64,000 nt of DNA from an uncultured SAR86 cluster bacterium (GCA_902558395.1 CACEDS010000003.1:220920-284919), one strand, 5' to 3'. Positions 1 through 64,000 are shown, numbered from the stretch's first letter. The notes: a model not told the origin generated them from the letters alone. Numbers and translations: made by a program.

Positions 1-1
1 G

Positions 2-2110
2 TGGTTAGATAACCAAACAGAGAGAACTAATGCTCAGGTTACAATCCAATGGCAAGCTAGCGATGATGTTAGAGCAACAGTTGACTATACTCATTCAAAG
101 AGAGATTTTTTCTCTGACAGAAGATCTATTGGAATATGGTTTGTTGGTGGCGGAAATGTCGTAAATGCTGTTACCAATGAAAATGGTACTTTTACAACTG
201 TTACAGAATCTGGTGGCGACTATGCAAGTAACATGTCTAAAGGCGGCCTTATTAATACTAATGATTCTTTAGGATTTAACTTAGAGTGGAATGCTTCAGA
301 TAACTTAACTGTCACTTTTGATGCACATGATTCAACTGCCGAAGGAAAAGGTGCGCCAGGAGTAGGAAGTGATACATTCTTGATTACTGGTAACACCTGT
401 TTTGGTGGTACAGCATGTATTGGTACAAAAACTGCTACATATCCTAGCTCAGGAGTTCATGTTTTCAACTTTAACGTAGCTGGCAAAGATGAATTTGAAG
501 CTAGTGATATTGGTACTTTATTTGGGGCATCAAGCGACTATTATTCTGAAAACGAAATGAGTCAAATGCACTTATCAGCTTTGTGGGAAAACTCAGATGA
601 TGATAGTGCTTTAAAATCTATTAAATTTGGATATGCAAGCGCTGAACAAGATTGGTTAAACCAAAATATGTATTCAGGTCAGCTTCCAGCTGGTTGGTGG
701 TTGTCTTCTGCTGATTATGCTGAAGATGCAATGTGGACTAGAGAAAATGTTGGGAGTATTTTAAGTGATGCTTCTAATAGTGGACAAGGACCAACATATT
801 ACTTCGGCACTACATGGAATCAATTAATTGGTTTTTATGAAGGTTTTTATAACACAGGTGATTGGATTGATTGCTGTAATGCAAGTTCATGGGGATCAGA
901 TTATAGAAATGCTGATGGTTCAGGAAATATAAACGCAGGACCTATTGACTCTGATGCAAGAGTAAAAGAGGAAACAAATTCTTATTATGTTCAGTTTAAT
1001 TTTGAAACTGAATTTAATGGAATGCCTGTTGATATTGTTACTGGACTTAGATACGAATCTACTGATGTAACAGCTTCTGGTTTAGAAACTCCAGTGACAA
1101 ATATTGCTTGGGTTGGAGGAAATGAATTTAGTTATGTAGAAGGTGAAAAAGGTTTCACTGAGGGAGCTGGTTCAAATAAATTCTTCTTACCAAGCTTTGA
1201 TTCTAAAATTGGTATTTCTGACAATGAAGTCGTTAGATTTTCATACAGCAGAAGCATCTCTAGACCTGGTATTGGAAACCTAAGATCTACTACAGATTTT
1301 GTTGGTAATCCTCAGGTTAACCAAAGAAATGCAGTAGTTGGTAATCCAAGTTTAATGCCATATGTAGCTGATAATTTAGATTTAACATATGAAAATTATT
1401 ATGCTGATGGAAGTTACTTTGCTATTGGGTATTGGAGAAAAATTGTTGACAATTTCCTTCAAACAAGAATTACACAAGAAAGTGTAAATGGTATTCGTGA
1501 TATATATGTTGGACAAGCTGCTGAAGCTTGTAGGGCTGCAGGTGAAAATACTGATTTAAAAGTATACAACTGTCTTTCAGGCGGAGTTAGTGGTGTAGAC
1601 CTTCTTCCTGATGGAGATGATCCTTTAGCTATCTTTAATATATCAAGAACTGTTAATGAAGAATCTGGATTACTATACGGTTTTGAATTTGCTGGACAGC
1701 ATCTCTTTGGAGATGGTTTTGGTGTTACTGCAAACTACACAACTGTTAACGGTGATTTAGAGGCTGACAGAGAAGCTTTAGACTATCAGTTTGCATTAAC
1801 TGGTATGAATGACTCTGCAAACCTTTCAGGTTTTTATGAAACTGATAAATATTCAGTCAGACTTTCATGGAATTGGAGAGACGAATTCTTAGGTGGATTC
1901 GATCAGCATTCTTCACCTGTTTATACTGAAGAGTATGAGCAGTGGGATCTTAATGCTTCATATAATGTCAATGACAACTTTGAAGTATATGCCCAAGGCC
2001 TAAACCTAACTGGTGAAACAATTAGAACTTATATTAGATATAAAGAACAATTATCATCACTTGGACAGTATGGAACTACATACATAGTAGGGGCTAGGTA
2101 TAAATTTTAA
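2..2110 (+). CDS. TonB-dependent receptor, 5'-truncated by the window edge
   Basis: Frame is open from base 2 (WLDNQTERTNAQVTIQWQASDDVRATVDYTHS...) through the listed ORF at 233. C-terminal beta-barrel pattern ends ...YIVGARYKF. Internal motifs SYSRSISRPGIGNLR and NPSLMPYVADNLDLTYENYY are typical of TBDR barrels. Confidence 0.9.
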   Translation, partial: WLDNQTERTNAQVTIQWQASDDVRATVDYTHSKRDFFSDRRSIGIWFVGGGNVVNAVTNENGTFTTVTESGGDYASNMSKGGLINTNDSLGFNLEWNASDNLTVTFDAHDSTAEGKGAPGVGSDTFLITGNTCFGGTACIGTKTATYPSSGVHVFNFNVAGKDEFEASDIGTLFGASSDYYSENEMSQMHLSALWENSDDDSALKSIKFGYASAEQDWLNQNMYSGQLPAGWWLSSADYAEDAMWTRENVGSILSDASNSGQGPTYYFGTTWNQLIGFYEGFYNTGDWIDCCNASSWGSDYRNADGSGNINAGPIDSDARVKEETNSYYVQFNFETEFNGMPVDIVTGLRYESTDVTASGLETPVTNIAWVGGNEFSYVEGEKGFTEGAGSNKFFLPSFDSKIGISDNEVVRFSYSRSISRPGIGNLRSTTDFVGNPQVNQRNAVVGNPSLMPYVADNLDLTYENYYADGSYFAIGYWRKIVDNFLQTRITQESVNGIRDIYVGQAAEACRAAGENTDLKVYNCLSGGVSGVDLLPDGDDPLAIFNISRTVNEESGLLYGFEFAGQHLFGDGFGVTANYTTVNGDLEADREALDYQFALTGMNDSANLSGFYETDKYSVRLSWNWRDEFLGGFDQHSSPVYTEEYEQWDLNASYNVNDNFEVYAQGLNLTGETIRTYIRYKEQLSSLGQYGTTYIVGARYKF

Positions 2111-2140
2111 TTAGAGTCTCCCCACTTTAATTAAATTTTT

Positions 2141-2177
2141 AAGGCTGCTTTTAGTAATTAAAAGCAGCCTTTTTTTG
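2141..2177 (+). terminator. Rho-independent terminator after the TBDR
   Basis: AAGGCTGCTTTTAGTAATTAAAAGCAGCCTT hairpin followed by a T tract. Confidence 0.85.
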
Positions 2178-2188
2178 TATAATAGGTT

Positions 2189-2899
2189 ATGAAATTAGAA
2201 GCATTAAACAATAAACAGCATGCAAAATTAAAAGTAAATTCTGTTTATAAAATTGATAGTGGCTTTGATTATAATTTTTGTCCAGTATATCCGCTCGAGT
2301 ACACTTCCTTGCAATCAGACTATCCAATTTTTTTTACTAAAGATAACGATACTTGGCAAACGATAGCTCTTCTTGGTTTTCAAGAAAATGAAAATTTATT
2401 TTTAGGCAAAGGAGTTTGGATCTCAAGATATGTTCCTTTAAGCATTCAAAGACTACCTTTTTACATTGGCTCTCAAAAAGAAGTTGTTAACGGTATACCG
2501 AATGAAAATAAAGTTTTACATATCGACATGGATCATCCTGGATTAAATAACTCTGAAGGTAATGAGATATTTCTTGAGCATGGAGGAAATTCTGAATATT
2601 TAGATTATATAAATAATATTCTTTCAACAATTCATAAAGAAGCAAATGCTGTAGATATTTTTTGTAAAGAAATCTCAAATCTTGATTTACTAAAGCTTGC
2701 TGATATAAAAATAGATTTTAATGAAAGTGAATCTCATGAGCTAAAAGGTCTATATGTTATTGATGAAGAAAAACTTAAAAATTTAGACAAAGAAAACTTA
2801 TATAAACTTCATATTCATCAATATTTACAACATATTTATATGATAGGAGCCTCAATTGGAAATGTTAATAAACTGATATCTCTTAAAAGAAGCAAATAA
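2189..2899 (+). CDS. SapC family protein
   Basis: N-terminal pattern HAKLKVNS...NFCPVYPLEYTSLQSDYPIFFTKD...LLGFQENENLFL resembles SapC-family proteins found beside TBDRs. Confidence 0.75.
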   Translation: MKLEALNNKQHAKLKVNSVYKIDSGFDYNFCPVYPLEYTSLQSDYPIFFTKDNDTWQTIALLGFQENENLFLGKGVWISRYVPLSIQRLPFYIGSQKEVVNGIPNENKVLHIDMDHPGLNNSEGNEIFLEHGGNSEYLDYINNILSTIHKEANAVDIFCKEISNLDLLKLADIKIDFNESESHELKGLYVIDEEKLKNLDKENLYKLHIHQYLQHIYMIGASIGNVNKLISLKRSK

Positions 2900-2902
2900 C
2901 TA

Positions 2903-3901
2903 ATGGAATATAAAAATTTAAATGAAATAAATGCTAGCGATTTTTCGCTAGACATTCTTCAATCAGAAAATCCAGTTGTTATTAGAGGGGTAGTATCTGA
3001 TTGGCCAATTGTAAAGAAATCTACTGATACAATCGAAAAGATTTGTGAATATCTTTTATATTTTTATGAAAGTGACAGAATTATTGCCTTTGCCAGCAAA
3101 CCAGAAAAGGGTAACAAGTTTACATACGGCAATAATCAAAATCAAATGAGTTTTGAACAACTAGAAAGCACACTAGATTTAGTTTTAGAAACAATATCGG
3201 AATCTCAAAAAATAAATAATCCTGGGACTATATACATGGGTTCAACGACTTTAGACTATGTTTTGCCCGGATTTGATCAAGATAATAATTTTTTTATAGG
3301 AGACGTAAATCCACTTAAAAGTATTTGGGTTGGTAATAAAACTATTGTTCCTCCTCATTTTGATGTGCCAGATAATATTGCTTTTGTATGTTCAGGAAAA
3401 AGAAAATTTACACTTTTTCCTCCATCACAACTCAAAAATATGTATATAGGACCTTTAGAACTCACTCCAGCAGGACAGCCTATTAGTCTTGTAGATATTG
3501 AAAATCCTGACTATGAAAAATATCCAAAATTTAAAGAAGCCAAGTCTCATGGAATGCAGGCTATTCTTGAGCCTGGAGATGGTATTTTTATTCCAAGTTT
3601 ATGGTGGCATCAGGTAGAAAGTTTTGGTGATTTAAATATTCTTGTTAATTATTGGTGGAGAGATATACCAAGTTACATGGGTAACCCAATGGATGCACTA
3701 ATGCATTCTATTATTTCATTGAGAGACTTGCCTGAACATCAAAAACAAAATTGGATAAATATGTTTAATCACTATGTCTTTAATTTTGATAATAAAAATT
3801 TTGATCATATACCTGGTGAATTAAATGGTTCACATAAGGAAATAAATGATGATTTAGCAAAAGAGTTAAGAACACTTTTACTTAAAAACTTAAATAGATA
3901 A
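2903..3901 (+). CDS. Cupin-like (cupin_8/JmjC-type) domain protein
   Basis: NPVVIRGVVSDWPIV N-terminus, PPHFDVPDNIAFVCSGKRKFTLFPPSQ (HxD metal motif) and GDGIFIPSLWWHQVES. Confidence 0.85.
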   Translation: MEYKNLNEINASDFSLDILQSENPVVIRGVVSDWPIVKKSTDTIEKICEYLLYFYESDRIIAFASKPEKGNKFTYGNNQNQMSFEQLESTLDLVLETISESQKINNPGTIYMGSTTLDYVLPGFDQDNNFFIGDVNPLKSIWVGNKTIVPPHFDVPDNIAFVCSGKRKFTLFPPSQLKNMYIGPLELTPAGQPISLVDIENPDYEKYPKFKEAKSHGMQAILEPGDGIFIPSLWWHQVESFGDLNILVNYWWRDIPSYMGNPMDALMHSIISLRDLPEHQKQNWINMFNHYVFNFDNKNFDHIPGELNGSHKEINDDLAKELRTLLLKNLNR

Positions 3902-3906
3902 TTAAA

Positions 3907-4737
3907 TTAAACTCTAGTTTTTTCGATATTTTTAATAACTTCATCCTTTCTGCTATCAAAAACTTTACCAAACCTTGCTTGAACAGTAGCTGATAGAATA
4001 TCAATAATAACCAAATGAGCCAATCTTGACGTCATAGGTATGTGAAGGTTATTTTCTAGGTGAGTATGAATATGGAGTACCACATTAGAAAGTCTAGCAA
4101 GAGGGGAGTCTTCAGAAGTTAGTGCTATAGTTTTTACACCATTTTTCTTCGCTATTTTGGCAGTCTCAACAATTTCAGTAGTTCTTCCTGTGAAAGAAAT
4201 AAGTACTAATACGTCGCCTTCTTTCATCATTGAGACTATCATTCTTTGATTAATATAGTCAGTATGAGCAACAACAGGTACCCCGAATCTAAAAAATTTA
4301 TGCTGAGCATCTAATGCAACAGGACCAGATCCACCTAATCCAAAAAAGGTAATACTTTTTGCATTTGCTAATAAATCAGTAGCCTTATCTATTGATTCAG
4401 CATTTAAGTTTTGACCGACATTAACTATCGTAGATTGAATATCTTTCATCACTCGTTTCACTACTTCTGGAGTATCTTTATCTACATTAAATCTATCTAG
4501 GAGCTCATTTGTATTTGTAATTTCTTGAGCTATTTGAATCTTAAAAGCAGGATACCCATCAAAACCTAATTTCTTACAGAATCTGTTAACAGTAGGTAAA
4601 CTCACTCCAGCTTCTTCAGCAAGTGATGTAATTGATTGATTGATTACTTTAGTTGGATTATTTAAAACAGATAAGGCTATCCATTTTTCAGATTTACTTA
4701 ATTTAACTTCTCCATTTACTAATGTGTCTAGAATCAT
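3907..4737 (-). CDS. hexR: HexR-type RpiR/MurR family transcriptional regulator (HTH + SIS)
   Basis: HTH LAEEAGVSLPTVNRFCKKLGFDGYPAFKIQIAQ and SIS domain ITFFGLGGSGPVALDAQHKFFRFGVPV match the HexR pattern. Adjacent to aceE/zwf/edd/eda. Confidence 0.85.
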   Translation of the reverse strand: MILDTLVNGEVKLSKSEKWIALSVLNNPTKVINQSITSLAEEAGVSLPTVNRFCKKLGFDGYPAFKIQIAQEITNTNELLDRFNVDKDTPEVVKRVMKDIQSTIVNVGQNLNAESIDKATDLLANAKSITFFGLGGSGPVALDAQHKFFRFGVPVVAHTDYINQRMIVSMMKEGDVLVLISFTGRTTEIVETAKIAKKNGVKTIALTSEDSPLARLSNVVLHIHTHLENNLHIPMTSRLAHLVIIDILSATVQARFGKVFDSRKDEVIKNIEKTRV

Positions 4738-4755
4738 TCTGATAATTATATAGAT

Positions 4756-4772
4756 TTGTAATTTATTTACAA
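4756..4772. promoter_or_regulatory. Candidate HexR operator
   Basis: TTGTAATTTATTTACAA imperfect palindrome, close to the HexR consensus TGTAATwwwATTACA as I recall it. Lies between divergent hexR and aceE. Confidence 0.6.
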
Positions 4773-4851
4773 TATTTAAGATAAATGCATGATATTGTAT
4801 ATTTTTAACATAATCTATCGTAAAATTGAGCTTACATTTTAAAGTACATAT

Positions 4852-7488
4852 ATGAATCCAGAAGATAAAGATCCAATAGAAACGAGTGAATGGTTAGAAG
4901 CAATCAATAGCGTAATTGAAGAGGAGGGAGTAGACAGAGCATCCTTTCTTATGACAAAGCTAGCCAAAAGATTGAATGAAGAAGGCGCAATACCAACATA
5001 TAACTTAACAACACCATTCAGAAACTCTATTCCTGTAAAAGATGAAGCTCAAATGCCTGGTGATTTGTTTATGGAAAGAAGAATTAGGTCTCTTATCAGG
5101 TGGAATGCATTAGCTTTGGTTTTAAGAGCGAATAAAAATGATGATGATTTAGGCGGTCACATTTCAACATTTTCGTCTGCTGCTACATTATATGATGTAG
5201 GTTTTAATTACTTTTTTAGAGGATCTGAAGGCCAGCTTGAAGATTTAATATATTATCAAGGACATTCTTCTCCTGGTATTTATGCAAGATCTTTTCTTGA
5301 AGGTTATTTGCATGAAGAGGATCTAGATAATTTTAGAAGAGAAGTTAAAAAACCAGGACTTTCTTCATATCCGCACCCATGGTTAATGCCAGAATATTGG
5401 CAATTCCCTACTGTATCTATGGGTTTAGGTCCAATTATGGGAATTTATCAAGCTCATATCATGAGATATATGTCAGCAAGAGGACTTGTGCCTAGAAACG
5501 ATAGAAAAGTATGGGTCTTTTGTGGTGATGGTGAAATGGATGAACCGGAATCAAAAGGTGCTATTGCACTTGCAGGGAGAGAAAGTCTTGAGAACTTAAT
5601 TTTTGTTATTAATTGTAATCTGCAAAGACTAGATGGGCCTGTGAGAGGAAATGGAAAAATTATTCAAGAGTTAGAGGGATCATTTAGAGGCGCTGGATGG
5701 AATGTGATCAAAGTTGTTTGGGGAAGAAAATGGGACCCAATAATGGCTAAAGATAAAGAAGGTAAGCTTCAAGATATTATGGATGCAGTACTTGACGGAG
5801 AAATGCAGAACTTTAAAGCAAAAGGTGGGGCATACACTAGAGAAAATTTCTTTGCTAAAGATCCTGATGTCTTAAAAATTGTTGAAGATTTGACTGATGA
5901 AGACATATATAGTCTAAATAGAGGTGGTCATGATCCTTATAAAGTTTATGCTGCATATCATAAAGCTGTAAATTCATCAGGGGCTCCAACAGTAATTTTA
6001 GCTCTTACAACAAAAGGTTATGGAGTTGGTTCAAGAGAGGCCGATAATACAACTCATCAAGTTAAAAAATTATCATTGGACAATATAAAAGCATTCAGAG
6101 ATAAATTTAATATACCTGTTACAGACGAAGATATTGAACAAATACCGTATGTAAGACCGCCTGAAGACTCACCAGAAATGCAGTATCTTAAGAAAACTAG
6201 AGCTAAGCTTGGCGGACCTATTCCAAGAAGAAGAAAAGACTCTAAAGTTTTAAAAATGCCAGATGACAAGTCATTTTCAAAACTATTTCAAGGTTCAGAA
6301 GGAAGAAATATTTCAACTACAATGGCAACTGTTAGAGTTATAACAGATTTATTAAAAGATAAAGAGCTAGGTAAAAGAATCGTTCCAATTGTTCCTGATG
6401 AAGCTAGAACTTTTGGTATGGAGGCATTATTTAGACAAGTAGGTATTTATTCATCTGCTGGTCAAAACTATGAGCCCGAAGATGCAGATAAGGTCATGTG
6501 GTACAAGGAATCTAAAGAAGGTGTGATGCTTGAGGAGGGTATTACTGAAGCTGGAGCTTTTTCTGCATGGACTGCTTTGGCAACAGCTTACACAAATTAT
6601 GACTTTCCAATGATCCCATTTTATTTATTTTATTCAATGTTTGGATTTCAAAGAATTCATGATTTGGCATGGGCAGCTGGAGATTCGCAGGCAAAAGGTT
6701 TCTTAATTGGTGCAACATCTGGCAGAACAACACTCAATGGTGAAGGGCTACAACATCAAGATGGACACAGTCATATTCTTTCATCAACTATTCCTAATTG
6801 TTTATCTTATGATCCTACTTTTTCATACGAAATCGCAGTGATTATTAAAGATGGTATTCAAAAAATGTATGTTGAACAAAAAAATTATTTTTATTACATC
6901 ACAACAATGAATGAAAACTATGAGCATCCGTCAATGCCAGAGGGAGCTGAAGAAGGAATTATTAAAGGTATGTATAAATTATTACCTGCAAAAAAACCAG
7001 TTATAAGACTTCTTGGTTCAGGTTCTATCCTTAATGAATCTATTAAAGCTAAAGAGTTGCTAAGTACTTACGGCATTGAATCCGAAGTATGGAGTGTTAC
7101 AAGTTTCAATTTACTTCGTAAAGATGGGATGGAGGTTGAAAGAATCAATCAGCTAAATCCAACCAAAAAAGAACAAAAAACATATGTTGAAGAGTGTTTT
7201 GAAGACAATCCAATACCTATTGTTGCATCAACTGACTATATGAGATCATATGCAGAACAAATTCGACCTTATGTTAAATCTGATTACACAGTTTTAGGTA
7301 CAGATGGCTTTGGTAGAAGTGATTCACGAGAAAGTTTAAGAGAGTTTTTTGAGATTGATGCGAATAGCATAGTTCGAGCAGCCGCTTACACTCTTCACAA
7401 AAATAAAATAATGGATAAAGCACAACTTAAGAAGATTTATGATGACATTGAGGTTGATCCATTAAAACCAAATCCTTGGGAAGTTTAA
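4852..7488 (+). CDS. aceE: Pyruvate dehydrogenase E1 component (homodimeric type)
   Basis: NPEDKDPIETSEWLEAI..., GDGEMDEPESKGAI (TPP motif), DGPVRGNGKIIQELEG. Confidence 0.97.
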   Translation: MNPEDKDPIETSEWLEAINSVIEEEGVDRASFLMTKLAKRLNEEGAIPTYNLTTPFRNSIPVKDEAQMPGDLFMERRIRSLIRWNALALVLRANKNDDDLGGHISTFSSAATLYDVGFNYFFRGSEGQLEDLIYYQGHSSPGIYARSFLEGYLHEEDLDNFRREVKKPGLSSYPHPWLMPEYWQFPTVSMGLGPIMGIYQAHIMRYMSARGLVPRNDRKVWVFCGDGEMDEPESKGAIALAGRESLENLIFVINCNLQRLDGPVRGNGKIIQELEGSFRGAGWNVIKVVWGRKWDPIMAKDKEGKLQDIMDAVLDGEMQNFKAKGGAYTRENFFAKDPDVLKIVEDLTDEDIYSLNRGGHDPYKVYAAYHKAVNSSGAPTVILALTTKGYGVGSREADNTTHQVKKLSLDNIKAFRDKFNIPVTDEDIEQIPYVRPPEDSPEMQYLKKTRAKLGGPIPRRRKDSKVLKMPDDKSFSKLFQGSEGRNISTTMATVRVITDLLKDKELGKRIVPIVPDEARTFGMEALFRQVGIYSSAGQNYEPEDADKVMWYKESKEGVMLEEGITEAGAFSAWTALATAYTNYDFPMIPFYLFYSMFGFQRIHDLAWAAGDSQAKGFLIGATSGRTTLNGEGLQHQDGHSHILSSTIPNCLSYDPTFSYEIAVIIKDGIQKMYVEQKNYFYYITTMNENYEHPSMPEGAEEGIIKGMYKLLPAKKPVIRLLGSGSILNESIKAKELLSTYGIESEVWSVTSFNLLRKDGMEVERINQLNPTKKEQKTYVEECFEDNPIPIVASTDYMRSYAEQIRPYVKSDYTVLGTDGFGRSDSRESLREFFEIDANSIVRAAAYTLHKNKIMDKAQLKKIYDDIEVDPLKPNPWEV

Positions 7489-9092
7489 TGTCCACTATTA
7501 ACCAAATTAATATTCCTGATCTTGGTGATGTTGATGAGGTAGAGGTCATTGAAGTTTGTGTAGAGGTGGGTCAAAAAGTTGAGTCTGAAGATTCAATTAT
7601 GATTCTTGAAACTGATAAAGCAGCGATGGAAATACCTGCTTCAGTGAATGGAGAGGTTAAAAATATTCTTATTAATGTAGGCGATATGGTCAAACAAGGA
7701 ATGCCTTTTGTTGAGATCGAGGTTTACCAAACATCAACAGAAGAAATAGATATATCTGAAGATGAGGATGTAGATAATCTAACTGAATCAAATGAAGAAA
7801 TAATAGATGATACTTTTAGTGATGAGATATCTCTAGCTAAACCCTTGATTCCTGATCTTGGTGATGTTGATGAGGTAGAGGTCATTGAAGTTTGTGTAGA
7901 GGTGGGTCAAAAAGTTGAGTCTGAAGATTCAATTATGATTCTTGAAACTGATAAAGCAGCGATGGAAATACCTGCTTCAGTGAATGGAGAGGTTAAAAAT
8001 ATTCTTATTAATGTAGGCGATATGGTCAAACAAGGAATGCCTTTTGTTGAGATTAAAACCATAAAAAAAGCCACTATAAAAACTAACAAAATCGAAAATA
8101 TTGTTACAAAAGCTGATGAGACCAAATCAGATAAAATTGAATCTGTACCTCAAAAAATAAATCAAAATACCCAACCAATAAACCACAAAAACTCATCAGT
8201 TCATTCAGGACCAGCAACTAGAAAACTTGCTAGAGAGTTTGGAATAAATTTATTAGAGGTTAAAGGCTCTGGTCCAAAAGGCAGAATCTTAAAAGAAGAT
8301 CTTCATGCATTTGTTTCACAAAGATTAAATAGTGGTTCAACTCAGGTCGGTTTTCAACATTCTCAACCAGATATAGATTTTTCAAAATGGGGAAGCGTTA
8401 GTTTTGAAAAACTTTCAAAATTTCAAAAAACAGCATCGAAAAATCTTCATACCTCATGGATAAATATTCCTCACGTCACTCAACATGACGATGCTGACAT
8501 AACAGATTTATTAGCGTTGCGCGCAGATCTGAATAAGCAACATAAGACAAAAGTTTCTCCATTGGCATACATTATCAAAGCTACAGTAGAAACCTTAAAA
8601 CTGTACCCTTTGATGAACACATCCTTAAATAAAAATTTAGATACAGTTGTTTTAAAGGATTATTTTAATATTGGTATTGCTGTAGATACTCCCGAGGGAT
8701 TAATCGTACCAAATATAAAAGATGCTGATAAAAAGACTATATTAGAGATTTCTGACAATGTAATGAGCTTAGCTAACCTGGCTAAAGAAAGAAAGATTAA
8801 AGTAGATCAGCTTAAAGGAGCAACATTTACAATATCCTCATTAAGTGGCATTGGTGGAAAATACTTTACACCGATTATTAATCCACCTGAAGTGGGAATA
8901 TTAGGTTTATCAAAACCCTTTGATAACCTTTATTTAGACAATAAGAAAGTCGTTAATAAAAAGCTTTTACCAGTTTCACTCTCCTATGATCACAGGGTGA
9001 TCAATGGAGCATATGCAGCAAGATTTGTTTCAGAACTATCTAAACAGTTAAATCAAATTCAATCTTTAAAGGAATCTTTCAATGGATCTTAA
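7488..9092 (+). CDS. aceF: Dihydrolipoamide acetyltransferase (PDH E2) with two lipoyl domains
   Basis: Two copies of IPDLGDVDEVEVIEV...ETDKAAMEIPA lipoyl domain, E3-binding domain GPATRKLAREFGINLLEVKGSGPKGRILKEDL, catalytic LSYDHRVINGA. ATG at 7488 overlaps the aceE stop (TAATG). Confidence 0.95.
   Translation: MSTINQINIPDLGDVDEVEVIEVCVEVGQKVESEDSIMILETDKAAMEIPASVNGEVKNILINVGDMVKQGMPFVEIEVYQTSTEEIDISEDEDVDNLTESNEEIIDDTFSDEISLAKPLIPDLGDVDEVEVIEVCVEVGQKVESEDSIMILETDKAAMEIPASVNGEVKNILINVGDMVKQGMPFVEIKTIKKATIKTNKIENIVTKADETKSDKIESVPQKINQNTQPINHKNSSVHSGPATRKLAREFGINLLEVKGSGPKGRILKEDLHAFVSQRLNSGSTQVGFQHSQPDIDFSKWGSVSFEKLSKFQKTASKNLHTSWINIPHVTQHDDADITDLLALRADLNKQHKTKVSPLAYIIKATVETLKLYPLMNTSLNKNLDTVVLKDYFNIGIAVDTPEGLIVPNIKDADKKTILEISDNVMSLANLAKERKIKVDQLKGATFTISSLSGIGGKYFTPIINPPEVGILGLSKPFDNLYLDNKKVVNKKLLPVSLSYDHRVINGAYAARFVSELSKQLNQIQSLKESFNGS
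7512..7717 (+). repeat. Perfect direct repeat, copy 1 (lipoyl domain)
   Basis: 206 bp read as identical to 7848..8053; offset 336 bp, in frame. Confidence 0.93.
7848..8053 (+). repeat. Perfect direct repeat, copy 2 (lipoyl domain)
   Basis: 206 bp read as identical to 7512..7717. Confidence 0.93.
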
Positions 9093-10548
9093 TACATTTA
9101 ATTTATATCTTTTTGGTGGAACGGGAGATTTATCCAATAGAAAATTGATACCTGCTATGTTCAGACAAGAAACGCTTGGAAATATCAATAATGATAGTGA
9201 AATTATAGGTCTTGGATCAAGAGATATATCAGTTGATGAATATGCCTTGATGGTTCAAGAATCATTAACAAAGCACTTTCCTGGATTTAATGAGAATGAT
9301 GAGGCTTGGAAAAGGTTTTCAAAAAAATTGAGCTATATAAAAGTTGATATAAATTCAAAAGAGGATTGGAAAAATATTAACAATATTCCAAGCAACAGAG
9401 CTGTTGTTTATTATTTAGCTACTCCACCAAATTTATATAAGCAGATAGCAACATGTTTAAAAGATAATGATTTAATCCAAGATAATTGCAGAGTTGTAGT
9501 TGAGAAACCTATTGGTTCAGATCTCGAATCAGCAGAGGATATTAATAATTCACTGTCAGCTGGTTTTGTTGAAACCCAAATCTATAGAATAGATCATTAC
9601 TTGGGTAAAGAAGCGGTACAAAATCTTTTAGCGCTAAGATTTGCAAATACTATTTTTGAGAAAAGTTGGTCAAATTCAGCTATAGATCATATTCAAATTA
9701 CTGTCGCAGAAGATTTAGGTGTTGAAGGTCGCGGTGGTTATTACGATGAAACTGGTGCCTTAAGGGATATGGTGCAAAATCATTTACTACAGATTTTATG
9801 CTTAATTGCAATGGAGCCACCTGTATCGATTCAAAGTGAGTCGGTAAGAGATGAGAAGCTAAAAGTTCTTAAGTCCTTAGCACCTTTTACAAAAGAGACA
9901 ATTGCTTTAAATTCAGTCAGAGCGCAGTATCTTGATGGTATCTCAAAAGGTGAACCAGCATGTGCCTATTTAGATGAGAATGGTGTTGATCCAAAAAATA
10001 ATACTGAAACATTTGTTGCTCTTAAGCTAGAAATTAATAATTGGAGATGGTCAGGCGTTCCCTTTTATTTAAGAACTGGAAAAAGAATGCACTCAAAATC
10101 ATCTGAGATAGTGGTTAGGTACAAATCTGTACCTCACAATATTTTTTCAAAAGAAGCCGCATTAAAACCGGACCAGCTTGTTTTAAGAATTCACCCTGAT
10201 GAGGGCATTGATTTAAAGTTAAATACTAAGCAGCCTGGTGTGTCTGGATATGATTTAGAAGAACTTCCATTAGATTTAAATTTGCATGATTATCATGAAC
10301 TTGGTCATCAAGATTGTTATGAAAGATTACTTTTAGACGTTATAAGAGGTAATCCATCATTATTTGTAAGACGCGATGAGATCGAAGCGTCATGGAAGTG
10401 GATAGATAACATTATTAATCTATGGGAATCTCAAGATGTCCCTATGGAAGATTATATATCTGGTGGTTGGGGTCCATCGAATGCAGATTTACTATTAAAA
10501 AGAGATTTTAGATCTTGGAAAAACGGATCATCAAAAAAATCAACATGA
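9082..10548 (+). CDS. zwf: Glucose-6-phosphate 1-dehydrogenase
   Basis: FGGTGDLSNRKLIPAMF, RIDHYLGKEAVQNLLALRFAN. Confidence 0.96.
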   Translation: MDLNTFNLYLFGGTGDLSNRKLIPAMFRQETLGNINNDSEIIGLGSRDISVDEYALMVQESLTKHFPGFNENDEAWKRFSKKLSYIKVDINSKEDWKNINNIPSNRAVVYYLATPPNLYKQIATCLKDNDLIQDNCRVVVEKPIGSDLESAEDINNSLSAGFVETQIYRIDHYLGKEAVQNLLALRFANTIFEKSWSNSAIDHIQITVAEDLGVEGRGGYYDETGALRDMVQNHLLQILCLIAMEPPVSIQSESVRDEKLKVLKSLAPFTKETIALNSVRAQYLDGISKGEPACAYLDENGVDPKNNTETFVALKLEINNWRWSGVPFYLRTGKRMHSKSSEIVVRYKSVPHNIFSKEAALKPDQLVLRIHPDEGIDLKLNTKQPGVSGYDLEELPLDLNLHDYHELGHQDCYERLLLDVIRGNPSLFVRRDEIEASWKWIDNIINLWESQDVPMEDYISGGWGPSNADLLLKRDFRSWKNGSSKKST

Positions 10549-12332
10549 AAAAGCAATTAATAAATATTAAAGATCGAATCGAACAAAGAAGTAAAGATTC
10601 ACGATCTAATTATTTAGAAAAAATAAAATTCTCTTCAGAGCAATCAAAATCTGCAAGAGATAATATGGGATGCAGTAATATCGCCCATGCCTTTGCGTCA
10701 TGTGATAAAACACAACAAGATCAAGGAGCTAATGGTGGGACAGTCATCGGTATAGTTTCCGCCTACAATGATATGCTTTCAGCCCATGCTCCCTTAAAAA
10801 ATTATCCAGATGTTATTAAAAATTCATCAGTAAAAAGAAATGCTATAGCAAGAGTTGCTGGTGGTGTTCCTGCTATGTGCGATGGAATTACTCAAGGTGA
10901 GCCCGGGATGGAGCTTTCATTATTTAGCAGAGATGTAATTGCGTTATCTACTGCTGTAGCTTTTTCTCATAATGTTTTTGATGCTGGCATATGTCTTGGT
11001 GTCTGTGACAAAATTGTGCCTGGATTAGTTATAGGTGCTCTCTCGTTTGGACACTTTCCCATAGCCATGCTTCCTGCTGGACCTATGCCTACTGGAATTT
11101 CAAATGAAGAAAAATCAGCTAATAGAAAAAAATATGCAAGCGGAGAAATTGATAGATCTGCATTGATATCATCTGAACAATCAGCATATCATAGTTCAGG
11201 CACCTGTACCTTCTATGGAACTGCTAATACTAATCAGTTAATTATGGAAGTGATGGGTCTTCAACTTCCAAGCGCATCATTTTTTCAACCTAATACTAAA
11301 GAGAGAGAATTATTAATAGATAAAACTGTTGAATGTATTTTAGACCTAAAAGAAAAAGGTATAAAAATGGGTGAAATGCTCGATTCAAAGAGTTGGGTAA
11401 ATGCTATTGTCGGTTTAATTGCTAGTGGCGGATCTACAAATTTAGCAATCCACTTAATAGCTATGGCTGAGGCTGGTGGTTTTAAAATAACTATAGAAGA
11501 TATTGATGAGATAGCATCTATCACGCCAATAATTGCAAATGTATATCCAAATGGAACAGCTGATGTAAATGAATTCCATAATTCAGGAGGTGTTGCAGCA
11601 TTTATAGGATCTCTTCTCGATGGTGGTTATTTGTTTGATGATGTTCAAACTCTTCTTGGTTATGGGTTAGGTGTATATAGAAATAAATTAGAGATTCAAG
11701 ATGAAAGTCTAATATGGAAAGATAAATCAATAATTTTAGATCAAAGCATTATCAGAGATATTAATAACCCTTTCAGACAAACTGGTGGATTGAAATTAAT
11801 GAATGGAAACCTTGGAAAGGGAGTCATTAAAACTTCTGCATTAAAAAATCCTGATAAGGTTATTAAAGCCCCTGCAGTTGTTTTTGATGATCAGGAAGAC
11901 GTTTTAAATGCTTTTAATGAAGGTGAATTAAATAAAGATTTAATAATTGTAGTAAGAGGCCAGGGTCCATCAGCAAATGGTATGCCAGAACTTCACAAGC
12001 TGACCTCACCATTAAATGTTCTTCAATCAAAGGGCTTTGATATAGCTATTATTACTGATGGAAGAATGTCAGGAGCTTCTGGAAGTGTCCCGGCTGTCAT
12101 TCATATTACCCCAGAAGCAAAAAACTTAGGCCCCATTGGTCTTATAAACAATGGCGATCTAATTGAATTAGATATTAAAGAAGGAACCTTTAAGCTATTA
12201 GTTGAGAATAATATTCTTGAGAAAAGAACCCATGCAGAAATTAATCATAGCCATCAAGGGATTGGTAGAGAACTCTTTAAATCATTTAGAGATAAAGTTG
12301 GTTCTGTAGAAACTGGAGCATCTATTTTCTAA
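10545..12332 (+). CDS. edd: Phosphogluconate dehydratase (Entner-Doudoroff)
   Basis: Dehydratase (IlvD/Edd) motifs SAYNDMLSAHAPLKNYPDVIK, AGGVPAMCDGITQGEPGMELSLFSRDVIA, TDGRMSGASGSVPAVIH. Flanked by zwf and eda. Confidence 0.95.
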   Translation: MKKQLINIKDRIEQRSKDSRSNYLEKIKFSSEQSKSARDNMGCSNIAHAFASCDKTQQDQGANGGTVIGIVSAYNDMLSAHAPLKNYPDVIKNSSVKRNAIARVAGGVPAMCDGITQGEPGMELSLFSRDVIALSTAVAFSHNVFDAGICLGVCDKIVPGLVIGALSFGHFPIAMLPAGPMPTGISNEEKSANRKKYASGEIDRSALISSEQSAYHSSGTCTFYGTANTNQLIMEVMGLQLPSASFFQPNTKERELLIDKTVECILDLKEKGIKMGEMLDSKSWVNAIVGLIASGGSTNLAIHLIAMAEAGGFKITIEDIDEIASITPIIANVYPNGTADVNEFHNSGGVAAFIGSLLDGGYLFDDVQTLLGYGLGVYRNKLEIQDESLIWKDKSIILDQSIIRDINNPFRQTGGLKLMNGNLGKGVIKTSALKNPDKVIKAPAVVFDDQEDVLNAFNEGELNKDLIIVVRGQGPSANGMPELHKLTSPLNVLQSKGFDIAIITDGRMSGASGSVPAVIHITPEAKNLGPIGLINNGDLIELDIKEGTFKLLVENNILEKRTHAEINHSHQGIGRELFKSFRDKVGSVETGASIF

Positions 12333-12958
12333 TGAGTATATTTAATATTATTAATGAAACTAAGTTAATTCCTTTAACAACTATAACTTCAAGAGAGGAT
12401 GTGGAACCCTTATGCGAGGTTTTGATTGAAGCTTCAATTCCGCTCATAGAAATTACATTAAGAGACGAGAGAACTCTAGATGTAATTGATGAATTTAATA
12501 AATTCCCTGAAGTTCATTTAGGAGTAGGTACTATAAGATCTGAATCACATATTGATCTTGCTATTAATGCAAGTGCTTCATTTCTAATTTCTCCTGGCTA
12601 TTCTGAAAATCTTTTAAATTATGCAAAACAAAACAATATCCCTTTAATACCCGGTGTTCAGACACCATCAGAAATCATTAAAGCCAATGAAGCTGGTCTG
12701 ACTACTCTTAAATTTTTTCCAGCTGAGCTCTCAGGAGGCGTAGATAGACTTAAAGTCTATAGATCAGTATTTTCTGATATAAAATTTATTCCAACAGGTG
12801 GAATTACAAATGAAAATGCATTAAGTTATTTGGCTTTAGATAATGTAATGGCTGTTGGAGCATCAGCTTTAATATCACCTGATTTAGTTAACTCAAAATC
12901 ATGGTCTGAGATTAAAAATAATTTAAAAAAATCAAAAGAATTAATTACTAAAAGTTAA
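12332..12958 (+). CDS. eda: 2-dehydro-3-deoxyphosphogluconate aldolase
   Basis: LIEITLRDERTLDVI, LGVGTIRS, LKFFPAELSGGVDRLK, FIPTGGIT. Confidence 0.95.
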   Translation: MSIFNIINETKLIPLTTITSREDVEPLCEVLIEASIPLIEITLRDERTLDVIDEFNKFPEVHLGVGTIRSESHIDLAINASASFLISPGYSENLLNYAKQNNIPLIPGVQTPSEIIKANEAGLTTLKFFPAELSGGVDRLKVYRSVFSDIKFIPTGGITNENALSYLALDNVMAVGASALISPDLVNSKSWSEIKNNLKKSKELITKS

Positions 12959-12973
12959 CCTAAGGAGAGGGTA

Positions 12974-14539
12974 ATGTTTAACACATTAGATTGGATTATT
13001 GTAGGTCTTTATTGTATTGGTATTATCTCTCTAGCAACGTATGTTTCCAGAACCTCATCAGGTAAAGAAAGGACTGCGGAAGATTATTTTTTAGCAGGTC
13101 GTTCTCTTCCATGGTGGGCAATTGGCGCATCATTAATAGCAGCAAATATTTCAGCAGAACAAATTATTGGCATGTCTGGCCAGGGCTTTGTAGTTGGTAT
13201 GGCAATTGCAGTATGGGAATTAACAGCAGCAATAGCTTTAATTGTAATGGCAAAATTTTTTCTTCCTTTATTTCTTGAAAAAAAGATTTATACGATGCCG
13301 CAATTTTTAGAGAAAAGATTTGATAGAAGGGTAAGTTTAGTTCTTTCGTTCTTTTGGCTTACTGTATATATCTTTATAAATCTAACAACAGTACTTTGGC
13401 TTGGCTCAATTGCTATCAACACCTTAACAGGTTTATCTTTAGTTAATGGTCTAATTTTATTAGCATTATTGTCGCTAGCTTACTCTCTGTCTGGAGGCCT
13501 TAAAGCTGTTGCAATGACAGATATTGTTCAGGTTGTTCTCTTGATTTTTGGAGGTCTTGCTGTTTCTTACATAGCATTGAATACAATCTCTGATAACTCT
13601 GGTGTTCTCAGTGGTTTAACTATTGTTTACCAAGAACTCCCAGAAAAATTTGATATGATTCTTTCGCCAGATAATCCATCGTATGAAAATCTTCCAGGCA
13701 TATGGATATTGCTTGGCGCAGGGGTATGGATTGGTCATTTTGCCTATTGGGGCTTTAATCAATATATTACTCAAAGAGCACTTGGAGCTAAATCAATCAA
13801 AGAAGCTCAAAAGGGTGTGATGTTTGCTGCATACTTAAAGTTATTAATGCCTTTGGTAATTGTGTTGCCAGGTATATGCGCAGCAATTTTATTTCCAGTT
13901 CTCGAAAAATCTGATCAGGCTTATCCAACCATGATGTCTCTTTTACCAAATGGGCTATTAGGTTTAACTTTTGCAGCTCTTATTGCTGCAATTGTTTCAT
14001 CGTTAGCCTCTATGACAAATAGTATTAGTACTATTTTCACTATGGATATTTATAGAAAGTTTTCTAAGAATAATGTCTCTGAATCAAAATTAATCAGCAT
14101 TGGACGAAACACTGTTATTGTTTCTCTATTAATTGCTGTAATAGTTGCAAAGCCACTTTTAGGTAGCTTTGATTCTATATTTCAATATATCCAAAACTTT
14201 ACTGGTCTTTTTACACCAGGAATATTAGTTATATTTTTAGTTGCCTTATTTTGGAATAAAGCTACAACTTTATCTACATTGGTAGCAGCAATATCTTCAT
14301 TAGTTTTATCTATTTTAATAAGTTTCACTTTTCCAGAGCTACCATATATACATAGAATGGGAATAGTTTTCTTTATCTCTGGATTTGCATGTTACATGAC
14401 AGCCTTAATTCAAGGATATCAAATACAGGCTAAGGCTATTGATTTAAATGGAATAGATTTTACAACTTCTAGATCTTTCAATATAAACACAATAATCGTA
14501 GTAAGTGTCCTGGCATTTATCTATATAACTTTCGCATAA
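12974..14539 (+). CDS. Sodium:solute symporter (SSS family), probable Na+/sugar transporter
   Basis: EDYFLAGRSLPWWAIGASLIAANISAEQIIGMSGQGF, GFNQYITQRALGAKSIKEAQKG, many TM segments. Confidence 0.92.
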   Translation: MFNTLDWIIVGLYCIGIISLATYVSRTSSGKERTAEDYFLAGRSLPWWAIGASLIAANISAEQIIGMSGQGFVVGMAIAVWELTAAIALIVMAKFFLPLFLEKKIYTMPQFLEKRFDRRVSLVLSFFWLTVYIFINLTTVLWLGSIAINTLTGLSLVNGLILLALLSLAYSLSGGLKAVAMTDIVQVVLLIFGGLAVSYIALNTISDNSGVLSGLTIVYQELPEKFDMILSPDNPSYENLPGIWILLGAGVWIGHFAYWGFNQYITQRALGAKSIKEAQKGVMFAAYLKLLMPLVIVLPGICAAILFPVLEKSDQAYPTMMSLLPNGLLGLTFAALIAAIVSSLASMTNSISTIFTMDIYRKFSKNNVSESKLISIGRNTVIVSLLIAVIVAKPLLGSFDSIFQYIQNFTGLFTPGILVIFLVALFWNKATTLSTLVAAISSLVLSILISFTFPELPYIHRMGIVFFISGFACYMTALIQGYQIQAKAIDLNGIDFTTSRSFNINTIIVVSVLAFIYITFA

Positions 14540-14548
14540 ACAAGAAAT

Positions 14549-17089
14549 ATGAAGAAAAATATTTATCTACTTACATACATTTTGCTTATTACATCATGCG
14601 ATAGTCATGACTCTTCATCTATAGCTAGTATAGAAAACGTTGATTGGTCGAATGATAAATATTGCTCTGTTTCAGTTGATACCAAATTTATAGACAATTT
14701 AATTCAAAATATGACTTTAGAACAGAAGGTTGGGCAAATTATTATGCCTGATATTGATGAAGTTACACCTGAGGACGCAAAACAATATCAATTAGGAACC
14801 TTTTTAAATGGTGGTGGTAAATTTCCCAATAAAAATAAAAATAGTTCTGTTGAGGATTGGAAAAAGTTAAGTGAAGATTTTTATAACGCATCTCCAGTTG
14901 TTAACGGTATTCTTATACCAATTCTATGGGGGACTGATGCTGTTCATGGACATAATAATGTAATTGGAGCAACGATCTTTCCCCACAATATTGGTCTTGG
15001 ATCAACTATGAATCCAGATTTAATTGAGAGGATTGGTGAGGCTGTTGCAAAAGAAGTGCTTTCAACAGGTATACCATGGACTTTTGCACCAACCATTGCT
15101 GTTCCACAAAATGATTTATGGGGAAGAACGTATGAGGGTTATTCTGAAAATCCCGAATTAGTTTCTTTGCTTGGAGAGGCAATGATTCTTGGTCTTCAGG
15201 GTGAGGGTGATAGCTTCTTGGATGACAACCATGTCTTAGCCACTGCAAAACATTTTCTTGGAGATGGCGGCACCAAAGACGGTATCGATCAAGGAAATAC
15301 AATCATAAGCGAACAAGAACTGAGAGATATTCATGGAGAACCTTACTTTGCTGCAATAGGCTCATGTGTTCAAACTGTAATGGCAAGCTTTAATTCATGG
15401 AATGGAGAGAAAGCTCATGGTAGTGATTATCTTTTACAAAATATCTTAAGAGAACAAATGGGTTTTGATGGATTGGTTGTTGGTGACTGGAATGGTCATG
15501 GACAAGTTCCAGGATGTTCAAAAGAAAACTGTCCTCAATCATTTAATGCAGGTGTTGATATTTTTATGGCACCAGATGAATGGAAACCTTTATATGACAA
15601 TACTCTAGATCAGGCAAGAAATGGAGAGATATCCATCGAGAGGCTTGATGAGGCTGTAAAAAATATATTATCAGTTAAATATTTATTAGGTATGTTTGAT
15701 GGAAGAAAGCCTCATTTATATCCATATAACTATATTGGAGATAAAAAACACAGAGCAATTGCAAGACAAGCTGTAAGAGAATCAATAGTCCTTCTTAAAA
15801 ACAATAACAACACACTTCCTATCAAATCTGGAAAACACATCCTTGTTATTGGAGATTCCGCTAATAAAATCACAAAACATATGGGTGGGTGGACTATTAC
15901 TTGGCAGGGAAGAGAAAATCAAAATAGTGAATTTCCAAATTCTAAAAGCATCTATGAAGTTATCAAATTAAAGGCAGAAAATAATGGTGGCAGTGCTGAA
16001 TTCTCAAACTCTTCTGACTATGAAAAAAAACCTGACGTAGTTATTTTTGTTTATGGTGAAGACCCTTATGCTGAAGGTGATGGCGATAGAAAGCATATAT
16101 TTTATGAAAATCAGGATAAAAGATTCTTAAAATATATGAGAGAAATTGCAGATAAAAAAATTCCATCTGTTTCTTTATTTATCTCAGGAAGGCCGCTGAT
16201 TGTAAATGAAGAAATTAACTTATCAGATTCTTTTGTTCAGTTGTGGCTACCTGGAACAGCTATTGAAGGAATTACAGATGTTATTTTTACTAATAAAAAT
16301 AATGAAATAAATTATGATTTCAAAGGAAAATTATCTTATTCGTGGCCTAAGTTTTCACATCAAACAAAATTGAATTATGGTAACAAAGAATATGATCCAC
16401 TTTTCCCTTACGGCTTTGGATTAACTTATGCTGATGATAATTACCGCGATTCTATAAATATTAAAGAGACCATCCCTCAAAGAGATGAGATTACTCTTTT
16501 CTTAGGTTCTGCATATCCATCCTACAAAGAAATAATTTCATACTATGATTCTGATAAAAATGAGCAGATATACGAGGGTATAAGTGCAGACATTTATAAA
16601 AATGAAAAAGCTGGAATTTTAATATCAAAGTTTGATTATAAAAAACAAGATGATGCAAAAAGAATAGACTTTGGTAAAAAGAACACCATGAAATTTTGGG
16701 AAATATCTAGCGGATCGAGCGAAGATTTATCTTATATGAAAAATGGATCATTGGAGCTAATTTTAAAACCTCAATCATCATCAGATAAAAAAATTGAGCT
16801 AGTCATACAATGCTCTAAGAATGTAAATCAAATAAATATATCAGGAACAAAAGAATGCTATAAAGCATTTGATTTATCTAACTTATTAAAAGATGAGTCA
16901 CTTGGTGCATGGAAAAAAATTACAATGCCTTTTAGTTGTTTAAACAATGATAGCTTTGAAATATCATCTATAACTTCAAGAGCAAAACTAGCAACTAGTG
17001 GTGACTGGGTGGTCGATATTCACTCAATCAAATACTTAAATAATATGGAAATTAAGACCTGCAAATTATTATCTGAAGATCATGAGTAA
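14549..17089 (+). CDS. GH3 beta-glucosidase / exo-beta-glucanase lipoprotein
   Basis: Lipoprotein signal (LLITSC), GH3 motifs ILWGTDAVHGHNNVIGATIFPHNIGLG, ATAKHFLGDGGT, nucleophile region GLVVGDWNGHGQ. Has a C-terminal beta-sandwich-like extension. Confidence 0.93.
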   Translation: MKKNIYLLTYILLITSCDSHDSSSIASIENVDWSNDKYCSVSVDTKFIDNLIQNMTLEQKVGQIIMPDIDEVTPEDAKQYQLGTFLNGGGKFPNKNKNSSVEDWKKLSEDFYNASPVVNGILIPILWGTDAVHGHNNVIGATIFPHNIGLGSTMNPDLIERIGEAVAKEVLSTGIPWTFAPTIAVPQNDLWGRTYEGYSENPELVSLLGEAMILGLQGEGDSFLDDNHVLATAKHFLGDGGTKDGIDQGNTIISEQELRDIHGEPYFAAIGSCVQTVMASFNSWNGEKAHGSDYLLQNILREQMGFDGLVVGDWNGHGQVPGCSKENCPQSFNAGVDIFMAPDEWKPLYDNTLDQARNGEISIERLDEAVKNILSVKYLLGMFDGRKPHLYPYNYIGDKKHRAIARQAVRESIVLLKNNNNTLPIKSGKHILVIGDSANKITKHMGGWTITWQGRENQNSEFPNSKSIYEVIKLKAENNGGSAEFSNSSDYEKKPDVVIFVYGEDPYAEGDGDRKHIFYENQDKRFLKYMREIADKKIPSVSLFISGRPLIVNEEINLSDSFVQLWLPGTAIEGITDVIFTNKNNEINYDFKGKLSYSWPKFSHQTKLNYGNKEYDPLFPYGFGLTYADDNYRDSINIKETIPQRDEITLFLGSAYPSYKEIISYYDSDKNEQIYEGISADIYKNEKAGILISKFDYKKQDDAKRIDFGKKNTMKFWEISSGSSEDLSYMKNGSLELILKPQSSSDKKIELVIQCSKNVNQINISGTKECYKAFDLSNLLKDESLGAWKKITMPFSCLNNDSFEISSITSRAKLATSGDWVVDIHSIKYLNNMEIKTCKLLSEDHE

Positions 17090-17999
17090 AGTTTTATTAA
17101 TAGATATTGGTGGCACAAATTTAAGATACGCATATTCCGATGGCGATTTTTCATCTCTAAATGAAACAAACAAAATTCAATTGTCTTGTATTAAAGGCTT
17201 TGATGAAATTCTAACTAACTTAACAAAAGAGAAGGATGTAGACTCTTTGGTTATTTCAGTGGCTGGTCCAAAGATTAATGGCTCAATTACTATGACTAAT
17301 AGAGACTTTTCCATCAATGAACAAGATATTAAAAATACTTTTAAGTTCAAATCATGTCATTTATTAAATGATTGGGAATCAATTGGTCATAGCTTAGCTG
17401 CCTATGAAAGCTCAGATATTGCGATTATTAAAGATGGAACAAAGTTTAATGAGAATAGCTTTTTTATTGGTCCAGGTACTGGCCTTGGAGCTGCGTTATT
17501 GATAGGTGATGATAATGTTATTCCTACAGAAATAGGCAATACAACAGGATTAACTAAGGCTTTATTGAAAAATTATGCAATTGATAATGCAGATCATTTT
17601 AGGACCCTAGAAGACGTTTTATCAGGCAAAGCAATATCTGACATCTATGAATATAAAACTGGTCAAAGATTGAGCTCTGAAGACATTGTTCAAAGATATG
17701 GATCTGATGATGAAATGGCTAATTATATTATTGATGGATTTATAAAATCTTTAGCTGAAACTATTTCAGACATGGCTCTTACATTTATTGCAGGAAGAGG
17801 TATCTACATTGCAGGCGGACTAATAAGATCAATATTTCAAATTATGGATAAAGAAAAATTTATTGAGTACTTTTATGGTGATAAAAAATTAGTTCATTTA
17901 CAAATTTTAGAAATGATAAAGATTGGTATTGTTGAAAAAGAACATGCCTGTCTACACGGTAATTTAAACTTTTATAAAAAACATATAAATAAGGCTTAA
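17082..17999 (+). CDS. glk: Glucokinase
   Basis: LLIDIGGTNLRYAYSD, LNDWESIGHSLAAYE, GPGTGLGAALL. Confidence 0.88.
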   Translation: MSKVLLIDIGGTNLRYAYSDGDFSSLNETNKIQLSCIKGFDEILTNLTKEKDVDSLVISVAGPKINGSITMTNRDFSINEQDIKNTFKFKSCHLLNDWESIGHSLAAYESSDIAIIKDGTKFNENSFFIGPGTGLGAALLIGDDNVIPTEIGNTTGLTKALLKNYAIDNADHFRTLEDVLSGKAISDIYEYKTGQRLSSEDIVQRYGSDDEMANYIIDGFIKSLAETISDMALTFIAGRGIYIAGGLIRSIFQIMDKEKFIEYFYGDKKLVHLQILEMIKIGIVEKEHACLHGNLNFYKKHINKA

Positions 18000-18006
18000 T
18001 CAAATC

Positions 18007-21000
18007 ATGAGCAAAATAAAAGAGTTATATCTTGGCGATAATCTTATTAATTCCTCAGACATAGAAATATCTGGAAAAGAAGTTGTTATAAATAATGAAA
18101 ACTTTTATAAGATTTCAAATGTGAACAAAATGAGACCTTTTTTCATGAGCATTGTGAGTGCTTATGATCATTGGTTATTTATTTCATCCTCTGGCGCCTT
18201 AAGTGCTGGAAGAAAGAACAGTAATAATTCACTATTCCCTTATTATACTGATGACAAGATATCAGAATCTTATGAGGTAACAGGCGGTAAATCTATATTC
18301 CATATTAATAAAGGTGGTAAAAATTTCTTGTGGGAACCTTTTACAAAGTCAGCAGATCTTATCTATAAAACTGAAAGAAATCTTTATAAAAATTTAAGAG
18401 GAAATAAGGTTATTTTTGAGGAAATTAATAATACGCTAGGTATTAAATTTTCTTATCAGTGGACAACATGTGACAGGTACGGTTTTGTAAAAACCTCTTC
18501 TTTAAAAAATCTTAATAAAGAAAACATTTCTGTATCTATATTAGATGGGTTTCAAAACATCTTACCTTGGGGTCTTAATGAGGGAATTCAGGCAAATACT
18601 AGTAATTTAGCAGATGCTTATAAAAGAAATGAACTGGATTCAGAATCAAAAATAGGTATTTTTGCATTGAGTGCAACTATCGTAGATCGTGCAGAGCCAA
18701 GTGAGGCCTTAAAAGCTAATATAGTTTTCCATCTTGGTCTTGATAATGCCAAGGTTTTACTTTCATCAGGCCAACTTGATCAATTTAGAAAAGGTCATGA
18801 AATAAAAGAAGAATTTGATATAAAAGCTGAAAGAGGAGCTTATTTTATAAATTCTGAAATTTCTTTAGCATGCGACGAAAAAAAAGAATGGTTGTTTGCT
18901 GCAGATATTAATAAGTCTTCTTCAGATGTAGCGGCTCTTAAAAAAGAATTAATCACAAATAATGAATTAACAGAAAAAGTAAATAATGAAATTCTTAATT
19001 CATCCAATGAATTATATAAATTAGTAGGGTCATCTGATGGTATTCAGCTTTCAACCGATAGAAGAAGAAATATAAGACACTTTGCAAATACTCTTTTTAA
19101 CATTATGAGAGGAGGAATCTTCGATAAAGATTATCAAATTGAAAAAGATGATTTTATAAAATATATAACCAATGCAAATGTTAAATGTGGCAATAAAATG
19201 AGCTCAATATTTATCTCATGGCCTGATATTTTTGATTTAACTTTTTTAAGAGATTCTATTAACAAGAGCAATTCAAATACTTTTAAAAGGCTTGCTACTG
19301 AATATTTACCAATTAAATTTAGTAGAAGACACGGTGATCCAAGTAGACCCTGGAATAAATTTTCAATAAATACTCGTGATGATATGACAGGTGAGAAGGT
19401 TCTTGATTATCAAGGTAACTGGAGAGATATTTTTCAAAATTGGGAGGCTCTGGCTTATTCATATCCTCAATTCATTGATGGAATGATTTATAGATTCCTT
19501 AACGCTTCAACCTTTGATGGCTATAATCCATACAGACTCACTAAAGATGGATTTGACTGGGAGACTATAGAACCTGATAACCCATGGTCATATATTGGCT
19601 ACTGGGGAGACCATCAAATTATCTACTTATTAAAATTTTTAGAAATCTCTGAAAATTATTTTCCTCAAAGACTTAACTCATTTCTTAATAAAGATGACTT
19701 TGTATATGCCAACGTTCCCTATGAGATCAAGGACTATAAATCTATTTATAAAGACCCTAAAAACACCATAGATTTTAATTTTGAGTTAGTAGAAGAAATT
19801 GAAAATAACAGACTAAAAGAAGGCGCTGATGGAGCTATTCTAAAAAACTATCAGGGTTTTATACACGAAGTAAATTTTTTAGAAAAAATTCTTTCAACTG
19901 TCTTAGCAAAGCTATCAAATTTTGTTCCTGGAGCTGGTATTTGGATGAATACTCAAAGACCTGAGTGGAATGATGCTAATAATGCACTTGTTGGAAATGG
20001 CGTTTCAATGGTAACTCTTTATTATCTAAGACGCTTTTTAAGTTTTTTTGTTAAAGTTCTTAATCAAGATAAATCTTCTTCATTTGAAATTTCAACAGAG
20101 TTATTTCATTTTTTTGAAAAACTAAACTCATCTTTCAGTTCTATTGAATCCGATTTAAATGACAAAAAAAGAAAGCAATTTGTTGATGAAGTGGGTGAGG
20201 TTGCAGCTGAGTATAGAGACAGAATTTATACTTCATACTTCTCTGGCACCAAAGACTCTCTAGATAGGAATAGAATTATTCATTTTTTTGAAACTGTTCT
20301 TAACGTCCTTGATAAAACAATAGATTCAAATAAAAGAAAAGATGGTCTTTATCATGCATACAACCTAATAAATCTTGAAGAGCATGAAATTACAATAGAT
20401 AGACTTTCTGAAATGCTTGAAGGCCAAGTTGGTGTCTTAAGTTCGGGTTATCTTTCTCAGGAGGAGTCTTTATCTGTATTAGATAGCCTTAAGAAAAGTG
20501 ATCTATTCTGGGATGAGCAATACAGTTACATTCTTTACCCTAATAAAGAGTTATTAGGATTTATGAATAAAAATATTGTTCCTGAGGCAGAGTTAAAAAA
20601 ATCAGATTTACTTAGCAATCTAATTAAAGATGGTAATAAGCAAATCATAGAAAAAGATGTTAATGATAAATATCATTTTAATGGATTATTTCATAACGCT
20701 AGCTGCTTAGTTGAAGAGCTTTCTAAATTACCTCCTCAATATCAAGAGCTTGTGGTTAAAGATAAAAATACGGTTCTTGAAATATTTGAAAGTGTTTTTG
20801 ATCATAAATCCTTTACAGGGAGATCAGGGACTTTCTATGGTTATGAAGGTTTAGGTTCTATTTATTGGCATATGGTATCCAAACTTTTATTAGCATCTGC
20901 TGAAGTTACTCAACAGTCTATTCTTGAGAAAAGTGATCCAAAAATGATAGGAAGATTTTTTGATCATTATTTTGAGATTAATGAGGGCATTGGTGTAAAT

Positions 21001-21453
21001 AAGTCACCAGAATTATATGGTGCTTTTCCAACAGACCCATATTCTCATACGCCAAGAGGAAGAGGTGTGCAGCAGCCGGGTATGACTGGTCAGGTAAAAG
21101 AAGATATTGTGAGTAGGTTCTATGAATTAGGTGTTTTTGTAAATGATGGAAGGGTTACTTTTGATCCAACAATACTAAGAAAGTCAGAGTTTATTGAAGA
21201 GGAAAAATCATTTAAATATGTAAATTTAGATAATGAGATAAATTATATTGAGCTAGACAAGCATTCACTAGCCTTTACTGTTTGCCAAGTACCAGTTATT
21301 TATAACTTATCAGATAAAGAAAATATAAGAATTTCTTATATAAATAATTCTGAGAAAACAATTGAAGGTCATGAATTAGATATTGAGAATTCGGAAAGTA
21401 TTTTTAACAGAACTAATTTAATTAAGGCTGTATATGTAAATATTGTGAAATGA
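18007..21453 (+). CDS. Large cytoplasmic carbohydrate-active protein, putative GH149 beta-1,3-glucan phosphorylase
   Basis: 1148 aa without signal peptide; conserved-looking blocks RRHGDPSRPWNKFSI, YQGNWRDIFQNWEALAYSYP, NPWSYIGYWGDHQIIYLLKFLE. Size, cytosolic location and GH17/GH3/glk context fit GH149. Family call is from recall and context. Confidence 0.6.
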   Translation: MSKIKELYLGDNLINSSDIEISGKEVVINNENFYKISNVNKMRPFFMSIVSAYDHWLFISSSGALSAGRKNSNNSLFPYYTDDKISESYEVTGGKSIFHINKGGKNFLWEPFTKSADLIYKTERNLYKNLRGNKVIFEEINNTLGIKFSYQWTTCDRYGFVKTSSLKNLNKENISVSILDGFQNILPWGLNEGIQANTSNLADAYKRNELDSESKIGIFALSATIVDRAEPSEALKANIVFHLGLDNAKVLLSSGQLDQFRKGHEIKEEFDIKAERGAYFINSEISLACDEKKEWLFAADINKSSSDVAALKKELITNNELTEKVNNEILNSSNELYKLVGSSDGIQLSTDRRRNIRHFANTLFNIMRGGIFDKDYQIEKDDFIKYITNANVKCGNKMSSIFISWPDIFDLTFLRDSINKSNSNTFKRLATEYLPIKFSRRHGDPSRPWNKFSINTRDDMTGEKVLDYQGNWRDIFQNWEALAYSYPQFIDGMIYRFLNASTFDGYNPYRLTKDGFDWETIEPDNPWSYIGYWGDHQIIYLLKFLEISENYFPQRLNSFLNKDDFVYANVPYEIKDYKSIYKDPKNTIDFNFELVEEIENNRLKEGADGAILKNYQGFIHEVNFLEKILSTVLAKLSNFVPGAGIWMNTQRPEWNDANNALVGNGVSMVTLYYLRRFLSFFVKVLNQDKSSSFEISTELFHFFEKLNSSFSSIESDLNDKKRKQFVDEVGEVAAEYRDRIYTSYFSGTKDSLDRNRIIHFFETVLNVLDKTIDSNKRKDGLYHAYNLINLEEHEITIDRLSEMLEGQVGVLSSGYLSQEESLSVLDSLKKSDLFWDEQYSYILYPNKELLGFMNKNIVPEAELKKSDLLSNLIKDGNKQIIEKDVNDKYHFNGLFHNASCLVEELSKLPPQYQELVVKDKNTVLEIFESVFDHKSFTGRSGTFYGYEGLGSIYWHMVSKLLLASAEVTQQSILEKSDPKMIGRFFDHYFEINEGIGVNKSPELYGAFPTDPYSHTPRGRGVQQPGMTGQVKEDIVSRFYELGVFVNDGRVTFDPTILRKSEFIEEEKSFKYVNLDNEINYIELDKHSLAFTVCQVPVIYNLSDKENIRISYINNSEKTIEGHELDIENSESIFNRTNLIKAVYVNIVK

Positions 21454-22700
21454 AGAAAATAAGATACTTTATTATTTCTTTATTTCTATTTGCTTCATGT
21501 AGTCAATCTGGAGACTTGAGTATGAATAAGAGTGCAAAAGAGTTTATAGGAAATCCTGATTATCCTGCAATTTCTTATGGAGGTTACAGAGAAAAATCAC
21601 GTGAGCAGCAACCTACAATTAATGAAATCAAAGAAGATCTCCTTATTATGCATGCTCAAGGGTTTAGAGTTTTTAGAACCTATGACCTTCATCATCCTTT
21701 TGCAGAAAATACACTAAAAGCTATCAGAGAAATTAAGCAAGCTGATTCAGATTTTGAAATGTATGTAATGCTTGGTGCTTGGATTCAATGCAAGGATGCA
21801 TTTACTGAAAATCCAATACATGAAGAAGAAGATTTTGAAGGCAATAAATTTGAGATCACTGAGGCAGTCAGGCTGGCGCAAGAGTACCCAGATATAGTAA
21901 AAATAATCGCAGTTGGTAATGAGGCTATGGTTCATTGGGCATGGAGCTATCATGTGCCACCAAAATTTGTTCTAAAGTGGGTGAAATATCTTCAAGAACT
22001 AAAAGCTAACGGCGATCTAAATGATGATTTATGGGTTACAAGTTCTGATAATTTTGCATCATGGGGAGGTGGCTCAGATGACTATCATAATGATGATTTA
22101 GATGAGCTTATTAGATCGGTAGATTTTGTATCTATGCATACTTATGCTTTTCATGACACACATTACAATCCTAGTTTTTGGAATCTTTATGCTGTACCTG
22201 AAAATTTAGATAAACAAGATACTATCAAACAGGCTATGAAAAGAGCGGTTGATTATGAACTCAATCAGTTTGATAGTGTAAAAAAATACGTACACGAAAT
22301 TGATCCATCAAAAGAAGTTCATATTGGAGAAACAGGATGGTCTAGCGTTGCTTCTGACTTATATGGCTATGGTGGAACTGAAGCAGCTGATGAATACAAA
22401 TTAGGTTTGTACTACCAGATGATTTCAGATATTTGTTACTCAATGTCACTTACTTGTTTTTATTTTTCAGCGTTTAATGAACCATGGAAGGATTCAACAA
22501 ATGAAAATGGATCTGAAAATCATTTTGGACTCTTTACTGTAGAGGGTAAGGCAAAATATCCATTATGGGAGCAAGTTGATAATGGAGTTTTTAATAACTT
22601 AACCAGAGGCGGTAATCCAATAGAAAAAACATATAACGGAAATTTTGAAGCACTTTTAAAAGATTCCAACATTCCTCCGATTACAATCAAAGAAGAATAA
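21450..22700 (+). CDS. GH17-like beta-1,3-glucanase lipoprotein
   Basis: Lipoprotein signal (FLFASC), AVGNEAM acid/base region, HIGETGWSS nucleophile region. Confidence 0.8.
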   Translation: MKKIRYFIISLFLFASCSQSGDLSMNKSAKEFIGNPDYPAISYGGYREKSREQQPTINEIKEDLLIMHAQGFRVFRTYDLHHPFAENTLKAIREIKQADSDFEMYVMLGAWIQCKDAFTENPIHEEEDFEGNKFEITEAVRLAQEYPDIVKIIAVGNEAMVHWAWSYHVPPKFVLKWVKYLQELKANGDLNDDLWVTSSDNFASWGGGSDDYHNDDLDELIRSVDFVSMHTYAFHDTHYNPSFWNLYAVPENLDKQDTIKQAMKRAVDYELNQFDSVKKYVHEIDPSKEVHIGETGWSSVASDLYGYGGTEAADEYKLGLYYQMISDICYSMSLTCFYFSAFNEPWKDSTNENGSENHFGLFTVEGKAKYPLWEQVDNGVFNNLTRGGNPIEKTYNGNFEALLKDSNIPPITIKEE

Positions 22701-22702
22701 TC

Positions 22703-23698
22703 ATGAAAAATAGTTATATATTTACTTTTTTACTCTTTTCTATTTTTTCATTTGGAATTGAAGTTGAGATTAAAGACAACAAAATGATTGTTGATGGTAA
22801 ACCATTTTATATGAAAGGAATTTGCTATCATCCAGTAAAAATTGGAAAAACAAAAAGAAGTTTTGAATCTCTTATAGAAGACTTAATTCTAATAAAAGAA
22901 GCTGGTATTAACACTCTAAGAGTTTATGAGCCTATTGATGATATTGAAGTGCTTGATGAGCTTCAAGCTGCTGGAATTAAAGTTGTAATAAGTTTTGGAT
23001 ATAACCAAAAAGGGCGATTCGATATTGTTTCAGGCACTTTTATAGACTATGTAAAAAAATATAAAAATCATGAAGCCATCCTCATGTGGGAGCTTGGCAA
23101 TGAATATAATTACAACCCTCAATGGTTTGGTGGTGATATTAATAACTGGTACAAAGCAATGGAGTTGGTATCCAGAATGATTCAAATTGAGGATCCTAAT
23201 AGATTGGTATCTTCTGCTCACGGTGATTTGCCGAGCAAAGAAGCAATTAGTATTGCATCTAGCGTTCAAGTTTGGGGAATGAATGTATACAGATGGGATG
23301 AGCCAGAATCTATCTTTAACGAATGGAAAGCAATTAGTGACAAGCCTATGTATTTTGCAGAGTTAGGTGCAGATAGTTATATGACTAAATCAACAGAAAA
23401 GTATACAAAAGGTGAGAATCAACTCGCTCAAGCTGATGCTAATAAAATAATTTTAGATAAAGTTTTATCAAATAGTGATAAGAATATTGGATCATTTGTT
23501 TTTCAGTTCACTGATGGTTTATGGAAGGCTGGTAATCCAGCCAAGCAAGATACAGGTGGGTCTGCACCAAATAGTGACGGCACTCCTTATGATGGAACGG
23601 CAAATGAAGAATTTTGGGGAATAGTAGATATTAATAGGAATAAAAAAATAACCTTTGATGTTGTAAAAGATGCATATGTAAACTTTGACATCAATTAA
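22703..23698 (+). CDS. Secreted clan GH-A glycoside hydrolase (GH5/GH2-TIM-like)
   Basis: Signal peptide, DGKPFYMKGICYHPV, MWELGNEYN acid/base region, MYFAELGADSY probable nucleophile. Confidence 0.72.
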   Translation: MKNSYIFTFLLFSIFSFGIEVEIKDNKMIVDGKPFYMKGICYHPVKIGKTKRSFESLIEDLILIKEAGINTLRVYEPIDDIEVLDELQAAGIKVVISFGYNQKGRFDIVSGTFIDYVKKYKNHEAILMWELGNEYNYNPQWFGGDINNWYKAMELVSRMIQIEDPNRLVSSAHGDLPSKEAISIASSVQVWGMNVYRWDEPESIFNEWKAISDKPMYFAELGADSYMTKSTEKYTKGENQLAQADANKIILDKVLSNSDKNIGSFVFQFTDGLWKAGNPAKQDTGGSAPNSDGTPYDGTANEEFWGIVDINRNKKITFDVVKDAYVNFDIN

Positions 23699-23724
23699 AT
23701 ATATGAATTCAAGGGGGAGTTCAT

Positions 23725-25155
23725 ATGAATAATGAAGAAAAAATGATGAATAGTGTTCCAATGGGACAAAAAATTGCTTTTGGTTTAGGAATGTTGGCAA
23801 ATCAACTATTTCCTGCATTGCTATCAATATTTATAGTGGTTTTAATCCAAGATCTTGGTTTTAGTCCACTTCTGTATGGAATTATTGCTTTTATACCAAG
23901 ATTTATTGATGCAATTACTGACCCTTTGATGGGCTTTATTTCAGATAATACAAAATCTAAATGGGGCAAAAGAAGGCAGTATGTTTTCTTTGGAGGCATA
24001 TTGACTGGAATAGCTTTTATTTTATCTTGGCAATTGTATGCAGAGAATGGGCAAACTTTTAATTTCTGGTACTTCTTGCTTTTTAACCTTCTTTTTTATC
24101 TTGGCATAACAATCTTTGGAATTCCATTTGTTGCAATGGGTTATGAGATGAGTGATGACTTTCATGAAAGAACAAAAATCATGGCAGTTTCACAATTCAT
24201 AGGTCAGTTTGCATGGGTCTTAGCTCCATGGATATGGATAATTATTTATGACCCTGCTATTTTTGTTGACCCTGCATCAGGAACAAGAATTCTATCTATA
24301 GTTTTTGGAATTATATGTACTTTGCTTGCAATAGTTCCTGCTATTTTTATAAAGAGTAAATCCACGCTTAATGATGATCATTTAGTACCAATTACAAGAA
24401 AGAATATTGGAAATAGCTTAATTAATATTATTCATATATTTAAAGATGCATGGAAAAACATACCATTTAGAAAGTTATGCATAGCAACTTTCTTAGTCTT
24501 TAATTCTTTTCAAACAATCGCAGCGTTTTCATTTTTTATTATTGTTCATTATCTATTTTTAGGAGATGCATCTGCAGCTAGCCCATGGCCAACATTGCAT
24601 GGAAGCGTGGGGGCAATTGTCACAACATTTGTTGTTATACCTATAGTATCTAAAATGGCTCAAAGGTATGGAAAAAAGGAAACTTTTATAATTTCCCAAA
24701 GTATTTCTGTGATTGGATACATCTTATTCTGGTTTCTTTTCATTCCTGGAAAGCCATATATGTTTCTTTTTGCATTACCATTCTTTTCATTTGGAATAGG
24801 TGGTCTCTTCACTTTAATGATGAGCATGACTGCAGATACTTGTGATTATGAGGAGCTTGAAAATGGTTTGCCAAGAAAAGAAGGATCGTTTGGAGCAATT
24901 TATTGGTGGATGGTCAAGCTTGGAACAGCGCTTGCTGGCCTGTTATCAGGATTAATTATGTATTACGTTGGATTTTCAGCTGATGCTTCCTCACAACCTG
25001 AGGGAGCGCTAACGGGCTTGAGAATAGCATATTCCACTATTCCAATTATTGGCACATTAATTGCTATCTACGTAATGAGTGATTATGAAATTAATGAAGA
25101 TAGGGCTGCAGAAATTAGGTCACAATTACAAGAAAGAAAAGGAGAAATGAACTAA
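23725..25155 (+). CDS. MFS / GPH-type (MelB-like) sugar transporter
   Basis: GLGMLANQLFPALLSIF, DAITDPLMGFISDNTKSKWGKRRQYVFFGGI, multiple TM segments. Confidence 0.9.
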   Translation: MNNEEKMMNSVPMGQKIAFGLGMLANQLFPALLSIFIVVLIQDLGFSPLLYGIIAFIPRFIDAITDPLMGFISDNTKSKWGKRRQYVFFGGILTGIAFILSWQLYAENGQTFNFWYFLLFNLLFYLGITIFGIPFVAMGYEMSDDFHERTKIMAVSQFIGQFAWVLAPWIWIIIYDPAIFVDPASGTRILSIVFGIICTLLAIVPAIFIKSKSTLNDDHLVPITRKNIGNSLINIIHIFKDAWKNIPFRKLCIATFLVFNSFQTIAAFSFFIIVHYLFLGDASAASPWPTLHGSVGAIVTTFVVIPIVSKMAQRYGKKETFIISQSISVIGYILFWFLFIPGKPYMFLFALPFFSFGIGGLFTLMMSMTADTCDYEELENGLPRKEGSFGAIYWWMVKLGTALAGLLSGLIMYYVGFSADASSQPEGALTGLRIAYSTIPIIGTLIAIYVMSDYEINEDRAAEIRSQLQERKGEMN

Positions 25156-25157
25156 AA

Positions 25158-26042
25158 ATGTCGTTAAGAGATGAAAAAATCAAATCTTTGCTAGGAACTA
25201 ATCTTGATGATTTATCTGAAGAAGAATTAAAAAAACTTTGTAGTAAAATTCTTACAAGTAAAATTCATGGTATTTGTTTTAGTCTTTATGAAGGCACCCA
25301 ACAACCTGGAGATATAGTTTCTGATAATCAAATAATTAGACGCCTCCAAATATTAAAACCATATACATCATCTATAAGAACATTCTCTTCATTAGATGAG
25401 CATGCGCGAATAGTTCAAATTGCGAAAGATATGGGTTTTCAAACACTTGTTGGTGCATGGCTTAGTGATGACATGCAAAGCAATGACAAAGAGATAGAAG
25501 GGTTAATTAAGTTAGCAAATAATAATCTAGTTGATGTTGCTGCTGTTGGTAACGAAGTAATATACAGAAAAGAGCTAGAAGAAAACCAACTTATTTCATA
25601 CATTAATTATGTTAAAGAAAATATTGGAAATATTCCTGTTGGTTATGTTGATGCATATTATGAGTTTAGAGATAGACCTAATATAACTGATGCATGTGAT
25701 GTGATTCTTGCAAACTGTTATCCATTTTGGGAAGGTTGTGCAGCAGAATACTCTTTGCTATACATGAAAGATATGTATAACGAAGCTATCAAGGCATCAA
25801 ATGGCAAAAAAGTTATTATTACTGAAACCGGATGGCCAAGTAAGGGTAGTGATTTATGGGGAGCACACCCATCTTATACTAATTACTTAAAATACTTTAT
25901 TAATGCGCAGCTTTGGTCAAAAGATCAAGGTATTGATATGTTCTATTTTTCATCTTTTGATGAATCATGGAAGGTAGAAGCAGAGGGCGATGTAGGAGCC
26001 TATTGGGGGCTTTGGGATAAAGATGAGGTAATTAAGTTTTAA
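25158..26042 (+). CDS. GH17-family protein, cytoplasmic (no signal peptide)
   Basis: HGICFSLYEGTQQPGD, VAAVGNEVIYRKE, IITETGWPSKGSDLW. Confidence 0.85.
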   Translation: MSLRDEKIKSLLGTNLDDLSEEELKKLCSKILTSKIHGICFSLYEGTQQPGDIVSDNQIIRRLQILKPYTSSIRTFSSLDEHARIVQIAKDMGFQTLVGAWLSDDMQSNDKEIEGLIKLANNNLVDVAAVGNEVIYRKELEENQLISYINYVKENIGNIPVGYVDAYYEFRDRPNITDACDVILANCYPFWEGCAAEYSLLYMKDMYNEAIKASNGKKVIITETGWPSKGSDLWGAHPSYTNYLKYFINAQLWSKDQGIDMFYFSSFDESWKVEAEGDVGAYWGLWDKDEVIKF

Positions 26043-26104
26043 AATATAAAAACTTATTTTCGAAGTACTTATTTAATATTTTTTGTGTATAATTGCATTC
26101 CATT

Positions 26105-26299
26105 ATGGCAGATAAAAAACAAACTAAAGTATATTTAATACCTGAAGGTGAGACTCGTGATAGTCACACTTATCACTATACAGCTATTAAAACTAGAAAA
26201 TTTACTCTTGAAAATAAAAAAATGAGAATGAAGAAATTCAATCCAGCAAAAAGAGTGCATGAGTGGTTTGTTGAGGCTAAATTACCTCCTCACAACTAA
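26105..26299 (+). CDS. rpmG: Ribosomal protein L33-like (cysteine-free)
   Basis: YHYTAIKTRKFTLENKKMRMKKFNPAKRVHEWFVEAKL resembles L33 (HFYTT.KN.R....KFDP..R.H..Y.EAK). Likely ATG at 26105 rather than TTG at 26093. Confidence 0.65.
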   Translation: MADKKQTKVYLIPEGETRDSHTYHYTAIKTRKFTLENKKMRMKKFNPAKRVHEWFVEAKLPPHN

Positions 26300-26301
26300 A
26301 A

Positions 26302-27405
26302 TTAGTCTTCTAATCTCAGTTTAGTAGAAGAAATATCATCCCTAAAACTCGCTTCATCAAAACCAGTACATCTGTGCTTTATGCTTTCTGGAATAACTAT
26401 ATCTCTTAAGGATATAAATTTATCTTGTACCATTCGACCAAACACTAAAAAATGAATGTTGTGATCGTTGAACCTTTCAACGTGATTTAACATATCTTTT
26501 TTATTTAGATAAAACTTCTCATCAAATACTCTCATAAAAGTATCAACACCAATGATAAATACACTATTGGGAAACATTTCTGCCTTTTCACTAAACCTTC
26601 CAGCTGATGTCATTACCCAACTATCATTATCATCAAACTGATCAAGAGTTCTTTTGATCTCATAAAAAGTGAGAGGGGGTTTGTCAGCATTTCTAGCGCA
26701 TATCTCAAAAGTAGCTCTCATACCTGTTCTTTTTTCAGCCATCTCTCTCATCTTTAAATGGCCATCATGAAGCGGATTGAATGAGCCAGGAAATATTAAT
26801 TCAGGTATAGCTTTATCACTTGATACATAATTAATTTCATTATTTAACAGTTTCCTCCAAGATTTTTCAGCTGTTATGGTCTCAATTTCTACCTTTTCTT
26901 GATGTTGAGGAAATTCTTTCTTAATAGAACAAGTTTCTGCAATCAAACTTAAAACATATTCTGTAATTAACTCTTCCTCTTCCTCTCTAGTTCTTGTATT
27001 TTTTTCTAGTACGCATGAAATCGTCTTAGTATAAGAATCAGTTTGCATAACTACAAAAAACTTATGATCGCCAATTTTTTTATATGTAGTTGCCAAGCTC
27101 GCTGTTACCGCAATACCAATTAAGTACTTGGTTTTTGTTTCAGGCTCAATCTGTATTGATTTTTTATATGCATTAGCAGACATACTTAAACAAGTATTAA
27201 GAGAACAGTAATGATCTGGCTTTTTATTCAAAAATAAATCCATTGATTTCTTTGAGTAAGGTACGTAGGTTTCTAATATGGTATTACTTGCACCAGGTAC
27301 CCTAAGAAGGGATGAAATGGCATTAGTTCCACCACCGCTAGATACATAAGTAATTTTATATTTAGACTCATGTATTTTTTTTATAAGATCTGTTCTATCT
27401 TGCAT
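26302..27405 (-). CDS. CinA C-terminal-like domain fused to a NadD-like nucleotidyltransferase domain
   Basis: N-terminal CinA-like segment (ITYVSSGGGTNAISSLLRVPGASNTILETYVPYS; LIGIAVTASLAT). C-terminal Rossmann cytidylyltransferase motif FPGSFNPLHDGHLKMREMAEKRTG. Confidence 0.75.
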   Translation of the reverse strand: MQDRTDLIKKIHESKYKITYVSSGGGTNAISSLLRVPGASNTILETYVPYSKKSMDLFLNKKPDHYCSLNTCLSMSANAYKKSIQIEPETKTKYLIGIAVTASLATTYKKIGDHKFFVVMQTDSYTKTISCVLEKNTRTREEEEELITEYVLSLIAETCSIKKEFPQHQEKVEIETITAEKSWRKLLNNEINYVSSDKAIPELIFPGSFNPLHDGHLKMREMAEKRTGMRATFEICARNADKPPLTFYEIKRTLDQFDDNDSWVMTSAGRFSEKAEMFPNSVFIIGVDTFMRVFDEKFYLNKKDMLNHVERFNDHNIHFLVFGRMVQDKFISLRDIVIPESIKHRCTGFDEASFRDDISSTKLRLED

Positions 27406-27468
27406 ATGGATTAATTAAATTTACGTGCATTTTAACCTATTAAATAATTTCATTGCTAAAATGGATTT

Positions 27469-28323
27469 ATGAAATATTTCTTAAAACTCCTTTTGCTTTT
27501 AGTTTTACCAATGTATACAAATGCAGTTGAAATACATCAAACAACTTTTGCATATTGGAATAAGCCTGATGTTGAGATTTACTATATTACTCCTGATGTC
27601 ATTAATGAAAATACTAAAGTAATATTTGTAATCCATGGAAACAGCAGAAATGCTGAAGAGTATCTTTCAGCTTGGATACCTCACATCAAAAATAAGAACG
27701 TCATAGTTGCCGCGCCTCAATTTAATAAAGCTGATTTTAGATACTTTTTTTTATTAGAAATGGCTGAGTCTTCAGGCAATGTAAATAAAGATGAGAGCAA
27801 ATATATAAATAATTCAATTTCATTATTTTTTAATTATATAAAAAGTAAATTTTCCTTAAATATTAATACCTACAACATGTTTGGTCATTCTGCTGGTGCT
27901 CAGTTCACTCATAGGTATATGCTTTTAAGTAAAGATAAAAGGATATCAAATGCCGTGGTTGCTAATGCTGGATGGTATACATTTATAAACAATGCTGAGT
28001 TTCCTTATGGTATTAAAAGCTCACCAATAATTATTTCTGATGAAGATTTAAGATGGTTTATGTCTAATAAAGTAAATTTACTTATCGGCAGTGAAGATAT
28101 TGGTTCCAAAAGTGTAAATTCTTCTAAAGGAGCAAAACTTCAAGGCATAACAAGAGTTGATAGGGCGAATAATTATTTTAATTCACTTATTACTAGCGCT
28201 GAAGATAAGAATTATGCTTTTAGATGGAATTATAAAGTTCTTGATAATGTTGATCATGATTTCAAGAAAGTTACGCCTTATGCAGCAAACATTCTTCTGA
28301 GAGATATAGATGATCTAAACTAA
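27469..28323 (+). CDS. Secreted alpha/beta-hydrolase (esterase-like)
   Basis: Signal peptide, VIFVIHGNSRNAEEYL, FGHSAGAQFTHRY nucleophile elbow. Confidence 0.8.
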   Translation: MKYFLKLLLLLVLPMYTNAVEIHQTTFAYWNKPDVEIYYITPDVINENTKVIFVIHGNSRNAEEYLSAWIPHIKNKNVIVAAPQFNKADFRYFFLLEMAESSGNVNKDESKYINNSISLFFNYIKSKFSLNINTYNMFGHSAGAQFTHRYMLLSKDKRISNAVVANAGWYTFINNAEFPYGIKSSPIIISDEDLRWFMSNKVNLLIGSEDIGSKSVNSSKGAKLQGITRVDRANNYFNSLITSAEDKNYAFRWNYKVLDNVDHDFKKVTPYAANILLRDIDDLN

Positions 28324-29816
28324 ACAGTATTATTTGATATAAATTCTTGGGCTTTTTCAGTTATAAGTTTTTTTCTTTCAGGGTTAATCTTATTTAATGC
28401 ATTTACCATAAGGGATAATCGGGGGTTTGTTTTAAAGAAATTAATATTCTTTTCAATAAAATTCCAATACAACCCATCAACAACATCACACCAATCACCT
28501 TTTTTATAATTAGACATTCTTAGCATGTAACTTGAACCACAAATATAAGGTTTTGTTGAAAAGATACCACCATCAGCAAAAGTGCCCATTCCATAGACAT
28601 TTGGTACCATAACCCAGTCAGCAGTATCTACATACATTTCCATAAACCACTTATGAATATTGTTAGGATCAATACCAGACAAATTCATCAAATTAGAAAT
28701 TATCATTAACCTATTAATGTGATGCGTATAGCCTAACTCGATTGATTCTTTTATTGCTCCGTCAAGAGGTGGAATGCCAGTTTCACCTTTATACCAAGAT
28801 TCAGTAAGATCTTTTTTGTGATTCCAAAAATTCTGTTGTTTGTACTGGGGCATATTGTCCCAATAAACACCCATAATAAATTCTCTCCAGCCTAAAACTT
28901 GACGAATAAAACCTTCAACCGAATTTAGAGGAATCAATTCATTTGATTCTTGATATTTTTTTTCAACAATCTGAATACAATTTAAAGGATCTAGAAGCCC
29001 AGCATTAAAATAGGGTGAAAGAAGTGAATGAAACATAAATGCATTTTCTTTGTTTATAGCGTCTTGAAATGCCCCATAATTGACTAAAAATTTATCTAAA
29101 AAATCATTAAACACCTTAAAGGCTTCTTGATGCGTGACAGCCCAATTAAAGCTCTCTAAATCTCCATAAGAATTAATAAATATTTCTTGAACTTCAATCA
29201 TTACTTCTAGTGTAATTTGATCAGTTGTTATTTTTGATCTTTCAGGAATAGATGACTTTAATTTTGAAATGCCTTGACGATTTTCTTTATCATAATTCCA
29301 GCTACCACCAACTGGTTTTGCATCGTCCATAAGAACATTATTTCTTTTTCGCAACCATCTATAATAGAACTCTTGAGTTGTTGATTTTTTATCTTTAGCC
29401 CAATACTGGTAGTCTGAAGGTGAAGTGATGAAATTTTTGTCATCGTATATATTTAGTTCTACATTCGATGATTGGCAAAAATACATTAAATCTTTTAGGG
29501 TTTTAAAATCACTAGGTCTTGAAACATTTACAGTCGAAAAGGGTACCTCTTTGTAAAGCTCTGATAGATATTCAATTAACTTAGTTGGTTTCTTAGATAT
29601 CTTTTCATGCTTTACATTTTTATGATCAATCGTATTAATTAAATGTCTTAATGCACTTATTTGAAAGACAAGCTTATGCTTGTGATGAGATATTTCATAA
29701 AAGGAATCATGAGGTTCATAAAATAATAAAAGATCTTCATTAGATGCAGTTTGTAAAGCCTCATTTCTAAGAGATAGCTGATCTGGAAATATAATATTTA
29801 GAGAACTCATAGACAT
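28320..29816 (-). CDS. Cryptochrome/photolyase family (deoxyribodipyrimidine photolyase-related protein)
   Basis: N-terminus LNIIFPDQLSLRN, FAD-binding region VEGFIRQVLGWREFIMGVYW, HHINRLMIISNLMNLSGIDPNNIHKWFMEMYVDTADWVMVPNVYGMGTFADGG. Confidence 0.9.
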   Translation of the reverse strand: MSMSSLNIIFPDQLSLRNEALQTASNEDLLLFYEPHDSFYEISHHKHKLVFQISALRHLINTIDHKNVKHEKISKKPTKLIEYLSELYKEVPFSTVNVSRPSDFKTLKDLMYFCQSSNVELNIYDDKNFITSPSDYQYWAKDKKSTTQEFYYRWLRKRNNVLMDDAKPVGGSWNYDKENRQGISKLKSSIPERSKITTDQITLEVMIEVQEIFINSYGDLESFNWAVTHQEAFKVFNDFLDKFLVNYGAFQDAINKENAFMFHSLLSPYFNAGLLDPLNCIQIVEKKYQESNELIPLNSVEGFIRQVLGWREFIMGVYWDNMPQYKQQNFWNHKKDLTESWYKGETGIPPLDGAIKESIELGYTHHINRLMIISNLMNLSGIDPNNIHKWFMEMYVDTADWVMVPNVYGMGTFADGGIFSTKPYICGSSYMLRMSNYKKGDWCDVVDGLYWNFIEKNINFFKTNPRLSLMVNALNKINPERKKLITEKAQEFISNNTV

Positions 29817-29888
29817 ATCTTTACAGATTAATTATAAAAAATACACAATTTAGTATTCAAATATCATTTCTTTAGTGTTTGACATATA

Positions 29889-29936
29889 TGTGACAAATAA
29901 GTAACATAATTGTAACTAATGTCACACAAATGTAAC
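29889..29936 (+). promoter_or_regulatory. Phased TGTNAC half-site array, candidate Pho box cluster
   Basis: TGTGAC (29889), AGTAAC (29900), TGTAAC (29911), TGTCAC (29920), TGTAAC (29931); spacings 11, 11, 9, 11. Confidence 0.55.
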
Positions 29937-29952
29937 ATTAAGGAGAGTTGTA

Positions 29953-30378
29953 ATGAAATATATTAAAAATGGAATCTTTGCATCATTATTTATGATATGC
30001 ACAACCGCTTTAGCTAACGAAGCTATATTTGAAAGTGCAAAAGAGCATTTAAATTTAGATTCTAGATATATTCAAATTGAATATAATACAAATATAGTAG
30101 AGGACTTTTGTCCAAAACAATCAGTTGGTTGTTATACATCAGCAGATAGAGGCAGAATAATTGTCAGAGATGATTTGTCAAAAACACATCATGACGTTGT
30201 AATTTTTGGTCTTTATACTGATTATATCCAACATTCGAATACTGGTTTAATTGATAGCTCATTGACTTGTGATCTTAAGGTAAACTATCTTAAAACTGAG
30301 TCACAAAATAATTTAGCAAATCTCTATTCTGGTCAATGCGATGCTATTTATCGCAATAAAGTTCTTGTTATGAACTAA
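29953..30378 (+). CDS. Small secreted protein of unknown function
   Basis: Signal peptide MKYIKNGIFASLFMICTTALA; several Cys in mature part; RBS AAGGAGAG just upstream. Confidence 0.75.
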   Translation: MKYIKNGIFASLFMICTTALANEAIFESAKEHLNLDSRYIQIEYNTNIVEDFCPKQSVGCYTSADRGRIIVRDDLSKTHHDVVIFGLYTDYIQHSNTGLIDSSLTCDLKVNYLKTESQNNLANLYSGQCDAIYRNKVLVMN

Positions 30379-30392
30379 AAAACCAGTATTTT

Positions 30393-30420
30393 AAAAAAGG
30401 GCTATTTTTAGCCCTTTTTT
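30393..30420. terminator. Bidirectional intrinsic terminator
   Basis: AAAAAAGGGCTATTTTTAGCCCTTTTTT between convergent genes; it contains the stop codon of the minus-strand gene. Confidence 0.85.
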
Positions 30421-31406
30421 ATATCTATTGTTTGATATCGAACCCTTTCTCCCTTAATATTTTTAATTTCTAGATCAACAATTTTTTTACCAGTGTTGAT
30501 TGTGATAAGACCATAATTCTCACCCGAAAACATCTCACCTAACATATATTTATCTACCTCTTTAGGTCTTCCAAAAATTGATGAAATAGTCTTGTTTAAG
30601 GATGATGATGTAATTTCATAAATATTTTCATCATTATATATGGCACCTTGATGACGATCTCCAGAAATCACTACGATAGGGCGCGAATAGGATTTTAATA
30701 GCTTTTTAAGTTTCAAATGATCTGATGGAAAGTTTGACCACTTTTCAAACCTATGTTCTGTTGGTAATAATTGTATCGAGGTTGCAATTATGGTTAAGTC
30801 TGATTCAACTTTCATGACTTCAAGGAGCCATGACCACTGATCATAGCCTAATATTGTTGCATTTAATTCTTCGTTTTTTAGATAAACTGGCTTAACACCT
30901 TTTGTTTTTTTTAGATCAGATCTAAAGTAACGAGTATCAAGAAGAATTAAATTAATTTTGAAATGATCAATGTTTATTATTTTATTTGTATAGATGCCCT
31001 CTCTTTTTTGTCTAATGTCATCGATTGGAATTTTCCAGAAGTCTAAATATAATTTTTGTGCTTCTCGCTTTAACGGGTAAGATGCGCCACCATCATTTTC
31101 TCCAAAATCGTGGTCATCCCAAATTACATTAATATCTTTTTTAAAGAGCCAATCAGGCAACATTTTTTTTTGTTGAGCATAGGCTGTTTTCATAAAATCA
31201 AGACCCCCTGAAGGCACGTCACCGTAGACATTATCACCAAGAAATATAAAAGAATTTATTTTTTCTTTCTTTATAGTATTCCAAATTGGTTGAGGATCTT
31301 CTTGATCAAGACAAGAGCCAAATGCAATCTTATAAGTCTCGGCTATGGTAAAATTACAAAGTAATAGTGGAGTTAGAAGGGCTGCAAGGCTTAATTTTTT
31401 TTTCAT
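30408..31406 (-). CDS. PhoD-like alkaline phosphatase / metallophosphatase
   Basis: Signal peptide, IAFGSCLDQEDPQPIW, FIFLGDNVYGD, WDDHDFGENDGG, SGDRHQGAIY. Confidence 0.88.
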   Translation of the reverse strand: MKKKLSLAALLTPLLLCNFTIAETYKIAFGSCLDQEDPQPIWNTIKKEKINSFIFLGDNVYGDVPSGGLDFMKTAYAQQKKMLPDWLFKKDINVIWDDHDFGENDGGASYPLKREAQKLYLDFWKIPIDDIRQKREGIYTNKIINIDHFKINLILLDTRYFRSDLKKTKGVKPVYLKNEELNATILGYDQWSWLLEVMKVESDLTIIATSIQLLPTEHRFEKWSNFPSDHLKLKKLLKSYSRPIVVISGDRHQGAIYNDENIYEITSSSLNKTISSIFGRPKEVDKYMLGEMFSGENYGLITINTGKKIVDLEIKNIKGERVRYQTIDIKKG

Positions 31407-31429
31407 AATTTAAGTATAACAATATATAA

Positions 31430-32170
31430 ATGCATAAACTCTTAAATATTTTTTTAGTGATTATATTGCTTTCTGCTTGCAGTAAGAATGATTCGATTAA
31501 TGAAGTAAAATTGAGCTCATTGGTTAAAGCTGATTTTTCTTATACACAAGATTTATTTGACTGCACATTAAACGAAAATGAGTCTTTAATTGGATTAGAA
31601 TCTTTTTTTTCAAAAAATATTGAAGAATATAAGAATATAGCAGAGTTAGAGAATCTTAATATTTCAATATTTTTTCCTGAGAATAATACAAATATAACTA
31701 CTTTTATTATTTCAATAATTTCTAATAATAACCCACTGGGATTAAAGAAATTTATTGATGCTGTTAAGAGTGACGCTATAAATGAAGTTGCCTCATGTTC
31801 TTTTGCGATATTTCAACATAAAGGTATTAATCTCAAAGAAGAACCCATTAATAATAAATCTTTTATCAATGCTGAAATTTTGAGATGCAAATATAACGAC
31901 ACCTATAATTTTGGAACATTTCAAATATCAATAAATAGATTTATTAATAACCTAAGAACAATAGAATTACCATATTCAATTAGCTACCTTGAAGATAATT
32001 CAAAAAATGATAGTTTTATATGGATAAATTATTTTTATACTGAAGACTATGAAGATATATTATTAAAAAATTGGGCAAACAAAGAAGACTCCGCTGAAAT
32101 ACAAAATGAATTTTCTACAAATGCTACATGTATTGATTCTAAAAAATATAAATCTTACAAACTCATTTAA
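31430..32170 (+). CDS. Putative lipoprotein, unknown function
   Basis: Lipobox ILLSACSKN; no recognised domain. Confidence 0.7.
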   Translation: MHKLLNIFLVIILLSACSKNDSINEVKLSSLVKADFSYTQDLFDCTLNENESLIGLESFFSKNIEEYKNIAELENLNISIFFPENNTNITTFIISIISNNNPLGLKKFIDAVKSDAINEVASCSFAIFQHKGINLKEEPINNKSFINAEILRCKYNDTYNFGTFQISINRFINNLRTIELPYSISYLEDNSKNDSFIWINYFYTEDYEDILLKNWANKEDSAEIQNEFSTNATCIDSKKYKSYKLI

Positions 32171-32243
32171 AACAAAAATATCGCATAGTTTATTCTTAAA
32201 AATATAGAGATATTAAAGTTTTTTTTTATTATAATGTGCGCAA

Positions 32244-32318
32244 GCGGGTATCGTATAATGGCTATTATAAGAGGTTTCCAACCTTTTGATGAGAGTTCGA
32301 TCCTCTCTACCCGCTCCA
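32244..32318 (+). tRNA. tRNA-Gly (anticodon TCC)
   Basis: GCGGGTATCGTATAATGGCTATTATAAGAGGTTTCCAACCTTTTGATGAGAGTTCGATCCTCTCTACCCGCTCCA; acceptor stem GCGGGTA/TACCCGC, loop TTTCCAA, encoded CCA. Confidence 0.95.
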
Positions 32319-32345
32319 TTTAAAGCAGGTAGAGATTCTTATTTA

Positions 32346-33116
32346 TTATCTTATAGCTCTTCCTGAAAAAGAATACCTTTCACAAGTACTAAAGGTATCT
32401 CCTTCAGTTGGTAAACTAGTGTTAGCATAATTTGCATAACCTCTATTTTTTTCATCAATATCAGTCCATAGACTCAACCAAACATAATCTGCTAGTGGAT
32501 TTTCTTCAGTACCTTCAAAATATGGTTCAAGCATTACATACCAATAACCATCAGGCCCATCATTTAATTCAGTCTCATCAAGAAAGGTATTAAAATTTGA
32601 TTCAAATTGCTGAAGATCACTCACACCATAACCTTCATTAAAGTTACAAAAATTAAATTCATTTTCAAAATAGCTAGATTGATTTGGAACAGATGCAGTT
32701 CTTTTAACAGTTGGCTTGAAGGCATATACATTATCAAAATCCACTTTCATAATTCCATTAATTAGATTTTGCCAATCTTCATCAAGATTATTCATCCAGT
32801 CATCCCATGCTGCGTCTCTTGCTTCCATGGAAGGCCATAGCATGACCCAGATAAAGTCTGCAGCAGACTCTCCTCTAGGAAAAAGTATGTTTGCTCCATT
32901 CATCTCATAATCTCTTGAATCAATCATGCTATTCCATTCATCAATGAGCATATTTAAGTTTTCTTCACTAAAATTTATATCTTTATAATGCCAAACATAC
33001 TCAACCACTTGATTGGGTGGTGAACCTTCTCTAGATACTGATAACTCTTCATTACTTGAAGAACTGCAAGCACCTACAAGAATCAAGGTTATTAAAGATA
33101 ATGTTAGTTTTTTCAT
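32346..33116 (-). CDS. Putative lipoprotein with internally duplicated domain
   Basis: Lipobox LVGACSSS; paired motifs ADFIWVMLWPSMEARDAAWDDW and ADYVWLSLWTDIDEKNRGYANY. Confidence 0.75.
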   Translation of the reverse strand: MKKLTLSLITLILVGACSSSSNEELSVSREGSPPNQVVEYVWHYKDINFSEENLNMLIDEWNSMIDSRDYEMNGANILFPRGESAADFIWVMLWPSMEARDAAWDDWMNNLDEDWQNLINGIMKVDFDNVYAFKPTVKRTASVPNQSSYFENEFNFCNFNEGYGVSDLQQFESNFNTFLDETELNDGPDGYWYVMLEPYFEGTEENPLADYVWLSLWTDIDEKNRGYANYANTSLPTEGDTFSTCERYSFSGRAIR

Positions 33117-33202
33117 ATTCCTCTCCTTTTATAAAACAATCTTTAAAATACCATCATTTAAGATATAGAAATTAAAAAAAATATATTTTTTTTGAACATA
33201 AA

Positions 33203-33228
33203 AAAAGCAGACATGAAGCCTGCTTTTA
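33203..33228. terminator. Hairpin, probable terminator
   Basis: AAAAGCAGACATGAAGCCTGCTTTT inverted repeat with A/T-rich flanks. Confidence 0.6.
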
Positions 33229-33276
33229 ACGACCTAGGGGATTTTTGAATTTAAAGAGGATATTCAAAGGTCTTAT

Positions 33277-34086
33277 CTATAAGACCAATCCAAATAAAGA
33301 AAGTTCAAAAAATTTTATTAATAAATAAATTAATAATCCAATTATGAATCCTGATCCTAATGGTAGTTCCTCTTTTAAATCATATTTACCAATTAACCCC
33401 AGAAATAATGTTGATAATGAGCCTATAAAAATAACTGGTCCTAAACTAATTGGTCCAACCAAAGAACCTATACCACCTAGAAGTAAAAAATCGCCTCCGC
33501 CAATTCCATCTTGTTTTTTTAAAAATTTAAAACAAAAGTTTATAAGCCATAAAACAGAATAACCAACAATAAAGCCATATAAAGAAAGTTCAAATTGTGA
33601 TGTTCTTAAGATATTAAAAGTATCTATATTAAATATATTTCCATAATATGCTGTGGATAGACCTATTATTGAAATCGATAAATTTAAGTAAAAAGGTATA
33701 TAAAATTTTTCTATGTCACATATAAAAAGAATATAAAAAATAGAAAATAAGATATAAATTAAAATTGAAAATAAATTTATATTAAAAAGAAAGTATATTG
33801 ATAGACCCGCAACTAGATGAACGACTTCATGAAGAGGGTATTTATAGGAAATAGCTACTTTACAGTTAATGCATTTACCTTGTTGAATTAAAAAACCAAA
33901 CAGTGGGATTAAATTTATTAAAGAAATACTTTTCTTACATTCAGGACAATGAGATCTTGGAGTAAATAAATTAAGCTTAGCATCAGTAAATTCCATTAAG
34001 ATTAATCTATATATAACAACAGAACTAAAGCTTCCGATAGAGAGAAATAACAAGATTAGAAAAAATAAAAAAATTAATTCCATCAA
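33277..34086 (-). CDS. Prepilin peptidase (type IV leader peptidase)
   Basis: HCPECKKSISLINLIPLFGFLIQQGKCINCK zinc-type CxxC pairs, PLHEVVHLVAG, GGGDFLLLGGIG catalytic region. Confidence 0.93.
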   Translation of the reverse strand: MMELIFLFFLILLFLSIGSFSSVVIYRLILMEFTDAKLNLFTPRSHCPECKKSISLINLIPLFGFLIQQGKCINCKVAISYKYPLHEVVHLVAGLSIYFLFNINLFSILIYILFSIFYILFICDIEKFYIPFYLNLSISIIGLSTAYYGNIFNIDTFNILRTSQFELSLYGFIVGYSVLWLINFCFKFLKKQDGIGGGDFLLLGGIGSLVGPISLGPVIFIGSLSTLFLGLIGKYDLKEELPLGSGFIIGLLIYLLIKFFELSLFGLVL

Positions 34087-34095
34087 TAAAAAAAT

Positions 34096-34182
34096 TTATT
34101 TTCTAGTAATTCGAAAACAAACAAGTAATAAAATTAAAGCTGGAATAGCATACATGCCAATTATGGCAAGCTTATCAATCAT
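34096..34182 (-). CDS. Possible 28-aa single-TM microprotein overlapping the end of ggt
   Basis: MIDKLAIIGMYAIPALILLLVCFRITRK; ATG overlaps the ggt stop (ATGATTGA). Confidence 0.35.
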   Translation of the reverse strand: MIDKLAIIGMYAIPALILLLVCFRITRK

Positions 34183-35956
34183 ATATTTCTCCTGAAGCAA
34201 AGGCATCTGGTCTTCTAAAATCTCCATATCCATAATATTTACCATCTTTAAACATAATTGTTTGAAGACATGTGGCTGGATCAATTACTTTAACTTTATA
34301 GTTAAGGTTTAAAAGTTGTTGCTTAATATTGTCGTTTAATGAAAATTCAATTTGAAGGATATCTGGCTGCCATTGATGATGAATCCTCTTAGATCTATTT
34401 GCTTCTTCAAGATTCATTTCAAAATCTATAATATTTAAAATTGATTGAAGTACTGCAGAAATTATTCTAGATCCTCCAGGGCTTCCAGTAGTGAAGAATA
34501 ATTCATCATCTCTCATTACAATTGTTGGTGTCATGGAGCTTAAAGGTCTTTTTCCTGACTGGATTTCATTGGCCTTAGCTCCAAGAAGACCAAATTGGTT
34601 AGGTATACCTGGTGCTGCTGAAAAATCATCCATTTCATTATTCATTAATATCCCAGTTCCATCTATAGTAACTCCCGAGCCAAAAGTTGAATTTAAAGTA
34701 TAGGTCGACGATACAACATTTCCATTCTTATCAGCCACTGAAAAATGAGTTGTTTCAATACTCTCATTATCCTCAAATGAGCCTGGTAATATTTTTGATG
34801 AAGGTGTTGATTTACCAATTTTAATTTTATTTTTAATACTTTTGGCATATTTTTTATTAGTTATTTCTAATATTGGAACATCAAAAAAATCTGGATCACC
34901 TAAATGCTTTGATCTATCAGCATATGCATATTTCATAACTTCAGCTAATAAGTTTATGTAGTCAGTAGTATTATGTCCTATTTGTTTAAGGTCATAATTC
35001 TCTAAAATATTAAGCATTTGAATTATGTGAACTCCTCCTGATGAGGGCGGACCCATAGTAATAATTTTATTGCTACGATAATCTGATATAAGAGGCTTTC
35101 GCCATTTTGGAGTATAGTTTTTTAGGTCATTTTCAGTAATCAAGCCACCATTTTTTTTCATTTCATCTGCAATTTTTTGTGCCACTTCACCTTTATAAAA
35201 TCCATCCTTACCTTGTACCGCAATAAGCTTCAAAGTATTAGCTAAATCCTTTTGTACAAGCTTGCTGCCTATAAAATTAGGATTATGTTTCATAAATATT
35301 CTATTAGTTGGCTCAAAATATGATAATTTTTCTTTATATTTTGATAGCATATCTCCCATATATGGTGTAACTTCAAAGCCATTTTCAGCATAGTAAATCG
35401 CATCTTCAAGCAACAATTCCCAGTCTAAGGACCCAAATTTTTGATGAACTTCCCAAAAACCGGCTACTGTTCCAGGAACCCCGCTTGCTAAATATCCAAA
35501 CGTAGATAATTTACTAGTATTAAAGGAACCATCTTCATTTAAATACATGTTAGTAAATGATTTTGCTGGTGCCATTTCTCTGTAATCTATGGAGTAGTTT
35601 TTATCAGTTATTGAATCATGCATGACCATAAATCCTCCGCCACCAATGTTTCCAGCTCTTGGTAGTACAACAGCTAATGTGAAACCAACTGCGATAGCAG
35701 CATCATATGCATTGCCGCCTTGGTTTAGTATTTTTTCGCCAACTTTGGTTGCAAGGAAGTGTTGCGTTGTAACCATTCCGTTTTTACTTTCTGCAATTTG
35801 TTTTTGAGCAGGAGTATATTTCGATGGATTGACCGTACCAATAGGTTGAAAATCTTTGGCATTTACATCTATGGTTAATGCAAACGTAAAAAAGCAGAAA
35901 ACAAGTATCGGTTTTATATGTTTATAACTTATTTTTAATTTAAGATAATTTGTCAT
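34175..35956 (-). CDS. ggt: Gamma-glutamyltranspeptidase
   Basis: GMVTTQHFLATKVGEKILNQGGNAYDAAIAVGFTLAVV, nucleophile region ETTHFSVADKNGNVVSSTYTLN, FGSGV. Confidence 0.95.
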   Translation of the reverse strand: MTNYLKLKISYKHIKPILVFCFFTFALTIDVNAKDFQPIGTVNPSKYTPAQKQIAESKNGMVTTQHFLATKVGEKILNQGGNAYDAAIAVGFTLAVVLPRAGNIGGGGFMVMHDSITDKNYSIDYREMAPAKSFTNMYLNEDGSFNTSKLSTFGYLASGVPGTVAGFWEVHQKFGSLDWELLLEDAIYYAENGFEVTPYMGDMLSKYKEKLSYFEPTNRIFMKHNPNFIGSKLVQKDLANTLKLIAVQGKDGFYKGEVAQKIADEMKKNGGLITENDLKNYTPKWRKPLISDYRSNKIITMGPPSSGGVHIIQMLNILENYDLKQIGHNTTDYINLLAEVMKYAYADRSKHLGDPDFFDVPILEITNKKYAKSIKNKIKIGKSTPSSKILPGSFEDNESIETTHFSVADKNGNVVSSTYTLNSTFGSGVTIDGTGILMNNEMDDFSAAPGIPNQFGLLGAKANEIQSGKRPLSSMTPTIVMRDDELFFTTGSPGGSRIISAVLQSILNIIDFEMNLEEANRSKRIHHQWQPDILQIEFSLNDNIKQQLLNLNYKVKVIDPATCLQTIMFKDGKYYGYGDFRRPDAFASGEIYD

Positions 35957-36032
35957 CTTTGTTTTATAAATATACTAATAAGAAGGTTTCGTTATAATAA
36001 CTTCTTTCTAATTAATATATATAAAAATTATT

Positions 36033-37709
36033 ATGAAAGATTTATATCAAGAAATTCTAGATCAACATATAGCTCCAGGCCAAATGTTTGAAACTAAAGA
36101 CGTTGTTAACGAAAATGGAGTTACTTTTAAAGAGTACATCAATCTACCAGATAGTCTAAGAGGTTATCTAGATTTTGCATTAGCCCATGCAGAAAAAGAA
36201 TGTTTAATTTATGAGGATGAGAGATATACCTATAAAGAGGTTTTTGAAAAGAGTGCTCAAACTGGCAACGCATTAATCAAAGCTGGTATTAAAAAGGGCG
36301 ATAGAGTAGCTATATGCATGCAAAATAATCCGGAGTTTGTATACTCTTATTTTGGAATTGTTGGCATTGGAGCTGTATGTGTTCCTTTAAATTCATGGTG
36401 GGTTCCATCAGAAGTAATATATGGCTTAGAACATTCTGATGCCAAGCTATTAATAGCTGATTCCAAAAGGTTGCAAGGTTTAGAATCTTTACCGAATGTA
36501 AAAAAAATAGTTACTAGCTACACACCAGATTCTTCATTTACTTCTTTTAATGAATTTATATCTGAACATGATAAAACTTTTCCAGAAGTTGAGATTGGTA
36601 GAAATGATTATGCAACAATTTATTACACCTCAGGATCAACTGGAAAGCCTAAGGGTGTTTTGTCATCACAAAAAGCTGTTTTAGCAACTATGTTTAGTTG
36701 GGCATGCTTCTCGTCCGTAATGAATCAGGTTGAAGCTCAAAGTAACCCTGATGCAGCAGCTATAGTCAGCCCAGAATCTGTGATTTTACATTGCGTTCCT
36801 TTATTCCATGTTACTGGGAGTCATGCAGGATTATTAATGTCTGTTCTAGTTGGGAGAAAAATTGTCATGATGAAAAAATGGGATTCCGGACTAGCTCTAA
36901 AGTTAATTGAACAAGAAAAAGTAACAGATATTACCGGCGTTCCTACACAGACTTGGGAATTGCTTAATCATCCTGAAAGATTAAATTATGATTTATCATC
37001 TTTAAAAACTTTAGGTGCAGGCGGAGCTCCAAGACCTGCTGAGCATGTAAAACAGTTAGATGCTGAGTTTGAAGCAAGGCCAGCTATTGGTTATGGCTTA
37101 TCTGAAACTAATGCATTGGGTGCCTTGGGTGGTGGTGATGAATATGTAAATCATCCAAATTCAACTGGAAGAGTTGTTCCGCCTCTTACAGAAATCAAAA
37201 TAATTGATGAAGATTGGAATGAATTGCCCGAAGGAGAGGTTGGTGAAGTTGCCATTAAGTCACTTGGTAACATGATCGGTTATTGGAAAGATCCTGAAGC
37301 AACAAAGCAATGTATGAGTGATGATGGTTGGTTTAGATCAGGTGATCTTGGAAAATTTGATGGCCCTTTCCTCTATATATTAGATAGAGTTAAAGATATC
37401 GTTATTCGTGGCGGTGAAAATATCGCATGCCCAGAAGTTGAAGGAGCAATATATGAACATGATGATATTCTTGAAGCTTGCGTATTCGGAGTACCTGATG
37501 AAAGACTAGGAGAGATTCTTTGCGCAGCTATTTATTTAAGAGAAAATTCAAAACTATCAATTGATGAACTCCAGTCGTTCTTATCAACAAAACTAGCCGC
37601 TTTTAAAATACCAGTTAATATTAAATTTTATGAAAATAGCCTGCCTAGAGTTGGATCGGGTAAATTTGATAAACCAAACCTTAGAGAGCAGTTTTTAGAG
37701 AATATTTAA
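36033..37709 (+). CDS. AMP-binding acyl-CoA synthetase / ligase
   Basis: YYTSGSTGKPKGVLSSQKAV, GYGLSETNA, GWFRSGDLGKFD, C-terminal PRVGSGKFDK. Confidence 0.93.
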   Translation: MKDLYQEILDQHIAPGQMFETKDVVNENGVTFKEYINLPDSLRGYLDFALAHAEKECLIYEDERYTYKEVFEKSAQTGNALIKAGIKKGDRVAICMQNNPEFVYSYFGIVGIGAVCVPLNSWWVPSEVIYGLEHSDAKLLIADSKRLQGLESLPNVKKIVTSYTPDSSFTSFNEFISEHDKTFPEVEIGRNDYATIYYTSGSTGKPKGVLSSQKAVLATMFSWACFSSVMNQVEAQSNPDAAAIVSPESVILHCVPLFHVTGSHAGLLMSVLVGRKIVMMKKWDSGLALKLIEQEKVTDITGVPTQTWELLNHPERLNYDLSSLKTLGAGGAPRPAEHVKQLDAEFEARPAIGYGLSETNALGALGGGDEYVNHPNSTGRVVPPLTEIKIIDEDWNELPEGEVGEVAIKSLGNMIGYWKDPEATKQCMSDDGWFRSGDLGKFDGPFLYILDRVKDIVIRGGENIACPEVEGAIYEHDDILEACVFGVPDERLGEILCAAIYLRENSKLSIDELQSFLSTKLAAFKIPVNIKFYENSLPRVGSGKFDKPNLREQFLENI

Positions 37710-37775
37710 TTTAATACAAAATACTTTATCTTTTAAGAAAAAAGAGTATAAATAGAAAACAATTTAGGTTTATTT

Positions 37776-38468
37776 ATGTCGCAAAAAATATTACTTATAG
37801 AAGACGAGCCTGATATTAGAAAAACTCTTGAATACAATTTATCAAGAGAGGGCTTTGATGTTGCATGTGCCTCCTCACTTTCTGAGGGTAAAAACTATAT
37901 AAACGCTGATCAATTTTCTTTAATTTTGCTTGATCTGATGTTACCTGACGGCTCGGGGTTAGATTTATGCCGAGAGTTGAAATCAGATTCAGAAAAAAAG
38001 ACCACTCCAATAATCATACTTACTGCTAAAGATGATGAAGTTGATAAAGTTGTTGGTTTTGAATTGGGTGCTGATGACTATGTTACTAAGCCATTTAGTG
38101 TTAGAGAATTAATATTAAGAGTAAAAGCGGTTTTAAAAAGAGGTAATCAAAAATCAGCAAATCTTGAAGTACAAAGGCAATTTGGTGATTTAGTAATTGA
38201 TGTAGATTCTCATGAGGTATTTGTTGATAATGAATCTATTACATTAACAGCCTTAGAATTTAAACTTTTGCGCCAATTGGTTGATCGAAGGGGAAGGGTT
38301 CAATCAAGAGACCAATTATTATCTGATGTTTGGGGTTATAGCGCTGATGTAACAACCAGAACAGTTGATACTCATATTAAAAGACTCAGAGAAAAACTTG
38401 GAGTCATGGGTAAATATGTTCAAACTATCAGAGGTGTGGGTTACAAATTTTCAAGAACACCTGAGTAA
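37776..38468 (+). CDS. phoB: PhoB-type response regulator
   Basis: Receiver ILLIEDEPDIRKTLEYNL, LLDLMLPDGSGL, ADDYVTKPFSVRELILR; OmpR-type wHTH LTALEFKLL...RTVDTHIKRLREKLG. Confidence 0.88.
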   Translation: MSQKILLIEDEPDIRKTLEYNLSREGFDVACASSLSEGKNYINADQFSLILLDLMLPDGSGLDLCRELKSDSEKKTTPIIILTAKDDEVDKVVGFELGADDYVTKPFSVRELILRVKAVLKRGNQKSANLEVQRQFGDLVIDVDSHEVFVDNESITLTALEFKLLRQLVDRRGRVQSRDQLLSDVWGYSADVTTRTVDTHIKRLREKLGVMGKYVQTIRGVGYKFSRTPE

Positions 38469-38471
38469 TTT

Positions 38472-40244
38472 ATGGGTATAAGAACCCGCATCTTTTTATT
38501 AATATTCTTATCGCTATCAATAAGCATTACTATTTCATATATTATTGCTGAGAGAGATTTAACAAATACATTTGAAGAACAAATCTTAGATCAATTGGAG
38601 AAACAAGCATCACTGCTAGTTGAATATATTGATGAAGTAGACTCGCTTCAAGAAAATAATAATGCTGATTCCATTGCTGATAGACTTGGAAATGCATCAA
38701 ACTCAAGAGTTACATTAATTTTAAATAATGGAAGGGTAATAGGTGATTCATATATTGATGAAAATCAAATCGACTTATTGGAAAATCATAGCGATAGAGA
38801 AGAATTTATTGAGGCACTGCAAACCGGTTTTGGTTGGTCCTCAAGATATAGCAGCTCTGTAAACCAACAACAGCTATATGTTGCAATTAGAGATAATAAC
38901 GAGATATCACCAAATGTCATAAGAATTGCTGTTCCCTATACATATCTTGATCAGGCAATAGAAAGTCTCGATTTATCAATTCTACTCGTTGCTATGGTAG
39001 CTTTATTGGTTGCAACTATAGCTAGTGGAGTTGCAGCAAATTATACCTATTCGAGTATAGCTGAATTAGCAAACGCAGCATCCAATCTTGCAAGTGGCTC
39101 ATTGAAGAAAAGTTCAATCAAAGCCTTACCCACTGAGAGGGTTGATGAGTTTGGTAACGTTGCAAGAAGTATTTCACAAATTTCAGAAGATCTAAAATCT
39201 CAAATTAATCTCTTAGCTAAACAAAGAGATCAGTTTGGTTTGGTTCTTGATGATCTTGGTGAAGGTATTATGGTTGCAGATAAAGCAGGTGAAGTTACAT
39301 ACTGTAATGAGCAATTTTTAGAAATTCTTTCAAAAGAAGATCTTGTTGGCAATCAAATAAAAGACATAGGTATTAAATCAATCCAAAGCTTGTACAAAAA
39401 AACTAAAAGAACAAAATCTGCAGATATTGAATTTGAAATTGAGAACAATGATAGAACAACTAAATGGATTCTAGCTTCGATGAATCAATCAAAAACAACT
39501 AAAGAGTTTATTTTAGTGATACATGATATAACCCAGTTAAGACAATTAAGTTCAATGAGGCGAGATTTCATATCAAACGTTTCCCATGAGCTTAGAACTC
39601 CAGTGAGTGTTATAAGAGCCAATTCAGAAACTTTGCTTCAAGGAGCGTTAGACGATAAAAAACAAGCAAAAGTTTTTTCTAAAGCTATATTACATAACTC
39701 TGAAAGATTATCAGAAATGGTTTCAGACTTGCTAGATCTTTCAAGAATTGAGCACGGCGAGCTAAAATTAATTATTGAGGAAACTGATTTAAAAGAATCT
39801 ATTGATCAAGTAATTGATTCTCTTAAACACCTTGGTAAGAAGAAAAATATTTCTATTAAATGTAATTGTCCAAAAAAACCTCAATTAGTTCTTGCTGATA
39901 AAAAAGCTTTAGAGCGTATTCTTACAAATTTAATAGATAATGCTTTTAAATACAGTGAAGAAAATTCAGTAATTGAAATATCAACCAAAACTCAGAAAAA
40001 AGATGATAATGTTGTTGTAACAATAACGGATAGTGGAAAAGGCATTTCAGATGAGGATAAGCCTTTGATATTTGATAGATTCTTTAGAACGGCTGAAGCA
40101 AGAGCATCTGAAAAAAAAGGAAGCGGATTGGGTTTAGCAATTGTGAAGAATCTTGCTAATAGTCTTAATGGTGACGTAGGTGTAAGGAATGCTCCACACA
40201 AAGGCTCAGAATTTTGGTTTTCACTACCAGTTTCAAAGATGTAA
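38472..40244 (+). CDS. phoR: PhoR-type sensor histidine kinase (TM + HAMP + PAS + HisKA + HATPase)
   Basis: FISNVSHELRTPVSVIRANSETL H-box, NLIDNAFKYSEE, GSGLGLAIVKNLA. Immediately downstream of phoB. Confidence 0.87.
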   Translation: MGIRTRIFLLIFLSLSISITISYIIAERDLTNTFEEQILDQLEKQASLLVEYIDEVDSLQENNNADSIADRLGNASNSRVTLILNNGRVIGDSYIDENQIDLLENHSDREEFIEALQTGFGWSSRYSSSVNQQQLYVAIRDNNEISPNVIRIAVPYTYLDQAIESLDLSILLVAMVALLVATIASGVAANYTYSSIAELANAASNLASGSLKKSSIKALPTERVDEFGNVARSISQISEDLKSQINLLAKQRDQFGLVLDDLGEGIMVADKAGEVTYCNEQFLEILSKEDLVGNQIKDIGIKSIQSLYKKTKRTKSADIEFEIENNDRTTKWILASMNQSKTTKEFILVIHDITQLRQLSSMRRDFISNVSHELRTPVSVIRANSETLLQGALDDKKQAKVFSKAILHNSERLSEMVSDLLDLSRIEHGELKLIIEETDLKESIDQVIDSLKHLGKKKNISIKCNCPKKPQLVLADKKALERILTNLIDNAFKYSEENSVIEISTKTQKKDDNVVVTITDSGKGISDEDKPLIFDRFFRTAEARASEKKGSGLGLAIVKNLANSLNGDVGVRNAPHKGSEFWFSLPVSKM

Positions 40245-40287
40245 CAAAACCTCAACTTACTGTTACAGTAAATTAGCATTAATTAAC
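40240..40287 (+). promoter_or_regulatory. Phased half-site array upstream of the lipoprotein gene, candidate Pho box cluster
   Basis: TGTAAC (40240), CTCAAC (40251), TGTTAC (40261), ATTAGC (40272), ATTAAC (40282); spacings 11, 10, 11, 10. Confidence 0.4.
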
Positions 40288-40357
40288 ATTTTCTCCTTAT
40301 TAACTTTTCAATAGTTGGTTTAAATATATGCATATTTTTCTTGGAGGAGAATAATTT

Positions 40358-43312
40358 ATGTTCACTAAATCAATTAAAAATTCATTTTTTTTAACATCTA
40401 TATTTTTGCTTGCCGCATGTGGTGGTGGAGGAGATACATCTATAGCATCACCTGGAGAGTTGGGTCCTTTATCAGATCCATCTGGAGGTGGTGGTAGCAC
40501 CGGTGGTTCAAACAGTAATGTACTTACAGGTTCATGCCCTGATTCTGAATTTATACAAGTAGGTTCACCTGTTGCGGGTAACAACGTATGTGCAATTCAA
40601 GGCCCAATAACTGGTGAATTAACATTAACAGATGATGTTATGTATAGAATGCTTGGCAAAGTTGATATTGGTATTGATATGGGAGGTGATGGCACCAAAG
40701 CTGGTGGAGCATCTGGAACATTAATTATTCCAGCTGGAGTTGTAATAATGGGTAGAACATCAAATGATTATTTAGTTGTTAATAGAGGATCAAAAATTAT
40801 TGCTAACGGTACTCGTTCAGCTCCAATTAGATTTACTCATAATACTGCTATAGAAGGCACAGTTAGTGAAAATGAAAGAGGTTTATGGGGCGGTATTGTA
40901 ATTCTTGGAAAAGCTCCAATTAACAAGTGTTCAAATGACGTAAGAGGAACAGCTGCTTGTGAGAGAGTTGTTGAAGGCTCTGATGCTTTAATGGGTGGAG
41001 CCACACCAGACGATGATTCTGGAAAATTAAATTTTGTCAGAGTTGAATATGCTGGATATGAAATTTTTCCAGGGAATGAACTTAATGGTATTACATTTGG
41101 AGCTGTAGGATCTGGAACTGAAGTTGATTATGTACAAGTTCATAATAATCAAGACGACTGCGTTGAGTTCTTTGGAGGGACAGTCAATGTAAAACATTTA
41201 ATCTGTACAGGTGCAGGTGATGACAACTTAGATATTGACTGGGGTTACCAAGGTAAAATGCAATTTGTTGTTGTTAAGCAATCAAGTGGTGTAGGTGATC
41301 ACATAGTAGAATCAGATAACACTAATTCAGATTCCTCAGTAGGCTATTTAACAGAACCTAGATCAAGACCAATGGTAGCAAACTTTACTTTTATTTCTCA
41401 GGGATTAGACGAACCATTAAAGTACAAAGAAGGTGTTTCTGGAATATACATTAACGGTGTTGTTGTAAATGTTAATTCTCAAAATTTAATTGAGGCAACT
41501 AATTTAGAAACTGTTCAAGATGGTGCCCTTACTCCTAAAATTCAGCATCACAGCATCTTTATGGATTCTGCTGGAGACACATCTCCATTTAAATACTCAG
41601 AACCAGATAGTGAAACAGCTGCTGTTACGGTTGAAGAATTAGAAGCATCTCTTTCATCTAGAGCTACTGATCTTGTGTTAGATACAAATACTTTAGTATC
41701 TGGAATGTTTTTAGGTGATGCAGAGTCAGCTGTTGTTTCTGCTTTTAATGGTGATAAAGTTCAAGGTATGTGTGCAGTAGGTCCACATGCTGCTGGAACA
41801 ACAACCGATCTATGTCCAACATATAGTTCAAAAGAAGGAAGATACATTGTTGATACATGGTTCTCGGCAACTGATTACATTGGAGCTTTTTCTCCAGGAT
41901 CAGATCTTGAAAATAACTGGGCATCAGGCTGGACCATTGGTTTATTTGAAGCACCTGAATGTCCTGAAGGTACCCTGGAGTCAGAAGTTCTATTAGGTAA
42001 AAAAGTATGTAGTTTATCTGGAGAAGTTACATCAGATTTAACTCTTGTAGCTGGAAACTACTATAAATTAGATGGAAAAGTTGCAATTGGAAAAGATATG
42101 GGTGCAGATGGAACAAAATCCGACGGTGTTAGTGCTAAATTAACAATCGAACCAGGTGTGACAGTTTTTGGTGAATCAGGAAATGACTATTTAGTAGTTA
42201 TGAGAGGATCAGATATTCATGCTGTTGGAACTTCTTCGGCTCCAATTATTATGACTGGTCGTCAAGATATTCTTGGAGAAGCAGATATAGTTAACACAAG
42301 AGGTTTATGGGGTGGATTGGTAATATTAGGTCAAGCGCCTATAAACAAATGTTCATTCTCAACTCAAGGCTCAGCTACATCAGCTGGTACAAGAGTTGAT
42401 CCATGTGAAAAAGAAGTTGAAGGTTCAGCTGGCGATACTATGGGTGGCGAACTCCCAAATGACAGTAGTGGATCACTAAAATATGTCAGGGTTCAATATG
42501 CTGGATACGAAGTATTTCCAGGAAATGAGCTTAATGGAATTACATTTGGTGGAGTCGGTAATGGCACAGTTGTTGATTACATCCAAGTTCATAACAACCA
42601 AGATGATTGTGTTGAGTTCTTTGGTGGTACAGTTGATGTGAAACATTTAATTTGTACAGGTGCCGGAGATGATAATCTCGATATTGACTGGGGTTATCAA
42701 GGAAGAATGCAATATGTGCTTGTTCAACAATCAAATGGAGTAGGTGATCATGTTGTTGAATCAGATAACACTAATGCAGATGCAGCAGTTGCATATTTAA
42801 CTGAGCCAAGGTCTAACCCTATTGTTGCAAACTTCACTTTCTTAAGTAGTGGTAAAGATGAAATCTTTAAATTAAAAGAAGGTGTGTCTGGTCAATACTA
42901 TAATGGCGTGGCTGTTGTTAAAGATGATTCTACAAACTGTATAGAAACTACTTTTGCTGAAACTGCTCAAGACGGTGCAGTTACTCCTCATTTTTCAATG
43001 AACTCTGTTGCTATGCAGTGTAACGGTTTTATTAAAACTGATGGCCTTGCTACTGTAGCTCAAATAGAATCAATTGTTAGAGAGGGCACCAATAATCTTT
43101 ACGGCGCCAACTCTGGTGGAGGTACATATGTTAATACACTAAGTGGTCCCGTAAATGGTTCAGCAGAAACTGCTGCTACTGTTACTGCGATTCCTATTAC
43201 TTATAATGCAGATGGTTTCTTTGACACGACTGATTACATTGGTGCTGTTAAAGGAGCAACTGATACGTGGTATAAGAACTGGACAATCTCTGGAACTATA
43301 GACGTCCAATAA
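40358..43312 (+). CDS. Large surface/periplasmic lipoprotein with two tandem beta-helix-like repeats, unknown function
   Basis: Lipobox LLAACGGGG; two homologous halves each with IPAGV/IEPGV...NDYLVV.RGS, RGLWGG.VILG.APINKC, YAGYE.FPGNELNGITFG.VG and HNNQDDCVEFFGGTV.VKHLICTGAGDDNLDIDWGYQG. Confidence 0.85.
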   Translation: MFTKSIKNSFFLTSIFLLAACGGGGDTSIASPGELGPLSDPSGGGGSTGGSNSNVLTGSCPDSEFIQVGSPVAGNNVCAIQGPITGELTLTDDVMYRMLGKVDIGIDMGGDGTKAGGASGTLIIPAGVVIMGRTSNDYLVVNRGSKIIANGTRSAPIRFTHNTAIEGTVSENERGLWGGIVILGKAPINKCSNDVRGTAACERVVEGSDALMGGATPDDDSGKLNFVRVEYAGYEIFPGNELNGITFGAVGSGTEVDYVQVHNNQDDCVEFFGGTVNVKHLICTGAGDDNLDIDWGYQGKMQFVVVKQSSGVGDHIVESDNTNSDSSVGYLTEPRSRPMVANFTFISQGLDEPLKYKEGVSGIYINGVVVNVNSQNLIEATNLETVQDGALTPKIQHHSIFMDSAGDTSPFKYSEPDSETAAVTVEELEASLSSRATDLVLDTNTLVSGMFLGDAESAVVSAFNGDKVQGMCAVGPHAAGTTTDLCPTYSSKEGRYIVDTWFSATDYIGAFSPGSDLENNWASGWTIGLFEAPECPEGTLESEVLLGKKVCSLSGEVTSDLTLVAGNYYKLDGKVAIGKDMGADGTKSDGVSAKLTIEPGVTVFGESGNDYLVVMRGSDIHAVGTSSAPIIMTGRQDILGEADIVNTRGLWGGLVILGQAPINKCSFSTQGSATSAGTRVDPCEKEVEGSAGDTMGGELPNDSSGSLKYVRVQYAGYEVFPGNELNGITFGGVGNGTVVDYIQVHNNQDDCVEFFGGTVDVKHLICTGAGDDNLDIDWGYQGRMQYVLVQQSNGVGDHVVESDNTNADAAVAYLTEPRSNPIVANFTFLSSGKDEIFKLKEGVSGQYYNGVAVVKDDSTNCIETTFAETAQDGAVTPHFSMNSVAMQCNGFIKTDGLATVAQIESIVREGTNNLYGANSGGGTYVNTLSGPVNGSAETAATVTAIPITYNADGFFDTTDYIGAVKGATDTWYKNWTISGTIDVQ
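40532..41956 (+). repeat. Protein-level tandem duplication, unit A of the lipoprotein
   Basis: SCPDSEF... to the end of the first unit; aligns by eye to unit B. Confidence 0.8.
41957..43309 (+). repeat. Protein-level tandem duplication, unit B of the lipoprotein
   Basis: ECPEGTL...VCSLSGEVTSDLTL onward; nearly identical central core to unit A. Confidence 0.8.
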
Positions 43313-43350
43313 ATAAGAGTGATAACAAATAAATTTTATTGGAGAAACAA

Positions 43351-45978
43351 ATGAGAGCAACAATAGAACAACTAAACAAAACAATACATAGAGTAGCTAT
43401 TAGTTTATTACTAATAGCTCCTTTTATGGTTGGTCAAGAAATTGAAGAGGTTGTAGTAAGTGGTTCATTCATTCCTGATGAAAAAAGAGATACATCTGAA
43501 ATATCAGCAATCTTAGATTCATCTGAAATAGAAAGAACTGGAGATGACAACATCGCGGTTGCTTTAACAAGACTTACAGGTTTAAGTTTGGTTAGAGGTA
43601 AATACGTATATGTTAGAGGTTTAGGTGAAAGATACTCTGCAGCAACATTAAATGGCTCTAATTTACCAAGCCCAGAGCCATTAAAGAGAGTTGTGCCGCT
43701 TGATCTGTTTCCTACCCAAATAATTAACTCTTCAGTAATCCAAAAAACTTATTCTGCAGATATGCCAGGAGAGTTTGGTGGAGGTATTATAGAGATTGAG
43801 ACTAAACCAGTACCAACAGATAGAATATTAGATTTTTCTTTTTCTTCTGGATTTAATGACGCTACTAGTTTATCTGATGGCTTGTTGTATGATGGCGGAG
43901 ATGATGATGATATTGGTTATGATGATGGTATAAGAGATTTTCCTGATTCTGTTCAACAAGCTATAAATAGAAATCTTAAGTTAGATCGCTCAAATTTTGA
44001 TGTAGTTGAATTATCAAATATTGGCCGTGAATTCGAGAATTCAAAGTTATGGGTAATTCAAGAAGGTGAGGTGCCATTAGATCAATCATTTAATTTCACA
44101 TACGGTGATGAACTTGATATATCCATTGATGAAATACTAGGAGATTCAAGCGCAACTTTTGGTGTGATGTTTACTGCAGGTATGAGAAGCTCATGGGATA
44201 CACAAGATGGTATTCGTCAAACTGGAACGCTACAAGCTCAGGATGATGGGACTGCAAATGTTATTGTATCTAACGACAAAACATTTTTAAGTACATCAAA
44301 TGATGTTACATCATACGCTATGTCAGTTATTGGTATTGATACAGATTCTTATGAGCTTAAATACACAGGAATGTACATTCATAAAGGCACCAAAAGAGCA
44401 AGAATACTCGATGGTTATGATTCAAGTGATGCTGGTAACGTTAGAGAAGACTTTATAGAGTTTTTTGAAAGAGAACTTACTAATAATCAAATTAATTATT
44501 CATACATGTATGATAATGGAGCTCAGCTTGATTTAAGATTAACTTCTGGAGAAGCATCAAGACACTCACCATATGAGAGAGTGGTATTTTATGAAGATAC
44601 AGATGATAGAGGTTTCTGGAGATATGACGTTAATACTGGACGAAATCAAACTCAGTTTAGTTATGTCGAAGACAACAATGAAAACGTTGGTCTTGATATA
44701 AGCTATCCGATTCAGCTATTTGAAACAGATGCTGTATTAAAAGTTGGATATGATTTAACAGAAAACAACAGAGATGCACAAGTTAGAAGTTATAGATTTT
44801 TAGCTGAAGGTGGTCCAATTCCTCAGGATGGATTAGATAATAGAATTGATTACATTTTTGCAGATAAAAATTTTGATCCATCAAGATTAATTCTGATAGA
44901 GAATACAGCAGCATCATCACCAGCTGGATATCAAGGTGAGCTTACTACTGATTCAATGTATCTAACAATAGATACTTATATTAATGAAAATTATAGACTT
45001 GCTCTGGGTATTAGATCTGAAAATGGTGAGCAAATGGTAAATACATATGATGTATTTCAACCAGTCGATTCAAATATTGAAAAAGTTCTTGATGAGGATT
45101 ATACGCTTCCATCATTTACTCTTACATATCTACCTGAATTCAATGAAAATCTTCAATTTAGATTAGGTCTATCACAAACTATTGCAAGACCAACATTTAG
45201 AGAACTTTCACCGACTCTATTCATAGATGTTGATACAGATCGAGTAATAGCAGGTTCCTTATACTTAGAAAATTCTGAAATAGATAATATTGATTTAAGA
45301 GCTGAGTATTATTGGGGCGATAACCAATTTATGACAGCTGGAGTATTCTTTAAAGATATATCTAAACCAATTGAAGAAGTTGTTAATGAATCAGGTGATC
45401 TGATCGTTACATCTTATCAGAACGTTCCTGGTGCTGAATTAACAGGTATAGAGCTTGAATACGAGAGAGTATTTGAGGATTTATTGCCAAATTCTAATTG
45501 GGGTCAAACTAAAGAGTTTTTATTAAAATTTAATCTTACAGCCACAGAATCCGAGGTTGTATATGGCGCTAACGATACATATGTTAACAGCCAGGGATCC
45601 TTAATAAGTGCTGCTTCTTTATTTGCTAACGGAAGAGACACACGTCTTCAAGGTCAATCAGACTTAATAGGAAATATTCAATTTGGATGGGACGATCTAC
45701 AAAACGGCTCACAAGGAACTTTTATTGTTAACTATGTTAGCGACAGAGTCCGAGCAAGAGGTATAGATGTGCTTCCAGATGTTATTGAAGAACCTCCTTT
45801 ATTAGTTGATTTTGTTTACTCTAAAGAAATTTATTACGATGCTTCTTCATTAAAAATATCTTTAGAGCTCAGAAATTTACTAGATGAAGACTACTATGCA
45901 GCTATGGCATCATCAGTCATTTATGATAAATATAAACTTGGCTCTTCTGTTTCTCTAGGATTTAAATTTAGTTTTTAA
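43351..45978 (+). CDS. TonB-dependent receptor
   Basis: IEEVVVSG TonB-box region, plug YVYVRGLGERYSAATLNGSNLPSPEPLKRVVPLDLFPTQII, barrel ending YKLGSSVSLGFKFSF. ATG at 43351 preferred over TTG at 43339. Confidence 0.93.
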   Translation: MRATIEQLNKTIHRVAISLLLIAPFMVGQEIEEVVVSGSFIPDEKRDTSEISAILDSSEIERTGDDNIAVALTRLTGLSLVRGKYVYVRGLGERYSAATLNGSNLPSPEPLKRVVPLDLFPTQIINSSVIQKTYSADMPGEFGGGIIEIETKPVPTDRILDFSFSSGFNDATSLSDGLLYDGGDDDDIGYDDGIRDFPDSVQQAINRNLKLDRSNFDVVELSNIGREFENSKLWVIQEGEVPLDQSFNFTYGDELDISIDEILGDSSATFGVMFTAGMRSSWDTQDGIRQTGTLQAQDDGTANVIVSNDKTFLSTSNDVTSYAMSVIGIDTDSYELKYTGMYIHKGTKRARILDGYDSSDAGNVREDFIEFFERELTNNQINYSYMYDNGAQLDLRLTSGEASRHSPYERVVFYEDTDDRGFWRYDVNTGRNQTQFSYVEDNNENVGLDISYPIQLFETDAVLKVGYDLTENNRDAQVRSYRFLAEGGPIPQDGLDNRIDYIFADKNFDPSRLILIENTAASSPAGYQGELTTDSMYLTIDTYINENYRLALGIRSENGEQMVNTYDVFQPVDSNIEKVLDEDYTLPSFTLTYLPEFNENLQFRLGLSQTIARPTFRELSPTLFIDVDTDRVIAGSLYLENSEIDNIDLRAEYYWGDNQFMTAGVFFKDISKPIEEVVNESGDLIVTSYQNVPGAELTGIELEYERVFEDLLPNSNWGQTKEFLLKFNLTATESEVVYGANDTYVNSQGSLISAASLFANGRDTRLQGQSDLIGNIQFGWDDLQNGSQGTFIVNYVSDRVRARGIDVLPDVIEEPPLLVDFVYSKEIYYDASSLKISLELRNLLDEDYYAAMASSVIYDKYKLGSSVSLGFKFSF

Positions 45979-45992
45979 AAATTTATAAAAAT

Positions 45993-46013
45993 ATGGGCTA
46001 CAATGTAGCCCAT
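45993..46013 (+). terminator. Hairpin between TBDR and gspC, possible weak terminator/attenuator
   Basis: ATGGGCTACAATGTAGCCCAT perfect inverted repeat, short T-rich tail, 8 nt before the gspC ATG. Confidence 0.5.
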
Positions 46014-46020
46014 TACATTT

Positions 46021-46422
46021 ATGCTAAATTTTAAATTTCTTAAAAATACTGTTCTAATATTATTGTCATTGATATCTATTTTTTTTGTATATTTATTGTT
46101 CGAATCATATAAGAACACTCCAGTCATAGAGGATATTGGTAATATAACTATTGAGGAATTTATTTCAGAACAGTCGTTAATAAGTGATGAAAATTACGTT
46201 GCAGATGAGTTAATTGAGATTGACTTTAATTACAAGTTAATAGGAATACGGTCTGGAGGAGAAAATTCATCTGTTGTTGTAAAGAAGGCAAATAAAGAAT
46301 ATTTAGTTGTAATGGGCCAGTTATTAGATAATAGATTTGAGCTGGTTGAAGTAAATCAAAATAGCGCTATATTTCGTAATGGTAATAAAATGTATAGAAT
46401 TGATAATGATGAAGAAAAATAG
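46021..46422 (+). CDS. gspC: Minimal GspC-like type II secretion protein
   Basis: One N-terminal TM then a homology-region-like segment IDFNYKLIGIRSGGENSSVVVKKANKEYLVVMGQ. First gene before gspD; no PDZ domain. Confidence 0.7.
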   Translation: MLNFKFLKNTVLILLSLISIFFVYLLFESYKNTPVIEDIGNITIEEFISEQSLISDENYVADELIEIDFNYKLIGIRSGGENSSVVVKKANKEYLVVMGQLLDNRFELVEVNQNSAIFRNGNKMYRIDNDEEK

Positions 46423-46423
46423 T

Positions 46424-48283
46424 ATGAAGTTTTTTAAAAATATAATTTTGAACTTATTTCTGTTTTTTGGAAGTGTAAATGTGTTATTGGCACAAGAATC
46501 TTTTATTCTTAATTATGAGGATGTAGACATAAAAAAAGTAACACAGGATATAGCTCAATTTTCAAAAAAAACAATTATTTTAGACCCAAGAGTTAAAGGA
46601 AGAATAACAATATACTCAAACGCTAATTTAGATAGAAGGCAAGTTTGGGATGTATATCTAAGAACAATTCAAGTAAATGGATTTAGTGCAATTTCTGAAA
46701 ATGGTTTTGTAAGAATTGTTCCTGATAATGAAGCTACAAGAGATAAAAATACCGCATCTGTATCCTCATCAGGAGACTATCAAACATTAATAATACCTTT
46801 AATAAACAGATCAACTGAAGAGGTTCTGCCAATGATAAAACCTATAACGGGTAGACAATCTCATTTATCAAGTATCCCCTCAATAAACTCTATTCTAATT
46901 GTAGATAGATCTAGCAATGTTCAAAGGATTAATGATCTTATAAAGGATTTAGATAAAAATAATGCTGCAAAAATATCAATTATAAAATTAAATAACCTAT
47001 CTGCCATTGAAGCAGTCAGAATTCTTGATAAGTTAAAAGCTCAAAATAACCCTACTATCAACAAATTTATAGCTATACCATTCAATCCATCTAATTCAGT
47101 AATTGTTTCAGCTAATGAATATGTCACTAATAATATTAACGAAACACTCAAATCACTAGATGAGGATGTTAAAACAGATGACTCAATTGATATCGTTTAC
47201 CTAAAATATGCTAAATCTGCTGACATAGCAGCAATCCTTAATTCTGTTTCAAGCGGATTCATACCTGACAATGATGGCGCTAAAACAGTGATAACACATC
47301 ATGAAAAAACTAATTCTTTAATTATTTCATCTGCAGAAGCTAATTTAGCAACTATCAGGAATATTATTTCTCAGCTTGATATAAGAAGGGCACAGGTTTT
47401 GGTTGAAGCTATAATTGTTGAATTATCAGAGACTGCCGCCAGTTCTCTTGGTGTTGAGACTGTTTTTAATGGAACTGATAAAGACAGTGTTCCAATTGGC
47501 GTAACTCGTTTTGGTGGCTCAGGACCAGATCTCTTAACAATTATTGGATCTTCAGCTGATGAAACTGATGTAAATTTATCAACCACGGCTTCAGCATCAT
47601 TACTTAATACACAAGGATTGATAGCTGGGTTTGGTGATTTAACTCCTGGCAAGGATAATTTTGTAGGAATTATTAATGCAATATCACAAGACTCTAATTC
47701 AAATATACTTGCAACTCCATCACTAATGGCAATGGATAATGAGTTAGCTACTTCTATAATTGGTCAAGAAATTCCAATTACTACTGGTGAAAGCTTGGGA
47801 ACTAATAATGCTAATCCTTTTAGAACTACATCTAGACAAGAGGTTGGTATTAAACTTGAGGTAACACCTCAAATAAATGAAGGTAGTTCTGTTGTTATGC
47901 AAATTAAAATTGAGGTTTCCGGTGTTGCTGGAGTTCCTATGAGTGGTATAGATATTATTACAAATAAAAGAGCAATTGAGACAACAGCACTTGTTGATAA
48001 CAATCAAATTATAGTTCTTGGGGGTCTTGTTGATGAAGATAAACAAGATACTATTTCTAAGGTTCCACTTCTTGGCTCTGTACCTATTCTTGGAAGATTA
48101 TTTCAATCCTCTTCCTCAACTACTGTTAAGAAAAACCTAATGGTCTTTTTAAGACCAACTATCATAACTGATTCAGAATCAGCCATGTCTACGTCAAGTG
48201 ATAAATACAATTATATAAAGGCTAGACAAATGTTAACTGGTGAATCTCAACAACTAATCGATTTAACCAATCCAAAAGATTAA
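46424..48283 (+). CDS. gspD: Type II secretion secretin
   Basis: FILNYEDVDIKKVTQDIAQFSKKTIILDPRVKGRITIYS N-domain; secretin core VGIKLEVTPQINEGSSVVMQIKIEVS, KVPLLGSVPILGRLFQS. Start ambiguous (46406 or 46424). Confidence 0.95.
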   Translation: MKFFKNIILNLFLFFGSVNVLLAQESFILNYEDVDIKKVTQDIAQFSKKTIILDPRVKGRITIYSNANLDRRQVWDVYLRTIQVNGFSAISENGFVRIVPDNEATRDKNTASVSSSGDYQTLIIPLINRSTEEVLPMIKPITGRQSHLSSIPSINSILIVDRSSNVQRINDLIKDLDKNNAAKISIIKLNNLSAIEAVRILDKLKAQNNPTINKFIAIPFNPSNSVIVSANEYVTNNINETLKSLDEDVKTDDSIDIVYLKYAKSADIAAILNSVSSGFIPDNDGAKTVITHHEKTNSLIISSAEANLATIRNIISQLDIRRAQVLVEAIIVELSETAASSLGVETVFNGTDKDSVPIGVTRFGGSGPDLLTIIGSSADETDVNLSTTASASLLNTQGLIAGFGDLTPGKDNFVGIINAISQDSNSNILATPSLMAMDNELATSIIGQEIPITTGESLGTNNANPFRTTSRQEVGIKLEVTPQINEGSSVVMQIKIEVSGVAGVPMSGIDIITNKRAIETTALVDNNQIIVLGGLVDEDKQDTISKVPLLGSVPILGRLFQSSSSTTVKKNLMVFLRPTIITDSESAMSTSSDKYNYIKARQMLTGESQQLIDLTNPKD

Positions 48284-48289
48284 TGAACG

Positions 48290-49789
48290 ATGTCTATTTC
48301 GTCCATGGATAGAGAAAAATTTAATATTCTTCCTTATGACTTTGTCAAAGAAAATCAGATTATTGCGTCCAAAGATCCTGATGGTTATGAGGTAATTTCA
48401 CCAAACACTATTTCACCAGACCTTTATCATGAGCTTTTCAAGTTCCTAAAAACTGAATTTGCACTTAAACGAGTCAGTTCAGAAGAATTTAATGAACTTT
48501 TAACAAATACCTTCTCAATTGATGATGCATCTAATGATATATCAGAAGAATTATCTGATGAATTCGATCTTCAATCATTTGCTGGCTCAATTACTGCAAC
48601 TGAAGATTTATTAAGTGGAGGAGATGATACACCAATAATAAAATTAATTAATGGAGTTATTAGCCAGGCTATCAAAAATAGAGCTTCAGATATTCATTTT
48701 GAGCCATATGAAGACAAAATTATAATCAGATATAGGGTTGACGGAATTCTAAGAGAAGTTTTATCACAAGATAGCAAAATATCTTCAGTATTAATCTCTA
48801 GAATTAAAATTATTTCTGGATTAGATATTTCGGAGAGAAGATTGCCACAAGATGGTAGGGTTTCACTTTCTCTTGGTGATAAAAGTGTTGATGTCAGAGT
48901 TTCTACTTTACCCTCATCATATGGTGAGAGAGTAGTTTTAAGGTTGTTAGATAAACAGTCAGCTCAAATAAATATTGATGACTTAGGTCTACCAGAGCAC
49001 ATATTGTCTAATTATAAATCCTCTTTAAAAAATCCTGAGGGAATAATCTTATTCACTGGTCCAACCGGTTCTGGTAAAACTACAACTTTATATGCAGGTC
49101 TCCGATATTTAAGTGACTCTTCCCAGAATATTCTGACAGTTGAAGATCCAGTAGAATATACACTTGAAGGAGTTGGCCAGACCCAAGTTAATTCAAAAAC
49201 CGGATATACATTTGCTAAAGGATTGAGAGCTATTCTTAGACAAGACCCTGATGTTGTCATGATTGGTGAAATGAGAGATGTTGAGACTGCACAAATTGGG
49301 ATTCAAGCAAGCTTAACCGGACATCTGGTTCTTTCTACAGTCCATACAAATAGCGCTATTGCTGCAATTACAAGACTTCGAGATATGGGTATTGAGTCCT
49401 TTCTTTTAGCTTCAAGTTTAAGAACAATAATATCTCAAAGACTTGTAAGAAGATTGTGTTTAAATTGTTGTTTTGAAGAAGATGCTACCAATGAGGTAGC
49501 CAAACTATTTAACTTACCAGCTGGTAAAAAAATATGTAACTCTAAAGGATGTGAGAATTGCTCACATACTGGATATCAAGGAAGGATTGCTATCGCTGAA
49601 TGTATTCAAGTAGATAAAGAATTAAAAGATATGATTCATAATAACTCGTCTGAAAATGAAATTTCAAATTACGTTTTTAAAGACAATCAATCAATAGATC
49701 AGGCTTCATTAGGACTTTTATTAAATGGTGTTACCTCAGCAGAAGAGCTTATTAGGGTTGGAAATTTAAAAGAAGATGCCAACCTATAA
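48290..49789 (+). CDS. gspE: Type II secretion ATPase
   Basis: Walker A GPTGSGKTTTLYAGL, SDIHFEPYEDKIIIRYRVDG, TGHLVLSTVHTNSA, zinc site CLNCC...CSHTGYQGR. Confidence 0.96.
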   Translation: MSISSMDREKFNILPYDFVKENQIIASKDPDGYEVISPNTISPDLYHELFKFLKTEFALKRVSSEEFNELLTNTFSIDDASNDISEELSDEFDLQSFAGSITATEDLLSGGDDTPIIKLINGVISQAIKNRASDIHFEPYEDKIIIRYRVDGILREVLSQDSKISSVLISRIKIISGLDISERRLPQDGRVSLSLGDKSVDVRVSTLPSSYGERVVLRLLDKQSAQINIDDLGLPEHILSNYKSSLKNPEGIILFTGPTGSGKTTTLYAGLRYLSDSSQNILTVEDPVEYTLEGVGQTQVNSKTGYTFAKGLRAILRQDPDVVMIGEMRDVETAQIGIQASLTGHLVLSTVHTNSAIAAITRLRDMGIESFLLASSLRTIISQRLVRRLCLNCCFEEDATNEVAKLFNLPAGKKICNSKGCENCSHTGYQGRIAIAECIQVDKELKDMIHNNSSENEISNYVFKDNQSIDQASLGLLLNGVTSAEELIRVGNLKEDANL

Positions 49790-50972
49790 TTATATTGCTC
49801 TAAATAATAATGGTACAAAGAAAAAGGGAATTCTGAGTGCTTCATCTGAAAGAGAAGCAAGAAGATTTATAAAAGATCTTCAATTAACTCCCATAAGTGT
49901 AACTATTACTACTAGGAGACCTTCATTTAGATCAAAGATAAAAAATAAAGAAATAGTTTTAATGACAAGGCAGTTAGCTACTCTTCTTGAAGCGAATACA
50001 TCCATTGTAGATGCATTAAAAATAACCGCAGATCAATTAAATAATAAGGATCTAATAAGTATTATCCTTAATTTACGAGAGGATGTAATACAAGGAAAAA
50101 GACTCGGACAGTCAATGAAAAAGTATCCAGATGTTTTTAATAATACATATTCTTCTTTGGTTACTGCTGGAGATTCATCAGGAAGCCTTGATCTAATATT
50201 TAATAAGTTAGCAGATTATCTTGAAGAGAGTGCATCTATTAGACAAAAGGTTTTCTCAGCTTTAACTTATCCAATTATCTTAATAGGGTTTTCTATAGTA
50301 GTGATAATTGCTTTGTTAACTTTTGTATTACCGCAAGTTATTGGACAGTTTGTAAAAGCAGGAGCCGAACTACCTTTAATAACGAATTTATTAATAGGAT
50401 TATCAAATAATATTTTTATAATTCTTTTATTTTTAGCCATACTTATTTTTTTAGTTACATTAGGCTATAAAAAGCATGTAGCAAATATTGAAAATCATAT
50501 CTCCGCTCATAAAAAATTATTAAATTTACCTTTGATTGGTGATTTTATTTTAATATCTGAAGTTGAAAGGTTTTCGAGTACCATGGCGCTAATTATGGAA
50601 TCTGGTACTAATTTAGACATTGCTTTAGAAGAGTCTTCGAAAGTTTTTAATAATAAATATTTACATCATGTTGTGATGAATGTAAAAAATGATGTGGTTG
50701 AGGGTAAAGATTTTATTTTTTCATTTAATAAAACAAAAGTATTTCCAAGTATATTTATGCAATTAATTTCAAGCGGATATAAGTCAGGAAATTTAGTAAG
50801 GATGTTTTACAAGGCATCAGATTTTTTAAGAAATGAAATTGACTCCAAAAGATCAGTATTTTTATCGCTCTTGGAACCTTTAGTTATAATTTTTATGGGA
50901 GGTTTTATTATGTTAATTGTTCTAGCTATACTTATCCCTATAATGCAGATGAACACTCTCTCACTAGGATAA
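49776..50972 (+). CDS. gspF: Type II secretion inner-membrane protein
   Basis: MPTYNYIALNNNGTKKKG, MTRQLATLLEAN, TM pattern of GspF. Confidence 0.93.
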   Translation: MPTYNYIALNNNGTKKKGILSASSEREARRFIKDLQLTPISVTITTRRPSFRSKIKNKEIVLMTRQLATLLEANTSIVDALKITADQLNNKDLISIILNLREDVIQGKRLGQSMKKYPDVFNNTYSSLVTAGDSSGSLDLIFNKLADYLEESASIRQKVFSALTYPIILIGFSIVVIIALLTFVLPQVIGQFVKAGAELPLITNLLIGLSNNIFIILLFLAILIFLVTLGYKKHVANIENHISAHKKLLNLPLIGDFILISEVERFSSTMALIMESGTNLDIALEESSKVFNNKYLHHVVMNVKNDVVEGKDFIFSFNKTKVFPSIFMQLISSGYKSGNLVRMFYKASDFLRNEIDSKRSVFLSLLEPLVIIFMGGFIMLIVLAILIPIMQMNTLSLG

Positions 50973-50975
50973 ATT

Positions 50976-51404
50976 ATGAAAAAATATAAAAAAGGTTTTA
51001 CTTTAATAGAGCTAATGGCTGTATTAGTTATACTTGGTATTTTAGGTACTATCGTTGTTATTAATGTTTCTCCGGTTTTCCAAAGAGCAAATTTAGAGAA
51101 AATAAAAGCAGACATGGCTCAAACTGAAAAAGCATTAGAAATGTATAAATTTAATGAACTTCAGTATCCATCTACTTCTCAAGGATTAGAGGCGCTTATT
51201 ATTCCAAATAGTAGCTTAAAAAACCCTTATTTATTCCCTGAGGATGGTTATATTTCTTCTATACCTTTAGATCCATGGGGAAGAGAATATCTTTATGAAT
51301 TTCCACCAAGAAAATCTAAAAAATTTGATTTATACACTTTAGGTGCAGATGGTATGGAGGGCGGATCTGGAGATGACACTGACATCGGTAATTGGATGCA
51401 ATAA
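50976..51404 (+). CDS. gspG: Major pseudopilin
   Basis: KKGFTLIELMAVLVILGIL; QYPSTSQGLEALI; C-terminal GGSGDDTDIGNW calcium-site pattern. Confidence 0.95.
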   Translation: MKKYKKGFTLIELMAVLVILGILGTIVVINVSPVFQRANLEKIKADMAQTEKALEMYKFNELQYPSTSQGLEALIIPNSSLKNPYLFPEDGYISSIPLDPWGREYLYEFPPRKSKKFDLYTLGADGMEGGSGDDTDIGNWMQ

Positions 51405-51888
51405 TCTAAAAAGAGGTTTTACTCTTATAGAGATACTTGTTGTTCTTATTGTAATAGGTATTGCCTCATCATTAATTTTTCTAAACTTTAGCTCAGCAAC
51501 TTCAATTTCAAAAAATCAATCAACTTTTGCTAAATTTTTTCATTATTTATCTGAAGAAAGTATTATCACTGGTAATGTAATAGGCTGGCATGCTGACAAT
51601 AATAATCAATTTTCTTACTCGCTTGATAACAATAATAAAGTCATTTCAAATATTACAAACCCGTATTCTAATAATTGGAAGAATCTGACAAATTTTAAAA
51701 AAACATTTAAGTCATTTGATGGCTCTAAGATTGATTTTAATTTAGACGTCGATGAATCACCTTTGCTATTATTTTATCCTTCGGGTGAAAACTCTGGAGG
51801 CCATATAAATATATATTTTGATAATTATATTCAAATAATTGAAATTAACTCTAATGGAAAAGTCACATCACAAATTATCAACTACTAA
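51373..51888 (+). CDS. gspH: Minor pseudopilin GspH-like
   Basis: LKRGFTLIEILVVLIVIGIA. Likely ATG at 51373 inside the 3' end of gspG. Confidence 0.8.
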   Translation: MTLTSVIGCNNLKRGFTLIEILVVLIVIGIASSLIFLNFSSATSISKNQSTFAKFFHYLSEESIITGNVIGWHADNNNQFSYSLDNNNKVISNITNPYSNNWKNLTNFKKTFKSFDGSKIDFNLDVDESPLLLFYPSGENSGGHINIYFDNYIQIIEINSNGKVTSQIINY

Positions 51889-52240
51889 AAAAGGCTTTAG
51901 CTTAATTGAGATAGTTGTAGCCTTATTTATTCTAAGCACTTCAATACTTGTTTTATATAATTTAGTTTTGTCTACAAGCATATCCATATTTAATTTAGAT
52001 GATTATTACCACTCCAAGGAAGTTGCAAATAATAGAATAGCTCTAATTCACACTATTGAAAAACCATCAATTGGCAATGCTCGCTCAGGATATATGAAGA
52101 TGGGTAGTAAAGAATGGCGTTGGGAAGAAACCTTTGAAGCCAGTGATTCTGAGGAACTTATAAAATATGTAATATTAGTTCAAGAAAAAAATTCTAATCA
52201 ATATTTATATAAATCTGAAGGATTTCTTATTAATGAATAA
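51854..52240 (+). CDS. gspI: Minor pseudopilin GspI-like
   Basis: KKGFSLIEIVVALFILSTSIL; positional order. Confidence 0.85.
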   Translation: MEKSHHKLSTTKKGFSLIEIVVALFILSTSILVLYNLVLSTSISIFNLDDYYHSKEVANNRIALIHTIEKPSIGNARSGYMKMGSKEWRWEETFEASDSEELIKYVILVQEKNSNQYLYKSEGFLINE

Positions 52241-52829
52241 TAAAGGTTTTACAATAATTGAAGTTTTAGTATCACTGGTTATTCTTTCAATGATAGCAAT
52301 AGTATCATCTAATATCTTAAAATCATCTTTAGAGTCAGAACAAGAAACATCTGCACAACTAAATTCAATCAAAGAATTAAGCTTAGCTTCAACCATTATT
52401 AGAAGAGATTTTAGACAAATCGTAAATGCTCGTATGAAAGATTTTTACGGTAATAACCTCTATGGAACTATTATAAATCAGATTAACTCAGATAGTTTAA
52501 TATTTAATTCAAATATTAAATCTATGTCTAATGACGTTTCTCCAATTAAAAGAATTAACTATGAATTAATTGATAATAAGTTGGTCAGAAAACAATTTTT
52601 TTCTTCAAACCCTTATAGTCAAGACGATTTCACAGAAATTGAATTAATTAAAGATATTGAAAATTTACAACTCTCTTTCTTCTATGAAAACTCGTGGCAT
52701 GAATCGTGGCCAATTAGCCTTATAACCTCAAAAAAAATTCCTACTTTGATAAAAATTGAATTTTCAAAGAAAAATAAAGAGTATTCATGGATTATTGATC
52801 CGAACATAACCTATGCATTACAAAACTAA
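52233..52829 (+). CDS. gspJ: Minor pseudopilin GspJ-like
   Basis: NKGFTIIEVLVSLVILSMIAI, IIRRDFRQIVNA. Confidence 0.85.
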   Translation: MNNKGFTIIEVLVSLVILSMIAIVSSNILKSSLESEQETSAQLNSIKELSLASTIIRRDFRQIVNARMKDFYGNNLYGTIINQINSDSLIFNSNIKSMSNDVSPIKRINYELIDNKLVRKQFFSSNPYSQDDFTEIELIKDIENLQLSFFYENSWHESWPISLITSKKIPTLIKIEFSKKNKEYSWIIDPNITYALQN

Positions 52830-53778
52830 AGGAGTTGTTTTAATATCTGTTTTGATGATAGTTTTATTACTTTCATCAGTTGCAGTTCTAATTGGAAACA
52901 ATTATTTTGTTTCATTTAAAAGAGCTCAATATGCTGAATTCCAGACAGTATCTCTAAATATTTTTAGAAATATTGAATCTCTTGCACAAAAAAAGATTGA
53001 TAACGAACTTAGATTTAATTCAAAGATACATGCAAAGAATAATGCATTATTTCTTAATGATTTTATTTTTGAATTAAATAATGGCATTGTTACAGGAAAA
53101 ATTACTGACGCTTCAAACTGTTTTAACATTAATTCTATTGTCACAAAAGTTAAGAATGAATTTAAACCAAATGAAAAGAACATAGAAGTTTTTAAAAAAT
53201 TAATGAGTTTAAATGAAGTCGATTTAAATTTAACAGATGAAGCTATTGATCAAATTATTGATTGGATTGATGGTGACTCTAATCCAAGAGCATATGGTTT
53301 AGAAGATTATTACTATTCTGGACCATTAAACAACCCAAAAGAGTACACAGGTAGTAGATTGTTTTATGCACTTGCTGAGCTAAAGGGTCTTCCAGCTATA
53401 AGAAAGATAGGTTGGAACATTTTTGAGGATAATTTTTGTGTTTTTCCCGACAATATACTTAATGTAAATATAAACACACTTGAAATGCGTCATGACATGC
53501 TATTAGCTTCAATATTTTCAAATATGCCATATACTGATGCTCAATATATATTGGATAATATTCCCGAGGAAGGCTTTAGGGATATTAATGATCTTAAGCG
53601 AGCATTTCCATCTTATGAATTAGATAACGGAAATATGCATATTGAGTTTTCATCTTCAAAATTTACGCTTACCACATCATTTTCATACGAGAATTATGTT
53701 TCAGATTCTGTTAGTAAGATTTACTATGGAGCCAATAATAATAGCTATATTACCTCAAGAATTTATAATGGAATCTAA
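52813..53778 (+). CDS. gspK: Minor pseudopilin GspK
   Basis: KGVVLISVLMIVLLLSSVAVLIG N-terminus, ITDASNCFNINSI, DWIDGDSNPRAYGLEDYYY. Confidence 0.9.
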   Translation: MHYKTKGVVLISVLMIVLLLSSVAVLIGNNYFVSFKRAQYAEFQTVSLNIFRNIESLAQKKIDNELRFNSKIHAKNNALFLNDFIFELNNGIVTGKITDASNCFNINSIVTKVKNEFKPNEKNIEVFKKLMSLNEVDLNLTDEAIDQIIDWIDGDSNPRAYGLEDYYYSGPLNNPKEYTGSRLFYALAELKGLPAIRKIGWNIFEDNFCVFPDNILNVNINTLEMRHDMLLASIFSNMPYTDAQYILDNIPEEGFRDINDLKRAFPSYELDNGNMHIEFSSSKFTLTTSFSYENYVSDSVSKIYYGANNNSYITSRIYNGI

Positions 53779-54927
53779 ATGAACTTCTACATAGCACATA
53801 TTCTTAGCTCAAACCTTGATTTAATTCATTTGTACAATGCAAGTAGTAAAAATGAATCTAAAAAAACGCTCAACTCACTTAGACAACTTGATGACATTGA
53901 TGATGCTGAATTACTTTTAGTTTTAATTCCATCATCGGAGGTTACCTCATATGAATTTATTCAAAATACCTCTTTATCTGAGCAAATAAATATTGCAAAT
54001 TTTATTTCTGATATTGATTCAAATTTTATTGATCCTGTATCTGATAATGAGTATTTTCTTTCTGAAGCAGCAGGATATGTTGTAAACAAAAGTTTTTTAA
54101 CTGAGTTAAATCAATATTTAAGTAATTTAAATTATAAAGTACATGTTACTCCAGAATATCTCATTAATTCATTTAATGATTCTGATTCTATTACTCAGAT
54201 AGATAAAAAATATATGTTTGCATATAAAAATAAATGCGGTTTTAGTATTTCCGGTAACAATCTAAATCAATACTTAGAGCTTGTTGTTAATGACAAGCCA
54301 AACTATGAGCCAATAATTTATAGCTCTAACATTGATTTAAATAATAAATTCAAGTCTACATATGAGAATAAGGATTTTGTATTTCAGGATGTTGACAGTA
54401 CAAAAGTAGAATCTTTGCCTAATTTTTTTAAAATTAACTTATCTTTAAATTTATTTATAAAGAAAATGAATTTTTCTAGAGCACAATTAATCAGTTCTCT
54501 ATTAGCCATATTTTTTATAATTGTTGCTCCCAATTACCTTGTTTATAAAAACAAGCATGATGCTCAACTATTTGTTGATGCTACTTTTAATATTTTTTCT
54601 TCATTAAGCAAGGATATTAATAGGGTGGTAGCCCCCAGGAACCAAATAGATCAGATTTTAGAAAACGTTCCTATGAATAATACACCTGATATTAAGCTTC
54701 CAAACTTAGATTTATTCTTTAAATATGGCGAAAAATATATTTCAGATATTACAGTTGATGTAAAAAACTCCTCTGCAAAAGTAAAGATAAATTCGATGCC
54801 TTCTTTTCAATTTAATATATTAAAAAACGGGGCTGAAAAATTAAATATTAAAATTTCTGAACAAAACTTAGAAACAACAGATGGCAATATTGATGGAGTA
54901 TTAAACCTAAAATATGAAAATAATTAA
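53779..54927 (+). CDS. gspL: GspL-like type II secretion protein
   Basis: Position between gspK and gspM; cytoplasmic domain, one central TM (LISSLLAIFFIIVAPNYLVY), periplasmic ferredoxin-like tail. Confidence 0.75.
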   Translation: MNFYIAHILSSNLDLIHLYNASSKNESKKTLNSLRQLDDIDDAELLLVLIPSSEVTSYEFIQNTSLSEQINIANFISDIDSNFIDPVSDNEYFLSEAAGYVVNKSFLTELNQYLSNLNYKVHVTPEYLINSFNDSDSITQIDKKYMFAYKNKCGFSISGNNLNQYLELVVNDKPNYEPIIYSSNIDLNNKFKSTYENKDFVFQDVDSTKVESLPNFFKINLSLNLFIKKMNFSRAQLISSLLAIFFIIVAPNYLVYKNKHDAQLFVDATFNIFSSLSKDINRVVAPRNQIDQILENVPMNNTPDIKLPNLDLFFKYGEKYISDITVDVKNSSAKVKINSMPSFQFNILKNGAEKLNIKISEQNLETTDGNIDGVLNLKYENN

Positions 54928-55366
54928 TTTATATAAAAATCTTCAAGAAAGAGAAAGGAAACTAGTTCTGATTTCCTTTGTTTTAATTATTTTTCTTATT
55001 CTATATTTTTCATTTATGAATGTTTATTCGAGTTATACCAGGTCCTCAATAAACTTAGCAAAAGCTAAATCAGACTACGAATATGTTCACAATAAAGTTA
55101 AACTTTTTGAAAGTTCCTATAACAAAAAAAATCTTAGCAGTGAGAATATTGAAAGAATAATTATTGATAACAGTTTTCAGGATAATATAACTAATCTCAA
55201 TATAACTGAGAAAAACTCATCCATTTACATAAGTTTCTTATCTACTAATATCAGTGATGCTGTTACTCTTTCAGAAAAACTAGTTAATAGTTCCAATAGC
55301 GAAATAGCTAATATTAAATATGAAAACTTTAACAATAAAGTAAGCGCTGAATTAATATTTAACTAG
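54914..55366 (+). CDS. gspM: GspM-like type II secretion protein
   Basis: LQERERKLVLISFVLIIFLILYFSF, single N-terminal TM, positional. Confidence 0.75.
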   Translation: MKIINLYKNLQERERKLVLISFVLIIFLILYFSFMNVYSSYTRSSINLAKAKSDYEYVHNKVKLFESSYNKKNLSSENIERIIIDNSFQDNITNLNITEKNSSIYISFLSTNISDAVTLSEKLVNSSNSEIANIKYENFNNKVSAELIFN

Positions 55367-56223
55367 CTTCTTGAGATCGTTATCTTATCTGAATAGAGCT
55401 CATGGAAGGTCTTTACTGCAATTGAATCAGAAACTCCCCATTTAGTTGATTTGATAGTTTTTACTTTTAAAAGTTTTGCAATTTCGATATAAATTTTTAA
55501 TGCTTCATCTATAACGTCAGCTCTATCATTGGCTAGATTATATTTTTTTATTTTTTCATTAAGACTTAATACACCTAGCTCATTGGCAAATTGAATAAGA
55601 TCATTAGTTGGCATCTTGTTTGATTCATAGATTTTTAAAAAAGATCTAATGTTGCCTCCCAGACCGACTAAAAACTCTACTTTATTTTGTTTTTTCAACC
55701 AATTCTTTAATCTTTTCCATTCACTCAGATCATTTTTATTAAGCATTCCTCTTACAGCCCCTAATTGGAATGATTGAATAATATGCCGATCATCTTGGTA
55801 TATATAGATTTCTGTACTTCCTCCGCCCACATCTACAAATACATTTTTATTTTTTGATTGAGCTTTAGGATGAAGACTAATTAATTTTGCTTCTTCTAAT
55901 CCTGAGATTATTCTAATCGGGTGTTCAATTTTATTTTCAACATATCTTCTAGCGTCTTCTGAGTTTTGAGTATCTCTAAAAGCGCTAGTAGCAACTATTT
56001 CATACATTTTGATATTATTTTTTTCAAAATTCTTTTGATATTTTTTTAAAGTTTTTACTAATTCATTTAATTTATTTTCTTTCAGAAAACCATCTTTAAA
56101 GACGTTTGAACCCAATCTTATAGATGATCTTATTCCTTCTATGAATTCAATTGATGTTGGAGTGGTCTTAAAAATTTTAGACTTTATGGCATTTGTGCCT
56201 ATGTCAATTGAAGCAATTTTCAT
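55363..56223 (-). CDS. Ppx/GppA exopolyphosphatase-family protein
   Basis: IASIDIGTNAIKSKIF, ATSAFRDTQNSEDARRYVE, NVFVDVGGGSTEIYIY. Confidence 0.88.
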   Translation of the reverse strand: MKIASIDIGTNAIKSKIFKTTPTSIEFIEGIRSSIRLGSNVFKDGFLKENKLNELVKTLKKYQKNFEKNNIKMYEIVATSAFRDTQNSEDARRYVENKIEHPIRIISGLEEAKLISLHPKAQSKNKNVFVDVGGGSTEIYIYQDDRHIIQSFQLGAVRGMLNKNDLSEWKRLKNWLKKQNKVEFLVGLGGNIRSFLKIYESNKMPTNDLIQFANELGVLSLNEKIKKYNLANDRADVIDEALKIYIEIAKLLKVKTIKSTKWGVSDSIAVKTFHELYSDKITISRS

Positions 56224-57062
56224 TATGTATCATCACTATATTTGCTTATTATCATAAACTGCTCATAAGTAAGATTTTCAAAAGTAACACCTTCAATAGT
56301 TGCGCTATAGTTTGCAAGGCTTTTTGAATACTTTGCAGGTTTCAGTATTTTTTTATTTTCATATTCCGTTTTTATAAGAAGATATCTTAATGATGTTAGA
56401 CGACCAATCATTTTATTATTTGAATTTATGGATACCCATGGAGATTTATCAGTTGAAGTTTTATCAAACATCTGATCCTTATAAAGAGTGAAGGCATCCC
56501 ACTTGGTAACAATTTTTTCATCATTCTTAGTGAGTTTCCAATATTTTAGTTGTGAGTTTTTTCTTGCATTCATTCTTCTTGTTTGTTGATCTCTTGATAA
56601 AGAAAAATAAAATTTTGTTAACTCAATTCCACTATTTATTAATTCATGCTCCCATTTATTTACTCTTTTCATAAATGTTCTATATTGATGTTCGTTGCAA
56701 TAACCCATTATTGGTTCGGTTATTGCTCTGGTATACCAAGATCTATCAAGAAAAGAGATCTCACCTTTTTTTGGTAAAACTTTTTCCCATCTCTGAAACC
56801 AGTGTGAGGACTCCCATTTAGTTGGAATACCTAGTTGTACGTAATTAAAATTTTTTGGTCTTAGATATTCTGAAAAAAATTTTATTGCAGAACTTTTACC
56901 AGCAGTATCTCTTCCTTCAAAAACAATGCATATTTTCCTATCATTTTTAATGACATCTTCTTGAAGTTTCAATAATTCAATTTGAAGACGACGTTTTTCA
57001 ACAGAGTATGCCTTAGCTTCAAGTCTTTTATATTCTGCTTGGTCTAATGAGATTAGTGACAT
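56223..57062 (-). CDS. ppk2: Polyphosphate kinase 2 family protein
   Basis: ICIVFEGRDTAGKSSAIKFFSEYLRPKN (Walker A), ERGISFLDRSWYTRA-like segment EISFLDRSWYTRAITEPIMGYC. Confidence 0.92.
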   Translation of the reverse strand: MSLISLDQAEYKRLEAKAYSVEKRRLQIELLKLQEDVIKNDRKICIVFEGRDTAGKSSAIKFFSEYLRPKNFNYVQLGIPTKWESSHWFQRWEKVLPKKGEISFLDRSWYTRAITEPIMGYCNEHQYRTFMKRVNKWEHELINSGIELTKFYFSLSRDQQTRRMNARKNSQLKYWKLTKNDEKIVTKWDAFTLYKDQMFDKTSTDKSPWVSINSNNKMIGRLTSLRYLLIKTEYENKKILKPAKYSKSLANYSATIEGVTFENLTYEQFMIISKYSDDT

Positions 57063-57191
57063 AAATTTTTATGATAGTGTTTCTTGTTCTATAAGTTTAT
57101 TAGAATTAAAATTACCAAAACTTACAATAATGTAACATCAAGGATTCAAAGAACCATTATACTTGCCGTTGCTTTAATTTAAATTATTATT

Positions 57192-58436
57192 ATGGAAAAT
57201 TTATTTTTGGATCCAACGCTAATAATTATAATAGCCGCAGTTGTTGGTTTTTTTATGGCTTATGGAATTGGAGCCAATGATGTAGCTAACGCAATGGGTA
57301 CTTCAGTTGGCAGTAAAGCCATAACCCTGAAACAGGCTGTCATAATTGCTGCAATTTTTGAGTTCTTAGGTGCTTATTTTGCTGGCGGTGAAGTAACATC
57401 GACAATAAGAAAAGGAATCGTTGATCCATTTTTATACACCAATGATGTAAATATATTTATTATTGGTATGCTGTCCTCGCTACTAGCTGCTGGTTTTTGG
57501 TTAATAATTGCAAGCTCAAGGGGCTGGCCCGTCTCTACAACTCATTCAATTGTTGGTGCTATTGTTGGGTTTGTTTTAATATCAAAAGGAGCTTCAAACG
57601 TATCATGGGGAACAGTTGGCAATATTGCTTCAAGTTGGATTACTTCACCAGTGATTTCTGGTCTTATGGCATTTTTACTTTATTTATCTGCAAAATATTT
57701 GATTTTAGATAGGAAAAACCCTAAACAAGCGGCGACATACTTTATTCCTTTTTATAGTTTCTTCGTGTCTGCTGTCATATGCCTTGTAACTGCAAGAAAA
57801 GGTTTAAAGCATGTAGGCATTAATTGGACAGACAACGAAATATATTTATTTACAATCGGTATTAGTCTCGCAGTTTCTATTTTTACATTTATATTTCTAT
57901 TTGCTAAATCAAAAAATATAAAAAATGTTGAAAGTCAATTTGGAATCTTAATGGTTGTTACAGCATGTGCTATGGCTTTTGCTCATGGCTCTAATGATGT
58001 TGCAAATGCAATTGGTCCAATTGCAGCAATTGTATCAATAGTATCTTCTGATGGAACAATTCAAAGTTCATCCGAATTAAATTCGTGGGTTTTACTACTG
58101 GGTGCTGTAGGTATAGTTTTTGGTCTAGCAATTATGGGAAGACACGTTATCAAAACTGTTGGTGAAAAAATTACAACGCTAACACCGAGCTTAGGTTTTT
58201 CTGCAAATATGGCTACTGCATCAACAGTTCTTGCTGCATCTTATCTTGGCTTTCCAATATCCACTACACATACATTAGTAGGAGGAGTCATTGGAGTTGG
58301 TTTAGCAAGAGGGTATGAATATTTAGACATAAGCTCAATTAAAAGAATTTTTGCTTCTTGGATAATAACAATACCTGTTGGAGCTACATTCACAATTTTG
58401 TTTTATGTAATTCTAAGATTAATTTTTAATGTTTAA
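57192..58436 (+). CDS. pit: Inorganic phosphate transporter (PiT family)
   Basis: GIGANDVANAMGTSVGSKAITLKQAV, GWPVSTTHSIVGAIVG, AHGSNDVANAIGPIAAI, GFPISTTHTLVGGVIG. Confidence 0.95.
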   Translation: MENLFLDPTLIIIIAAVVGFFMAYGIGANDVANAMGTSVGSKAITLKQAVIIAAIFEFLGAYFAGGEVTSTIRKGIVDPFLYTNDVNIFIIGMLSSLLAAGFWLIIASSRGWPVSTTHSIVGAIVGFVLISKGASNVSWGTVGNIASSWITSPVISGLMAFLLYLSAKYLILDRKNPKQAATYFIPFYSFFVSAVICLVTARKGLKHVGINWTDNEIYLFTIGISLAVSIFTFIFLFAKSKNIKNVESQFGILMVVTACAMAFAHGSNDVANAIGPIAAIVSIVSSDGTIQSSSELNSWVLLLGAVGIVFGLAIMGRHVIKTVGEKITTLTPSLGFSANMATASTVLAASYLGFPISTTHTLVGGVIGVGLARGYEYLDISSIKRIFASWIITIPVGATFTILFYVILRLIFNV

Positions 58437-58438
58437 AG

Positions 58439-59035
58439 TTAAGAACTTTGGTTAACCCAATCTAATAAGTATGCATGTCCGGCTCTATGGGCTTCAATTT
58501 TTCCAACTTCATCAATAGAATCATTTTCTTTTAGATTCAAAGAAAAAATTGAAATAATAATTTGAGTAAAAACCCTGTATACACCATCTTTATTAAACAT
58601 CTCAGGCAATTTGATATTCATATCAACAAAAGACTGAATTACGGAAGATAATTCGTTAAATTTATCTGTTTCTAAAGAGGGACTAAACTCATTTGAAAGG
58701 ATAAGTTTTTGAGCTTTTAAATTATTATCAAAGTAATCATAAAGAATGCCAACGCACCTCAGGACAATTACAGAAAGATTGTCAGTTTTAATATTTTCAG
58801 ACTTAGATTTAAAATCTCTAATACACTCGCTTATATAAATATTAGACATCTCTGATTTTAACGATTTAGGTGTAGGAAAAAATTTATAGGTAGACGTTCT
58901 TTTAAGTCCTGATAATTCCGATATGTGAGCAATAGTTATATTATCAATGCCTTCCTCAAGCAAAATTTTCTCGGCAGTTTCAATTATGGTTTGAATTCTT
59001 AATTTGCTTCTACTTTGTTTAGGAGGATTTTGCAT
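58439..59035 (-). CDS. TetR family transcriptional regulator
   Basis: TIIETAEKILLEEGIDNITIAHISELSGLKRTSTYKFFPTPKSL HTH. Confidence 0.88.
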   Translation of the reverse strand: MQNPPKQSRSKLRIQTIIETAEKILLEEGIDNITIAHISELSGLKRTSTYKFFPTPKSLKSEMSNIYISECIRDFKSKSENIKTDNLSVIVLRCVGILYDYFDNNLKAQKLILSNEFSPSLETDKFNELSSVIQSFVDMNIKLPEMFNKDGVYRVFTQIIISIFSLNLKENDSIDEVGKIEAHRAGHAYLLDWVNQSS

Positions 59036-59046
59036 AACTTAATTAT

Positions 59047-59058
59047 CGACATTTGTCG
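59047..59058. promoter_or_regulatory. Candidate TetR operator 1
   Basis: CGACATTTGTCG inverted repeat inside TTATCGACATTTGTCGTATAA, 12 bp upstream of the tetR start. Confidence 0.5.
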
Positions 59059-59115
59059 TATAAATGTAAATCCTAAAATATCTACGTCACATGAATGTTG
59101 CAAAAATTTTCATTA

Positions 59116-59126
59116 ATGTGCGACAT
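59116..59126. promoter_or_regulatory. Candidate TetR operator 2
   Basis: ATGTGCGACAT, partial dyad sharing CGACAT with site 1, upstream of the TBDR gene. Confidence 0.35.
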
Positions 59127-59187
59127 ATTATTCAATAAAATGATACCTTGCTATAAGTTTTTTTTCATACTAAATAAGAGGTAAATT

Positions 59188-61725
59188 ATGTATAAAAAAT
59201 TATTATCTGTACTAGCACTATTATCAATTTCAAATTCTTTTATTGCTCAAGAGTCAGAAGATAGCGTCGAAGAGGTGGTAACTGTTGGTACTAAGGCAAG
59301 TTTAATATCTGCAATTGATAAGCAAAGAAATTCAAATTTAATTGTATCAGTTGTTGATTCTGATGCATTAGGTGACTTCCCCGATACAACTGCAGCTGAA
59401 GCCATTAGAAGATTATCAGGTATTACAGTTGAAAACGATCAGGGTGAAGGCCGATATGTAAATATCAGAGGCATATCTGGTGATCTCAATTCAATTTCTG
59501 TAAATGGTGCTCTTGTGCCTGCTCCTGAAGGTGGAAGAACAGTCATGCTTGATGGTTTGCCAACAGAGTTACTTGATTCTATAGAAGTATATAAATCTCT
59601 TACAGCTGATAAAGATGCTGATTCAATAGGCGGCAGAATTGAATTTAATACAAAGAGAGCAACTTCGCTTGACGGAACGTTATTAAAAGCAAAATTAGAC
59701 ACTTCTTATAATACACAATCTAAAAATTCTGATAACCCAAAAATGGCTTTAACTTATGGGTCAATGATTTCAGACAATGTTGGTCATGTTCTTGGTGTCA
59801 CTTATGCAAGTAAGCAGATCGTTACATATAACAACGAGACTGGTTTTCCAGCATGGGACACAGATAATGGAAATATTTTTCTTGATGATGACTGGGAAAT
59901 GAGATTTTATGATTTAACAAGAGAAAGGACTGGTATTACTTATGATATTGATATGGTTGTAAATGACGAAACAGCAATATACGCGAATTTTTTATATAAC
60001 CACTATGAAGATGATGAATTAAGAAATAAAGAAGAATTTGGTAAATTAAAAACTGGTAATGTTTTTGTTAATTCAAGTGAAATTAATAGAATTAGAAGAG
60101 ATGCGGAAGTTAGAAAAAGAATAGAAACTCGAGATATTAGAACAGCTATACTTGGTGGTGAAACTCTGATCAATGGATGGTTTACAGAAGTTCAACTTAG
60201 TCATTCTTATGCTGAAGAAAATGATACAGATAACGTTGATGTGACATTTAGAAGTAAAACAATTGATGCTGATGACTGTGGGGGTCCTTGTGGTACTTTC
60301 TTTTATAACAATCCACAAAAAGTTGGATTAGCTCTATCTTCATATGCCCAAGGAGTTCTTTATGCAGATTTAAATGTCGACGCATGGGAAGAAGATTGGA
60401 GCTTAATTAAAGATACTGAAACTGCTTTTAGTGTTGATATGACTAAAGATGGTTTTACTTTTATGAATGCCCCAACAACTGTGAAATATGGTTTTAAATA
60501 TAGATCAAGAGAGAAGAAAGGCGACAGCAATAAAATCGAAGTTGATGATGATAATGTACAAGCTTTGCTTCAATCTGAATTTGGACCATACACAAGATCA
60601 TGGCCATTCGTTGGACAGCAGGTTGGACCACATGCTGACGAGAACCTTCTATATGCTAGAAAAGGTCAATACACTGGCGGACCTGATTATGATAATTTTT
60701 CTGAAGATTTTACGACTAATGAAGATATAACAGCATTATATCTCATGGGCACAATGGAATTTGATAAAGCTATTGTAATTGCTGGTATCAGAATTGAAGA
60801 TACTGATTATGATACTCTTGGATATAATGATGGCGATATAAATGATGTTTTAACAGCTAGTAAAAGTTATACATTTGTATCTCCAAGCTTGAATGTTAAA
60901 TATTTTCTTAATGATCAAACTATTGTTAGAGGAGCTATTTGGAGAGCATTATCAAGACCTGGATTTGGTCAGGCAAATTTGATTGCTGATATTAAAGAAA
61001 GTGATGGAGATGAAACCTATAAAGGTGAAATGGGAAATCCTGATCTCGACCCATACGAAGCAACAAATTTTGATATATCTATTGAGCATTACGGTGAAGG
61101 TTCATTTGCTTCATTTGGTTATTTCAAAAAAAATATTGAAAATGCAATTTATCCATTAGCTGTTGCAAATACAACTATTAATGGATTACTGTTCAGCGAG
61201 CTATTAACATATGTAAATACAGATGATTCTGATGTAGATGGATTTGAATTAAATATTTTCAGAGAGCTTGACATGTTACCTGAGCCTTTTGATGGTTTGT
61301 TTCTTTCAATGAATATTACTAAAACTGATGGAAATTCTTCTTTAACTGTAGATAGTGGAACTGTAACATTTCCATTTAGAAAATTATCGGAAGATGTTTC
61401 AAATATTTCTATAGGCTATGATAAAAATAAGTTTGATATCAGACTTTCAGCAGTTTCAAGATCTCCTTATTTAGATTATCTAGCTGATGATGATATTGAG
61501 ACTGTTCAAGAAGATTTAGACAACAACAATATTAGATATACAGATGACCACACTCAATTAGACTTTAATTTGAAATATAAAATTAATGAACAAATGAGTG
61601 TCAAATTTGATATAAGTAATATTACAGATGAACCTGAATTTTATTATTGGGGTACCCCCAATAGGTTATCTCAATATGATGAGTATGGTAGAACATATTC
61701 TATTGGTATAAGGTATAATCTGTAA
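59188..61725 (+). CDS. TonB-dependent receptor, probable inositol-phosphate/phytate-associated
   Basis: VEEVVTVGTKASL, DTTAAEAIRRLSGITVENDQGEGRYVNIRGISGDLNSISVNGALVPAPEGG plug, barrel ending YSIGIRYNL. Followed by a phytase gene. Confidence 0.93.
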   Translation: MYKKLLSVLALLSISNSFIAQESEDSVEEVVTVGTKASLISAIDKQRNSNLIVSVVDSDALGDFPDTTAAEAIRRLSGITVENDQGEGRYVNIRGISGDLNSISVNGALVPAPEGGRTVMLDGLPTELLDSIEVYKSLTADKDADSIGGRIEFNTKRATSLDGTLLKAKLDTSYNTQSKNSDNPKMALTYGSMISDNVGHVLGVTYASKQIVTYNNETGFPAWDTDNGNIFLDDDWEMRFYDLTRERTGITYDIDMVVNDETAIYANFLYNHYEDDELRNKEEFGKLKTGNVFVNSSEINRIRRDAEVRKRIETRDIRTAILGGETLINGWFTEVQLSHSYAEENDTDNVDVTFRSKTIDADDCGGPCGTFFYNNPQKVGLALSSYAQGVLYADLNVDAWEEDWSLIKDTETAFSVDMTKDGFTFMNAPTTVKYGFKYRSREKKGDSNKIEVDDDNVQALLQSEFGPYTRSWPFVGQQVGPHADENLLYARKGQYTGGPDYDNFSEDFTTNEDITALYLMGTMEFDKAIVIAGIRIEDTDYDTLGYNDGDINDVLTASKSYTFVSPSLNVKYFLNDQTIVRGAIWRALSRPGFGQANLIADIKESDGDETYKGEMGNPDLDPYEATNFDISIEHYGEGSFASFGYFKKNIENAIYPLAVANTTINGLLFSELLTYVNTDDSDVDGFELNIFRELDMLPEPFDGLFLSMNITKTDGNSSLTVDSGTVTFPFRKLSEDVSNISIGYDKNKFDIRLSAVSRSPYLDYLADDDIETVQEDLDNNNIRYTDDHTQLDFNLKYKINEQMSVKFDISNITDEPEFYYWGTPNRLSQYDEYGRTYSIGIRYNL

Positions 61726-61740
61726 CCTAATTAACTCATA

Positions 61741-61768
61741 AAGGCAGCGTTATAACGTTGCCTTTTTT
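61741..61768 (+). terminator. Rho-independent terminator
   Basis: GGCAGCGTTATAACGTTGCC hairpin followed by TTTTTT. Confidence 0.8.
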
Positions 61769-61783
61769 ATTAAAAATTTATAC

Positions 61784-62860
61784 ATGTTAAAAAAATTATT
61801 CTTCTCATCTCTAATTTTCTTTTCATTTGTTGTTTATGGTGATCCTGAAGACAAAATTGTATATGTTGTAAAGCCTAATGCTGAAACCCCACAGGTTGTA
61901 ACAAAAGGCGATGCAGCTGATGACCCGGCAATATGGATAAATAATAAATCAACTACTAACTCACTTGTTTTTGGAACTGATAAAAAAAGTGGAGTTTATA
62001 CCTACGATTTAAATGCAAAAAAAATTGGTTATACCGAATTAGGAAATATAAATAATATTGATCTTAGATCTGTTAATTTAGATGATTTTGGTTCGTACAC
62101 ATTTATTTTTGCTTCAAATAGAACAACTAGTACTTTGGACTTGTGGATATACGAAGATGAGGCAATGGATGCTCTAGCCAAATCAAAAAACTTTAATATT
62201 GAAAAAGATCCTTCTTTTAAGGGCAGAACTAATATTGTCGTATACGGAGTTTGTGCTGGATATGATCAAGAGTTTGGTGTGATAGCTTTTATAACCGAAG
62301 ATGAGGGTTCTAGAGTTCAAATGTGGTCTTATAATGAAGACGGCTTGTCATTATTAAAAACGTTCAATAATGCAAATGCTGCTCAATCAGAAGGTTGTGT
62401 TTACGATGATGAAAATAGAACTCTGATAATCTCGGAAGAACAAGACAGAGGAATACTCAGAGCATATAAAATAAATTCAAACTTAGACTTCTCCAATCCT
62501 GTGATTATTGATTCAAGATCAGGAAACATTGATGATGATCCTGAAGGAGTTACTATCTATAAAACATCAACCAATGATGGTTATATTTTACTTTCATCTC
62601 AAGGTGATAATTCGTTTAATGTGTATAATCGAACTGAGCCTTATAACTATTTAGGTAGCTTTAAAATTGGTCATTCAGGAAAGATTGATAATGTAAATGA
62701 CACTGATGGTATTGATGTGGTTAGTAATAGACTTAATAGTAAATATCCAAAGGGCTTGCTAGTAGTTCAAGACGGCACCAACGATGGAAAAAAAATAGTT
62801 AAAAGACAAAATTTTAAATATGTTTCATTCGAGGAAGTAATTAAAGCACTAGAGCTCTAA
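61784..62860 (+). CDS. Beta-propeller phytase (3-phytase)
   Basis: Signal peptide, KGDAADDPAIWIN, NNIDLRSVNL, YGVCAGYDQEFGVIAFITEDEGSRVQMW, QSEGCVYDDENRTLIISEEQDRGI, DPEGVTIYKTSTNDGYILLSSQGDNSFNVYNR. Confidence 0.92.
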   Translation: MLKKLFFSSLIFFSFVVYGDPEDKIVYVVKPNAETPQVVTKGDAADDPAIWINNKSTTNSLVFGTDKKSGVYTYDLNAKKIGYTELGNINNIDLRSVNLDDFGSYTFIFASNRTTSTLDLWIYEDEAMDALAKSKNFNIEKDPSFKGRTNIVVYGVCAGYDQEFGVIAFITEDEGSRVQMWSYNEDGLSLLKTFNNANAAQSEGCVYDDENRTLIISEEQDRGILRAYKINSNLDFSNPVIIDSRSGNIDDDPEGVTIYKTSTNDGYILLSSQGDNSFNVYNRTEPYNYLGSFKIGHSGKIDNVNDTDGIDVVSNRLNSKYPKGLLVVQDGTNDGKKIVKRQNFKYVSFEEVIKALEL

Positions 62861-63967
62861 TTTATTAATGAACTGAATCACATCATTTGATAACTCTTCT
62901 GGTCTTTCCATAGCTGCGAAATGCCCACCATCATATTCATTCCATTGAACTACATTATAAATTTTTTCAGCCCAAACCCTTGGTGGCAACATAATATCTC
63001 TTTTAAAAATAGCACCAGCCATTGGTTGCTGAATTGAGTTAAAAGAAAAACCAAAGTCACCATTTTCTTTATAGAGTCTTGCAGAAGAGGTTATAGATTC
63101 TGTAAACCAATAGAGAGATATTATGCTTAAGACTTCATCATTAGATATAACTAAATTGTTATCATTGCCATCAAACCAGCCATAAAATTTTTCAGATATC
63201 CATGCAGCAAGGCCAACAGGTGAATCGTTAAGGCCATACCCTATAGTTTGTGGTTTTGTCTTATGGATTTCATAATAGCCATAACCTTGAGTTTTATATT
63301 TATTAAAATTCTCAAGCAACTTCAATTCTTTATCTGTTACTCCCTCCATTGGATTTTCGGTATTTGGAGGAAATGCAATCACTAAATTTAAATGAATACC
63401 AATACAGTTTTCAGGAAATAGTTCCGCCATCCATTTACTAACTGTTGCACCCCAGTCACCACCTTGGACAACATATTGTTTATATCCCAAAGCCATCATC
63501 AGCTCATGTTGAATTTTTGCTATTTCCTCTGAATTCATTCCAAGATCTTTTGGTTTATCGGAAAAACCAAACCCTGGAAGTGAAGGGCATATGATATCAA
63601 TTGGTCTGTTAGATTGTTCCTGTATCAAAGGAATGACTTTAATAAATTCTTGAACACTTCCAGGCCATCCATGAGTCATAACAAGTGGTAAAGCATTTTT
63701 TTGATAAGATTTAGCGTGAAGAAAATGAATATCAAGACCTGTTTTAGAAGTAAATTTATAACTACCAATATCATTTAATTCTTGCTCATACGTTCTCCAA
63801 TTGAAATCATTTATCCAATATTTAGATAATTGTTTAAGAAAACTCATGCTTGTTCCATGAGACCAGTATTCATTATTTATTTCATCCGGCCATCTTGTTA
63901 GTTCAATTTTCTTGTGCAGAAGCTCAATTTGACTGTCATCAATATTTATTTGGAATTCTTTAATCAT
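62849..63967 (-). CDS. Epoxide hydrolase family alpha/beta-hydrolase
   Basis: EHN-type N-terminus LHKKIELTRWPDEINNEYWSHGTSMSFLKQLSKYWINDFNWRTYEQELN, LVMTHGWPGSVQEF, VQGGDWGATVSKWM, YDGGHFAAMERPEEL. Confidence 0.93.
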   Translation of the reverse strand: MIKEFQINIDDSQIELLHKKIELTRWPDEINNEYWSHGTSMSFLKQLSKYWINDFNWRTYEQELNDIGSYKFTSKTGLDIHFLHAKSYQKNALPLVMTHGWPGSVQEFIKVIPLIQEQSNRPIDIICPSLPGFGFSDKPKDLGMNSEEIAKIQHELMMALGYKQYVVQGGDWGATVSKWMAELFPENCIGIHLNLVIAFPPNTENPMEGVTDKELKLLENFNKYKTQGYGYYEIHKTKPQTIGYGLNDSPVGLAAWISEKFYGWFDGNDNNLVISNDEVLSIISLYWFTESITSSARLYKENGDFGFSFNSIQQPMAGAIFKRDIMLPPRVWAEKIYNVVQWNEYDGGHFAAMERPEELSNDVIQFINKLEL

Positions 63968-64000
63968 TTTAGATATTTTAATTATAAGTTTTAAAACTAT

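Follow-up and report, generated by a model that had tools for sequence, protein, structure and literature searches.

The arrangement closest to the locus described here was reported by Le Blastier et al. in 2010 for Caulobacter crescentus, where ElpS (CC0170), a TonB-dependent receptor (TBDR; CC0171), and gspC-N are encoded in that order (PMC2996285). The elpS-TBDR-gsp order is conserved in Xanthomonas, Sphingopyxis (Sphingomonas) alaskensis, and Hyphomonas, and the same paper lists homologues of ElpS in Shewanella and Bacteroides (PMC2996285). Caulobacter ElpS is induced by phosphate starvation and anchored at the cell surface, from which its release requires the T2SS (PMC2996285). The Caulobacter PhoB regulon includes the T2SS (PMC11208175), and the TBDR gene has been reported as constitutively expressed. 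In Flavobacterium johnsoniae, two ElpS-related lipoproteins, FI and FII, are likewise induced by phosphate starvation; FI, which adjoins a TBDT, makes up 18.7% of the exoproteome, more than any other phosphate-starvation exoprotein, and FII is located in a phoBR cluster (PMC8115612).

We analyzed a window of 64,000 nucleotides from the 1.29-Mb genome of an uncultured SAR86 cluster bacterium. An ORF at 40358..43312 (plus strand) encodes an ElpS-type lipoprotein of 984 aa, whose N terminus (MFTKSIKNSFFLTSIFLLAAC followed by GGGG) consists of a hydrophobic stretch, an LAAC lipobox with Cys21 (LLAAC, residues 17 to 21, by reading the sequence), and a Gly/Ser-rich linker. The protein comprises two homologous units, predicted to be beta-helical, at about residues 57 to 532 and 533 to 984. 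The units are 54% identical in an end-to-end alignment and share a 38-residue core, HNNQDDCVEFFGGTV.VKHLICTGAGDDNLDIDWGYQG, in which the single difference is N or D at the dotted position. The first-pass annotation had described two homologous units with a near-identical acidic/Asn core, and both features were confirmed. Pfam and NCBIfam scans of this protein and 16 aligned relatives yielded no usable family, and a phmmer search of PDB sequences with the lipoprotein returned no match.

The gene for a dedicated TBDR follows at 43351..45978 (plus strand). The 38-bp gap noted previously between the lipoprotein stop and the TBDR start is exact if the receptor begins at the ATG at 43351; an alternative TTG start lies at 43339. 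The receptor carries a Plug domain (PF07715, E = 2e-6), and its C-terminal half matches part of TIGR01782. Directly downstream is a T2SS operon, which the first-pass annotation missed while describing the lipoprotein-TBDR pair itself correctly. Its genes, gspC through gspM, run unbroken from 46021 to 55366 on the plus strand: a gspC-like gene for a small inner-membrane T2SS component (46021..46422; assigned by position and conservation in SAR86 loci, without a Pfam match), the secretin gene gspD (46379..48283, start perhaps slightly downstream; TIGR02517, 442.7 bits, above the cut-off), the ATPase gene gspE (48290..49789; PF00437, E = 1e-141), gspF (49776..50972; PF00482), the major pseudopilin gene gspG (50976..51404; TIGR01710, above the cut-off), the minor pseudopilin gene gspH (51343..51888; TIGR01708, below the cut-off), gspI (51839..52240; PF02501), gspJ (52233..52829; PF11612), gspK (52813..53778; PF21687 and PF03934), a gspL-like gene (53779..54927; assigned by operon position alone, without a Pfam match), and a gspM-like gene (54914..55366; PF04612, E = 2e-5, just below the gathering score). 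A gspO/PilD prepilin peptidase gene is located at 33277..34086 on the minus strand (PF06750 and PF01478).

A T2SS operon is the defining context of the Caulobacter ElpS arrangement, and the window presents the same succession of a lipobox cysteine, a TBDR immediately after the lipoprotein, and then a T2SS operon starting with gspC. Judged by gene order and by homologues in named relatives rather than by alignment to CC0170, the locus is very probably an ElpS-TBDR-T2SS module. Since the same lipoprotein-TBDR-gsp arrangement was published for Caulobacter in 2010 as ElpS-CC0171 (PMC2996285), the earlier suggestion of an undescribed uptake system fails. The association with secretion genes extends across the SAR86 order, where gspD was present in 44 of 50 genomes with elpS versus 52 of 101 without it (P = 6e-6, Fisher test treating the genomes as independent, with relatedness uncorrected). 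In 35 of the 44 genomes having both genes, elpS and gspD were no more than 20 kb apart.

We examined neighborhoods of ElpS-type genes in a set of 69 fetched loci, analyzed along with the SAR86 loci, for a count of 88. A homologous TBDR of one subfamily adjoined the lipoprotein in 82 of the 88 loci and was its downstream neighbor in 69 of them and its upstream neighbor in 13. Against ElpS-adjacent TBDRs outside SAR86, the window TBDR nearly always scored 208 to 567 bits, the exceptions being three fragmentary or second copies (83 to 125 bits). Its scores against nine other TBDRs encoded in the same genome did not exceed 49 bits; these nine are a sample, as a profile search of that genome lists 15 TBDR matches. 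The dedicated pairing recognized at first pass is therefore strongly supported, and the scores indicate that the receptor has travelled with its lipoprotein.

In profile searches, 24 of 321 Gammaproteobacteria genomes and 51 of 399 sampled Pseudomonadota genomes had the lipoprotein, and members also occur in the Bacteroidota. The order lipoprotein-TBDR-gsp recurred in the alphaproteobacteria Marinicauda, Parvularcula, Indioceanicola, and Sphingomonas, so that homologues with this locus are present in the Maricaulaceae, Sphingomonadaceae, and Azospirillaceae. In Aureibacter (Bacteroidota), the TBDR precedes the lipoprotein and a phospholipase C gene is nearby. A contig labelled as a Bacteroidetes MAG (L043, RFPJ01000079.1) carries a SAR86-like lipoprotein-TBDR pair with 64% identity and is probably mis-binned. 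Across the 88 loci, gspD/E lay near the pair in 28; in 11 others, all gammaproteobacterial and without a nearby T2SS, the pair stood beside genes for DUF3450, two ExbB/TolQ-type, ExbD, TonB, and TPR-like proteins (L113, L116, L124, L136, L138, L147, L155, L162, L177, and L180 carry this module). In Pseudoalteromonas, too, the pair with the ElpS-type homologue adjoins an ExbB/ExbD/TonB energizer.

This recurrence of a secretion machine or an energizer beside the pair would also be expected if the TBDR powered the export of ElpS or a T2SS cargo, or its surface display or release, in which case the adjoining T2SS or dedicated TonB module would belong to the export route. There is a precedent in Oar, which acts in this way on the protease PopC of Myxococcus (PMC6434023), and since Caulobacter ElpS reaches the cell surface without the T2SS (PMC2996285), export or release is a live alternative. 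One-to-one pairing is, however, equally expected under capture and import, and the TBDR has no domain suggestive of export, Plug being the only one found in the Pfam scan. We also know of no TBDR that has been shown to export lipoproteins. On balance we consider this explanation unlikely. It is also rather improbable that the TBDR, together with the T2SS or ExbB/ExbD/TonB, constitutes a TonB-driven system for lipoprotein display in phosphate starvation throughout the Pseudomonadota and Bacteroidota.

The placement of the pair beside phoBR stands: directly upstream are phoB (37776..38468, plus strand; best NCBIfam match TIGR02154, 244.6 bits) and a phoR-type sensor kinase gene (38472..40244, plus strand; PnpS and phoR_proteo profiles among the best matches), although both genes score below the curated cut-offs (296.2 bits for TIGR02154). 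Beyond the gsp operon are genes for a ppx/gppA exopolyphosphatase (55363..56223, minus strand; PF02541), a ppk2 polyphosphate kinase (56223..57062, minus strand; PF03976), a PiT-type phosphate transporter (57192..58436, plus strand; PF01384), and a second TBDR (59188..61725, plus strand; PF00593 and PF07715) that is paired with a phytase (61784..62860, plus strand; PF02333, E = 3e-52). A gene for a PhoD-like phosphatase lies upstream of the cluster (30408-31406, minus strand; PF09423), and a PhoX-family phosphatase is encoded outside the window in the same genome (G000:C2:327536-328666). A same-family TBDR with a phytase was also seen near elpS in SAR86 loci L021, L027, and L028, and a TBDR of that family in SAR86 loci L023, L031, L041, and L111. 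The first part of the window (233-26042) holds a TBDR, SapC-like, cupin-like, Entner-Doudoroff, and GH3-/GH17-like genes, and transporters; by reading, it resembles a cluster for beta-glucan use.

The region upstream of elpS (40245..40357, plus strand) contains repeats resembling PhoB half-sites (TGTAACAAAAC ... TGTTACAGTAA, with 21-nt spacing), the first of which overlaps the phoR stop. In 15 SAR86 loci, relaxed half-sites upstream of elpS numbered 26, compared to a mean of 5.7 expected and a maximum of 14 in 500 shuffles. Because the pattern was picked after viewing the sequences and the 15 loci are related, this enrichment is supportive rather than proof. A scan for a strict E. coli-type pho box upstream of elpS found none.

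Neighborhood statistics for the pair and phoBR, proposed earlier as a check, also bear on the phosphorus link. phoBR precedes the lipoprotein in most SAR86 loci, and where phoBR or the T2SS is not adjacent, the SAR86 pair is usually accompanied by pit, ppk2, ppx, or the TBDR-phytase pair. Outside SAR86, PhoB was found near the pair in 7 of 68 loci; four of these seven proteins were checked against TIGR02154, and all scored above the cut-off. In total, 16 of the 88 loci passed the PhoB test used. In two gammaproteobacterial families that are distantly placed, the pair has an above-cut-off PhoB as a neighbor, with PstS or PhoU alongside in two loci. Since other families also have genuine PhoB next to the pair, we rejected the idea that adjacency to phoBR is an accident of SAR86. 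The pairs were not consistently located in non-phosphate contexts, although most distant pairs lack a recognizable phosphate gene within 20 kb in the stretches fetched. The phosphorus link drawn in the first-pass annotation thus gains support from the surrounding phoBR, ppk2, ppx, pit, and phytase genes, from genuine PhoB in other families, and from the induction of homologues by starvation (PMC2996285, PMC8115612). In seawater experiments, SAR86 bacteria transcribe phoBRU, pst, and pit genes that are responsive to the supply of phosphorus (PMC12981677); literature searches on SAR86 combined with either T2SS/TBDR or phytase gave no paper.

AlphaFold modeled the full-length lipoprotein with a pLDDT of 79 and its C unit with a pLDDT of 85 and a pTM of 0.89. 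When the models were compared to the PDB with Foldseek, the matches were overwhelmingly right-handed beta-helix proteins, none of them close and all with low TM scores. The full chain matched PL6 alginate lyases at E = 1.7e-5 but with TM scores of 0.12 to 0.15, and a single unit matched a polygalacturonase weakly (E = 0.03; TM scores, 0.15 to 0.33). A weak match to the generic Beta_helix Pfam model (E = 0.005) appeared in only 1 of 16 ElpS-type homologues. The evidence therefore supports a right-handed beta-helix as a fold class only: the term "beta-helix-like" used at first pass agrees with the models and the PDB fold matches, although there is no close structural match. Each unit contains a DDxxE and a DDxxD motif whose six acidic residues are invariant in 75 diverse units (a non-redundant set in which units are <70% identical). 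After conversion from unit to protein numbering, these are D266, D267, E270, D288, D289, and D292 in the N unit and D749, D750, E753, D771, D772, and D775 in the C unit. Since the two motifs are spaced 22 residues apart, approximately one beta-helix coil, they may stack as one site.

A beta-helix with invariant acidic motifs about one coil apart might also suit an enzyme, and ElpS could be a glycan lyase or hydrolase that acts on phosphorylated or other polymers, the products of which the TBDR would import. The nearest unit-level fold matches include polygalacturonases, and Flavobacterium FI and FII were modeled on a polygalacturonase (PMC8115612). These fold matches are weak, however, and no profile matched GH28 or any polysaccharide lyase family, so we rejected membership in those families and kept an enzyme only as a mechanistic rival. 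Caulobacter ElpS itself has no phosphatase activity, and glycan activity is unreported in that paper (PMC2996285). We doubt that ElpS works as such an enzyme. The phosphatase data also bear on a role suggested for Caulobacter, in which ElpS activates or anchors at the surface a T2SS-secreted, PhoX-like phosphatase and the TBDR is accessory. Overexpression of elpS raises alkaline phosphatase activity in the supernatant (PMC2996285), and the SAR86 genome encodes both PhoX and the PhoD-like protein. Deletion of elpS in Caulobacter, however, leaves supernatant phosphatase activity unchanged, and this role would leave the strict TBDR pairing and the TonB-module association unexplained; we regard it as very unlikely.

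In a tree of 116 units, the two units of the same protein clustered together in many separate lineages, and 15 label changes were forced. This pattern suggests that either doubling has recurred or the units have been homogenized by gene conversion within the gene. The SAR86 units show one early split, and single-unit versions occur elsewhere in the SAR86 order. We rejected duplication within the species as the origin of the window protein's two units, because the split between them predates the divergence of the SAR86 sequences (branch supports, 100 and 95).

Taken together, we favor, with a probability of roughly 0.55, a reading in which the SAR86 ElpS module combines, for low phosphate, a beta-helix surface lipoprotein, its own TBDR, and a T2SS from the same cluster. 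PhoR-PhoB would turn the cluster on at low phosphate, as shown in Caulobacter, and the acylated cysteine and Gly/Ser linker would tether the lipoprotein outside the cell. Each unit would offer its conserved DDxxE/DDxxD residues as a fixed acidic site, probably metal assisted, for binding a phosphorus-bearing polymer or ester; the Ca2+ put forward at first pass may bridge phosphate ligands there. Because the pairing is strictly one to one, the lipoprotein may then pass its ligand to the adjacent TBDR for import using TonB energy. To this particular sequence of surface capture, transfer, and TonB-driven import of a phosphorus-bearing ligand we give about an even chance. The T2SS would export hydrolases that predigest organic phosphorus and may also be needed to release ElpS from the surface, as it is in Caulobacter.

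ElpS-type lipoproteins are widespread and lack a Pfam or NCBIfam model, even though they rank, where measured, with the most abundant exoproteins of phosphate starvation. SAR86 bacteria are among the most abundant in the ocean, and the ElpS module described here sits inside a SAR86 phosphate island. Tied as it is to one TBDR subfamily, the module is a testable candidate for phosphorus scavenging in poor waters. Laboratory work in Caulobacter or Flavobacterium could start from the TBDR pairing, from the alternation of T2SS and TonB module, and from the invariant acidic site. The useful addition made here is the general comparative pattern of a dedicated TBDR, a T2SS or TonB module, and repeated doubling.

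Several known systems share parts of this pattern. SusCD and PusCD offer a works-like analogy in which a surface lipoprotein is combined with a dedicated TBDT, but SusD, which is alpha-helical, is covered by Pfam models, whereas the SAR86 lipoprotein is predicted to be beta-helical and has none; membership in SusCD was rejected given the lack of a SusD domain (no Pfam match) and the beta-rich AlphaFold model. Oar-PopC likewise has a TBDT paired with an extracellular protein, plus a Ton system, but PopC is a protease rather than a lipoprotein, and the likeness is drawn at the level of description (PMC6434023). The DUF3450-containing module beside gammaproteobacterial pairs resembles TtpC/TonB2 of Vibrio, whose known role is in iron transport; such a module is absent from the window (PMC6957404). 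Flavobacterium FI, FII, and FIII (PUSIII/PUSIV) are reported ElpS homologues that are induced by phosphate starvation in a TBDT (FI) or phoBR (FII) context (PMC8115612), although they belong to the Bacteroidota and have no reported adjoining T2SS operon. Caulobacter ElpS runs at ~50 kDa, which fits one unit rather than the two of the SAR86 protein, and it has not been described beside phoBR, which the SAR86 lipoprotein adjoins. Caulobacter ElpS-CC0171-gspC-N resembles the SAR86 locus in gene order, in phosphate context, and in the lipobox with its downstream linker.
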